DNA of 41,712 bases. Origin: Acidobacteriota bacterium (GTDB lineage Bacteria > Acidobacteriota > Thermoanaerobaculia > UBA5066). Positions 1 through 41,712 of the stretch are shown piece by piece. Location of the stretch: contig JAKOVQ010000024.1 in NCBI GenBank assembly GCA_029781975.1, positions 1 to 41,712 on the forward strand, in the 5' to 3' direction. The translations under genes and the position numbers were made by a program. The notes under the pieces were generated by a model. That model did not search any database. It was not told the DNA's origin and worked only from the letters and a program-made list of their open reading frames with translations. Every line of letters begins with the position of its first letter. Positions within the stretch are counted from its first letter, which is position 1.

Positions 1-294
1 ACAACCTCATACGCATCGCGCGTCTGGAACCCGCCGCCACCTGAGGGACCACGCTCCCGAAGCGCCTCCCGAACGGATCGGGAGGCCAGAGGGGAACTCC
101 CGAGCCTCGAATCGAGGCCACTTTCAGACCTCACGCTGTCCCCGGCACGACCTTCGCCGACGCTTCCTCCGAAAAGTGGCATCTCTTCAGCAGCCTGCTA
201 GGCGTGCTCGCTCGCCGGGCGACAGGTAGCATTCGGGCACGCGGCCCGGAGCATCCGAACCCGAAGCCGGTCGAGGCGACAGTCGGGCCAGGCT
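1..294. other. Non-coding left edge, no gene recognised
   Basis: I see no convincing gene here; the open frames lack homology-like features and run antisense to each other. There is an 8-bp stem at 64-71 / 79-86 (GCCTCCCG / CGGGAGGC, 7-base loop) and a second small dyad near 104-118. Neither is followed by a T-run on the plus strand, so I do not call them terminators. Confidence 0.4.
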
Positions 295-717
295 TCAGCC
301 TGGACGGTCCGGCTGTCCGGTTCCCCCGGACTCGCGGGCGACGAGACACGAGGCCAGCCTGCGACTGAGCGCGGAGAGGCTGCCCTTCTCGACGACGTCA
401 TCTGCGCCGAGGTGGAACGCATCCGACCGGACCTCGGCGGTGGCGCTGCCGGTCCAGACGAGGATCGCCGGGCGAGGCACGCTGCACGCAGCGGCAGCGA
501 CCACCTGGAGCCCGTCGGTAGTTCTCCTCCCCGTGAGGTCCAGGTCGGTGACGACTGCATCCCAGGGCATCGTCGGCAGGCGTTGAAGCGCGGAGGAGAG
601 ATCGAACGCCGGCACGACCTCCAGCCCCCGACGGGCGAGGAACTCGGTGGCGCAGGCCGCGAGCGAGGCGTCGTCCTCGACGAGGAGAAGGGTGCGGGAG
701 GGGAGGAGTCGTTCCAT
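295..717 (-). CDS. Stand-alone response-regulator receiver protein
   Basis: A 140-residue single CheY-like receiver domain. The acidic pair VEDD lies at about residues 13-16, the likely phospho-acceptor is D58 in VVTDLDL, and a conserved-type lysine follows in DDVVEKG near the end. No output domain follows, so it would act by protein contact or as a phosphate sink rather than by binding DNA. I chose the ATG at 717 because the domain starts a few residues later; an in-frame start at 738 adds only seven residues. It is divergent from the metal-protein gene at 874 and shares the intergenic space that holds a CTCTAA direct-repeat box. Its cognate kinase is not identifiable from this window; the orphan HAMP protein at 6.5-7.4 kb is a speculative partner. 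Confidence 0.8.
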   Translation of the reverse strand: MERLLPSRTLLLVEDDASLAACATEFLARRGLEVVPAFDLSSALQRLPTMPWDAVVTDLDLTGRRTTDGLQVVAAAACSVPRPAILVWTGSATAEVRSDAFHLGADDVVEKGSLSALSRRLASCLVARESGGTGQPDRPG

Positions 718-774
718 ACCGTAATGGTGGGGACCCAAGATTGGAATCCGATGAGAGCCGCCCGGGAAGGGAGG

Positions 775-808
775 CTCTAACGTCTCTCTAAGGTTCGGTC
801 TCTATCTT
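775..808 (+). promoter_or_regulatory. CTCTAA direct-repeat promoter box A
   Basis: CTCTAA at 775-780, five bases, CTCTAA at 786-791, eleven bases, then TATCTT at 803-808. The two hexamers are 11 bases apart, as in boxes read by OmpR/PhoB-type regulators, and they replace a normal -35. TATCTT is a plausible -10. The expected start of transcription, near 815, lies about 60 bases before the gene at 874. The same layout with the same TATCTT recurs at 8310-8277 on the minus strand. Confidence 0.65.
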
Positions 809-873
809 CCTGGTCTAGCGCCGGTGACGGCGCGAAGCGCCCGCCGCCGGAAGCGGGACCAGGAGAACGCGAC

Positions 874-1293
874 ATGCGCAGACCTCTCGCCACCCTCACG
901 GCTCTCGCCCTCTCGCTCTGGCCCATCGCGGCTCCGGCCACTCAGGGCCACGCACACGGCCACGGCGAGGACGCAGTCGTCGGTACCATCGCCAAGGTCG
1001 AGGGCGACGGCCTGGAGGTCGTTGACCCCGACGGCAAGTCCGTCTCCGTTCGCCTGACTCGCACCACCATGTACCTCAAGGGGACGGAAGAGGCCAAGAA
1101 AGCGGATCTAAAGCCCGGGCTGAACGTCGCCGTCGAGACAGCAGACGGGAAGGCCGGTCTCGAGGCGAGAGTCGTCCGAATCGGCTCCCCCGACGGAGCG
1201 GTCTGGGCCTGCCCGATGCACCCGGAAGTGACCGGTACCGGTCCCGGCAAGTGCCCGAAGTGCGGCATGTTCCTCGAGAAGAAGAAGGCCTGA
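874..1293 (+). CDS. Secreted protein with C-terminal heavy-metal-binding domain
   Basis: 139 residues: a Sec signal peptide (about 1-23), a His-rich start to the mature protein (HAHGHGED), a small beta-rich middle resembling DUF5666-type domains (GTIAKVEGDGLEVVDPDG, with a predicted OB-like fold), and a C-terminal heavy-metal-binding domain with the signature CPMHPEV, then PGKCPKCGM. The last module also occurs inside the CopA-type ATPase at 1905 and in the paralogue at 10197. A periplasmic metal-binding or metal-delivery role is likely; the ion is not set by sequence. The ATG at 874 follows an AGGAG site at about 860. It heads a plus-strand run with the genes at 1304, 1905 and 4253, and the CTCTAA box A lies upstream. 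Confidence 0.85.
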   Translation: MRRPLATLTALALSLWPIAAPATQGHAHGHGEDAVVGTIAKVEGDGLEVVDPDGKSVSVRLTRTTMYLKGTEEAKKADLKPGLNVAVETADGKAGLEARVVRIGSPDGAVWACPMHPEVTGTGPGKCPKCGMFLEKKKA

Positions 1294-1303
1294 GGAGCGC
1301 CCG

Positions 1304-1849
1304 GTGTACCGAGCAGGAGCGCTGACTCGCGTCACGGCTCAGCTCCTCTTCGGGGCCCTCCTCGAATCGGGCACGCTGGCCGGGCAGGAGCCTCCACGTC
1401 TCGATGCGCCGGTCGCTCCATCTGCTGCCGGGGAGCCGGCGAATTCGGGTGTGAGCGGGCTCGACCGCTCCAAAGAGCTTCTGGCCTCCGTCCGGACGGC
1501 CGCTGGCGAGAGAGACAGTGCCGCACTGGCCTCTGCCACAGCGGCCTACGCGTCCTACCTCGAGGTCCTCCGGGACGAGATCGGCCGCGCCCCGCGTGCT
1601 GATGGTCCGGTGTTGCCGGACAAGCTCGTGGTGGGAAGAGCCATAGCTCTTCAGGCGACGGAGCTCGACTCGCTGGCGAAGGCGGCCCCACGGCGGCTGC
1701 GAAAGGACGTGGAGCGGGCACTGGCCGCAGCAGACGGCCTCCTCGAGACTCTGGCGAAAGGCTGGTCCTCGCCGGCGGTGCGCCCGGAGCCCGAGTCGCA
1801 CGCGGGCCATGGCCGTTCGACGTCGGCCACGGGCGGTGGACATCATTGA
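1304..1849 (+). CDS. Secreted helical protein of unknown function, His-rich C-terminus
   Basis: 181 residues starting at GTG 1304, 10 bases after the previous stop, with GGAG upstream. The N-terminus has a weak signal-peptide character (hydrophobic LLFGALLESGTLAG). The body is mostly Ala/Leu/Glu-rich helix, suggesting a small helical bundle, and the tail is His/Ser/Gly-rich (SHAGHGRSTSATGGGHH). I recognise no family. Its place between a metal-binding secreted protein and a copper ATPase, and its His tail, suggest a periplasmic metal-related role; this is inference. Confidence 0.7.
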   Translation: MYRAGALTRVTAQLLFGALLESGTLAGQEPPRLDAPVAPSAAGEPANSGVSGLDRSKELLASVRTAAGERDSAALASATAAYASYLEVLRDEIGRAPRADGPVLPDKLVVGRAIALQATELDSLAKAAPRRLRKDVERALAAADGLLETLAKGWSSPAVRPEPESHAGHGRSTSATGGGHH

Positions 1850-1904
1850 GGGTTTCTGGCAGTAGGCTCGTGCCATCAACGCGTCAGTCAGGCGGGAGGA
1901 GTCG

Positions 1905-4256
1905 ATGAGTCATAACGAGCACGCGCACGCCGGGCACGATCGGCCGACCGACGATCGTGCTCGAGAGAAGGACCCCGTTTGCGGAATGTCGGTGCCTGCG
2001 GACAGCCCGAACCGCTACGAGCACGCGGGTGCCGAGTTCGTGTTCTGCAGCCCGACCTGCCGCGATCGATTCGCCAGGGACCCGGGCTCGTTCCTGAAAG
2101 TGGTCCCGGCGGCGACGGCCGCTCCTTCTCGGGTCCTTCCGGGGGGCTACACGTGCCCCATGCACCCGGAGATCGTTCGCGACGCACCGGGCTCGTGTCC
2201 GATCTGCGGCATGGCGCTGGAACTCCGGGCACCATCGGCGGACGCCGGGGAGAACGCCGAGCTCAAAGACATGAGCCGCCGTTTCTGGTTCTCGGTCGCG
2301 CTCACCGTGCCGCTCCTCGGACTTGCGATGGGCGACATGCTGCCGGGAGAACCCGTGTCTGCGCTCCTCTCGGCGCGCCTGCGCACGTTCCTGGAGCTGG
2401 CGCTGGCGACGCCCGTCTGCCTCTGGGCCGCGTGGCCCTTCTACGTCCGAGCCGTCCAGTCGGTGAAGAACCGCAGTCTCAACATGTTCACGCTCATCGG
2501 CCTCGGAGTGAGCGTCGCGTACGGCTACAGCGTCATCGCGACGCTCCTGCCGGGACTGTTCCCGGCCTCTTTCCGGAGCGCGGACGGCGAGGTCGCCGTC
2601 TACTTCGAGGCGGCGGGGGTCATCGTCACACTGATCCTGCTCGGGCAGGTCCTGGAGCTTCGAGCGCGCAGCCAGACGGGCGCGGCGATCCAGAAGCTCC
2701 TCGGGATGGCGGCGAAGTCCGCGCGGCGGATCAACGACAGCGGTTCCGAAGAGGATGTACCGCTCGAGGTCGTGCAGGTCGGCGACCGGCTGCGCGTGCG
2801 GCCCGGCGAGAAGATTCCGGTCGACGGAGTCGTGCTCGAGGGTGCGAGCTCCGTCGACGAGTCGATGGTGAGCGGCGAGCCGATACCCGTAGAAAAGGGT
2901 CCCGGCGACAAGCTCGTCGGAGCAACGGTCAACGGCACCGGAGCCCTCGTGATGCGGGCCGAGAAGGTCGGTGCCGAGACGCTTCTCTCGCGCATCGTCG
3001 CGATGGTCGCCGAGGCCCAGCGAAGCCGGGCGCCGATCCAGAAGCTCGCCGATGTCGTGGCCGGCTACTTCGTGCCGATCGTCGTCCTGATCTCGGTCCT
3101 CACGTTCGCGGTCTGGGCAATGGTCGGGCCGGCGCCCCGAATGGCGCACGCACTGATCAACGCCGTGGCGGTGCTCATCATCGCCTGCCCCTGTGCGCTG
3201 GGGCTCGCCACCCCGATGTCGATCATGGTGGCAACGGGCAAGGGCGCGACCATGGGCGTTCTCTTCAGGAACGCCGAGGCGATCGAGGTGCTCCGGAAGG
3301 TCGATACGCTCGTCATCGACAAGACGGGGACACTGACGGAAGGGAAGCCCGAGCTGGTAAGTGTCAAGGCAGCCGCCGGCTTCTCGGAATCCGACCTCCT
3401 TCATCTGGCCGCCAGCCTGGAACGAGGCAGCGAGCATCCGCTTGCGGCGGCCATCGTGAAGGGAGCCGAGAGGCGCGGCGTGGCTCTCTCGGGCACCGAC
3501 GGGTTCGAGTCCGTGACGGGGAAGGGAGTGAAGGGAACCGTGGACGGCAGGGCCGTGACGCTCGGCAATGCGTCCCTCATGGCGGACCTGGGCATCGACC
3601 TCGGAGAGCTAGGTACCGTCGCAGAGGCGCTCCGCAAGGCAGGGGAGACCGCGATGTTCGTCTCGGTGGACGGCAAGACAGCCGGCGTCGTGGGGGTGGC
3701 CGATCCGATCAAGGCCAGCACGCCCGAGGCGATTCGCGAGCTTCACGCCGAAGGTCTCCGCATCGTGATGCTCACGGGCGACAGCAGAACGACCGCCGAA
3801 GCGGTCGCGAAGAGGCTCGCGATCGACGAGATCGTGGCCGAGGTGCTGCCCGATCAGAAGACCGAGGTCGTGAAGCGGTTCCAGGCTCAGGGACGCGTCG
3901 TCGCTATGGCAGGCGACGGCATCAACGACGCCCCCGCGCTCGCACAGGCGCAGGTGGGGATCGCCATGGGAACGGGCACCGACGTCGCGATGGAGAGCGC
4001 CGGGGTCACGCTGGTGAAGGGGGACCTCAGGGGCATCGTCCGGGCGCGGCGCCTTTCCCGCAGCACGATGGCAAACATCAAGCAGAATCTCTTTTTCGCA
4101 TTCGTCTACAACGCGGCAGGGGTGCCGATCGCTGCGGGTGTGCTCTACCCCGTTTTCGGGCTCTTGCTCTCGCCCGTGATCGCGGCTGCCGCGATGAGCT
4201 TCAGCTCGGTCTCGGTCGTCGGCAACGCGCTGCGGCTCCGACGGGCGAAGCTGTGA
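1905..4256 (+). CDS. copA: Copper-type P1B ATPase with YHS and heavy-metal-binding N-terminal domains
   Basis: 783 residues. The order is a His-rich start, a YHS domain (about 22-64, DPVCGM at its start), a heavy-metal-binding domain (about 82-106, CPMHPE and CPICGM), then a full P1B ATPase core: the TM6 metal site C428-P-C430, the phosphorylation site D472 in DKTGT, and the hinge GDGIND at about 670-675. The usual HMA domain is absent; YHS plus heavy-metal-binding domains are common in SilP/CopA-like exporters. It should pump Cu(I) or Ag(I) out of the cytoplasm across the inner membrane using ATP. The ATG at 1905 has a strong GGGAGGAG site. Its stop overlaps the GTG start of the downstream kinase gene. 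Confidence 0.93.
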
Positions 4257-5770
4257 GCCTGGACGACGAAACGATCGAGGCGGTGGCCGGCGGCGAGAGG
4301 TCGCGGCCCGGTCGCCCCGATCACGCGATCCCACGCTATAAGCTGGGCGAAACGCTCGGCAGCGGGGGGATGGCGACGGTCGTGCTCGCGAGGGATCGCC
4401 AGCTCGGGCGCGACGTTGCGATCAAGCGCATGAGGCCCGAGCTCGCCGGGGACCCCGGGGCACGGCGCCGGTTCGAGGAGGAAGCGCTGATTCTCGCGGG
4501 GCTCGAGCATCCGGGGACAGTCCCGGTGCACGACGCGGGGACCCTCGAAACGGGTGAGCCCTTCTACGCGATGAAGCGCGTCCAGGGACGGACCCTGAGA
4601 GACCTCCTGTCGGGGCGGCAGCCGGAGGACATCCGGTCGCGCCAGTCGATCACTCATCTCGTGGACGTCTTCGAGCGGGTTTGTCAGACGCTCGCCGCGG
4701 CGCACCGCCAAGGACTGGTCCATCGCGACGTGAAGCCGGCGAACATCATGGTGGACGAAATGGGCTCCGTCTACCTGGTGGACTGGGGCCTTGCCGTACG
4801 GCTCGAGGGCGATGGTCGGTCCCGCGAGCATCCGGGAGGGTCCATTGCCGGGACGCCGGCGTACATGTCCCCCGAGCAGGCGCGTGCGGCGCCGACGAAT
4901 CCGGCCTCCGACGTTTTCTCGCTGGGCACGGTCCTGTACGAGATTCTGACCGGTGCGAACCCGTTCTCGTCATCCGATGTGCTCGAGTCGATGCGCCGCG
5001 TTCGGGAGGAGACGCCAGTGCCGCCCGTCGCGAGGAATCCCGTAGCCGGGAGATCGCTCTCTGCCGTCTGCATGAAGGCCCTCGCCAGGGACCCGGCGTT
5101 GCGATACGGCTCAGCAGTCGAGCTGGCGGAGGAGATCCGCCGGTACCGGGAGTTCCGTCCGGTGGACGCTGCGCCTCCGACCCTTCTGGAGAGGGCTGTG
5201 AACTGGATGCGCCGGCACCCGGCGGTCGCCTCGGCTGCCGCGGCTGCGCTCGGCGTGGGACTCCTTGGAGGAGTCGGGGTCGCCGTCCGAATCGCTTCCC
5301 GCCACAGTCTGCACGTGATGGCTTCGGAGCGCCTGGACGCCGCGGACGCGAGCCTCGCCCGAGTCGATGCCGAGATCGCGCGCGCCACGGCGGCCCGCGA
5401 GGCCGCCCCACCGGACGGTCGAGCCCGGCTCAGCCTCGAGCTCGACGAGCTTCGAGCCCTCAGGGCAGAGGAGTACGAGACCGTTCACGGATTGGCTTAC
5501 GCCATTCTCGGGTTCGGGGCGAGCTCGCCGGACCAGGTGATCCAGGCGCGGGTCCGCCGATATCAGGTCGAGGGCGTCGAACGCTACCTCGCTGCCGGCC
5601 AGGAGCTCGCTGCAGCGGCTTCACTGCGGAGGGCGCTCAGGGCCGCGGCGACGACGAACTCTCTTGGCTTCTCGAAGGTGGAGATAGCGGCGATGGAGGC
5701 GAAGTTGATCCAGGTCGAGGCGCGGCTGACGCCCTCCCGCGGACCGGAATCAGAGCCGCCTGGACACTGA
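4253..5770 (+). CDS. Membrane-anchored Ser/Thr protein kinase (PknB-like)
   Basis: 505 residues from the GTG at 4253, which overlaps the copA stop (GTGA). The frame is open far upstream but that part is out-of-frame copA sequence, and the kinase begins at [16 protein letters not shown]. Visible motifs are the glycine loop, the lysine in [19 protein letters not shown] in place of DFG ([10 protein letters not shown]), and [12 protein letters not shown] single membrane span follows (about 315-340), then a periplasmic or C-terminal coiled-coil region rich in Ala/Glu/Arg and no recognisable sensor domain. The HRD aspartate and the Mg-binding aspartate are present, so it should be active. Coupling to a copper exporter suggests it phosphorylates or is controlled by the export machinery; no target can be named. 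Confidence 0.88.
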
Positions 5771-5842
5771 CGAACTCCCCCGGCGCGGCATACCGCCGTA
5801 GAGGAGCGACCAAAGGCCAGAGCGGACCCCGGCGTCGCGCGA

Positions 5843-6538
5843 TCACTCGCAGGGAAGGCGGCCAAGGACGAGCGCGGAGGTTCCCCGGTCGAGCCGCTCC
5901 ACGGCGACGCCGCTGAAGCCGTGCGCGACGAGGAGCATCGTGAGCTCCTCGACCCAGCTCGAGCGGCGGACGATCTCGGGCAGCTCGTCGAAGAGCCGAA
6001 TCGCCGCGGGCCACTCGCTCAGCGCGGTATGGCAGAGCCGGCGAAAGTGGCGCTCCCATGCCTTGCGGACGACGGGGTGCTCCGGGTACGTGAGGTCGTG
6101 CATGACGACGAGCCCGCCTGGATTCAGGAAAGACCTCAACCGCGAGACGAGCCGGGGGAGGTCTGCGTGCTTCGGGAGGTAGCAGCTCGTAACGGCGTCG
6201 AACCGTCCGGCGGGGACGACGCGCTCGAAGGAGCCCAGGACGAAACGGACCCGATGGTCCCGTCGGAGATGCGCCCGCTTCAGGGCGTGGTCGAGACGCG
6301 TGGCCGAGACGTCCACACCGACGACTTCCGCCTCGGGGAAGCGATCGCGAATCATGAACGTGAGGGTCCCGGTGCCGCTGGCGAGGTCGAGGACCCGCGC
6401 CGGGGCGTCGAGGTGCGCGAGGAGCGCCTCCTTCCAGCGGCGGTCTGCGCCACGTGTCGCTGCGAGGAGAATCTCGTCAAACGCCTCCGCGGTGCCGTCG
6501 AGGAAGTCCGCTGCGCGTCTCTGGTGAGGGAGCGTCAT
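5843..6538 (-). CDS. Class I SAM-dependent methyltransferase
   Basis: 231 residues, Rossmann-fold methyltransferase of the UbiE/COQ5-like group. Motif I is VLDLASGTGTL (about 50-60), the acidic ribose-binding residue sits in VVGVDVS, and motif III-like FLNPGGLVVMHDLTYP lies near 140. The substrate is unknown. The ATG at 6538 overlaps the stop of the HAMP gene (ATGA), so it is the third gene of a minus-strand operon with the genes at 7425 and 8171. It is convergent with the kinase gene across a 72-base gap with no clear terminator. Confidence 0.85.
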   Translation of the reverse strand: MTLPHQRRAADFLDGTAEAFDEILLAATRGADRRWKEALLAHLDAPARVLDLASGTGTLTFMIRDRFPEAEVVGVDVSATRLDHALKRAHLRRDHRVRFVLGSFERVVPAGRFDAVTSCYLPKHADLPRLVSRLRSFLNPGGLVVMHDLTYPEHPVVRKAWERHFRRLCHTALSEWPAAIRLFDELPEIVRRSSWVEELTMLLVAHGFSGVAVERLDRGTSALVLGRLPCE

Positions 6539-7425
6539 GCGCTTCTCCTCGCTGCGCGCGTGGAGGCCTGGCCCTCGCCGGCACTCGGCGGGAACCAGTG
6601 CGCGTCAGATTCCGCGAGCGCCGCCGACAGCTCCTCGATGGAGCGGGCGGCGCGCCGAAGTCGTCGTTTCGTGTCGGCGTCGCGTACGGCGCCCGCTTCC
6701 AGCTGGCTCAGCTCCAGATGAGCGCTCCTCAGAGGTCCGAGCGTTCTCTCGCGGATGCCGGAGAGCGACGCGGCGACGGCGCAGCGGCGCTCGGTGGCGA
6801 TCCATTGGCGGGTCTGCTCTTCGAGTCCCGGCCCCAGTGCTCGCAGGGCCGTGGTGAGCCGGTCGAGCTCGAGGTCCGTCGCAGGGACGCTCGCGAGCCA
6901 GCCCCCGCCCTCCGTGATCCGCTCGATCTGTCGGGAGATCGTGCCGAGCGGTCCGAGGAGGCTTCGCCGGAGGATCCACTCGATGCCGGCGACGAGGCCA
7001 GCGATCGTCAGCGCTGCCTGGAGAAGCTGGATCGCGAGTGCGCTCCGGAACCGGTCGCGTACGAACCGGCCGTCGCTCCAGTAATGAAGCGTCCACCGGC
7101 CGTCGGAAAGGTCCAGCGCCTGGCAGGCCACGATCCCTGAGCCTAAGGGCGCTTGCGACGCCGAAGAGAGCGGGACGAGGTCGAGCCGGCCCCCCGCTCG
7201 CTCGAAAGAAGGAGCAAGCATCCGGAGGTGCGACCGGACGGTGCCGGAGTCGCCTTGAAACTCGGGCATTGCGGAGAGGTGCTGGAGGAATCCTGTGAGA
7301 TATGCGGCCTCAGCGCGTTCGATCTGCCTGCGATCCTCGATGACTCCAATCGTCGTGATGACCCCGACCGTAATGGTCGTCGACGCGACGACCCACCATC
7401 GGATTCGGGTCCGAAGGCTCTTCAC
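6535..7425 (-). CDS. HAMP-domain membrane sensor lacking a kinase core
   Basis: 296 residues from GTG 7425, which overlaps the upstream methyltransferase stop (GTGA). An N-terminal membrane span (about 8-28) is followed by a periplasmic segment of about 120 residues, a second span (about 148-170), and a HAMP-like linker (about 170-220). A helical, Arg/Glu-rich coiled region resembling a dimerisation domain ends the protein, but there is no His-containing H-box and no HATPase domain. It looks like a histidine kinase that stops before its catalytic part, or a signalling adaptor. The stop overlaps the next gene start, so the length seems genuine rather than a sequencing truncation. A receiver-only protein lies at 295-717. 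Confidence 0.7.
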   Translation of the reverse strand: MKSLRTRIRWWVVASTTITVGVITTIGVIEDRRQIERAEAAYLTGFLQHLSAMPEFQGDSGTVRSHLRMLAPSFERAGGRLDLVPLSSASQAPLGSGIVACQALDLSDGRWTLHYWSDGRFVRDRFRSALAIQLLQAALTIAGLVAGIEWILRRSLLGPLGTISRQIERITEGGGWLASVPATDLELDRLTTALRALGPGLEEQTRQWIATERRCAVAASLSGIRERTLGPLRSAHLELSQLEAGAVRDADTKRRLRRAARSIEELSAALAESDAHWFPPSAGEGQASTRAARRSA

Positions 7426-8171
7426 GGAGCCCACCCGGATCGCGGCTTGTACGCAGTGAGGAATCCGATGGTCCCGACTGCCGTGTTCAGACGCAGACGC
7501 TCGGCAACGTTCGCGAAGCCCGCTTCCTCGACAAAGGCCGGGAGGCGGCCTCTGGCGTGGTCCTCGGTCTCCCGACGGCCGTCGAGTGCGCGGACGAATG
7601 CGAAGGCGAGCGCACGGAGGCGCCCTTCCGGACGAATGAAGTCGACGAGGACGAGGCGCCCTCCCGGCTTGAGGAGCCGCAACGCCGCCGCGAGGGCGGC
7701 TCGCTTTCCGGCGGGGAGAAGGTGGTGGAGAAGAAGTGAGGAGGTCACGAGGTCGAACGATTGATCGGGAAAGGCCGGATCGTCGGCAGGGCCACGGCGC
7801 CACGTCACGGAGACCTGCGCCGCCAGGGATTTCTTCTCTGCGATCGCGAGAGCCACCGGGTCGATGTCGTAGCCGACGACGGTCGCGCGGGGATGCTCCT
7901 GTTTCAGTCGGACCGCCAGGGAGCCGGTTCCGCATCCGACGTCGAGCACGCGCTCTGCCGGCTCAGGGCGAAGGAGGGTCAGAGTCAGTTTCCTCAGCTG
8001 GTCGTCCCTCATGACGAACCGCATGAAAGGGTCAAAGAGCCCTGTCAGAGCATGAAAACGTAGCGCGGGGACGTACGCGGTCTGGCCCAGCGAATCGGCC
8101 TGCGAAGCGCGCACCGCGGGGGTGGCGCCGACCGTCCCGCGACTCGTGAGACCCTCTGCGTTCTCTGGCAT
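7422..8171 (-). CDS. Class I SAM-dependent methyltransferase
   Basis: 249 residues from ATG 8171; an open frame extends upstream to 8474 but that part reads through the promoter and a degenerate copy of the gene. Motif I is VLDVGCGTGSL (about 64-74), the acidic residue is in VVGYDID, and LKPGGRLVLVDF is present. It is of the UbiE/COQ5-like type with unknown substrate. An AGGCAGG-like site precedes the ATG. Downstream genes overlap (HAMP protein, second methyltransferase). A CTCTAA-type box with TATCTT lies about 105-140 bases upstream, and a decayed partial duplicate of this gene lies immediately beyond it. Confidence 0.87.
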   Translation of the reverse strand: MPENAEGLTSRGTVGATPAVRASQADSLGQTAYVPALRFHALTGLFDPFMRFVMRDDQLRKLTLTLLRPEPAERVLDVGCGTGSLAVRLKQEHPRATVVGYDIDPVALAIAEKKSLAAQVSVTWRRGPADDPAFPDQSFDLVTSSLLLHHLLPAGKRAALAAALRLLKPGGRLVLVDFIRPEGRLRALAFAFVRALDGRRETEDHARGRLPAFVEEAGFANVAERLRLNTAVGTIGFLTAYKPRSGWAP

Positions 8172-8276
8172 ACCTGCCTCTCGAACTCCTCCGCCGACGC
8201 GATGGCGGCGAGGTGGAGGAGCGGTGGACTCGAGTTCGGTGAGACCCTTCTCCGCCTTCGCCGTCCTCTGGTCGAG

Positions 8277-8310
8277 AAGATAGCCCCGGCAGATTAGAGG
8301 CGCCTTAGAC
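8277..8310 (-). promoter_or_regulatory. CTCTAA-type direct-repeat promoter box G
   Basis: On the minus strand: GTCTAA (8310-8305), five bases, CTCTAA (8299-8294), eleven bases, TATCTT (8282-8277). The spacing and the -10 hexamer equal those of box A. Transcription would start near 8270 and leave a leader of about 100 bases before the methyltransferase ATG at 8171. Confidence 0.62.
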
Positions 8311-8584
8311 AGAGAGACGCCGACGCTCGGGAACTCCGCTTCAGCCGTAAGGCGAGCGAGCCCGTCCCGCACACGAGGCCGAGGACCCTCTCTCCGAGTT
8401 TCGACCGGAGGCGGCTCAAGGTGCGGCGGCGGAGCGTCACCTCGTCGACGAGGAAGGACAGGAGCGGGTCGCACAGACCGGTGAGGGCGTCGAACCTCAG
8501 CGCCAGAACGAGCGGCGCGGCTGCGCTCACAGCGTGCCTACTGGCGTCAGCGCGGCTTCTGGCGGCCGCCCAGGGCTCGCGCAT
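8294..8584 (-). pseudogene. Degenerate N-terminal duplicate of the methyltransferase gene at 7422-8171
   Basis: The translation contains ALRFDALTGLCDPLLSF, then ERVLGLVCGTGSLALRLK, which aligns without gaps to ALRFHALTGLFDPFMRF and ERVLDVGCGTGSLAVRLK of the intact neighbour. Motif I is damaged (VLDVGCG to VLGLVCG), and homology in this frame stops near 8340. A sister frame then reads AEFPSVGVSLSK, hinting at a frameshift. No C-terminal two-thirds remains. It is a tandem duplication remnant sitting directly upstream of the functional gene; the plausible original start is ATG 8584. Confidence 0.7.
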
Positions 8585-8681
8585 TCGGCGCCGTCTTCCG
8601 CATCGAGAGGCGCCGGTTTTCGTTCCTGCTCGCGGTCGGGCGGTTCGGGTGCCGGGAAATGAAGGCGGGCGCATCACGCCG

Positions 8682-8715
8682 CTCTAATGTCCCTCTAAGA
8701 GTCGAGGGCCAGATT
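8682..8715 (+). promoter_or_regulatory. CTCTAA direct-repeat promoter box B
   Basis: CTCTAA at 8682-8687, five bases, CTCTAA at 8693-8698, eleven bases, then CAGATT at 8710-8715 as a weaker -10. It points toward the secreted-protein gene at 8834, leaving a leader of about 110 bases. Confidence 0.58.
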
Positions 8716-8833
8716 CGAGGATGCGGGGGACGTGGCACTCGGCCCGGCTCCAGCGGCAAATCGCTCCCTTTCGGGGAGAGGAACCCGACCCGTCCGTGCG
8801 GGATCCGTGTGGCGGGTCGCTCGAGGAGAAAGC

Positions 8834-9322
8834 ATGTTCGACTCTCGCCAGCGGATCGCTCTTTCGGCGGCCACTGCCGCCTTCGTCGTCGTCGTGGGGC
8901 TCGTCCCGTTCGCCGCCTCGGCCCAAATGGAGGGAGGGGCGTACCCGGTGTATTCGGACGAGGTCGCGCAACTTCCCGAGGTCCACCTCGCGAAAGCCGC
9001 GGCCCTCGAGAAGGAGGCGTCCGCCTTCGCCAGGGAGGCGGAACGCCAGAAGGACGAACTGCGGTACCTCACGGACGGTACCAGGGAGCCGCAGAAGGCA
9101 AACCGCGACCCGGTGATCCTCGAGACGAGGAAGCGCCTCGAGAGCTACATCGAGAAACTGGAGGCCGTCGCCCGGGAAGGACGCGCTCTTGCTGCCTTCC
9201 ACGCCTCGCGGTGGGAGGCGCTGACGGGGAAGCGGCTCGAGGCCAGCAACTCCGTGTCGGCAAACCGCAAGGGTTCACCGGTCCGCCACTATCGAGGGTT
9301 CGCGAGGATCCGGCCCCGCTGA
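8834..9322 (+). CDS. Secreted protein of unknown function with coiled-coil region
   Basis: 162 residues from ATG 8834, preceded by GAGGAGAAAGC. An upstream in-frame start at 8732 has no ribosome site and would put the signal peptide inside. The signal peptide ends at about residue 30 (PFAASAQ). The mature part has a Glu/Lys/Ala-rich helix (about 50-125) likely to form a coiled coil, and a basic tail. I recognise no family. The gene is monocistronic as far as I can see and has CTCTAA box B upstream, placing it in the same putative regulon as the metal-binding protein at 874. Confidence 0.75.
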   Translation: MFDSRQRIALSAATAAFVVVVGLVPFAASAQMEGGAYPVYSDEVAQLPEVHLAKAAALEKEASAFAREAERQKDELRYLTDGTREPQKANRDPVILETRKRLESYIEKLEAVAREGRALAAFHASRWEALTGKRLEASNSVSANRKGSPVRHYRGFARIRPR

Positions 9323-9408
9323 GAGCCTGTGAATCAATTTGGGTCGGCGACCCGGGTCGTTACGGGGGCCTAATCAGACTTGGCGGGCGCGATCCGAGGT
9401 CACTCTGG

Positions 9409-9442
9409 CTCTAACGTGGCTCTAATGTAGGCGATGTACGTT
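9409..9442 (+). promoter_or_regulatory. CTCTAA direct-repeat promoter box C
   Basis: CTCTAA at 9409-9414, five bases, CTCTAA at 9420-9425, eleven bases, then TACGTT at 9437-9442. Transcription would start at about 9449-9450, on or beside the GTG start codon at 9450, so the message may be leaderless. Confidence 0.6.
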
Positions 9443-9449
9443 CCTACCT

Positions 9450-10118
9450 GTGAAGACCGCAGGCGTCGTCGAGATACCGCACATAGCCGTCTCGGAGAGC
9501 GAGTACGCCGAAGGCCGATGGGAGCGGCTCGGCGGGGATCGGGAGTTTCCCCGGCTCGCCCTCGTCTCGGCGCTGATCGACAAGTTCGCGAACGGAAACG
9601 GAGCCGTACTGGATCTCGGCTGCGGAACCGGTGCCCTGGCGCGAGGCGTATGCAACGGAACGAAGAGGCTCTACCTCGGGATCGACATCTCCTCGGAGAT
9701 CATCCGTACGGCGAGGGAAGAGGCACCGCCGTGCGCCGGGTTCTGGGTCTGGAATCTCGAGAAGGGTCTGCCCGACGACGTGAAAGCCCGGGCCCCGTTT
9801 GCCGTCATCGTATTCAGCGAGGTCCTCTACGAACTGGAGGAGCCCCTTCGCATCGTTCGCGGATGCGAGGATCTTCTCCGCCCGGACGGCGTGTTCGTCT
9901 ACTCCGTTTGGGACCCCCGACGGAACAAGACGCTCCTGCGACGGCTCGTCGCGTACGGGCGGCTCCTCTTCGACGTCGAGCTGCGCACTGGCTCGGGCAG
10001 GCCGTGGCGGGTCATGGTCCAGAACCCGCGAGCCAGGGACACGGCCCCGACAATCGGCCATCCGAGGAAGAGCCGCCTGCTGCGGTGGCTTCTCGGCCCG
10101 CGCCGCTGCTGCGGGTGA
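9450..10118 (+). CDS. Class I SAM-dependent methyltransferase, possibly leaderless
   Basis: 222 residues from GTG 9450. Motif I is VLDLGCGTGALARG (about 52-65), the acidic residue lies in LGIDIS, and the post-motif is DLLRPDGVFVYSVWD. It is more distant from the other two methyltransferases here; the substrate is unknown. No purine-rich ribosome site precedes the GTG, and the inferred transcription start from box C falls at the codon itself. The basic C-terminus ends shortly before the metal-binding gene at 10197, with which it may be co-transcribed. Confidence 0.82.
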   Translation: MKTAGVVEIPHIAVSESEYAEGRWERLGGDREFPRLALVSALIDKFANGNGAVLDLGCGTGALARGVCNGTKRLYLGIDISSEIIRTAREEAPPCAGFWVWNLEKGLPDDVKARAPFAVIVFSEVLYELEEPLRIVRGCEDLLRPDGVFVYSVWDPRRNKTLLRRLVAYGRLLFDVELRTGSGRPWRVMVQNPRARDTAPTIGHPRKSRLLRWLLGPRRCCG

Positions 10119-10196
10119 CCCACCCTCCACCAACCATTTAGAGTGAGACGTCACGCCGCGGAGGCGTACGAGACCGACGATAGAAGGAGAACCGAG

Positions 10197-10595
10197 ATGA
10201 GACGTACCCTGAGGCTGATCGCGCTGATCCTGATCGTCGCGCCAGCGATAGCCGCGTTCGCCCACGGAGGAAACGAGGACATCATGGGAACTGTCACCCG
10301 AGCGGAGAAGGGGCAGATCGAGGTCAAGGGCATGGACGGCAAGAACGTCACCGTCGCCGTCACCGCCACGACCGTCTACAAGAAGGGGAAGGAGCCGGCG
10401 ACGTTCGCGGACGTGAAGCCGGGCGCGCACGTGGCGATCGAGGCGATGAAGGGGAAGGCGGGCCTCGAAGCGATGGAGGTCCGGATCGGAGCGATGGAGG
10501 CGATGTACACCTGCTCGATGCACCCTGAGGTCCAGCAGCATGAGCCGGGGAAGTGCCCGAAGTGCGGCATGACCCTCGAGAAGAAGAAGGGCTGA
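10197..10595 (+). CDS. Secreted heavy-metal-binding-domain protein, paralogue of 874-1293
   Basis: 132 residues from ATG 10197 with a strong AGAAGGAGA site. A signal peptide (about 1-22, ending in AAFAHG) is followed by a small beta domain (GTVTRAEKGQIEVKGMDG) and the C-terminal heavy-metal-binding domain (CSMHPEV, PGKCPKCGM). The layout and the KGKAGLEAMEVRIG stretch match the protein at 874-1293 (KAGLEARVVRIG), so the two are paralogues. The membrane-bound cytochrome c gene follows after 13 bases. Likely a periplasmic metal-binding protein; the ion is unknown. Confidence 0.85.
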   Translation: MRRTLRLIALILIVAPAIAAFAHGGNEDIMGTVTRAEKGQIEVKGMDGKNVTVAVTATTVYKKGKEPATFADVKPGAHVAIEAMKGKAGLEAMEVRIGAMEAMYTCSMHPEVQQHEPGKCPKCGMTLEKKKG

Positions 10596-10608
10596 GAGGA
10601 ACGCGCAC

Positions 10609-11238
10609 ATGTTGAGGGGGCGTCCCGCAAGCTGGGCCTGTCGGGCCCTCGTCATCGGCAACCTCGTCGCCCTGGCGGCTTGCGGGACCCTCCTCGCCTG
10701 GCTCACGAACCGCGGACTGAGCGCGCGAGAGCAGCCGAGTGCCGTTGAGGAGCTGGCCGCGAGGAGCTTCAGACGTCTCGCGACCCCGAGAGCGGAGCGC
10801 GATAAGCGAAACCCGGTCGCGACGTCTCCGCAAGTGCTGGCTGCCGGTCGAGCCCACTTCGCCGATCACTGCGCCTCCTGCCACGCCAACGACGGTAGCG
10901 GCAACACGGAGATCGGGCGCGGCCTTTACCCGAAGGCGCCGGACATGCGGCTGGCGGCGACACAGTCCCTCACCGACGGGGAGCTCTTCTCGATCATCCG
11001 AAACGGGATCCGGCTCACGGGAATGCCTGCGTGGGGCTCGGGTACGCCCGAGGACGACCTCGGGACGTGGGGGCTCGTCCACTTCATCCGGCACCTGCCT
11101 CGGATCTCGGCGGAGGAGCTCACCGAGATGCGCCAGCTGAATCCCCGGAGCCCGGCTGAAATCGAGAAGGAGCGTGAGATCGAACGTTTCCTGGCTGGAG
11201 AGGGGAGTCCCGTTGAGGGCTCTGGTCACAAACACTGA
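10609..11238 (+). CDS. Membrane-anchored class I cytochrome c
   Basis: 209 residues. An N-terminal uncleaved membrane anchor (about 12-33) precedes a single c-type heme domain: the heme site CASCH at about residue 88-92, and the likely axial methionine in GMPAWG at about 140. The C-terminal tail is charged and ends in His residues (SGHKH). This is a periplasm-facing electron carrier. Its position after a metal-binding secreted protein suggests a role in metal redox chemistry or in an envelope respiratory branch; that is inference. Its maturation would need the ResB-CcsA system encoded at 20.1-22.4 kb. Confidence 0.88.
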   Translation: MLRGRPASWACRALVIGNLVALAACGTLLAWLTNRGLSAREQPSAVEELAARSFRRLATPRAERDKRNPVATSPQVLAAGRAHFADHCASCHANDGSGNTEIGRGLYPKAPDMRLAATQSLTDGELFSIIRNGIRLTGMPAWGSGTPEDDLGTWGLVHFIRHLPRISAEELTEMRQLNPRSPAEIEKEREIERFLAGEGSPVEGSGHKH

Positions 11239-11338
11239 GGCTGCGACAGGGATTGCGGTCCACCATTGTCCGCCGGGGCGGGCCAGGGCGGCCCGAGCCG
11301 CGGAGGAGAAGAAACGCGTCACCGCGCACGTTCTTGGC

Positions 11339-11361
11339 CTCTAAATGACCATATGAGTATA
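11339..11361 (+). promoter_or_regulatory. Possible half CTCTAA box upstream of the 11418 gene
   Basis: CTCTAA at 11339-11344 is followed by an AT-rich stretch with TATAGA at about 11358-11363. The second hexamer at the expected 11-base spacing is CATATG, which matches poorly. This is either a weak member of the CTCTAA set or an ordinary promoter; the rest of 11239-11417 holds no gene. Confidence 0.25.
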
Positions 11362-11417
11362 GAGTAAGAGACGGGGCGTCCCGCCGGCTGCCGGCAGCCA
11401 CCGAAAAGGAGAAGATC

Positions 11418-12320
11418 ATGCGGTGTTTCAAGACGTTCCTTGGTGCGGTCGCTCTCGCCGGAGCCCTGGCGGCGTTCCCTGCGATGGCCCAGATGGGTGG
11501 CGGCGGGCTGGGTGGACCGATCGACGGCATGACGAACGGGACGGAGGACCTGGTCATTCCCGCCGGCGTTCGCGGAGAAGGCCGGTTCAGCTCCTTCTTC
11601 GTCACGGATCTCTGGATCAAGGCGACGGGAACCGGGGCGGCGACGCTCTACTTCCATGCGGCAGACTCGGCGTCATCCGCTCCCGCCGCTACGGCGACGG
11701 TGAACCTCAGCCAGCCGATCACGTACCTGCCCGACGTCCTCCAGGCCAACTTCGGCCTTGCGGCCGGCTTCGGCGCGATCCGCGTAGCGGCGAGCATCCC
11801 AATCGCGGCAACCGTGCGCGTCTACAACCAGACCGGGGCGGGTGCTTACGGCCTGGCGTTCATGGGGATGCCGATCCGGATGGGAATGACCTCGATGCCC
11901 ATGGGCGGCTCTTACGGCATGGACGAGTACGCGATGTACATGCTCGGGCTCCTTCCGCAGCCCGGTAACCGCGTGAACGTCAACGTCGTCAGCACGTCGT
12001 CGACGGGTGCGGCCGGCGTCGTCGAGATCGTCGACGCCGACGGGTCGGCGCCGACGGGCACGGGCGCTAAGAGCCTTCCCTTCACGCTCGCGGGGTACTC
12101 CTCGCACCAGTTCAACGACGTCCTTCTGAACGTCCACTCCAAGTTCCCGACCGGTGACGCCGGCCTCCAGGTCCGTGTCCGGATGAACCAGGGGGCGCCG
12201 GGGCTGGTGATGGCATACGCCGTCGTGAACGACAACACGACGAACGACGGCTACGTCGTCATGGGCAGCATGATGAACGGTGGCCGCGGCATGGGCGGCG
12301 GGATGATGGGCGGGCAGTAG
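11418..12320 (+). CDS. Secreted Gly/Met-rich-tailed beta protein of unknown function
   Basis: 300 residues from ATG 11418 with an AAAGGAGAAG site. The signal peptide ends near residue 24 (AMAQM). The mature protein is rich in Ala, Gly, Val and Thr with alternating hydrophobic pattern, suggesting beta strands (GTEDLVIPAGVRGEGRFSSF and the repeated VYNQTGAG, VVSTSSTGA style). It has several Met-rich stretches (GMPIRMGMTSMPMGG, MGSMMNGGRGMGGGMMGG). I recognise no family. The Met/Gly clusters are like those of the multicopper oxidase and its partner at 14-16 kb and would suit binding Cu(I) or Ag(I). A terminator follows at 12380. Confidence 0.8.
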   Translation: MRCFKTFLGAVALAGALAAFPAMAQMGGGGLGGPIDGMTNGTEDLVIPAGVRGEGRFSSFFVTDLWIKATGTGAATLYFHAADSASSAPAATATVNLSQPITYLPDVLQANFGLAAGFGAIRVAASIPIAATVRVYNQTGAGAYGLAFMGMPIRMGMTSMPMGGSYGMDEYAMYMLGLLPQPGNRVNVNVVSTSSTGAAGVVEIVDADGSAPTGTGAKSLPFTLAGYSSHQFNDVLLNVHSKFPTGDAGLQVRVRMNQGAPGLVMAYAVVNDNTTNDGYVVMGSMMNGGRGMGGGMMGGQ

Positions 12321-12379
12321 TCCGGCTACCGGGCGTCCGAGGCCTTCGCCACTCCAACGAGAGACCGGGATCGGTGAGG

Positions 12380-12400
12380 GCCTCCCGCCAGGGGGGCTTT
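12380..12400 (+). terminator. Rho-independent terminator after the 11418 gene
   Basis: Stem GCCTCCC (12380-12386) / GGGGGGC (12391-12397) with one T-G pair, loop GCCA, then only three T. Weak tail but well placed 60 bases after the stop. Confidence 0.45.
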
Positions 12401-12482
12401 CGAATACGTACCTTGCAGCGGCTCACGGGTGCGGACGTTCCGGAGCCGGAGCGAGCCGACGATCGCCGGTACCACGGGCGGC

Positions 12483-12992
12483 TCAGCCGCCGCGCTGGCT
12501 GCGATCGGTGAGCGGTGCTCCCGCTGAAAGCATGGCGAATCGCTCGGCCGTAGCAACGTCCCCGAGGCAACAGGATCCTCTGGGGTTCTTCACCTCGCAA
12601 GCGCAATGGCCCGCCTTCACCTCGGCGGCGACGATCGCGGACGCGCCGCTCCGGCCCGTCCTGGTCACTTCATCGCGGATGGTGTCGGGTGTGTGATCGA
12701 AGCAGTAGCAGACAGGCACGGAGCCGTCTTCCGGGTGCTTGGCGTGGACGGGTACGGTGACGAGCGCCTCCTCGAAGACGATGGGGACGGCGCTGTCGAA
12801 GTAGACGACCGTGCAGCCCGGAGTGCCACAGAAGCGGGGTTCGGAAGGTACGCCCCTTCTGAGGCCCTCCCCCGAAAGGAGGGCCCTGAGTGTAATGGGA
12901 TTTACGCGGGGGCCTCTGGCACCACAGCCTGGACAGTGGCCAGCGTGCGACTCAGGGTTCTGGCCATTCTCCGGCGCGCAGCATCCACTCAC
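12483..12992 (-). CDS. CopZ N-terminal-type (2Fe-2S/zinc) Cys-rich protein
   Basis: 169 residues from GTG 12992. The Cys pattern is CC near the start, CPGCG, then CGTPGCTVVYFD, VCYCFDHTPDTIRDEV and CACEVKNPRGSCCLGDV. This matches the N-terminal domain of Archaeoglobus CopZ, which binds a 2Fe-2S cluster and zinc and is thought to reduce or relay copper; the usual C-terminal HMA domain is missing. It is the third gene of the merR-merT transcript, after a 180-base gap with no convincing gene. The role is probably cytoplasmic metal relay or reduction; whether mercury or copper is the ligand is open. Confidence 0.78.
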   Translation of the reverse strand: MSGCCAPENGQNPESHAGHCPGCGARGPRVNPITLRALLSGEGLRRGVPSEPRFCGTPGCTVVYFDSAVPIVFEEALVTVPVHAKHPEDGSVPVCYCFDHTPDTIRDEVTRTGRSGASAIVAAEVKAGHCACEVKNPRGSCCLGDVATAERFAMLSAGAPLTDRSQRGG

Positions 12993-13172
12993 AACGGCCT
13001 CAGTTCGTCCGTTCCATTCCGTTCGCCGAGGTCTTGCAGGGGAAGGTGGCGTGGATGGCCTCCGTCATCTTCATCGCCGAAACGCGTGAGCGGTTTGACG
13101 GCGCAGGAGAAGTGCATGACGGGGCAAGTAGCTGCGAAGAATGGTGCCGGAACCATGGAGCCCCTCCTTCCA

Positions 13173-13637
13173 TCATCTCCAGATCCAGCCAGACCAAGTG
13201 GGAAACGAGAGGACGAGGAGCGCCGCGACGGCGACGGTCCAGAGGATGACCCGATTGAGACGATCGGCCCGGCTCGGCACTGTGGCCTCGCAGGGCGAGC
13301 CGGGTGCGCAGGCTCCGGCTGGCGAGTTTCGATACGTGAGGTGGACGGCTCCGGCGAGGAAGAGCACCGAGAGGACCGCGAGATAGGGGCGAAGTGCGTG
13401 GAACTTCACGAAGACGCCGAGGCCGGTGAATCCCAGAGCTGAGGCCGCCAGCGGCCCGATGCAGCAGAGCGAGGCACCGAAGGCCGAGACGATTGCGGCG
13501 CCAATGGAAGCGCGGCGTACCGCCGTTGCTGGCGCTGCCCGTTCGGCACCACGAGGCTCAGGCGGCGAAGACGACACGGCGGATGGGCTGGCGTTCTCGC
13601 AGTAGAAGGTCTCGGCTTGCCTGGCCTTCTCGATCAC
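13173..13637 (-). CDS. merT: MerT-like mercuric transport protein
   Basis: 154 residues from GTG 13637, overlapping the merR stop (GTGA). The N-terminus is a 40-residue extension before the first membrane span. Span 1 carries the Cys pair C58-C59 in SLCCIGPLAASALG, the MerT hallmark for Hg(II) hand-off. Two more spans follow, with a second Cys pair C110/C116 in the loop between spans 2 and 3 (CAPGSPC), as in MerT. It would carry Hg(II) inward from the periplasm. No MerP or MerA gene is present, so reduction would have to be done elsewhere. Confidence 0.83.
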   Translation of the reverse strand: MIEKARQAETFYCENASPSAVSSSPPEPRGAERAAPATAVRRASIGAAIVSAFGASLCCIGPLAASALGFTGLGVFVKFHALRPYLAVLSVLFLAGAVHLTYRNSPAGACAPGSPCEATVPSRADRLNRVILWTVAVAALLVLSFPTWSGWIWR

Positions 13638-14050
13638 TTGTCTCCCTCCACGTCAGCATCCAGAGCATCGAGGATCGGGCACATGCTCGCCGAGCCCCTC
13701 GCCGTGCATGCGTCGGTAAGGCGCTCGAGCGCCCCCTTGACCCGCTCGAGCGCGGCGATCTGAGCCCGAATGCCCTCGATCTTCACGTGCGCGCGTGCCT
13801 TCACATCGGCGCAGGACCGACCCCGCGAGAGGCTGAGCGAGAGAAGCGCGTTGATCTCTCGCAGTGAGAAGCCCAGCCCTTTTCCTCGCAGAATGAAACG
13901 GATACGGCGGAGGACGCCAGCGCCGTACTGCCGATAGCCCGCCGAGCGCCTCGGGGGAGTGGCGATGAGGCCCTCGCGCTGATAAAAGCGGATCGTCTCG
14001 ACGCCAACTCCGGACTCCCTGGCGACCTGGCCTATGGTGAGAGTTTTCAT
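13634..14050 (-). CDS. merR: MerR family mercury-responsive regulator
   Basis: 138 residues from ATG 14050; an upstream in-frame extension to 14110 reads through the operator. The winged helix-turn-helix is TIGQVARESGVGVETIRFY (about 5-23). The Hg-binding cysteines are C80, C115 and C124. Their spacing (35 and 9) is the same as the C82/C117/C126 set of Tn501 MerR, so Hg(II) is the best-supported inducer. It is the first gene of its own operon with merT and the CopZ-like gene. Its promoter has a MerR-type dyad, see 14075-14106. Confidence 0.9.
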   Translation of the reverse strand: MKTLTIGQVARESGVGVETIRFYQREGLIATPPRRSAGYRQYGAGVLRRIRFILRGKGLGFSLREINALLSLSLSRGRSCADVKARAHVKIEGIRAQIAALERVKGALERLTDACTARGSASMCPILDALDADVEGDK

Positions 14051-14074
14051 AGCGCCATCGCCTCTCTGAGCAGA

Positions 14075-14106
14075 ATTATTGGGCCCGTAGCGCAGTACGG
14101 TGTCAA
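14075..14106 (-). promoter_or_regulatory. merR promoter with MerR operator dyad
   Basis: On the minus strand: -35 TTGACA (14106-14101), then the perfect dyad CCGTA-CTGCGC-TACGG (14100-14085), then -10 AATAAT (14080-14075). The spacer is 19-20 bases depending on where the -10 is set, as in Tn501 mer promoters where MerR untwists an overlong spacer. The dyad sequence CCGTA...TACGG is the same half-site as in Tn501. It lies 25-56 bases upstream of the merR start and supports autoregulation. Confidence 0.88.
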
Positions 14107-14149
14107 GCATGTTCTCACCGAGACCCTCGCCAACGCACGCCCCTCCTGA

Positions 14150-15085
14150 TCACGGCTCGACGATCACCATCATCGAGAGCCCGGTCGCGCCCGCAGGCCC
14201 GTCTCCGACGTGCTGGAGATTGTGGCAGTGGAGCATCCACGTTCCCGGGTTGTCCGCATCGACGACGCCGTCGTAGCGCTCCCCGGCGTTGAGCGGCAGC
14301 GTGTCCTTCCGATAGGGCGACGGCAACGGGAAGCCGTCCGTCGCAGTGACCGTCCAGCTCATCCCGTGCAGATGCATCGGGTGGACCATGTTCCCGGTGT
14401 TTACCATCCGGAAGAGGACCCTCTCGCCCTTGCGCACGCGGATGTCGGGGATGTACGGGCCCGTCTTCCCGTTGATGAGAAGAGTCCCCATCATCATGCT
14501 CGGCGAGGGCAGTCCGCCCCCCATTCCCATTCCTCCACCCATCCCCATGCCGCCGCCCATTGCGCCGGGCATGGAGGCGAGCTCACCCACGACGAGAGAG
14601 ACCTCCCGGTCCCATTCCTTCGGCGCGGAAGCCGGCGGCTCGACGACCAGGAGACCGTAGAGGCCGCGGCCGATCTGAGCGGCGGAGCTCAAGTGAGGGT
14701 GGTACCAGTACGTCCCGGGCGCTGGGGCCGGGAACTCGTACGTGAACCGCGCACCGCGCGCGACGGCCGGTGCGGTGACTCCCGGAACACCGTCCATCCC
14801 GTTGGGAACGGGGACCCCGTGCCAGTGGATCGTCGTCGCTTCCGGGAGCTGGTTCACGAGCGTAACTCTGACGACGTCCCCGGCGGACACGCGCAGCTCG
14901 GGGCCGGGGAGCGTCTGGTTGTACGTCCAGGCGACGACCTTCTGCCCGGGAGAGATCTCCCAGGTCGAAGCGGCGGCGGTGAGGGTGAACTCGCGCACCG
15001 CGCCGAGGGCGGGGGAGGCGGCGGTCGCGGCGAGAGCCCCGAGCAGGGGGAGCGCCGCGATCAGGCGGATGCGGGCGGTCGTCAT
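14150..15085 (-). CDS. Two-domain multicopper oxidase with Met-rich loop
   Basis: 311 residues from ATG 15085, preceded by GAAGGAGCTCCCG. The signal peptide spans about 1-28. All copper motifs are there: HWHG (H87, H89), HPH (H129, H131), HPMHLHG (H235, H238, H240) and HCHNLQH (H286, H288, H292), which give type 1, 2 and 3 sites. Length and motif spacing fit a two-domain laccase-like enzyme rather than a three-domain CueO. A Gly/Met-rich insert at about 176-199 recalls the CueO Met-rich copper-binding region. It likely oxidises Cu(I) in the periplasm. Its upstream partner is the Gly/Met-rich protein at 15918, and a sigma-54 promoter lies upstream of both. Confidence 0.92.
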   Translation of the reverse strand: MTTARIRLIAALPLLGALAATAASPALGAVREFTLTAAASTWEISPGQKVVAWTYNQTLPGPELRVSAGDVVRVTLVNQLPEATTIHWHGVPVPNGMDGVPGVTAPAVARGARFTYEFPAPAPGTYWYHPHLSSAAQIGRGLYGLLVVEPPASAPKEWDREVSLVVGELASMPGAMGGGMGMGGGMGMGGGLPSPSMMMGTLLINGKTGPYIPDIRVRKGERVLFRMVNTGNMVHPMHLHGMSWTVTATDGFPLPSPYRKDTLPLNAGERYDGVVDADNPGTWMLHCHNLQHVGDGPAGATGLSMMVIVEP

Positions 15086-15108
15086 CGGGAGCTCCTTCTT
15101 CGGACGAA

Positions 15109-15138
15109 GGGCGGCGCGACCCGGAGGTCTCGCCGCCC
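15109..15138 (-). promoter_or_regulatory. Intercistronic hairpin before the multicopper oxidase
   Basis: Stem GGGCGGCG-c-GACC / GGTC-t-CGCCGCCC with loop CGGA and one mismatch, between the stop at 15172 and the oxidase ATG. A second small stem, CCTTC/GAAGG, may partly hide the GAAGGAG ribosome site. It may stabilise the downstream message or tune translation. Confidence 0.4.
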
Positions 15139-15171
15139 GGTGTTCGTGGGCTGCAGTGGCGTCGCCCCGGG

Positions 15172-15918
15172 CTACTGATCGATGGCGACTGTCCAGAGGA
15201 TTCGGCCAGTGAGGTCGACTGCGAGGACGCTCCGCCGCATTCCCTGGAAGCCGGTATCGCCCGAACCCATGTGCCCGGACGTGCTGCCGCCAGTCGTCGT
15301 CGACGTCGGCGTCCCGACGAGGAGGACGAGCCGGTCCGAGGCGGCCTCGACGCGCATCGGAACGCCGTCGAGAGCGAGCCTCCACGCCTCGGCGCCGGTC
15401 GTGGAGCGAAGCGCGACGAGCGAGCCGGCTCGGGGTGCGGTCCCGGTCGTGCCGTACACATGCGGCTCGCCGACGGAGACAACGAGGAGGTCGGCGGCGA
15501 GCGTCAGGTCGCGGATGGCGTCGGTCGACCGCCAGGACCACGCGTTGGTGCCGTTCGGGCCGATGGCGAGGAGCTCGTCGGCGGTCGCGGTCGTGCCCGT
15601 GCCCGTCAACTCTCGGGAGACGAGGAACGTCGTGCCCGCGGGAGAGACGAGGACGCGGCCCATCCCTCCCATGTCGTCGCCCATGCCCGAGCCCATGCCC
15701 GAGCCCATGCCCGAACCGGAGCCCATCCCCCCGCCCATCCCTGAGCCGGAGCCCATGCCACCGGTTCCACCGGAGCCCGTGTTCCCGCCGCCGGTCCCGC
15801 TGCCGTGCCCGCCGCTCCCCATGCCTCCGCCCATCATCTGCGCCGCAGCGGCACCGGACAGGGAGCAGGCCAGAAACGCGATCGTCGCGATGGTTGCCGT
15901 TCGTCTCATCGATCTCAC
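15172..15918 (-). CDS. Secreted Gly/Met-rich protein with beta-propeller-like part
   Basis: 248 residues from ATG 15918 (ATG 15909 also possible). The signal peptide ends near residue 26 (AAAAQMM). Residues about 27-86 are a low-complexity Gly/Ser/Met repeat (GSGMGSGMGSGM style). The rest looks like two PQQ-propeller-type repeats (LLAIGPNGTNAWSW, SLVALRSTTGAEAWRLAL, SVLAVDLTGRILWTVAIDQ), too short to close a full propeller. It lies 86 bases upstream of the multicopper oxidase, and both should be expressed from the sigma-54 promoter at 15968-15982. It may be a periplasmic copper-binding partner. I do not know a named family for the whole protein. Confidence 0.78.
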   Translation of the reverse strand: MRSMRRTATIATIAFLACSLSGAAAAQMMGGGMGSGGHGSGTGGGNTGSGGTGGMGSGSGMGGGMGSGSGMGSGMGSGMGDDMGGMGRVLVSPAGTTFLVSRELTGTGTTATADELLAIGPNGTNAWSWRSTDAIRDLTLAADLLVVSVGEPHVYGTTGTAPRAGSLVALRSTTGAEAWRLALDGVPMRVEAASDRLVLLVGTPTSTTTGGSTSGHMGSGDTGFQGMRRSVLAVDLTGRILWTVAIDQ

Positions 15919-15967
15919 CTCTTCACGAATTGCCCCGAACCGAGGCTCGCGGGCTGCTTTCCCAACC

Positions 15968-15982
15968 GCAACGCCCGTGCCA
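15968..15982 (-). promoter_or_regulatory. Sigma-54 promoter (-24/-12)
   Basis: On the minus strand TGGCAC (15982-15977), five bases, TTGC (15971-15968), a full match to the consensus TGGCACN5TTGC. Transcription should begin at about 15957, some 40 bases before the ATG at 15918. The window encodes an NtrC-family activator just upstream (16844-18229), which is the natural candidate to drive it. Confidence 0.8.
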
Positions 15983-16032
15983 CTTCATGGGCGCTCCTTC
16001 CGGCCTCGTTTGGGTCGAAATGCCGCTTTCGG

Positions 16033-16045
16033 GCCTCGGCGAGGC
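16033..16045. promoter_or_regulatory. Dyad upstream of the sigma-54 promoter, possible activator site
   Basis: The 13-base dyad GCCTCG-g-CGAGGC lies about 55 bases upstream of the -24 element. Looser inverted parts flank it: CTTTCG near 16026 and CGAAAG near 16050, GTTTG near 16008 and CAAAC near 16060. This is the sort of position at which an NtrC-type activator could bind. It is a guess from symmetry. Confidence 0.35.
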
Positions 16046-16118
16046 GCCAGCGAAAGGGGCAAACCGACCCTGACCGGATCCGCGGCGCCGGCAGCATCTC
16101 GCGCGGACCCGCAGCTCC

Positions 16119-16847
16119 TCAATGGCCCTTCGGTCCCATGGGGGAGCCGCCGTGCGAACTGCCCCCGTGGCTCTGGGGCGTCTTCCCGCCCGGCGCCGCG
16201 CCCGGCATCCCGTGCTCCGATCCGGAGGACATGCCCGTCCCGCCGTGCACTCCCCAGGAGTGCTCGCTCATCCCCATCGACCTCATGGGCACCGAGTGCG
16301 GTTCCGCCATTGGGCCGAACGTGCACGCCTCGTCGGCCCGCACGAGGAGTGGAGCGGCGCCGGCCTTCATCGACCTCACCTCCACCGTTCCCTCGAAGAC
16401 GGCGAGGAGCGAGCGCCCGTCCTTCGCCACCTCCAGCCCGTACCGCGTCCCGCGGACGGCGAGGAGGGCTCCGGGCGCGGCGACCGTCCGCGCATCGGCG
16501 GAGCCGTCGGTCAGCGCCTCGAAGAAGGCCTTGATGCGCCCTCGCTCCACCGTGAGAAGGACGGCAGGGGTCCCGGCCGCGAGCCGGGCGCGCGTGTTCG
16601 AGCTGATCTCGAAGCGCGCTTTCCGCTCCGGCACGGAGAGCACCGCCTTTCCCCAGAACCCGGTACGGACGAGGTCTCCGGCCAAAGCCGCGTCCCCGGC
16701 GGCGACCCGCACCTCGGCGGCCTCGTCGCCTCCCGGGGCACGCAGCACCTTGCTCTTCACCTCGTCGAAGCGGTAGGCCGGCGTCCCGGGCTCGATCGCG
16801 GCCAGGATGCCGGCGGCGAGCGCGACCAGCGGCAGGATGAGCTTCAT
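16119..16847 (-). CDS. FecR-domain protein with Met/His-rich tail
   Basis: 242 residues from ATG 16847, overlapping the regulator stop (ATGA). A signal peptide or anchor (about 1-18) precedes a FecR domain (about 25-150, LVRTGFWGKAVLSVPERKARFEISSNT, then LLAVRGTRYGLEVAKDGRSL). The C-terminal part is rich in Met, His, Ser and Gly (MRSMGMSEHSWGVHGGTGM, GSSHGGSPMGPKGH), which would bind soft metals. FecR proteins are often paired with CHASE2 proteins in other bacteria, as here. It may sense periplasmic metal and talk to the CHASE2 kinase; inference from co-location. Confidence 0.82.
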   Translation of the reverse strand: MKLILPLVALAAGILAAIEPGTPAYRFDEVKSKVLRAPGGDEAAEVRVAAGDAALAGDLVRTGFWGKAVLSVPERKARFEISSNTRARLAAGTPAVLLTVERGRIKAFFEALTDGSADARTVAAPGALLAVRGTRYGLEVAKDGRSLLAVFEGTVEVRSMKAGAAPLLVRADEACTFGPMAEPHSVPMRSMGMSEHSWGVHGGTGMSSGSEHGMPGAAPGGKTPQSHGGSSHGGSPMGPKGH

Positions 16848-18229
16848 CGTTCCTCTCCTTCGCCTCCCTCGGCGAGCGGGCCGCCCGCGGCCCGCAGCTT
16901 CCGGGCGAGCGTCTTCCTCTCGATGCCGAGCAAACGCGCGGCCACCGTCTGGTTCCCTCCCGCCGACGCGAGGACGGAGAGGATGTGGTGCCGCTCGATC
17001 TCCTCCAGAGTTGGCGGCGTCGCGGACAGGGGCTCCCCTCCGATCGGCCGCGGCCACGAAGTGGCCAACGTGGGGCCGGAGCCCTCCTGGAGCGCCTGCT
17101 CGACTGCGTCGTCGTCGTCGAGTCGCCCGGCGTCGATGAGCGCTCGGCGGACCACGTGGGCGAGCTCCCGCACGTTGCCCGGCCATGCGTGCCGGCCGAG
17201 CCGGGCGAGGACGGCGGGCGACGCCGTCGCCATCTCGGGGAGGCCCAGCTCCCGCCGCCCGAGGCGCTCGAAGTGGGCGACGAGCGCTGGCAGATCGCTC
17301 AGCCGCTCGCGGAGCGGCGGAATCCGGATCACGTAACCGGAAAGCCGGTAGTAGAGGTCCTCCCGGAAGCGACCCTCGCCGACCATCCCCTTCACGTCCC
17401 GATGTGTCCCGGCCACGACCCGCACGTCGACCGCCTCGCCCGCGTCGGCCCCCACGGGAGTCACGACGCGATCCTCGAGGAACCGGAGGAGCTTCACCTG
17501 GAACGCGGCGGACACCTCGCCGATCTCGTCGAGGAAGAGCGTCCCACCAGCGGCCTGCGACAGCGCGCCTCGGCGGTCCCGCGTGGCGTCGGTGAACGCG
17601 CCGCGCCGATGGCCAAAAAGCTCGCTCTCGAGCAGCGTGTCGGGGATCGCGCCGCAGTGAACGGGGACGAGCGGACCGGAACCGCGGCCGCTGAAGCGGT
17701 GAAGCGCCCGCGCGACGAGCTCCTTCCCCGTCCCCGTCTCGCCGAGGACCAACACGGGGACGCGGAGACGCGCGACCCGCGCGACCGCCTTGTAGACCTC
17801 GACGACCGCCGGGTGCGACCCGATGATCATGCTCTCCGGGCCATCCTCGGCGGGCGCCTGACGGGCAGGACACGCGGCAAGGGCGGCAGAAACGCGGTCG
17901 AGGAGGACGGAGACGTCGAACGGCTTGGCCAGATAGTCGAAGGCCCCCGTCTCCTCGGCGGCGGCGGCAGTCTCGACGGAGCCGCGTGCCGTCATCAGAA
18001 TGACCGGCGGCGGCGCTACCCGCGCCCGTACCTCCCGAAGGACCGACAGCCCGTCGCCCCCGGGCATGTAAATGTCGCAGAGGATGACGTCCGGGCGGGT
18101 TTTCTCGAGCTCTTTCCGCGCGTCGCGCGCTCCGCGGGCGCGCGCGACCTCGAACCCGCTCGCCTCGAGGGTCAGGGCCACCATCTCACGGATGGCGTCG
18201 TCGTCGTCGATGACGAGAGCACGCGGCAT
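16844..18229 (-). CDS. NtrC-family sigma-54 response regulator with GAFTDA loop
   Basis: 461 residues. The receiver domain (1-120) has the phospho-acceptor D52. The AAA+ domain starts with Walker A GETGTGKE (163-170). The sigma-54-contact loop reads GAFTDA (210-215) rather than GAFTGA. A Fis-like HTH closes the protein (NQTVAARLLGIERKTLARKLR). The start ATG 18229 directly follows the kinase stop (TAG then ATG). It forms a two-component pair with the CHASE2 kinase and probably activates the sigma-54 promoter at 15968-15982. The GAFTDA change is discussed in the findings. Confidence 0.92.
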   Translation of the reverse strand: MPRALVIDDDDAIREMVALTLEASGFEVARARGARDARKELEKTRPDVILCDIYMPGGDGLSVLREVRARVAPPPVILMTARGSVETAAAAEETGAFDYLAKPFDVSVLLDRVSAALAACPARQAPAEDGPESMIIGSHPAVVEVYKAVARVARLRVPVLVLGETGTGKELVARALHRFSGRGSGPLVPVHCGAIPDTLLESELFGHRRGAFTDATRDRRGALSQAAGGTLFLDEIGEVSAAFQVKLLRFLEDRVVTPVGADAGEAVDVRVVAGTHRDVKGMVGEGRFREDLYYRLSGYVIRIPPLRERLSDLPALVAHFERLGRRELGLPEMATASPAVLARLGRHAWPGNVRELAHVVRRALIDAGRLDDDDAVEQALQEGSGPTLATSWPRPIGGEPLSATPPTLEEIERHHILSVLASAGGNQTVAARLLGIERKTLARKLRAAGGPLAEGGEGEER

Positions 18230-20038
18230 CTACGTTCTCCTTCCGGGCTCGGCTCCCGCGTCCGCGGCGGGAAGCGTGACACGGAAAAGGCTCCCTCCCG
18301 AGGCGGGAGCCTCGACGTCGACGCGGCCCCCGTGCCACCGCGCGATCTCGGCCACGAGCGCGAGGCCGAGGCCGAGCCCCGGCACGGCCGCCGCGGAGCC
18401 CCCGCGGGCGAATCGCCGGAAGATCTCCTCCCGCTCGCCGGGCGGAATCCCCGGCCCCCGGTCGCAGACCGCGAGGCTGACCGTTCCCCCGCCGTCCCGG
18501 TCCACCGTCACGTCGACCGGCTCTCCGGGCGCGAACTTGAGGGCATTTCCGACGAGGTTGTCGACGACGCGGACGAGGAGCGTGGCATCGCCGCGAACGA
18601 GGAGCCCGGGCTCGCCCGAGAATCGGATCTCTCGCTCGCCACCCGAGGCGAGAAACGCTGTTCGCTCCCGGATGAGCTCCGTCAGGCCGACGAAAGAGGA
18701 TACCGTCCGGAAGTCCCTCAGCTTGATCCTCTCGAGGTCCAGGAGCGTCTCCACCATCTCCGCGAGCCGCGCGCTCTCCCGCGCGACCATCCCGGCGACC
18801 GACCGGCGGCGCTCCTCGCCAAGGTCGAACCCCGAGAGGAGCTGTGCGAGCCCCCGCACCGAGGTCAGCGGCGTCTTGAGCTCGTGCGCGAGGACGCGGC
18901 GCGCGTCCGCGTCGTCCTTTCGCTCGCTCTCGAGGGCGGAAGCGAGTGCCTCGAGCTCGCCGATGCGCCGGGCCGCGGCCGCGACCCGGCGGCGCTCCTC
19001 GAGGAGCCGCCACAGCTCGGGGCCTGCCGTCACGACGAAGCCGCCGAAGGCCGTCGCGAGAAGCGGCAGCTCCCGCCCGGTCCAGAGGAGCGACAGCACC
19101 CCGGCCGGGATCGCGAGCAGCGGGACGACGACCGCCGCGGCAGCCAGCCGCGCCGCGACCCGCCGCCGCAGGGCCGCCGCGCCCCACGTCAGGAGACCGG
19201 CTAACCCTCCCGCCACGACCGGAGGGAGCCGCTCGTTCAGGTCGCCCGTCAGGATCGACTCTGTCGCCGCCGCCTGCACGAGGACGCCCGGATCGGGCGT
19301 TCCGCGGGCCGACATCGGGGACACGACGCGGTCACCGACGCCGGCCGCGACTGAGCCGACGAAGCAGACGCGGCCCCGGAGCGCGCCCTTCGGCAGCTTC
19401 CCGTTCAGGACGTCCGCGGCGCTCCAGGTGGGCACCTCGCCCGCGGAACGAAAGCCGGGCCGGATCGGCGCCCCGACCGGCAAGGGGAGCTCTGGCTGCA
19501 GCAGCCGGGCTGCCGCGAAGCTCATCGCGCCGAGGGAGAGGCCGTCGAGCTGCCGGGTGGCGAGGAATCCACGCACGACACCGTCGCGATCCACGGCGAA
19601 GCTGACGTGCGCCACCTCCGAGGCCGCGCGCAGGCGTGGAGCGGGGAGCAGCCACCGCCTCGTTCCGTCCGGCGCGGCGGCGAGGACTGACGGCCTCGCC
19701 GCGAGCGCAACGGCGAGGGCATCGTCCCCCGGGCGGGCCTCCGCCAGGAGAAGGTCGACCGCCACGGCAGCGGCGCCGGCCGCCCCGATCCGTTCCACGA
19801 GGGCGGCCAGGCGCTCTCGCTCCCAAGGCCACGGCCCGACGGTGCCGATCGCTTCCTCGTCGACGACGACCGCCGCGACGGACTCCGCCGCCGCCCTCGG
19901 CCGGGTCCTCAGGAACGCGTCCCGAACGAGGAGCTCCGCGGAGTCGAGCCAACCCGCCGCTGCGACGAGCGTCACGAGCAACGCAGCCGCCAACGGCGGG
20001 CCGAGATTCTCAGCCGCCTGCATCCGGGTCGCCTTCAC
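18230..20038 (-). CDS. CHASE2-domain sensor histidine kinase
   Basis: 602 residues from GTG 20038 (ATG 20023 is a possible alternative). An N-terminal span is followed by a periplasmic CHASE2 domain (about 30-290: VVVDEEAIGTVGPWPWER near its start, FVGSVAAGVGD near its end), several membrane spans (about 290-350), a helical linker, HisKA with H385 in HELKTPLTSVRG, and a HATPase_c domain with DNLVGNALKFAPGE, CDRGPGIP and GLGLGLALVAEI. It should phosphorylate the adjacent NtrC-type regulator. The CTCTAA-type box F lies just upstream, so kinase, regulator and FecR would be in the regulon. Confidence 0.92.
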   Translation of the reverse strand: MKATRMQAAENLGPPLAAALLVTLVAAAGWLDSAELLVRDAFLRTRPRAAAESVAAVVVDEEAIGTVGPWPWERERLAALVERIGAAGAAAVAVDLLLAEARPGDDALAVALAARPSVLAAAPDGTRRWLLPAPRLRAASEVAHVSFAVDRDGVVRGFLATRQLDGLSLGAMSFAAARLLQPELPLPVGAPIRPGFRSAGEVPTWSAADVLNGKLPKGALRGRVCFVGSVAAGVGDRVVSPMSARGTPDPGVLVQAAATESILTGDLNERLPPVVAGGLAGLLTWGAAALRRRVAARLAAAAVVVPLLAIPAGVLSLLWTGRELPLLATAFGGFVVTAGPELWRLLEERRRVAAAARRIGELEALASALESERKDDADARRVLAHELKTPLTSVRGLAQLLSGFDLGEERRRSVAGMVARESARLAEMVETLLDLERIKLRDFRTVSSFVGLTELIRERTAFLASGGEREIRFSGEPGLLVRGDATLLVRVVDNLVGNALKFAPGEPVDVTVDRDGGGTVSLAVCDRGPGIPPGEREEIFRRFARGGSAAAVPGLGLGLALVAEIARWHGGRVDVEAPASGGSLFRVTLPAADAGAEPGRRT

Positions 20039-20045
20039 GACGTGG

Positions 20046-20080
20046 ACGGTACGCCGTGGGACATTAGAAACGCCTTAGAA
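20046..20080 (-). promoter_or_regulatory. CTCTAA-type direct-repeat promoter box F
   Basis: On the minus strand TTCTAA (20080-20075), five bases, TTCTAA (20069-20064), twelve bases, TACCGT (20051-20046). The 11-base repeat spacing is the same as in boxes A, B, C and G, with C to T at the first base of both hexamers. The expected start, near 20039, sits next to the GTG start of the kinase gene. Confidence 0.55.
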
Positions 20081-20131
20081 AAGCCCGATATCCTCGCGCC
20101 GACCCGACCTGCTCCGCCTTTCCTGCTGATC

Positions 20132-22435
20132 TCACGCATAGGCGAGCCTCTTGCGGTCGCGGAACGCCACGCCGCACACGGCGAGGAAGACGACCTCCAC
20201 GAGGGCGACGATCACCATCCACTTCACGATCGGCGAGTCGCCCATGCCGTACGAGTGCATGCCGGCGTTCAGGACGTAGTTCACGCCGAGGTAGGTCATC
20301 AGGATCGTCTGGAACGCGAGGATGCTGATCGCTGCAGCGCCGAACGTCCCGATCACCTTGTCGACCTTCAGGTGGAGGATCGCCATGTAGGCGAGGAAGG
20401 CGACAAGCGACCAGACCTCCTTCGGGTCCCAGCCCCAGTAGCGCCCCCAAGACGAGGCGGCCCAGACGGAGCCGGTCAGGATCCCGGCGAGAAGGAAGAT
20501 CGATCCGACGTGCATGTACCAGTAGAGGAGCTCGTAGAGCTTCTCGACGAGCGCGCTCCTCCCTTTCCCGAACGCCGCGAAGCCGATCTGCATGTGCGCG
20601 ACGACGACGCCGAGCGCGAGGACGGCGTAGCCGACCATGATGATCGGGACATGGATCGCGAGCCACGGCGTCCCGGCGAGGACCGGGGCGATGGGGTGGA
20701 TGAAGCGGTCCATTGGGAGGAGGTCGGTGAGGGCCATGGTCAGCGCCGACATGGCGGCAGCGTTCAGGACGACGGTCCTGTTCCTCATCAGGAGGTAGGC
20801 GATCACCGCGAACAGCCCGACGCCCCAGCCGAGGAAGAGGAGCGACTCGTACATGTTCGCGGCCGGGATCCGCTCCCCGGCGGCCCACCGCATGCCGATC
20901 CCCCAGGTCATCGTCGCGAAGCCGACGACGAGGAGGCCGAACGAAGCCCAGTCGAGCGCACGGCTCGACCTGACCCACGCCGCGATCGAGACGACGAGCG
21001 AGGCGAGGAGGACGAGCCAGGCAAGGCGCGAGGGATTGACGCGGTTGTAGAGAATCTCCCCTTCGACTTTCTCCTTCGTCGGCCAGCCGGGAAGGCGCGG
21101 CCCGTTCGCGAGGGCGAGGAGCGCCGGCGCCGTGACCTCGAGCGGGTGGTTCCAGCGGGCCTTCGGGTCGCCCGGGGCGGGGATCGGCCGTACGACGTCC
21201 CGCTGGAGGACGGCGTAGAGAGCGTTGAGGCGTTCCTCGAGCTTCTCGGCGTCCTTCAGGACCCCGCGGCGCGGTTCGTCGTGTTGAGCGGCGGCGCCGG
21301 CGGCTTCGATGAGCCGCATCACCGTCGGGTTCGAGACGAGCTGGTGAAACGAAACCTGCCTCGAGGCCGTGTCGAGCCCCGTCGCCGCGGCGAGGTCTCG
21401 CGTGACCTTCACCGCGGGTGCGGCTGCGGCGGCCTTCGGGTCGAGGAGCCAGCCGACGAACGTCGCCGCCGGGTCCTGGCCGTTCCAGGAGCGGGAGCCC
21501 GTCACGTTCCAGACCGTTTCTCGCGCGAGCGTGTCGAGCGGCATGACGCGTCCGTCGTGCTGCACCGGCAGGTGCTTCAGCGCCTCGATGTCGGCCGCCG
21601 TCTGCGCGCTCGCCGTGCCGGCCAGCCCAACGAGGGAGAGGACGACGCCGAGCGCCTTCCCCATCGTCGGAAGAGACATCCCGGCCTGCGCGACCTTCAC
21701 CTCGAGCTCGATCCGGCTCCTCTCGCGCTCGCGAGCCTGCGAGACGCGCGTGAGGAGAACGAGGATCATCCCGAGGACCAGCGTCGCGTAGCCGGCGAAG
21801 ACGACGAGCGGCCCCGGGTCCTTCGAGACGGAGAGGACGGTCGCCTCCCGTCCCTCCTGCTGCTGGTAGCTCGACTGGAAGAGCGACCAGCCCCGGTGGT
21901 GGAGAGGGCCGTTCATGTAGATGCGCGACGGGAAGCTCTTCCCCGTGTCGAGGTCGGTGACGACGACCTGGCTCGCGAACCCGGAGGGCCGCATCGTTCC
22001 CGGGTAGGTGTCGAGGACGAAGTCCTCGAGCTTCACCGAGAAGGGGAGCTCGTGCTTCGCGAGGACCGTCCCCTTCTCGTCGACGCGCTCGACCGTCGAC
22101 GACGCCTGGCCTTCCCAGACCCCGAGCTGCCCTTCCGTCTTCCCAAAGTAGGTCAGGGCCGCGCCGACGAAGATGAGGAGGAGCGAGGCGTGCGTCACGA
22201 CGAAGCCGATCCGCTTGTTCCCCCAGGGGAAGTGGCTCGCGAGCGAGCAGGCGACGTTGACGCAGAGGAGCCCCTGGAGCCCCAGGAACCACCACGAGTA
22301 GTAGACGAGCCGTCCCGCGGTCGCCGCGTCCGTGCGGGACTCGAGGATCGTCCCGGCCGAGAGGCCGATGAGGAGTACCACGAGGAGGACGACGGCGAGC
22401 TTGAGGGATGCGAGGGTGTCGACGAACCTCTTCAC
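20132..22435 (-). CDS. Fused ResB-CcsA cytochrome c biogenesis protein
   Basis: 767 residues from GTG 22435, overlapping the hydE stop (GTGA). The N-terminal half is ResB: membrane spans in FVDTLASLKLAVVLLVVLLI and FVVTHASLLLIFVGAALTYF and a large periplasmic part. The C-terminal half is CcsA: many spans and the heme-handling WWD motif WGRYWGWDPKEVWSLVAF (about 655-672). Together they move heme across the membrane and attach it to apocytochrome c (System II). It is the last gene of the efflux operon, which is unusual company. Cytochrome c at 10609 is a possible client. Start chosen by overlap; longer open frame reading further upstream would overlap hydE extensively. Confidence 0.9.
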   Translation of the reverse strand: MKRFVDTLASLKLAVVLLVVLLIGLSAGTILESRTDAATAGRLVYYSWWFLGLQGLLCVNVACSLASHFPWGNKRIGFVVTHASLLLIFVGAALTYFGKTEGQLGVWEGQASSTVERVDEKGTVLAKHELPFSVKLEDFVLDTYPGTMRPSGFASQVVVTDLDTGKSFPSRIYMNGPLHHRGWSLFQSSYQQQEGREATVLSVSKDPGPLVVFAGYATLVLGMILVLLTRVSQARERERSRIELEVKVAQAGMSLPTMGKALGVVLSLVGLAGTASAQTAADIEALKHLPVQHDGRVMPLDTLARETVWNVTGSRSWNGQDPAATFVGWLLDPKAAAAAPAVKVTRDLAAATGLDTASRQVSFHQLVSNPTVMRLIEAAGAAAQHDEPRRGVLKDAEKLEERLNALYAVLQRDVVRPIPAPGDPKARWNHPLEVTAPALLALANGPRLPGWPTKEKVEGEILYNRVNPSRLAWLVLLASLVVSIAAWVRSSRALDWASFGLLVVGFATMTWGIGMRWAAGERIPAANMYESLLFLGWGVGLFAVIAYLLMRNRTVVLNAAAMSALTMALTDLLPMDRFIHPIAPVLAGTPWLAIHVPIIMVGYAVLALGVVVAHMQIGFAAFGKGRSALVEKLYELLYWYMHVGSIFLLAGILTGSVWAASSWGRYWGWDPKEVWSLVAFLAYMAILHLKVDKVIGTFGAAAISILAFQTILMTYLGVNYVLNAGMHSYGMGDSPIVKWMVIVALVEVVFLAVCGVAFRDRKRLAYA

Positions 22436-23571
22436 GATGATTTTTCTCTTCGGGGCGGTCCCGGTTTCAGGGTGGGGACGTGCCGGTGCTGGGAGCCCGC
22501 GAAAGGCAGTCGGCCAGGCGCAGGGACGCCGGCTCCGAAGCTGCGCTGCGTGGCGGAGCCGGCCCCGTGTCCGATGTGTCGGCCGATCGAGCGGATCCGG
22601 TGTTGCATGCAGGCGTGGCATTGCTGCGCCGTCTCTCGAATGCAGGCCTTTGCGGGGTAGATCTCGTAGTGCACCCGATACCGGAGTGGGGTGAGGTTCG
22701 GCATCAAGACGTTGGCGCCTCTCATCAGGCCGAGCTCCCGCCCCTCTCGGAGGTTCAGTGTCGCCAGTGCCGAGGTGCTCGGGATGTTCGCCCGCGGGCA
22801 GCAAACGCGGGCAAGGGCTAGAACCTTGTAGGTCATCAGCTCGGTGGCCGGGGCCTGTCCTTCGCCGGATAAGGCGAGCGTGCCCCCGAGCGGCGTCGCC
22901 GGATGCGGTATGAAAGGTCCGACCCCGATCATGTCGAGGTCGAGGTCCCGGTAGAGGAGGATGTCTTCTGCGATGTCGGCGATCGACTGGCCGGGGATGC
23001 CGACCATTGACCCGCTGCCCACCTCGTAGCCGAGGTCCTTTAGCTCGCGGAGCAGGCCGATTCGATCCCTCACGGCGCTATCGGTTCCCGGAGGGTGGAT
23101 ACGGGCGAAGAGGGCGGCGTTCGAGGTCTCGAAGCGCAGGAGATACCGGTCCGCTCCCGCCCGGCGCCAGGTGGCCAGCTCGCGGGTGCTTCGTTCCCCG
23201 AGGCTGAGAGCGACGGACAGGGGTAGGTCGGCCTTAATGCGGGCGACGACGTCCGACACCCACTCCCGGGTGAGTCCGGGATCCTCACCGCCCTGCAGGA
23301 CGACCGTGCCATACCCGAGGCTCGCGGCGGCTTGGGCTCCCTCGATGACCTCATCCGCGGTCATGCGGTATCGGGTCAGCGCGGCATTCCCGGCGCGGAT
23401 CCCGCAGTACCAGCACTGGCGGACGCAGCGGTTCGAGATCTCGATCAGGCCACGGAGATGGACCTCGTCGCCGACCGTGTCGCGGCGGACGGTATCCGCC
23501 CGGAGCCACAGCTCGCGCAGGGCCTCGTCCCGGTCCTCCGTCAGCCATCGGAGCAGCTCACCGCGCTCCAT
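22432..23571 (-). CDS. hydE: HydE-type radical SAM maturase, orphan
   Basis: 379 residues. The radical SAM cluster site is C49-VRQ-C53-WY-C56. The sequences VLQGGEDPG, ANIPSTSALATLN and GANVLMPNLTPLRYR are typical of HydE, which makes a precursor of the [FeFe]-hydrogenase H-cluster. The C-terminal motif C-x7-C-x2-C (ACIRETAQQCHAC) equals that of Thermotoga HydE's auxiliary cluster. A Pro/Arg-rich tail of about 45 residues follows. ATG 23571 overlaps the ATPase stop by 14 bases. No hydF, hydG or hydrogenase gene is in the window, so its role here is open. Confidence 0.87.
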   Translation of the reverse strand: MERGELLRWLTEDRDEALRELWLRADTVRRDTVGDEVHLRGLIEISNRCVRQCWYCGIRAGNAALTRYRMTADEVIEGAQAAASLGYGTVVLQGGEDPGLTREWVSDVVARIKADLPLSVALSLGERSTRELATWRRAGADRYLLRFETSNAALFARIHPPGTDSAVRDRIGLLRELKDLGYEVGSGSMVGIPGQSIADIAEDILLYRDLDLDMIGVGPFIPHPATPLGGTLALSGEGQAPATELMTYKVLALARVCCPRANIPSTSALATLNLREGRELGLMRGANVLMPNLTPLRYRVHYEIYPAKACIRETAQQCHACMQHRIRSIGRHIGHGAGSATQRSFGAGVPAPGRLPFAGSQHRHVPTLKPGPPRREKSS

Positions 23572-25516
23572 GCTCGGCGACCTCCCCGGTCTTCCCGATG
23601 GCGGCGGCGCTCGGGACGTGGCGGCGGCCCGTCCGCAATGCCCGTAGCCCGTTCGCCACCGCGAGCAACTCGGCCGCCTCGTGGGCGACGACCGTCATCG
23701 TGATGGTGATGACCCCGGTGAGCGCGACGGGGATGAGGACGGCGAGGACGACGATGGAGAAGACGACGTTCTGAAGGACGATCGTCCGCACGTTCCGCCC
23801 GATCAGGAACGCCTCGTCGAGATGCTCGAGGCTGTCCGCCATGAGCGCCACGTCGGCGGCCTCGATCGAGGCGTCGCTGCCGAGCGCCCCCATGGCAATG
23901 CCGACGTCTGCGGCGGCCAGGGCGGGGGCGTCGTTGATCCCGTCGCCGACCATGGCGAGCGGGCCCGACTCGGCGGAGAGCGTGCGCACGGCGACGACCT
24001 TCTCCTCGGGTCGCAGCCCCCCGCGTGCGTCGTCGACTCCTAGGGAGCGCGCGACGTTCTCCGCCACGAGAGGCCGGTCGCCGGAGAGGACGACGAGCCT
24101 GGAGACGCCCGCCTCCCGGATGCGCCGGATCGCCGTCGAAGCCTCCGGGCGGGGCTCGTCCCGGAATCCCAGGACGCCGAGCGGTACGTCATCCGAAAAG
24201 ACCAGGGCAGGCGTGATGCCGGCGCGGCCGAGCTCCTCGAGCCGGCGCCCGGTGTCGCCGAACGGAGCCCCGCCGGCATCGGGCTGGAGGATCCGGATGC
24301 GGGCGCCGTCGACGACGCCCTCGACGCCGGCGCCGGGAAGCGCCCGGAAGGACGTGGCGGGACGGAGGTCCGTGATGCCCTTCGCGGCCGCGGCCCGGAC
24401 GACGGCCGCCGCGAGCGGATGCTCGGAGAGCGCCTCGAGCGAAGCGGCCGTGCGAAGGAGGTCCGCCTCGGTGGCGCCGCCGAGCGGCTCGACGACGACG
24501 ACGTCCGGCCTCCCGCGCGTCAGCGTCCCCGTCTTGTCGAACGCGACCGTGCGGACGCGCGCCAGGACCTCGAGGTACCGGCCGCCCTTGATCAGGATGC
24601 CGTGGCGGCCGGCCGCTGAGATACCGGCCGCGAAGGCGACCGGGGTGGACATCGCGAGGGCGCACGGGGCCGCGGCGACGAGGAGGACGACGGCGTACCG
24701 CGCCCACGTGGAGAAGTCGCCGCCGAAGATCAGCGGCACGAGAAGGAGCAGGACGGCCGCGCCCAGCACGAGAGGGGAGTAGACGCTCGTGAAACGCTCG
24801 ACGAGCTGCTGGCTCCGCCCCTTCGACTTCTGTGCCGTCTCCACGAGCTTCACGAGGCGGCTCACGGAGTTCTCGCTCGCCGTCGCCGTGGCCCGGAAGA
24901 CGAGGCTCCCCGTCCGGTTGAGGGTGCCGGCGAAGAGCCGCTCACCGGGCTTCTTCTCGACCGGGAGGGACTCGCCGGTCAGGCTCGACTCGTCGAGGGC
25001 CGACTCGCCCTCCTCGACGACGCCGTCCGTCGGGACCGACTCTCCCGGGCGAACCCGGATCCGGTCCCCGCGCTCTATGAGCGATGCCCGGACGACCACC
25101 TCGCCTCCGTCGCGGAGGACGGTGGCCTCGGCGGGGACGAGGTCGAGGAGGCGCTCGATCGCGCGCTTCGCCCGGTCGTACGTGAGGTGCTCGACCGACT
25201 CGGCCAGGCCGTAGAGGAAGAAGAGAGCCGCGGCCTCGTCCCAGAGGCCGAGGGCTGCGGCGCCGACGGCGGCGGCGGCCATGAGCGCCTCGATCCCGAT
25301 CTCGCGGCAATGGACGACCTCCTCCCAGCCGTGCCGGAGCCAGTCCAGTCCCGAGAGGAGCATGGAGGAGACGTAGAGCGGGATGGTCCACGCGTGGCCG
25401 GCGCCGAAGCGCTCTGCGACGAGCCCCGCACCGAGGAGAAGGCCCCCAGTGAGGACGCGGCGGGCCACGGGCGAGCGCCAGTAGGAGACGGCCGCGGGAG
25501 CGGAGACCTCAGCCAT
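23558..25516 (-). CDS. P1B-type metal ATPase with APC motif
   Basis: 652 residues from ATG 25516; no N-terminal metal-binding domain. The core is complete: TGES in the actuator, D327 in DKTGTLTRG, and [20 protein letters not shown] in the P domain. The TM6 motif is A283-P-C285 rather than CPC (copper, zinc) or SPC (P1B-4). The last span has HEAAELLAVANGL (H612), close to the HEG-type motif of P1B-4 cobalt/iron pumps. I therefore class it near P1B-4 but with unknown ion. It is preceded by a possible 46-residue gene and a PII-like gene in the efflux operon. Confidence 0.88.
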   Translation of the reverse strand: MAEVSAPAAVSYWRSPVARRVLTGGLLLGAGLVAERFGAGHAWTIPLYVSSMLLSGLDWLRHGWEEVVHCREIGIEALMAAAAVGAAALGLWDEAAALFFLYGLAESVEHLTYDRAKRAIERLLDLVPAEATVLRDGGEVVVRASLIERGDRIRVRPGESVPTDGVVEEGESALDESSLTGESLPVEKKPGERLFAGTLNRTGSLVFRATATASENSVSRLVKLVETAQKSKGRSQQLVERFTSVYSPLVLGAAVLLLLVPLIFGGDFSTWARYAVVLLVAAAPCALAMSTPVAFAAGISAAGRHGILIKGGRYLEVLARVRTVAFDKTGTLTRGRPDVVVVEPLGGATEADLLRTAASLEALSEHPLAAAVVRAAAAKGITDLRPATSFRALPGAGVEGVVDGARIRILQPDAGGAPFGDTGRRLEELGRAGITPALVFSDDVPLGVLGFRDEPRPEASTAIRRIREAGVSRLVVLSGDRPLVAENVARSLGVDDARGGLRPEEKVVAVRTLSAESGPLAMVGDGINDAPALAAADVGIAMGALGSDASIEAADVALMADSLEHLDEAFLIGRNVRTIVLQNVVFSIVVLAVLIPVALTGVITITMTVVAHEAAELLAVANGLRALRTGRRHVPSAAAIGKTGEVAEHGAR

Positions 25517-25649
25517 GGGGGGTCTCGTCCTCGCCTCCGGAGAGGAGGGCCTCGGAGCCCTCCTCGCGGGTCCGGATGCGAATGGCACGCTCGAGCGGGA
25601 GGGCGAACATCTTCCCGGGTGGCAGGACCACAGGCTGGCGTTGCGTCAT
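25509..25649 (-). CDS. Possible 46-residue protein between the PII-like and ATPase genes
   Basis: ATG 25649 begins 11 bases after the PII-like stop and the stop TGA overlaps the ATPase ATG (ATGGCTGA). The product has basic and acidic parts (LERAIRIRTREEG) and no recognisable domain. The tight fit to neighbours argues for a real gene; a weak ribosome site (GGGA) argues against. Confidence 0.4.
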   Translation of the reverse strand: MTQRQPVVLPPGKMFALPLERAIRIRTREEGSEALLSGGEDETPHG

Positions 25650-25660
25650 CGCGATTCCCG

Positions 25661-25990
25661 TCAGACCGCGGCCTCGCCGCGCACGCCCGTCCTGATCCGG
25701 AGGACGTCCGTCACCTCGCAGACGAAGATCTTTCCGTCGCCGCAGTGCCCGGTGTGGGCGGCCTGTGCGATGACCTTAACGGCCTCCTCGAGCGTCTCGT
25801 CGAGGACGACGAGCTCGATCTTCGTCATCTTCGACTCCTCGGAGCGCTCGCAGGGAGTTGGGGTGCAGTCGCAGCGAGAGAAGACGTGCACCGTCGACAC
25901 GGTGAGCCCAGGCAGGTGAGGCAGCTCGTGAAGCCTGTCGATGACCTGGTCTGCCATGAACGGCTGCACGATGGCCTTGATCTCTTTCAT
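25661..25990 (-). CDS. PII-like protein of the metal-efflux-linked group (PII-NG)
   Basis: 109 residues. The fold signature is clear: MKEIKAIVQPF at the start, and the C-terminal HTGHCGDGKIFV of PII proteins. The T-loop region lacks the uridylylation tyrosine and instead has CDCTPTPCERSEES, a Cys cluster that could bind metal. A distinct PII group next to RND metal-efflux genes has been described as PII-NG; this gene fits by sequence and by location between the RND pump and a P1B ATPase. It probably senses metal or nucleotides and regulates the pump or ATPase. It begins 9 bases after the pump stop. Confidence 0.85.
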   Translation of the reverse strand: MKEIKAIVQPFMADQVIDRLHELPHLPGLTVSTVHVFSRCDCTPTPCERSEESKMTKIELVVLDETLEEAVKVIAQAAHTGHCGDGKIFVCEVTDVLRIRTGVRGEAAV

Positions 25991-25999
25991 GACCTTCTC

Positions 26000-28900
26000 C
26001 TAGAGCTCGGCTTCGGCTTCGACGGCGGCGAAGCGGTTCGCGAACAACGAATAGAGGGTCGGCAGAACGAGGAGCGTGAGGATCGTCGAGGTGATCAGCC
26101 CGCCCATGACGACGACGGCCAGAGGCTTCTGGATGTCGGCGCCCGAGCCGGTCGCGTAGAGCATCGGCAGGTGGCCGATGAAGCTCGTGAGCGCGGTCAT
26201 CACGAGCGGGCGGAAGCGGACCTCACAGCCCTTGATCACCGTGTCGGCGACGGTCTCGCCCTGTTCGCGAAGCTGACGGAAGAACGCCACGAGGACGACG
26301 CCGTTCTGCACAGCGATACCCAGGAGAACGATGAACGCCACGGCGGCAGAGACCGAAACGGGCATCTGGAAGGCGATGACGGCGATGACTCCGCCGACGA
26401 GCGCGAACGGGAGGTTGAGGAGCACGAGAAGAGAGTTCCAGACGGACCCGAGCGCGAGGTAGAGGAGGACCAGGATGAGCAGGAGCGCGACGGGCACGAC
26501 GATGGCGAGCTGACGCATGGCGCGCTGCTGGTTCTCGAACTGGCCGCCGTACTCGACGTAGTAACCCGACGGGAGCTGCTTCGCGAAAGGTGCAATCCGT
26601 TTCTGAGCCTCGGCAACGAACCCGCCCAGGTCGCGGCCCCGGATGTTGGCCTCGGCAACGACCCTTCGCATGCCGTTCTCGCGGCTCACCTGCGCGGGCG
26701 CTTCGACGACGGTGAACCGAGCGAGCTGCCCGAGCGGCACGCGCTCCCCGCCCGGCGCCGGGACGAGGAGCCGCTCGAGCTCGGGGATGTCCGTCCGGGC
26801 CGATTCCGGGAAGCGGACGACGACGGCGAACCGGCGTTGCTCTTCGATCAACGTGGTCGCGTGCCGCCCGGCGACCGCCGTCTCGATCGTGGCGTTGACG
26901 TCCCCGATCTTGATGCCGTGCCGGGCCAGCGCCTCGCGGTCGACGACGACGTCGAGCTGCGACATGCCGGAGACCTGCTCGACCTTCACGTCGCGGGCGC
27001 CCTCGATCTTCATCAGCTCGGCGGCGGCACGGTCCGCGAACGTCTTCAGCACCTCGAGGTCGGGGCCGAAGACCTTTACGGCGAGGTCGCTCTTGACGCC
27101 GGAGATGAGCTCGTTCACCCGCAGCGCGATCGGCTGTGAGAACGAGAAGCGCAGGCCGGGGATCTCGGAGAGGTCCTTCTGCATGGCCTCGACGAGCTCG
27201 GCCTTGTTTCGCCCCGTGCCCCACTTCTTTCGGGGCTTCAGCATGACGAAGACGTCGGTCTGCTCGGGTCCCATGGGGTCCTCCGAGATTTCCGCCCGTC
27301 CGGTCTTGCTGACGACGGTCTCGACTTCGGGGAACTTGAGCAGGCGCTTCTCCATGAACTGCGCGACCTTGACCGAGCCCTCGAGCGAGGCGTTCGGCAG
27401 CCGGACGACGTTCACCGCGATGGACCCCTCGTCGAGCGGCGGCATGAACTCCGTTCCCATGAGGGGAAGGAGGGCCAGCGAGACGACGAGGACGCCGCCC
27501 GAGAGGCCGAGCGTCACCGCCGGGCGGCGCACCGCGTGCCCGAGGAGCCGCACATACCCCTGGTGGAGTCGCCGGATGAAGCCGAACTCCTTCTCGGGGA
27601 CCTGCTGCAGGAACATCTCGGAAAGTACGGGAATGACGGTGAGCGCGACGACGAGGGAGACGAGGAGGGCGATGAGCATCGTCGCCGCGAGTGGAGCGAA
27701 CATCTTTCCCTCGACCCCCTGGAGCGTGAAGAGGGGCACCAGGATGATCGCGATGATGATCACGGAGAAGGCGACCGGCCTCGCGACCTCGACGAGCGCC
27801 TCGGCGACGACGCGCCGCTTGTGCTCCTTCGCCGTCTGGTGCGCGAGATGGCGGCGGATGTTCTCGACCACGACGATGGAGGCGTCGACGACCATACCGA
27901 CCGAGAACGCGAGTCCGCCCAGGCTCATGAGGTTCGAGGTGAGCCCGGTCGACCCCATGACGATGAAGCTGACGAGGAAGGTCAGGGGGAGGGAGAAGAC
28001 GACGATGAGCGCCGTGCGGAACTCGGCGACGAAGAGGAAGAGGATCAGGATGACGAAGATCCCGCCCTCGAGGAGCGCGTCGACGACGGTCTTGATGCAC
28101 GCCTCGATGAGCGAGGTCCGGTCGTAGAAGACGTTGAGCCGCACCCCCGGCGGGAGGGTGGTCTTCACCTTCTCGACCGTCGCCTTGACGCGGCTCACGA
28201 CGTCCTGCGAGTTCGAGCCCTTGAGCATGATGATCATGCCCGCCACGACCTCGCCCTTGCCGTCGCGCGACACGGCGCCCTGGCGGGGCTCGGCCCCGAT
28301 GACGACGTCGGCGACGTCGCGCACGTAGACGGGGGAGCCGTCGACGGCCTTGAGCACCGTCCGTTCGATGTCGGGTATGTCCTTCAGAAGCCCGACGCCC
28401 CGCATGTAGACCTGCTCCCAGCCCCGGACGATGACGCCCCCGCCCGCGTTCGCGTTCCCCTGCTCGACGGCTTCGACGACCTCGCCGACCGTGAGGTTGT
28501 ACTTGAGGAGCTTCTCCGGCGAGACGAGGACCTGGTACTGCTTCACCTCGCCGCCAAAGCTGTTGACCTCGTTCACGCCGGGGATTGGCTTAAGGAGCGG
28601 CGAGACGATCCAGTCCTGGATGGTCCGGAGGTCCATCGCGCTCTTGCCGTCCCCCTCCAGGGTGTACTGGTAGATCTCCCCGAGCCCGGTCGAGAGCGGC
28701 CCCAGCTCGGGCTCGACGCCCGGAGGAAGCTGCTCGCGGGCCAAGCTGAGCCGCTCGAAGACGACCTGGCGGGTCCAGTAGGTCTCGACGCCGTCCTCGA
28801 AGATGATGACGACCTGAGACAGGCCTGCCTTCGACAGGGACCGGACCTGCTTGACGCTCGGCAGGCCACGCATCACCTGCTCGATGGGATAGCTCACCCG

Positions 28901-29083
28901 CTGCTCGACGTCGACGGCGGCGAGCCCCGGGGCCTTCGACAGGATCATGACCTGGGTGTTCGTCACGTCGGGAAAGGCGTCGATGGGGAGGCGAGTCCAG
29001 GCGACGACGCCCAGGGCGATGAGGAGCGCGGTGCCGAGGAGGACCAGGAGCCGGTTCTTCAGGAGGACCTTGACGAGTTCCAT
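26000..29083 (-). CDS. RND heavy-metal efflux pump, CzcA/CusA family
   Basis: 1027 residues from ATG 29083; longer in-frame starts would overlap the adaptor. The protein is a full-length RND pump: an N-terminal span, two large periplasmic loops and two six-span bundles. Membrane motifs GMVVDASIVVVENIRRHL carry the conserved Asp/Glu used for proton coupling. The CusA methionine triad is not visible at the matching places (EGSIAVNVV, GPEQTDVFV, RVNELISG), which speaks against strict Cu/Ag selectivity; divalent metals are more likely. It follows the adaptor gene after 14 bases. Confidence 0.92.
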   Translation of the reverse strand: MELVKVLLKNRLLVLLGTALLIALGVVAWTRLPIDAFPDVTNTQVMILSKAPGLAAVDVEQRVSYPIEQVMRGLPSVKQVRSLSKAGLSQVVIIFEDGVETYWTRQVVFERLSLAREQLPPGVEPELGPLSTGLGEIYQYTLEGDGKSAMDLRTIQDWIVSPLLKPIPGVNEVNSFGGEVKQYQVLVSPEKLLKYNLTVGEVVEAVEQGNANAGGGVIVRGWEQVYMRGVGLLKDIPDIERTVLKAVDGSPVYVRDVADVVIGAEPRQGAVSRDGKGEVVAGMIIMLKGSNSQDVVSRVKATVEKVKTTLPPGVRLNVFYDRTSLIEACIKTVVDALLEGGIFVILILFLFVAEFRTALIVVFSLPLTFLVSFIVMGSTGLTSNLMSLGGLAFSVGMVVDASIVVVENIRRHLAHQTAKEHKRRVVAEALVEVARPVAFSVIIIAIILVPLFTLQGVEGKMFAPLAATMLIALLVSLVVALTVIPVLSEMFLQQVPEKEFGFIRRLHQGYVRLLGHAVRRPAVTLGLSGGVLVVSLALLPLMGTEFMPPLDEGSIAVNVVRLPNASLEGSVKVAQFMEKRLLKFPEVETVVSKTGRAEISEDPMGPEQTDVFVMLKPRKKWGTGRNKAELVEAMQKDLSEIPGLRFSFSQPIALRVNELISGVKSDLAVKVFGPDLEVLKTFADRAAAELMKIEGARDVKVEQVSGMSQLDVVVDREALARHGIKIGDVNATIETAVAGRHATTLIEEQRRFAVVVRFPESARTDIPELERLLVPAPGGERVPLGQLARFTVVEAPAQVSRENGMRRVVAEANIRGRDLGGFVAEAQKRIAPFAKQLPSGYYVEYGGQFENQQRAMRQLAIVVPVALLLILVLLYLALGSVWNSLLVLLNLPFALVGGVIAVIAFQMPVSVSAAVAFIVLLGIAVQNGVVLVAFFRQLREQGETVADTVIKGCEVRFRPLVMTALTSFIGHLPMLYATGSGADIQKPLAVVVMGGLITSTILTLLVLPTLYSLFANRFAAVEAEAEL

Positions 29084-29097
29084 GGCGTGCAGCCCCC

Positions 29098-30447
29098 TCA
29101 GTCCGCGCAGCCCGCGCCCATCTTCGAGCGCAGGACGTCGGACTTCATGAGGAAGGCCCCCTCGGCGACGACGGCCTGCCCCGGCTGGAGACCCTTCTTG
29201 ACCTCGGCCCACCCGGCCCAGGTCCGCCCGACCGTGACGGGACGGCGGACGTAGTAGTCGCCCTTGTGGTGAACGAAGACGAAGGAACGCCCCTCGTCCT
29301 CGAGGACGGCGTCACGGGGGATCGCGAGCGCCTCGTCGGTGCCCGGGAGGTACAGCTTGACGTTGGCGAACATCCCCGAGAGCAGGTGTCCCGCCCGGTT
29401 CCGGACCTCGACACGGACCTTCACGGTCCGGGAGGACTCCTCCATCGCCTGCGTGACGAGGTCGACGGCTCCGGCGAACTCCTCGTCCGGGTAAGCCTTC
29501 ACGGAAACCGAGGCCTCGAGCCGCCCGGCGGACTGTCCCCGGGTGACGGAGAGGATGTCCCGCTCGTAGAGGTCGGCCCAGACCCACACCGTCGAGTTGT
29601 CGCCGACCGTGGCGAGAGACTGGTCGGTCTTGGCCGTTTCGCCCGGCACGGCGTGCAGGGTCAGGACAAGGCCGTCCATCGGGGAGCGGAGGACTATGCG
29701 TCCGCCGGCAGTGGCGCTGGTGAGGGCTCGCGCGTCCGCGCCGCTGGCGCCGAGGCGCGTCAGGGTTCCGAGCGCATTCGCGGCGCGGATCTCCGCGGTC
29801 TCGAGCTCCTGTCTGGCCTGGAGGCTCTCCTTCTCGGAGGAGATGTTCTCCTTGCGCAGCTCGGTGAGCCGCTCGAAGTTCCGGCGGGCCAGCGCGAGCA
29901 GGCTCTGGGCCTCGAGCCAGGCCGCCTGGGCCTCTCCGACCGCGACGCTCTCGATCTCGACGAGCGGCTGGCCCTTCCTCACCCTGTCGCCCAGCGTGAC
30001 GTGGGTCGCCCGGACGATTCCTTCCACCTGAGAGCTGACATGGCTGACGCGGCGCTCGTCGAATCGGACCTCACCCGTCAGGGTGACTGGAACGGCGACC
30101 TTCTTCCGTTCTGTCTTCACGGTCGTGATGAGGCCGCCTTCGGTGAGGCTCGACGGCGCACGCACGAAGCCCGTCTCGTAGCGACACTCGTCGCACTCGA
30201 ACGTCTTCTTCTTGTGCTCGCAGGTGAGGGAGACGAGCTCTTCGACCGGCCGGTCGAGATCCGAAGGCTCCCCGGCCTCGGCGTTCTCCGCGTGGCCCTC
30301 GTCCGAGTGGGCCTCGTGGCCGTCTCCGGAGCCGGCCTTCGCCTGGGCGGCCTCTGGCGCCGGGGCGGGGCTGGCTTTCTTGCAGGAGGTGGCGGCAACC
30401 GGGGCGATGGCCGCGAGAAGGATGCATGTCAGGATTCGGCTGTTCAT
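29098..30447 (-). CDS. RND efflux periplasmic adaptor (CzcB/CusB family), lipoprotein
   Basis: 449 residues from ATG 30447, overlapping the upstream stop (ATGA). A lipobox-like signal (APVAATSC, Cys at about 22) suggests lipid anchoring. A His/Glu-rich stretch (GDGHEAHSDEGHAENAE) and a Cys motif LTCEHKKKTFECDECRYE precede the usual barrel-hairpin-lipoyl layout (ITTVKTERKKVAVPVTLTG, then VEGIVRATHVTLGDRVRKGQPL). The Cys/His parts probably bind the exported metal. It links pump and outer-membrane factor. Confidence 0.9.
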   Translation of the reverse strand: MNSRILTCILLAAIAPVAATSCKKASPAPAPEAAQAKAGSGDGHEAHSDEGHAENAEAGEPSDLDRPVEELVSLTCEHKKKTFECDECRYETGFVRAPSSLTEGGLITTVKTERKKVAVPVTLTGEVRFDERRVSHVSSQVEGIVRATHVTLGDRVRKGQPLVEIESVAVGEAQAAWLEAQSLLALARRNFERLTELRKENISSEKESLQARQELETAEIRAANALGTLTRLGASGADARALTSATAGGRIVLRSPMDGLVLTLHAVPGETAKTDQSLATVGDNSTVWVWADLYERDILSVTRGQSAGRLEASVSVKAYPDEEFAGAVDLVTQAMEESSRTVKVRVEVRNRAGHLLSGMFANVKLYLPGTDEALAIPRDAVLEDEGRSFVFVHHKGDYYVRRPVTVGRTWAGWAEVKKGLQPGQAVVAEGAFLMKSDVLRSKMGAGCAD

Positions 30448-31754
30448 GGGAGTTCCTCTCCGGCCAGGGCGCTGAGGCGGCTGCAGTCCAGCTGGGCCTG
30501 CGCGAGCGCGTTCAGGTAAAGGCGGCGCGAGTCGAGAAGGGTCCGACGGGCGTCGATCACCGGGAGAAGGCTCGCCTCGCCCAGCTGGTAGGTTCGTTCC
30601 ATGGTGAAGGCGGCGGTCTCGGAGCGAGGGACGATTGCGTCCCGGAAGCGCTTCGCGGTGGCCACGGACGCGCTGCACGCCGCCTGGGCCTCGATGACGG
30701 TCGTTTCGACCTCGAGGGCCGTTGCCTCGGCCTGCCTGCTGCCGGAGGCGAGCTTCGCCTCGGCCTGGGCGATACGCCCCGTGTTCCAGTTCCAGACCGG
30801 GATGTCCACGGAGATGCCGACGCCGTAAGCCTTTCGGTCGAGCTCGTCCGTGGCGAATCCCCGGAGGGAGAAGGACGGGATCGGAGCCTTGCGCTCGGTC
30901 TTGACGTCCGCCGCAAGGACCCGTGAACGAGCGCTCACGATCATCAGCGCAGGGTCCGCTGACCGTGCCCTGGCGAGGGCGGCCTCGCGGCCCAGAACGG
31001 CAGGAAGAGCAGCCAGGTCGGCGTTCGCAGCCAACGCCTGGCCCGGCGGCACGGCGAGCCATCGGGCGAGCGCCGTCTGTCGGGCCAGAAGGAGTGTCCG
31101 TGCGGCCTCGAGCTCGGCCGTGACCTTCTCGAGCTCGATCTCGACCAGCGGGGCTTCGACGGGCCGAACCTCCCCGGTTTCGACGCGCCGCCTGACGGTC
31201 TGCGCCAGTTTCGAAGTCTGGGCCACGAGGGTCTCGAGGACGCCCACCCGGGCCTGCTCGTAGGCCAGACCCCAGAAGAGCGTCCGGAGCTGGAGCAGGA
31301 CGTCCCGCCGGGAGGCCTTGCTCTCCGCGAGAGCGACGTCCACCTCGGCGCCGGCCGCCTCGAGCTTCGACCCGCGTTGCGCGATCCACCCGAACGGGAT
31401 GCTCAGAGCCAGCTCGCTCTCGGCGCGCGACTCGTCGCCGGTCCGTGCCTGGCCGTGTCCGAGCCCGGCTTCAAGGGTGGGGTTGGGAATGGCGCCGGCA
31501 GCGTCCACTCCCTTTCGGGCCGCCAAGATCTGATGCTGGTCTGCAGCCAGGCGCGGGTGAGTTTCGGCGAGCCTGACGACGTCGGGCCAGGACAGCTCGA
31601 GGACCGCCGGGGAGGCTGACGCGGCAACTATTGCAGCTGCGTTGGCCGGTTCCGACGGACCGGGGGAGGCGGATGCCGAGCCTGCAGCGACGAGAACGAT
31701 CCCAAGAATGTGGACGTGCCACCAATGGGACCCGCGGAGGGGAATGGAATACAC
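30444..31754 (-). CDS. Outer-membrane efflux factor (CzcC/CusC/TolC family)
   Basis: 436 residues from GTG 31754, which has AGGAG seven bases upstream; a TTG at 31775 in frame lacks one. A signal peptide (about 1-32) precedes two OEP repeats with long helices (SWPDVVRLAETHPRLAADQHQI, and RARSADPALMIVSARSRVLAADVKTERK). The domain ends in the helical DARRTLLDSRRLYLNALAQAQLD. It is the outer-membrane channel of the tripartite pump. Confidence 0.88.
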   Translation of the reverse strand: MYSIPLRGSHWWHVHILGIVLVAAGSASASPGPSEPANAAAIVAASASPAVLELSWPDVVRLAETHPRLAADQHQILAARKGVDAAGAIPNPTLEAGLGHGQARTGDESRAESELALSIPFGWIAQRGSKLEAAGAEVDVALAESKASRRDVLLQLRTLFWGLAYEQARVGVLETLVAQTSKLAQTVRRRVETGEVRPVEAPLVEIELEKVTAELEAARTLLLARQTALARWLAVPPGQALAANADLAALPAVLGREAALARARSADPALMIVSARSRVLAADVKTERKAPIPSFSLRGFATDELDRKAYGVGISVDIPVWNWNTGRIAQAEAKLASGSRQAEATALEVETTVIEAQAACSASVATAKRFRDAIVPRSETAAFTMERTYQLGEASLLPVIDARRTLLDSRRLYLNALAQAQLDCSRLSALAGEELP

Positions 31755-31862
31755 CTTCGGACTCCTGCTTTCCAAGGACGCCCGTCTCGGGCGTCGTCGT
31801 TGCGCCTGGGCCGGGTCCGCGCGCGATGCGCGGCGTCCCGGCGGTCTCTCGAGAAGAGAGCG

Positions 31863-32195
31863 TCAGGCGCGAGGAGGGTGGAAGATGCTGTGAAGGACGC
31901 CCTTCGGACGAAGGTCGTCGTGAGCTTCGAGCTCGAACTCGCTCGAGGGAGGATTTCCGACAGAGGGTCGGGGCGCGAAAACGGCGAGGCCGTTGGCGTG
32001 ACCGGGGCAGCAGAGGCACAGGCAGGTCGGCCCGCAGGGCTGGCCGTCAGTCCCCGGGTCGGGACACGAGTCGGCGGCCTGCGGAGCCGTCTGGCCGTTT
32101 CTCACGGAGGAGTGCAGTACCTCGTCTGCCGTCGCGAGGCTCGAGCCGGCGACAAAGACGAACAGAATGATAAGGGCGAGGGCTCGCCGATTCAT
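31863..32195 (-). CDS. Small Cys-rich secreted protein of the efflux operon
   Basis: 110 residues from ATG 32195, overlapping the regulator stop (ATGA). A signal peptide (about 1-23, ending SLATAD) precedes a Cys cluster (DSCPDPGTDGQPCGPTCLCL, then CCPGHAN), and the tail contains several Pro, Asp and His. I know of no named family; short Cys-rich proteins just upstream of CusC/CzcC genes occur in other bacteria. The Cys cluster would bind soft metals in the periplasm. A gap of 108 bases follows before the outer-membrane factor. Confidence 0.75.
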   Translation of the reverse strand: MNRRALALIILFVFVAGSSLATADEVLHSSVRNGQTAPQAADSCPDPGTDGQPCGPTCLCLCCPGHANGLAVFAPRPSVGNPPSSEFELEAHDDLRPKGVLHSIFHPPRA

Positions 32196-32608
32196 GCTCG
32201 TGCCCGCTGGTCCGATATGTGGCACGCGCAGTCATCGAGCAGGGCGACCACGAACGGCGCCTGGAGCGAATAGTGAACGAGCTTGCCCTCCGAGCGAGAA
32301 CGGACGATCCGGAGGTCCCGCAGCTGATGGAGCTGGTGCGAAGTGGCCGAAACCGAGAGCCCGATGACTTCAGCGATCTCGCATACGCACAGCTCGCCTC
32401 CGGCGAGGGCACGGATCATCTTCACCCGGGTCGGATGGGCCAGGACCTTGAACGTCTCGGCGACTCCCCGAAGCTCCGAATCCGGGGGAAGTGCCGCACG
32501 TCCACGGCGCACGCGAGCCTCGTCGACGCGAAAGACAGCGCACTTCTCGGCCCGCCCGGTTCTTCCGTGATGGGGTCTCGCCGGTCTGGAGGTTGTCGCT
32601 CGGGTCAT
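32192..32608 (-). CDS. ArsR/SmtB-family (CadC-like) metal-responsive repressor
   Basis: 138 residues from ATG 32608. A TTG at 32635 lies inside the -10, so is excluded. The winged helix has the alpha-3 metal site C74-V-C76 in ELCVCEIAEVIGL and the recognition helix SVSATSHQLHQLR. An N-terminal Cys (C23) and a C-terminal DDCACH could add ligands; this is like CadC (Cd/Pb/Zn). It is the first gene of the efflux operon and would repress it until metal binds. The next gene overlaps by ATGA. Confidence 0.9.
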   Translation of the reverse strand: MTRATTSRPARPHHGRTGRAEKCAVFRVDEARVRRGRAALPPDSELRGVAETFKVLAHPTRVKMIRALAGGELCVCEIAEVIGLSVSATSHQLHQLRDLRIVRSRSEGKLVHYSLQAPFVVALLDDCACHISDQRARA

Positions 32609-32625
32609 CGCGCGGCTCCCGCCTC

Positions 32626-32663
32626 GCTTGAGCAAGCATAGAAATGAGCCGCCGGCGTGTCAA
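32626..32663 (-). promoter_or_regulatory. Efflux-operon promoter with ArsR-type operator
   Basis: On the minus strand -35 TTGACA (32663-32658), a 17-base spacer, -10 TATGCT (32640-32635), a near-consensus sigma-70 promoter. The 12-base dyad GCTTG-ct-CAAGC (32637-32626) overlaps the -10 and the expected start near 32628, an apt place for an ArsR-type repressor. It sits 20-55 bases upstream of the repressor ATG. Confidence 0.82.
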
Positions 32664-32993
32664 CGCGGAGGGCGGGAAGCGACTCGCCTTCAACGCGGGT
32701 GACCTGGGAGTCGGTCTCATCGGCGATTCCCAGACCATGGGAAGGAAGTCCGATTCGAGGCGGGGCCCAGGACTGCTGTGAAGCGTCGACAGGCGGCTTC
32801 GGGGTCGTGAATCCGCGCCGGTAGGGTCCGTGAAAAGCCCCTTGCATCTGGCTCAGGTTTCGCCTAAGAAGAATCGGCGTGGGTATCTATTTCCGTCGTC
32901 CAAAGCTATCCGTAGATACCCGCGGAAAGAAGCGTGCCAGCGTAAATCTATGAAATATGGCTAGTTGCGGCTGTCCGCAGACGGAGGTGCCGT
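32664..32993. other. Non-coding stretch between efflux promoter and att repeat
   Basis: No gene with a credible ribosome site or family resemblance. This is the right end of the metal block, up to the tRNA-derived repeat. I see no integrase remnant in it. Confidence 0.45.
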
Positions 32994-33042
32994 ATGGGGT
33001 TCAAGGGGTCGCGGGTTCGAATCCCGCCGTCCCGACCATCTA
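32994..33042 (+). repeat. Left att repeat: nt 32-76 of tRNA-Pro(GGG) plus TCTA
   Basis: 49 bases identical to 41512-41560. It starts exactly at the anticodon loop (ATGGGGT, anticodon GGG), then TCAAG as the 3' anticodon stem, GGGTC, a T arm GCGGG-TTCGAAT-CCCGC, the acceptor CGTCCCG, A73 and CCA. The bases before it do not supply the matching CTTGA stem or a CGGGACG acceptor, so no complete tRNA exists here. Confidence 0.9.
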
Positions 33043-33056
33043 TAAACAAAGGACTT

Positions 33057-33081
33057 AGCGCCCCGCGAGGGGCGCTTTTTC
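33057..33081 (+). terminator. Rho-independent terminator after the left att repeat
   Basis: Perfect 8-bp stem AGCGCCCC / GGGGCGCT, loop GCGA, then five T. It lies 15 bases past the tRNA-like CCA end and would terminate the tRNA transcript. The right copy has its own terminator at 41579. Confidence 0.85.
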
Positions 33082-33242
33082 GTGGCAGGAAAAGGCGGAC
33101 CGTGCCTTTCCCGTGGCTTAGCGGCTGGATTTCGGGGGACACCCCGTAGTCTTTGCCGGCTGCCTCGCCTGGCCCGCGCAGCCGTATCCGCAGAGGGCGT
33201 CACGGCGTCCGCGTCCCATGCCTCAGGTAAGCTGCGTGAATC

Positions 33243-33473
33243 GTGTCGATTGAGCGGGACTTCGATATCGGGTTCATCGCCGGCCAAGCGCTCCGCGAAA
33301 AGCAGATTCAACAGAACTACCGACCCGTTATCGCGGTCCACAAGTGGTTCGCCCGGAGACCGGGGAGCCTCTTCCGAGGGCTCGTGCTCGCTGAGTTCGG
33401 TTCGCGTCCCGTCCGAGAGGCGTTCTTCTCTGCTAACCATTTCGGAGGGAGAAAGATAGCCGATCCTTTCATG
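33243..33473 (+). pseudogene. Truncated DNA methylase (N-terminal fragment cut at DPFM)
   Basis: About 77 residues from GTG 33243 match the start of COG1743/DUF1156-type adenine-specific DNA methylases (REKQIQQNYRPVIAVHKWFA, then RRPGSLFRGLVLAEF, then KIADPFM). The family continues DPFxGxGT, its SAM-binding motif; here the match stops after DPFM at 33473 and becomes unrelated sequence (ESPSPRD). The break coincides with the stop codon of the convergent gene (33469-33471). The fragment is intact in frame, so the loss looks recent. It sits at the left end of the element, a usual place for swapped cargo. Confidence 0.72.
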
Positions 33474-33984
33474 GAGAGTCCGTCGCCGCGGGACTCGTCT
33501 CCTCGAAGGCCGGAGCGGCGGCCGGGGCCGGCGATGACACGGAGTAGTCCGTGACGGGGACTTCCGAGGCGCGGTCACAACTGATCCGCCCGCCCGACAT
33601 CGTGACGACGAATCGGAGCGGCGCCTTGCCCTCGGCCTCCCGGACGTCGGAGCGGAGTTTCACGAGAAGCTCGACTATCTTCGTCAGCTTCCCGATCGCG
33701 TCGAGGGCCGTCCGGAGGTCCTCGGCCTCCTCCGCCTTCCGCCGGATGCGGTGAGCGTCCTCGGCGAGGCCCCGGACGGCGTCGAGGAGCGAGTCGGCGC
33801 GCGCCGTCTCCTTCGCCTCCTTCGCCTTCACGAGCCCTGCTGCGACGTGCTGACGGTGTCTGTCGAGCGCGCTTTTCGTCGTCCCGGTTCGTCCCGCGAT
33901 GTCCCGGATAGGCTCCTGAGCGACGAGGGCCGCATCAATCTCGTCCCGCTTCGCGTGAGTGCAGACGGTACAGGTCCGAGCCAT
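33469..33984 (-). CDS. Small CxxC and HTH-like protein of the element
   Basis: 171 residues. The N-terminus has a CTVCTHAKRDEIDAAL motif (CxxC, possible zinc knuckle) followed by a helix-turn-helix-like segment (DIAGRTGTTKSALDRHRQHV). The middle is a Lys/Glu/Leu-rich helix and the tail is Pro/Ser-rich. It might bind DNA, in the manner of small terminase subunits or of replication accessory proteins, but I cannot name a family. It starts two bases after the upstream gene's stop. Confidence 0.6.
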   Translation of the reverse strand: MARTCTVCTHAKRDEIDAALVAQEPIRDIAGRTGTTKSALDRHRQHVAAGLVKAKEAKETARADSLLDAVRGLAEDAHRIRRKAEEAEDLRTALDAIGKLTKIVELLVKLRSDVREAEGKAPLRFVVTMSGGRISCDRASEVPVTDYSVSSPAPAAAPAFEETSPAATDSP

Positions 33985-33985
33985 C

Positions 33986-34444
33986 TCAGGCAGCCCCCCT
34001 CTCCGAGGCCGTAGGCGCTTCCGTGGGGCGAGCGAGAGCCGGCGACGACGTCGGGCCGGCCGCGGCCGGGAGCGAGCCGGGGAGGCGCCCCGCCGCGAAG
34101 AGGAGGGCTTCGAGGCGCGGGAGTTTCGCCCGGCGCGCCTCGACGTAGAGCCTCTGGCGAGCCTCAGCCTCGGGGGTCAGGCGGACCCACCGGCGCTCAT
34201 CGGAAAGCCGGTCCGTCTCGGTCGCGAGCGCGAGGAATGCGCGGCGCCGCGAGGACCTCTCGGAGGTCTCCGCCCTCAGGTAGAGGGAATGGGCCTTCAG
34301 CTCACGGAGAAGCGCGTCGAAGATGGCCGGGTCATTCAGGGCGCGGCGGATGAGGAGGCGCGAAGGGGGCGGGACCCTCTCCGCCCGTCGCACAATGCCC
34401 CACGCGCGCCACGGAGAGGCGGGCCAGGGAGTCCGAGGGGTCAC
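33986..34444 (-). CDS. Element protein of unknown function
   Basis: 152 residues from GTG 34444, overlapping the upstream stop (GTGA). Arg- and Leu-rich helical. The stretch LLIRRALNDPAIFDALLREL resembles VLRRALTDPAILDAVLSE of the protein at 37016-37390, so the two may be distant paralogues. No catalytic motif is seen. The overlap chain with the neighbours supports its reality. Confidence 0.62.
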   Translation of the reverse strand: MTPRTPWPASPWRAWGIVRRAERVPPPSRLLIRRALNDPAIFDALLRELKAHSLYLRAETSERSSRRRAFLALATETDRLSDERRWVRLTPEAEARQRLYVEARRAKLPRLEALLFAAGRLPGSLPAAAGPTSSPALARPTEAPTASERGAA

Positions 34445-34905
34445 GGCGTGGTCCTCCTGAAAGCGGTCACGGTTCCGTCGAGGGCCTTCTTCGCGAGGAA
34501 CGCCGCTCGGAGCGCCTCGGCGTCTCCGTCGGCGAGGATGTCGAGTTCCCCCCACGTGAAGCGGACGAGGCCGGCGACGTGGAAGGGGACCGCCGTTTCG
34601 GCGTCGCGGGTCCAGAGGACGGTCTCCCCGAGGACCCGCGAGCGGATGGCGACCCATCCCCGCCCGTTCGGCCCGAGGGCCTGCCGGATGCGCGCGACCG
34701 GATGGAAGGGGACGACGGGGGCGAGGGGACGGACGGCACGGAGCGCCGCGAGGACCTCGCCGCGGTGCGCTCGCACGAGGGAGAGGGCCTCCTCGACAGC
34801 GGGGGACGGAGGATTCGGGACGTCCGCTTCGAGAGCGCCGGCCGACGTCACGGCGAGGCGGATTCCGAGAGCGGGGAGGCGGTCGAGGATCTCAGCGGCA
34901 ATCAA
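34441..34905 (-). CDS. TubC-like docking domain protein
   Basis: 154 residues from TTG 34905, overlapping the primase stop (TTGA). The first 60 residues (EILDRLPALGIRLAVTSAGA and LVRAHRGEVLAALRA) resemble the TubC N-terminal docking domain, which is also seen in proteins of mobile elements near primases. The rest (VPFHPVARIRQALGPNGRGW) is not known to me. It may couple to the primase product; this is inference from overlap and position. Confidence 0.62.
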   Translation of the reverse strand: MIAAEILDRLPALGIRLAVTSAGALEADVPNPPSPAVEEALSLVRAHRGEVLAALRAVRPLAPVVPFHPVARIRQALGPNGRGWVAIRSRVLGETVLWTRDAETAVPFHVAGLVRFTWGELDILADGDAEALRAAFLAKKALDGTVTAFRRTTP

Positions 34906-37019
34906 AGGGCGACCCTCCTACGTTCGGCCACTTCAACGGACGGAGGCGGAGGTCCGGCCGGCGCGTCGTCATCCGACCCCACGACGAGGCGGATTCGGGC
35001 GGGCACCTCCGCGCTGTCGTCTGTCTTCCCTCTGGGAGCCGGAACGGTCGGAACGGCGGAACGGAGTGAGGAGCCATGCGGGTCCAGCCGTTCCGACCCC
35101 CCCGGAACGGAACCGGGAACGGGGTCGGAACGGTCGGCCCCCTCCTCCCGAACGACGGCCGGGACGTACCGGGCCGCGGCGTCGAGGATGGGGTCTCGGC
35201 GATACCCGCCGCGGGGTTCGGCGCCGTGACTCCAACGCTTCTTCTGCGGCGAGATCCGGAAGGCCCGGAGGAGCGCGGCGAGGCCGGCGGCGTCGAGCCC
35301 GTCGCCGTGGTTCCAGCGCTTCCACGGCGTGCCCTCCGTCGCGTGAAGCTCTCGGACGAGCGTGTCAGTCGTCGCCCCGGCGGGACTCCCGAGGCGCTGG
35401 AAGACGGTCACGAGATCCCGGAGAAGCCCAACGCCGACCGAGTCCTCCGCCTCGTCCTCCGCGGCGTCCGCCGCCAGGGCGACGAGGGCCTCCCGAGCGC
35501 GGGCAGGCCATTCCCCGCCCACGAGGTCCGCGATCGCGAGGAGGGGCTCCGCGGCGTCCTGCGCCCTGTCATTCAGGGCGTCCGGCAGGGCGGGGTCGGC
35601 CTTGCGGAGCGCCTCGATGCGGCCGGGCACGGCGAAGAACGCCTCCGCCTGACGAGCGAGCGCCTCGGCCTCCGGCGTCGCCTTCCGGCTCCGGAAGCGC
35701 TCGCGGGCCTCGTCGCGTCGGGCGCGACGAAGCGTGACGACGAAAGAGCGGTCCTTCACCGTGGCGGGCGGGTCCGCGATCCCCGCGAGGACCTTCGGGC
35801 CGAAGACCTCGAAGTCGAGAAGCTCTTTCCCGTGCTCCGCACATCGGGAGACGACGATCCCGCGGGAGAAGCCCGCGTTCAGGGTCGCCCGGATTCCCTC
35901 CGTCGAGTCCTTCGCGGCGGCGGAAAAGATCGTGTCGTACTCGTCGAGGAAGAGCGTCGCGCCGGTCGTGAGCTTCCGGAAGAGGATGGCCTCGGAGGGT
36001 CGAACCGTGTACCACGGCCGCGGCGCGAGACGCTGGAGGACCTCCATGAGGCGGGACTTCCCGCAACGGCGCTCGGGAGAGGTAATGCAGAGGTACGGGG
36101 TCACGTCCGCGGCCTCGATGGCGTGGGCGTGAAGGACCCAGAGGGCGCACGTCACGGCCTGGTCCTCCGTGAGGATCACGAAGCGGCGGATGAAGCGCAC
36201 GACGTCGGCGAGGAGGTCCCCTCCCTTCGGGACAGCGACGGGCGCCCACGCGGGCGCGGCGTCTCCGAGAGCCTCGATGGCCTCACGGGTCCCGCCGGCC
36301 TCGATCCAGTCGGAGACGTCCTTCCCGCGGGGGACCCGAGCGACGCGCACGGAAGCGGCGACGCCGTGAAGGGCCACGGCGACGGCCTCGCCGTGCTTTC
36401 GGCCCGGCTCGTCCGCGTCGGGGAGGATGACGACGTGCGCGCCGCGGAGGGCCTCCGAATGGCCGGGGAGCCACTTCCCGGCGCCTCCGGGGTTGCAGGT
36501 CCCGCAGAGCCCGAGCCGCGCGAGGCTCTCGGCGTCCTTCTCGCCCTCGACGACGTAGACGCGGGCGCCGTCCTTCGCGGCGGAGAGGACCTCGGGGAGG
36601 CGGAAGAGGACGCGCCGGACGCCGTCGAGATTCCAAAGGAAGGCGCCGGCCTTGGCCGGATCGGGGCGCCGCTGCCGGAAGTCCTTCGGCTTCATCCGGA
36701 CGACCTCGAAGAGAAGCGCGCCGGCCTCGTCCCGGTAGGGATAGCGCGCGACGACCTCGCCGCGCCCCTTCTTCGCGGGCGCCTTCGGCTCCTCCGGGAA
36801 GAGGTCGCGCATGGTGAGGCCGAGGGCCGCGAGGACGTCGGACGTCTCGCAGCCGGCCCGGCAGAGAAGGACGGCCTTCCCGTCCTTCTCCGCGACGCCA
36901 AGGCTCGCCTTGTGGTCCTCGTGCGCGGGGCAGCGGGCCTCGTAGCCGGAACCGCTCGGCCTCGGGCGGAGGTCCTTCTCCTGGAGAGCCGCGAGGACGC
37001 GCGCGAGCGGCGCGGTCAA
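34902..37019 (-). CDS. Primase/helicase of the element (CHC2, TOPRIM, DUF3631-like)
   Basis: 705 residues from TTG 37019, with GGAGAGGAG 6-7 bases upstream and a TTGA overlap with the previous stop. The zinc finger is CPAHEDHKASL and LLCRAGCETSDV (CHC2 type), then a TOPRIM part (VYVVEGEKDAESLARLG, VVILPDADEPG), then a helicase-like DUF3631 region: YLCITSPERRCGKSRLMEVL (Walker-A-like), LFLDEYDTIF (Walker-B-like). The C-terminal quarter carries a cluster of GGAACG repeats. It would prime and unwind DNA to replicate the element once excised. Confidence 0.87.
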   Translation of the reverse strand: MTAPLARVLAALQEKDLRPRPSGSGYEARCPAHEDHKASLGVAEKDGKAVLLCRAGCETSDVLAALGLTMRDLFPEEPKAPAKKGRGEVVARYPYRDEAGALLFEVVRMKPKDFRQRRPDPAKAGAFLWNLDGVRRVLFRLPEVLSAAKDGARVYVVEGEKDAESLARLGLCGTCNPGGAGKWLPGHSEALRGAHVVILPDADEPGRKHGEAVAVALHGVAASVRVARVPRGKDVSDWIEAGGTREAIEALGDAAPAWAPVAVPKGGDLLADVVRFIRRFVILTEDQAVTCALWVLHAHAIEAADVTPYLCITSPERRCGKSRLMEVLQRLAPRPWYTVRPSEAILFRKLTTGATLFLDEYDTIFSAAAKDSTEGIRATLNAGFSRGIVVSRCAEHGKELLDFEVFGPKVLAGIADPPATVKDRSFVVTLRRARRDEARERFRSRKATPEAEALARQAEAFFAVPGRIEALRKADPALPDALNDRAQDAAEPLLAIADLVGGEWPARAREALVALAADAAEDEAEDSVGVGLLRDLVTVFQRLGSPAGATTDTLVRELHATEGTPWKRWNHGDGLDAAGLAALLRAFRISPQKKRWSHGAEPRGGYRRDPILDAAARYVPAVVREEGADRSDPVPGSVPGGSERLDPHGSSLRSAVPTVPAPRGKTDDSAEVPARIRLVVGSDDDAPAGPPPPSVEVAERRRVAL
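35041..35132. repeat. GGAACG repeat cluster in the primase gene 3' end
   Basis: GGAACG or its complement occurs seven times in 92 bases, three of them at 9 and 8 base steps (35041, 35050, 35058). The same 9/8 spacing occurs at 39848-39870 and nearby in the opposite orientation. Confidence 0.55.
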
Positions 37020-37390
37020 CGGGCGCTCCTCTCCGGGACCGCCGCCCACGCTAGGAGGACCGACATCGACAGCCAGTCGGACGCGGGAAGGTGCAGGCGC
37101 ACGTCGCGACGGGTCCGCCTGTAGGCGGCGAGACGACGCTCCGCCCTCGCCGTCCACGGCCGGGGCTCGCGAGCGGCGAGGAGGAGCGTGCGAGCCTTCA
37201 CGACGAGGGCGCGGCTCTCGGGGGAGCCCGCGTCGGCCTCCGAGAGGACCGCGTCGAGGATGGCGGGATCGGTCAGGGCGCGGCGAAGGACGCCGCGGGC
37301 GTACGGAGGGCGACCCGAGACGCGCTTCTGCGGCGTCGCCTGACGGGGGGTCCGCGGAGACTCGCCGCGGGTCGTCTGCTTTCTCGTCAT
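37016..37390 (-). CDS. Element protein of unknown function, upstream of primase
   Basis: 124 residues from ATG 37390. Basic throughout, with RGVLRRALTDPAILDAVLSE and a C-terminal Arg/Leu helix. It resembles part of the protein at 33986-34444. The stop overlaps the primase start (TTGA). Possibly a DNA-binding or primase partner; unproven. Confidence 0.62.
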   Translation of the reverse strand: MTRKQTTRGESPRTPRQATPQKRVSGRPPYARGVLRRALTDPAILDAVLSEADAGSPESRALVVKARTLLLAAREPRPWTARAERRLAAYRRTRRDVRLHLPASDWLSMSVLLAWAAVPERSAR

Positions 37391-37428
37391 ACCTCTTCTC
37401 CTACTTGCCGTGAACGGTTGACGACGGG

Positions 37429-37644
37429 TCAGGCGACCCGCTTCCGGGCCGCGGTCTCCTCGGACGTGTTCGCGAAGCTGCGCTCGGCCTCCCACGCCTC
37501 GACGTCGGCGATGCGATAGACAGCCCTGTTCTTCGCGATCCGGACGTACTTCGGGCCGCCGCCCTTGACGCGCCACATCCGGACGGTGCCGGGCTTGACA
37601 CCGAGCATCGCCGCAAGCTGACTCGTGCTGATTCGGGTCTCCAT
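37429..37644 (-). CDS. AlpA/excisionase-type HTH protein
   Basis: 71 residues with an N-terminal MerR-like helix-turn-helix: STSQLAAMLGVKPGTVRMWR (about 6-25), then the wing GGGPKYVRIAKNRAVYRIADVEAWEA. This is the usual HTH_17 layout of AlpA-like regulators and excisionases. It precedes the replication genes and probably regulates them or directs excision. Confidence 0.78.
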   Translation of the reverse strand: METRISTSQLAAMLGVKPGTVRMWRVKGGGPKYVRIAKNRAVYRIADVEAWEAERSFANTSEETAARKRVA

Positions 37645-38041
37645 CGGTCCTCCTCGTTCGTTCTGCGGCGATCAGCGCCGCTGCGTGGAAAGCCTTGGCC
37701 AATTCGCGTTTGTCAGCCGGGGTCGAGTGGGGTTTCTTCGTCTCTGCCGGAGAAGCCCCGTAGTCGAGTCGTTTGTCAGGTGGCGCGCGTCGGTTTCCTC
37801 GCTCGACGAATCGCCAAGAGCGGACCCGCGGCGGCATCCCGCCGACAGCTCGTCTCCCGCGGGCACAGCGCCGCCCGCCGTGGTCGTCCCGTGTGCAAGG
37901 AATCGGCGCCGAGATGCGCGCGATTCAACCGCTACTGCATGACGCAAATCTGCCATATACGGACGCCTCGGGGAAGAGGTCGGGCTCTACGCGACAGGCG
38001 GGAGAGAACGGGGAGCCGGTCGGACCGGCTCCTCTCGCCCG
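37645..38041. other. Intergenic region with a 10-base direct repeat
   Basis: No credible gene in 397 bases. CGTTTGTCAG occurs at 37707-37716 and 37770-37779, 63 bases (six helical turns) apart, which could be operator sites for the HTH proteins on either side. On the minus strand the repeats read CTGACAAACG, similar to a -35. Probably the control region of the replication operon. Confidence 0.45.
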
Positions 38042-38305
38042 TCATGCGGCGTCCAGCTCGGGGCCGCCGGGCGACACCTCCGCCACCTCGCCGGCCGCCC
38101 TCGCCTCGCGCTCGCTGAGGTACGCCTCGACAGCGCTCTCCCGGTAGAACACGCGGCCGGACTCGCTCCGCGACCAGCCGCGAGGGCCGTGCCCGCTGAG
38201 GCGCCAGCGATGGAGCGTCTTCTCCGCGATCCCGAGACGTTCCGCGACGGCCGGCGCCGGGATCAGAGAGTCGGGCTTCACCTTCGGGGCCTTCGTCTTC
38301 GTCAT
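38042..38305 (-). CDS. Second HTH_17/excisionase-type protein
   Basis: 87 residues from ATG 38305. The HTH is PAPAVAERLGIAEKTLHRWR, then the wing GWSRSESGRVFYRESAVEAYLSE. It is paralogous in layout to the protein at 37429-37644. One may be the excisionase, the other a repressor; I cannot tell which. Confidence 0.76.
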   Translation of the reverse strand: MTKTKAPKVKPDSLIPAPAVAERLGIAEKTLHRWRLSGHGPRGWSRSESGRVFYRESAVEAYLSEREARAAGEVAEVSPGGPELDAA

Positions 38306-38404
38306 CGCTCCTCCCGCTCGCTCCGGGAAAGGGGCCGCGGGAGCGCGCTTCCGTGCGCACGGGGGCCGGCACGTCGCACGGAAGGCGCTCCCGCGGCCGA
38401 GTCG

Positions 38405-39031
38405 TCAGACCTTGAACCGCTCTCCCGTCTTCGGGTACGGCACGCGGACGTCGTCGCACCAGCCCCCGAGGAGGCCCGTCTCCCGCGCCGCCTGCTCCGC
38501 CGTCATCCCCGCGTGACCGACGCTCCAGAACGGCGGGACGATGACCGAATCCTCCCCCTCGAAGGGGCGAAGCTCGGCCGCCGCGGCCTCGGCCGCGCTG
38601 CCCTTCTCCGCCATCTCCTGAAGGGCGTTGCCGGTCGCCAGGAGAGCTGGCGTCACCTTCGCCTGAGCCTCCCGGAGCCTTTCGACGGCCGCCGTGTAGC
38701 GCTCGCGGGCCTCCCGGTGCTCCTTCTCCCGCACGAGCCCGGCGCGCTCGGCCTCCGCCTCCGCGAGAAGACGCGACAGCGCGGAGATCCGCTCCGACAG
38801 CCGGCGGGCCTTCGTCTCTTTCGTGACGATGGCGGCCTCGTGCTCCTCCGGGTCGGCGCCGCCGTCGAGGGCCTCCCGAAGCGCCCCGCGGGCCTCCGCG
38901 ATCGCCGCTTCCGCACGGGCTTTCTCGTCCGTCGCCGCGTTGAACCTCTCGCGCAGCTCCGCCGCACGCCTCTCCGCTCGCGCGAGCGGTCCTCCGGTCA
39001 CCGCCTCCAGGGCGGCCTTGATCTTCACCAC
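38405..39031 (-). CDS. Coiled-coil protein of the element
   Basis: 208 residues from GTG 39031, one base after the upstream stop. About 15-140 is a long Ala/Glu/Arg-rich coiled coil (heptads in RLSERISALSRLLAEAEAER). The C-terminal end (VIVPPFWSVGHAGMTAEQA) is compact and different. No family recognised. The gene lies between an unknown protein and an HTH gene. Confidence 0.62.
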   Translation of the reverse strand: MVKIKAALEAVTGGPLARAERRAAELRERFNAATDEKARAEAAIAEARGALREALDGGADPEEHEAAIVTKETKARRLSERISALSRLLAEAEAERAGLVREKEHREARERYTAAVERLREAQAKVTPALLATGNALQEMAEKGSAAEAAAAELRPFEGEDSVIVPPFWSVGHAGMTAEQAARETGLLGGWCDDVRVPYPKTGERFKV

Positions 39032-39032
39032 C

Positions 39033-39323
39033 TCAGCTCCTCCTCATCGTCCGGGCCTGGAGCACCTCCAGGGCTTCCGGAATCGTCAGTCCCTCGTCGT
39101 TCGCCACGCGGAACGCCTCCGTCATGAACTCGTCCCGCGTGCAGTCCATCCCCGGCACGAGCTCCCGGCCGGGGTGCCGCGGGTCCGCCTGAGTCCTCGC
39201 CGCGATCGCCTTTCCCCGCGAAGAGAGCTCCAGGACCCTCCCGCCATGAAGCCGGGCCTCCGGTTGCGTGGAGAACGTCTCCCGATGTTCTCCGTCCAGG
39301 ATCTCAAGCCACACCGTCCCCAT
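39033..39323 (-). CDS. Small acidic protein of unknown function
   Basis: 96 residues from ATG 39323, with GGGAGGAG directly upstream; GTG 39347 adds eight residues but has no such site. No known motif. The segment 39324-39642 upstream holds no gene; it has an A/T-rich patch near 39410-39440 that could include a promoter for this minus-strand group. Confidence 0.55.
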   Translation of the reverse strand: MGTVWLEILDGEHRETFSTQPEARLHGGRVLELSSRGKAIAARTQADPRHPGRELVPGMDCTRDEFMTEAFRVANDEGLTIPEALEVLQARTMRRS

Positions 39324-39642
39324 TCGCTCCTCCCTCACCTTCCACACACCCCCCGGCGCCTTCCCGTCAACGGGACGTGTCCGCCTTTGTCCGCCTTCGA
39401 GCCCCTCTCTTGTCTACATACGCTCGAAGCCCGTTTTGCAACCCCCGCGCCGCTCTTTTTTCGCTCAGACCGTCGATTCGCCCCGCGGAGGACTCCGGGA
39501 GGCCCGCTCTCGTGCGAAATCCACAGGGAGCGCCGACCCCCCGGCACGGTCCTCGAAGCGTGGGGGCGTCGGTTCGATCCCGTGGGGCGTCGATCGCCGG
39601 CCGTGGGGAGCGTTCCGCCCCGCTACCCCGACCCGCGGGACG

Positions 39643-40086
39643 TCACGAGCGCCCCCCGTCCAGGCCGCGGAGACCGTTCCGGGGGACGTCCGGCGCGAGG
39701 AGCGAGTCTTCGTAGTCGCTGAGGATCTTCCGGAGCCACCAGCGCGCCGCGGCCTCCGGCGTCTCGCCCCGCGGGGTGTTCCGGAGGAGGAGGGCCGCCT
39801 CCTCGCCCGCGAGGTCGAGCCGGAGCGTCAGGCGAGGGCCGCGAGGGCGTTCCGCCGTTCCGGGCGTTCCGACCCCCCCTCGAAATCGAGCACAAGGGTT
39901 CGGGCCGCTTGCCATCTCGTTCCGTTCCGCCGTTCCGGGCGTTCCGACGTCTCGGGAAGGCAGGCGCGTCTCGTCGTGGGGTCCGGTAAGATGTAGACGG
40001 ACCCCTTCCGGGGTTCGCCCCTCGGAGCCCGGCGCCGTGTTCCCCGCCAAGAGAGACGGCGTCGGGTTCTTCTTCTTTCTGGCCAT
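39643..40086 (-). CDS. Element protein with internal VGTPGTAER repeats
   Basis: 147 residues from ATG 40086, 21 bases after the integrase stop. The sequence VGTPGTAER appears twice because the gene carries two copies of a 25-base DNA repeat (39849-39873 and 39924-39948). The N-terminus is basic (MARKKKNPTPS), the C-terminal half is a helical segment (TLRLDLAGEEAALLLRN). No family recognised. Coding status is moderately supported by its place after the integrase. Confidence 0.52.
   Translation of the reverse strand: MARKKKNPTPSLLAGNTAPGSEGRTPEGVRLHLTGPHDETRLPSRDVGTPGTAERNEMASGPNPCARFRGGVGTPGTAERPRGPRLTLRLDLAGEEAALLLRNTPRGETPEAAARWWLRKILSDYEDSLLAPDVPRNGLRGLDGGRS
39849..39948. repeat. Two 25-base copies of a GGAACG iteron-like repeat
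   Basis: Positions 39849-39873 and 39924-39948 are identical over 25 bases, 75 apart. Each contains three CGTTCC units at 8 and 9 base steps, the mirror of the primase cluster at 35041. A further CGTTCC at 39918 extends the second set. Confidence 0.6.
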
Positions 40087-40107
40087 GTGGCCTCCTTTCG
40101 TTCGGCT

Positions 40108-41343
40108 CTAAGCGGTCCTCCGACCGGGGAAGGGGTAGACGGCCGCGACCTTCTCGGCGGCGGCCTTCACGGCGTCGAAGCCTTCCGGCGTGTAAACGGC
40201 GGCAGTCAGGTCCGGCGTGGAATGCCCGAGCGCCTCTTGAGCGACGCGGAGGCCGGCGGCGCGACTCATCCCGAGGCCGAAAGTCCTCCGGAGGTCGTGG
40301 AAGGTGACGCCTTCGAGGCCGGCGGCCGTCGCAATGCGATTCCATGCGCGCTTGATGTCGGGCCGGGGGCGCTCCTCCTTCTTCTTCCCCTCCTCGTCCT
40401 TCTCTTCGAGGCCACGGCCGGCGACGACGAACGCGCCATCTCGCGGGAGGTCGCGGAGGAAGTCCACGAGCTGCGGCACGAGGGGGAGGAGGCGGCGCTT
40501 CCCGCTCTTCGAGTCGGGGAGCGTCGCGCGCCCCTCGTCGAGGTTAACGTCGGACCAGCGGAGCCCGAGCGCCTCGCCGCGGCGCGCGCCGCCGAGGAGC
40601 GCGAGGAGGACGGCCGCAACGGCGTGCTGATCGGGGTCTGACGGGAGGACTGAGAGGAGCCGGGCGACCTCGTCGGGGGAGAGGACGCGAGCGCGGGGAG
40701 GGTTCTCTCGGCCAGCCTTCACGTTCGAGGCCGGGTTCCGCGTGAGGATCTCGGCGCGGACGGCGGCCTGAAAGCACGCGGCGACGACGGCGAGCCATCG
40801 GTTAGCGGAGGGCTCGCCCTTCTTCTCGCGGATCGCCGCGCGCTCGGCCTCGACGTCCTCAGCGCGGAAGACGTCCAGAGGACGAGCATTCCAGCGGGAG
40901 CGGATGTCGCGGAACGTCGGGTCGGTCGGCTCGCCCGTCTTCGCGTTCGTCCCGTCCGTGAAGCCGAGGAAGCGCCTATGAAAGGTCTCCTTCGTCTTCG
41001 TCGTCAGGCGCTCGAAGTACGTCTTCGACCACGCGCCCCACGTGGGAAGCGCCGGCTTCTCGGCGAGCAGGTCAACACCGGCGTCCGCGCTCTTGAGGTA
41101 CTTCTTCGCCTCGTCCCGCGCAGCGTCGAGAGTCCATGTCCCGTACCTCCCGATGGCCTTCATTCGGCGAATAGTCGTTCCGCGAACCGTGTACCGGACG
41201 GCAAAGGTCTTCGTGCCGTCGGCGTAGACGCGGAGGAGAAAGCCGGGCATGTCCCGATCGGCGTACCAGTCGCCCTTCTCGGAGCCCCCCTTGATGCTGT
41301 CGATCGTCCGTTTCGTGAACGTCCGGGCCGATCTCTTTCCCAT
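40108..41343 (-). CDS. int: Tyrosine recombinase integrase
   Basis: 411 residues from ATG 41343 with GGAGGAT upstream. A DUF4102-like N-terminal arm-binding domain (IGRYGTWTLDAARDEAKKYL), a SAM-like core-binding region, and the catalytic domain with R in GGARRGEALGLRW, HDLRRTF, GHSTPDLTAAVY: the R-HxxR-H-Y set is complete. The last motif's tyrosine is in AAVYTPEGF. It stands next to the right att repeat and probably inserts the element into tRNA-Pro. Confidence 0.92.
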   Translation of the reverse strand: MGKRSARTFTKRTIDSIKGGSEKGDWYADRDMPGFLLRVYADGTKTFAVRYTVRGTTIRRMKAIGRYGTWTLDAARDEAKKYLKSADAGVDLLAEKPALPTWGAWSKTYFERLTTKTKETFHRRFLGFTDGTNAKTGEPTDPTFRDIRSRWNARPLDVFRAEDVEAERAAIREKKGEPSANRWLAVVAACFQAAVRAEILTRNPASNVKAGRENPPRARVLSPDEVARLLSVLPSDPDQHAVAAVLLALLGGARRGEALGLRWSDVNLDEGRATLPDSKSGKRRLLPLVPQLVDFLRDLPRDGAFVVAGRGLEEKDEEGKKKEERPRPDIKRAWNRIATAAGLEGVTFHDLRRTFGLGMSRAAGLRVAQEALGHSTPDLTAAVYTPEGFDAVKAAAEKVAAVYPFPGRRTA

Positions 41344-41511
41344 CCGATCCTCCGTGCCGGCGCCGTGTCATGGGAGTGCGGTTCCGGCTCCATCGTGCCC
41401 TCGCCGTGCCTTACGAGTTTCGACGCGGAGAGACGGGAAGGCAACAGAAATCCGCTATAGAAGCGCACTAAGCGACGACGACCGGCAGGAGAAAGGCGCT
41501 GGACCTCGTGA

Positions 41512-41560
41512 ATGGGGTTCAAGGGGTCGCGGGTTCGAATCCCGCCGTCCCGACCATCTA
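41512..41560 (+). repeat. Right att repeat: nt 32-76 of tRNA-Pro(GGG) plus TCTA
   Basis: Identical to 32994-33042 over 49 bases. The five bases before it (CGTGA) pair with four of five in TCAAG, but no D arm or CGGGACG acceptor lies upstream, so it is not an intact tRNA gene either. Confidence 0.9.
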
Positions 41561-41578
41561 AATGCCGAAGATTCTGAT

Positions 41579-41600
41579 GCCACCGGGAACGGTGGCTTTT
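41579..41600 (+). terminator. Rho-independent terminator after the right att repeat
   Basis: Perfect 7-bp stem GCCACCG / CGGTGGC, loop GGAA, then four T, 23 bases after the CCA end of the tRNA fragment. I see no gene in the last 112 bases. Confidence 0.82.
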
Positions 41601-41712
41601 CCGTTCCTGGCGTGGCGTGTTCGTGTCCAGCGGGGTAGCCGTCGGCCGACCACGCCGACTACGCTCTTCGGGCTATTGCGCGAAGCCGCTGGAGAAGGAC
41701 CGGAACGCGCGC

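Follow-up and report, generated by a model that had tools for sequence, protein, structure and literature searches.

Insertion at tRNA genes is a well-known route by which bacteria collect foreign genes at one safe address. Where tyrosine integrases act at these genes, the attP of the incoming element carries the 3' part of the tRNA, so that integration restores the gene on one side and pushes the former 3' part to the other. In Dehalococcoides, several tandem islands lie downstream of a single essential RNA gene, ssrA, and a repeat of the 3' end of that gene delimits each island (PMC3146451), and in Klebsiella composite islands occupy one asn tDNA (PMC4891358); composite transfer has been proposed for both, and the latter paper cites Pavlovic et al. 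(2004), on ICESt1, for the concept of tandem accretion. The locus described here shares this stacked arrangement. We analysed a stretch of 41,712 bp (the window), which is the complete contig C30 of the draft genome G000 (54 contigs, 5.37 Mb), and conclude, with a probability of about 0.94, that it is the central portion of an array in which integrative elements that target a tRNA stand in tandem. Three mobile elements, including a copper-resistance island of ~48 kb, probably share one tRNA-Pro gene.

The window contains a pair of 49-bp repeats on the forward strand, at 32994-33042 and 41512-41560, identical at 49/49 positions (expected chance occurrence ~4e-18 in 41.7 kb of the same composition). 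As the original prediction had read them, both are exact 3' halves of tRNA-Pro(GGG) that include the CCA, begin at canonical position 32 and lack the 5' half; in the intact gene this start is linear base 33, where the anticodon loop begins. ARAGORN detected zero tRNAs within the window, and both repeats are therefore bare halves. The first marks the right end of one element (island 1) and the left end of the next (element 2), and the second marks the right end of element 2. From the absence of a 5' half it had been argued that the intact gene should lie left of base 1, with an integrase nearby. Searching genome-wide, we located the sole intact tRNA-Pro(GGG) of this sequence on another contig (G000:C42:14252-14328(-)), on the left side of the array and not on the right, as a competing outcome would have had it. 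In total the 45-base half has four genomic copies: two in the window, one within the intact gene on C42, and a bare one with one mismatch at C46:239-283. The tetranucleotide TCTA follows the CCA in 3 of the 4 copies, and the match between the copy at 41512 and the region of the intact gene spans 54 bp, starting at 41509. On the 5' side of the intact tRNA are MerR, Der/EngA and RNase R genes in an order common to relatives, identifying C42 as the native site of tRNA-Pro(GGG). Its 3' end faces a 14-kb stretch that opens with an AlpA-like HTH gene (C42:13852-14082), followed in the same direction by the anticipated tyrosine integrase (integrase 1, C42:12561-13832; Pfam PF00589, 8.7e-34).

C42 comes to an end 14.2 kb downstream of the tRNA, and its connection to the window is provided by a split insertion sequence (IS). 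The first 201 bases of C42 and of the window each finish with the 16-mer TTCAGCAGCCTGCTAG at 186-201, which has no further copies in the genome with up to one mismatch allowed and corresponds in the window to the right terminal inverted repeat of the IS (186-201, forward strand). Window positions 3-44 (forward strand) translate to the C-terminal end of an IS transposase, NLIRIARLEPAAT followed by a stop, and the N-terminal part lies on C42:1-126(-), reading off the contig end. Joining the two contig starts head to head thus yields the two ends of one IS. A related IS that is intact (1306 bp, G050:C92) has terminal repeats of this kind, and its transposase matches the N-terminus at 44% over 41 aa and carries the C-terminal stretch FNLVRMARLERALAPA. 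On this sequence evidence, C42:1 and C30:1 are two halves of one IS that links the contigs. About 0.9 kb of the IS is absent between them, giving island 1 a length of approximately 14.25 + 0.9 + 33.0 = ~48 kb, with a left part running from C42:14251 down to 202 and a right part, the metal block, at 202-32993 of the window.

Pfam matches indicate that the cargo of island 1 is a copper/silver-type block, in which heavy-metal-binding proteins are also present. Encoded in the window are a P-type metal ATPase with YHS and heavy-metal-binding domains (1905-4256, forward strand) and, on the reverse strand, a multicopper oxidase (14150-15541), a sigma-54 response regulator (16844-18229) adjoining a CHASE2 histidine kinase (18230-20038), a second P-type ATPase (23558-25588), and a Cus-type RND efflux set (26000-31775) comprising an AcrB/CusA family protein (26000-29212), an HlyD/CusB-type fusion protein (within the ORF at 29098-31389) and an outer-membrane OEP protein (30444-31775). 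An ArsR-type regulator (32192-32635, reverse strand) completes the block. On C42 the island additionally encodes an ECF sigma factor with a TPR kinase, two DUF4143 AAA ATPases and a ThiF/JAB protein. In the ORFs scanned with Pfam on C42:1-14251 and in the window, no relaxase or type IV secretion genes were found. Compared against genome contigs, integrase 1 had one close match (98%), on a contig of a Holophagales MAG, an order belonging to Acidobacteriota; its other matches were distant (<=41%).

The window by itself might suggest that only the 8.5-kb element is mobile, that the metal block is ordinary chromosome, and that the repeat at 32994 is simply the left end of that element. Consistent with such an arrangement, the metal block has no integrase within the window, and distant homologues of its CusA-type gene (~40%) occur on another contig, C46. 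An element inserted there would however leave an intact tRNA at 32994, where only a half is present, and a relative carries the block inside a tRNA-bounded island. On a single 191-kb contig (G005:C36), an intact tRNA-Pro (3' half at 116279-116323), an integrase, the copper block and a bare 45-base half (65540-65584) follow one another in an island of 50.7 kb, bordered on one side by the complete tRNA gene and on the other by the displaced 3' fragment. This contig is 89% identical to window 25663-33038 over 7.4 kb, and 83% identical to C42 in the integrase region and 80-81% in other C42-like genes. In G003 the island is split between C69, which holds the tRNA and a C42-like left part, and C54, where a gene matching C42:197-2011 (ThiF) is joined by a portion of the metal block and by the same right end, closed by a bare half. 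It had been proposed that the metal block lies between att copies, and that relatives sharing the left block without any att copy would argue against this; the relatives that carry the right part of the block (window ~23.6-33.0 kb) proved to have it within the same att-bounded island. Taken together with the IS link to C42 and the arm-like sites described below, the half tRNA and the G005 island rule out in silico the metal block as native chromosome, and mobility of the small element only is highly improbable.

Conserved motifs at both island ends also connect the metal block to the integrase on C42. At the right end, the octamer GGTATCTA lies 112 bp before the tRNA half (32882-32889, forward strand) and an inverted copy, TAGATACC, lies 81 bp before it (32913-32920, reverse strand), at the same spacing in G000, G005, G003, G001 and G009. 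At the left end, GGTATCTA occurs 68 bp after the CCA and AGTATCTA at 80 bp in G000, G005, G003 and G013. Within 145 kb of G000, exact copies of GGTATCTA were found only at these three end sites. The k-mer overlap taken by itself is weak (2 seen vs 0.72 expected), such that the argument for arm sites rests on their fixed spacing across several genomes, from which these motifs are putative arm-type sites that integrase 1 presumably binds. In a further relative (G001:C71), the integrase-bearing left end and the right end, paired sites included, lie within 5 kb of each other, with different cargo, suggesting that the island ends behave as a fixed chassis within which cargo varies. When G003 is compared with G005, ~260 bp of flank beyond the CCA are identical, yet at both ends of the island the tRNA T-arm shows three base differences that follow the host tRNA; this pattern fits donors of the same type or later homogenisation of the copies, and as a result of it the crossover, whether in the anticodon loop or at the CCA end, cannot be mapped. 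Two relatives (G002 and G010) have one tRNA copy, with no relative of integrase 1 or 2 downstream; the collection includes no same-species empty site, and right-flank order is not conserved within the family.

Element 2 (33043-41511) is a small integrative element bounded by the exact tRNA halves. On the reverse strand it encodes, from left to right, a 171-aa protein without Pfam or PHROG match (33469-33984), a primase-helicase with Toprim-like and DUF3631 domains (34902-37157; Pfam, PHROGs), an excisionase/AlpA-like HTH_17 protein 39% identical to its island 1 counterpart (38042-38305), and a second tyrosine integrase with Arm-DNA-bind_3 and Phage_integrase domains (integrase 2, 40108-41343; PF00589, 1.3e-21). 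A tyrosine integrase thus lies inside the bounded segment in element 2 as in island 1, and the att copy at 32994 separates these two, which have an integration module each; of the probable third element, the data cover the two ends. Phage satellite modules comprise an integrase, an AlpA-like regulator and a primase, all three of which are present in element 2. No packaging or capsid gene was recognised in element 2 with Pfam and PHROGs, to which several of its ORFs have no match at all, and a scan of viral contigs identified no relatives of integrase 2, hence no direct phage link. Nor did the two ends of element 2 share an arm-like motif above chance.

Cousins of element 2 occupy other tRNA genes in relatives. 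G008 has one in tRNA-Leu(TAA) (~7.3 kb, 88% repeat) and another in tRNA-Ala(CGC) (7.6 kb, exact 25-bp repeat), both with the integrase at the far end as in element 2; the tRNA-Ala element has a relative of the 171-aa protein at the same place (47% over 110 aa). In G004 a primase cousin of 7.5 kb in tRNA-Arg(TCT) uses a different integrase, which adjoins the tRNA. It is conceivable, and we offer it tentatively, that element 2 belongs to an undescribed satellite-like family of 7.3-8.5 kb in this Acidobacteriota family, which keeps the module order integrase, HTH protein and DUF3631 primase, has moved between anticodon-loop sites of tRNA-Pro, -Leu and -Ala (and of -Arg with another integrase), and stacks beside large metal islands. 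If this were true, kin of element 2 could help to mobilise such islands. These cousins also bear on whether the metal island and element 2 arrived as one composite accreted in another host, and not successively here. The copies are identical over 45-49 bp, allowing excision across the inner att, and composite transfer has precedents in the proposals for Dehalococcoides and Klebsiella. Set against this, island 1 is followed by other DNA, not by element 2, in the relatives in which both sides were read (G005, G003, G009 and G001), and the cousins stand alone at their tRNAs; joint arrival is accordingly unlikely, and we favour successive insertion at this site.

The bare half at 41512 means that something must come after element 2, and the third bare half, on C46, implies an element 3. 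It might instead be supposed that there are two elements only, with chromosome directly after 41560 and the C46 half an unrelated old remnant: the C46 copy differs at one base and in the sequence that lies downstream, and a mere 152 bp of C30 follow the second half. On one contig of a relative (G009:C371), however, sequences resembling window 41509-41611 and C46:1-215 lie ~1.2 kb apart, and C46 has two stretches colinear with G005:C36 past its bare half, making a two-element locus improbable. A third element probably extends from C30:41561, with its probable left end at 41561-41712 of the window, to C46:238. The original prediction did not extend this far; the C46 half points to at least one further element on the right. 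Beyond the half, C46 looks chromosomal by its sequence, with a third-position GC of 0.91-0.99 in most genes, although most of the region tested against G005:C36 has no match outside the two stretches that keep their order. For the first gene of C46, the homologues in relatives are all distant (45% at best), and none was seen next to the tRNA. AbiEi lies shortly before tRNA halves in G001 and G013, with AbiEii also in G001, and as a guess by analogy element 3 may carry AbiE-like cargo.

The full order would run from the intact tRNA-Pro(GGG) (C42:14328-14252) through island 1 (C42:14251-1, the IS across the gap, C30:1-32993), the tRNA half at 32994, element 2 (33043-41511), the half at 41512 and element 3 (C30:41561 across a gap to C46:238) to the half at C46:239 and then, probably, the host chromosome. 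The metal block would accordingly be island 1, the tRNA-proximal member: its prediction as a tandem island held, but it had been placed second, a position that belongs to the 8.5-kb element. We suggest that the attP of each element carried a tRNA 3' half, which a tyrosine integrase would recombine with the anticodon-loop-to-CCA segment of the intact gene; each insertion would rebuild the tRNA at the left and shift the old 3' half to the right as a bare attR, so that repeated insertion would stack the elements. With direct repeats at their borders, elements could then be excised singly or several at a time. We observe four att copies, of which one lies in an intact gene, an integrase each for island 1 and element 2, the connection of C42 with C30, and the complete homologous island of a relative; the strand-exchange point, the function of the arm sites, the order of arrival, current mobility and the join of C30 to C46 we infer. 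Against the array, the genome is a draft in which C42, C30 and C46 are separate contigs, and the C30-C46 join, which we consider probable, draws on one relative contig (G009) and weak colinearity with G005 (two anchors). Furthermore, the majority of C46 genes are not neighbours of the tRNA in relatives, and the right flank in G011 maps to G000:C2 and not to C46, which shows that the family has no conserved right-flank order.

Halves that are bare or partly decayed were identified in 7/14 family genomes searched (G000, G001, G003, G005, G009, G011 and G013), in G030 and G039 of another family, and extra copies also in G070 and G116 in a class-wide scan of 149 genomes. From this distribution of sequences, tRNA-Pro(GGG) is an insertion hotspot and a recurrent stacking site in the family. 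Several genera of one family share this island chassis at tRNA-Pro(GGG) and differ in its cargo, which provides a clean natural setting for comparing how cargo is swapped while the ends stay fixed; a second value lies in small primase elements that use several tRNA targets. The findings also place a large copper-efflux block on an island with an integrase and conserved ends, in a little-studied phylum.

A limited open-access literature search found no earlier description of this array, or of such an array in Acidobacteriota. Element 2 resembles small phage satellites, e.g. PICMIs (PMC10803314), in being small and in having an integrase, an AlpA-like regulator and a primase, and differs from them in that it has no recognised packaging or capsid gene, no known helper phage and no viral-contig match to its integrase. 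With the tDNA-targeting tyrosine-integrase islands of the Islander database (PMC4383910), the locus agrees in principle, the target being restored at one end and a displaced fragment marking the other; here the array is stacked, and in a draft genome. As in Klebsiella (PMC4891358), unrelated integrases occupy the first and second parts of a composite at one tDNA; the phylum and the tDNA differ, and conjugation genes were not found here in the parts read. The Dehalococcoides ssrA islands (PMC3146451) likewise have integration genes at the left edge and include some units apparently without their own integrase, but they combine tmRNA, a 20-bp repeat, a serine recombinase and reductive dehalogenase cargo, where the present locus has tRNA-Pro(GGG), a 45-49-bp repeat, tyrosine integrases and copper efflux. 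The array is thus a new example of tandem accretion, by a mechanism and in a kind of system already established.

At the two ends of the copper-resistance island relatives carried by genomes G003 and G005, the flanks next to the CCA are identical between the genomes, whereas the T-arm of the tRNA differs by three bases at both ends, tracking each host's own tRNA. Compared with these two relatives, the part of the source genome's island on contig C42 was also found to contain a 5-kb insertion (7555-12576). Its borders are alike, with C42 7443-7554 and 12256-12367 each matching positions 114306-114417 of G005, and its DUF4143 AAA gene shares 92.6% identity with a gene in a 4.6-kb tRNA-Pro element of G011, another relative.

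Further tRNA-Pro copies were identified in G116, a genome of the same class as the source genome and of a different family, where positions 18-94 of contig C28 hold an intact tRNA-Pro and a bare 3' half lies 65.5 kb downstream on that contig; additional copies occur on C24 and C139. A pair of halves spaced only 1.67 kb apart was also observed in G001 (C35 2215-3927), immediately preceded by AbiEi/AbiEii genes. No recognised integrase was found between these two halves, and the segment may represent an integrase-less unit.

Almost all half copies, both native and element-borne, are followed on their 3' side by a short hairpin that is rich in GC and has a T-run (33043-33085 in the window, and likewise at other left ends), as if the elements supplied a replacement tRNA terminator. 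Cousins of the small integrative element at window positions 33043-41511 were also identified at tRNA-Leu and tRNA-Ala genes (G008 contigs C132 and C120) and at a tRNA-Arg gene (G004 contig C508); the repeats of the tRNA-Ala and tRNA-Arg cousins begin close to the anticodon loop.
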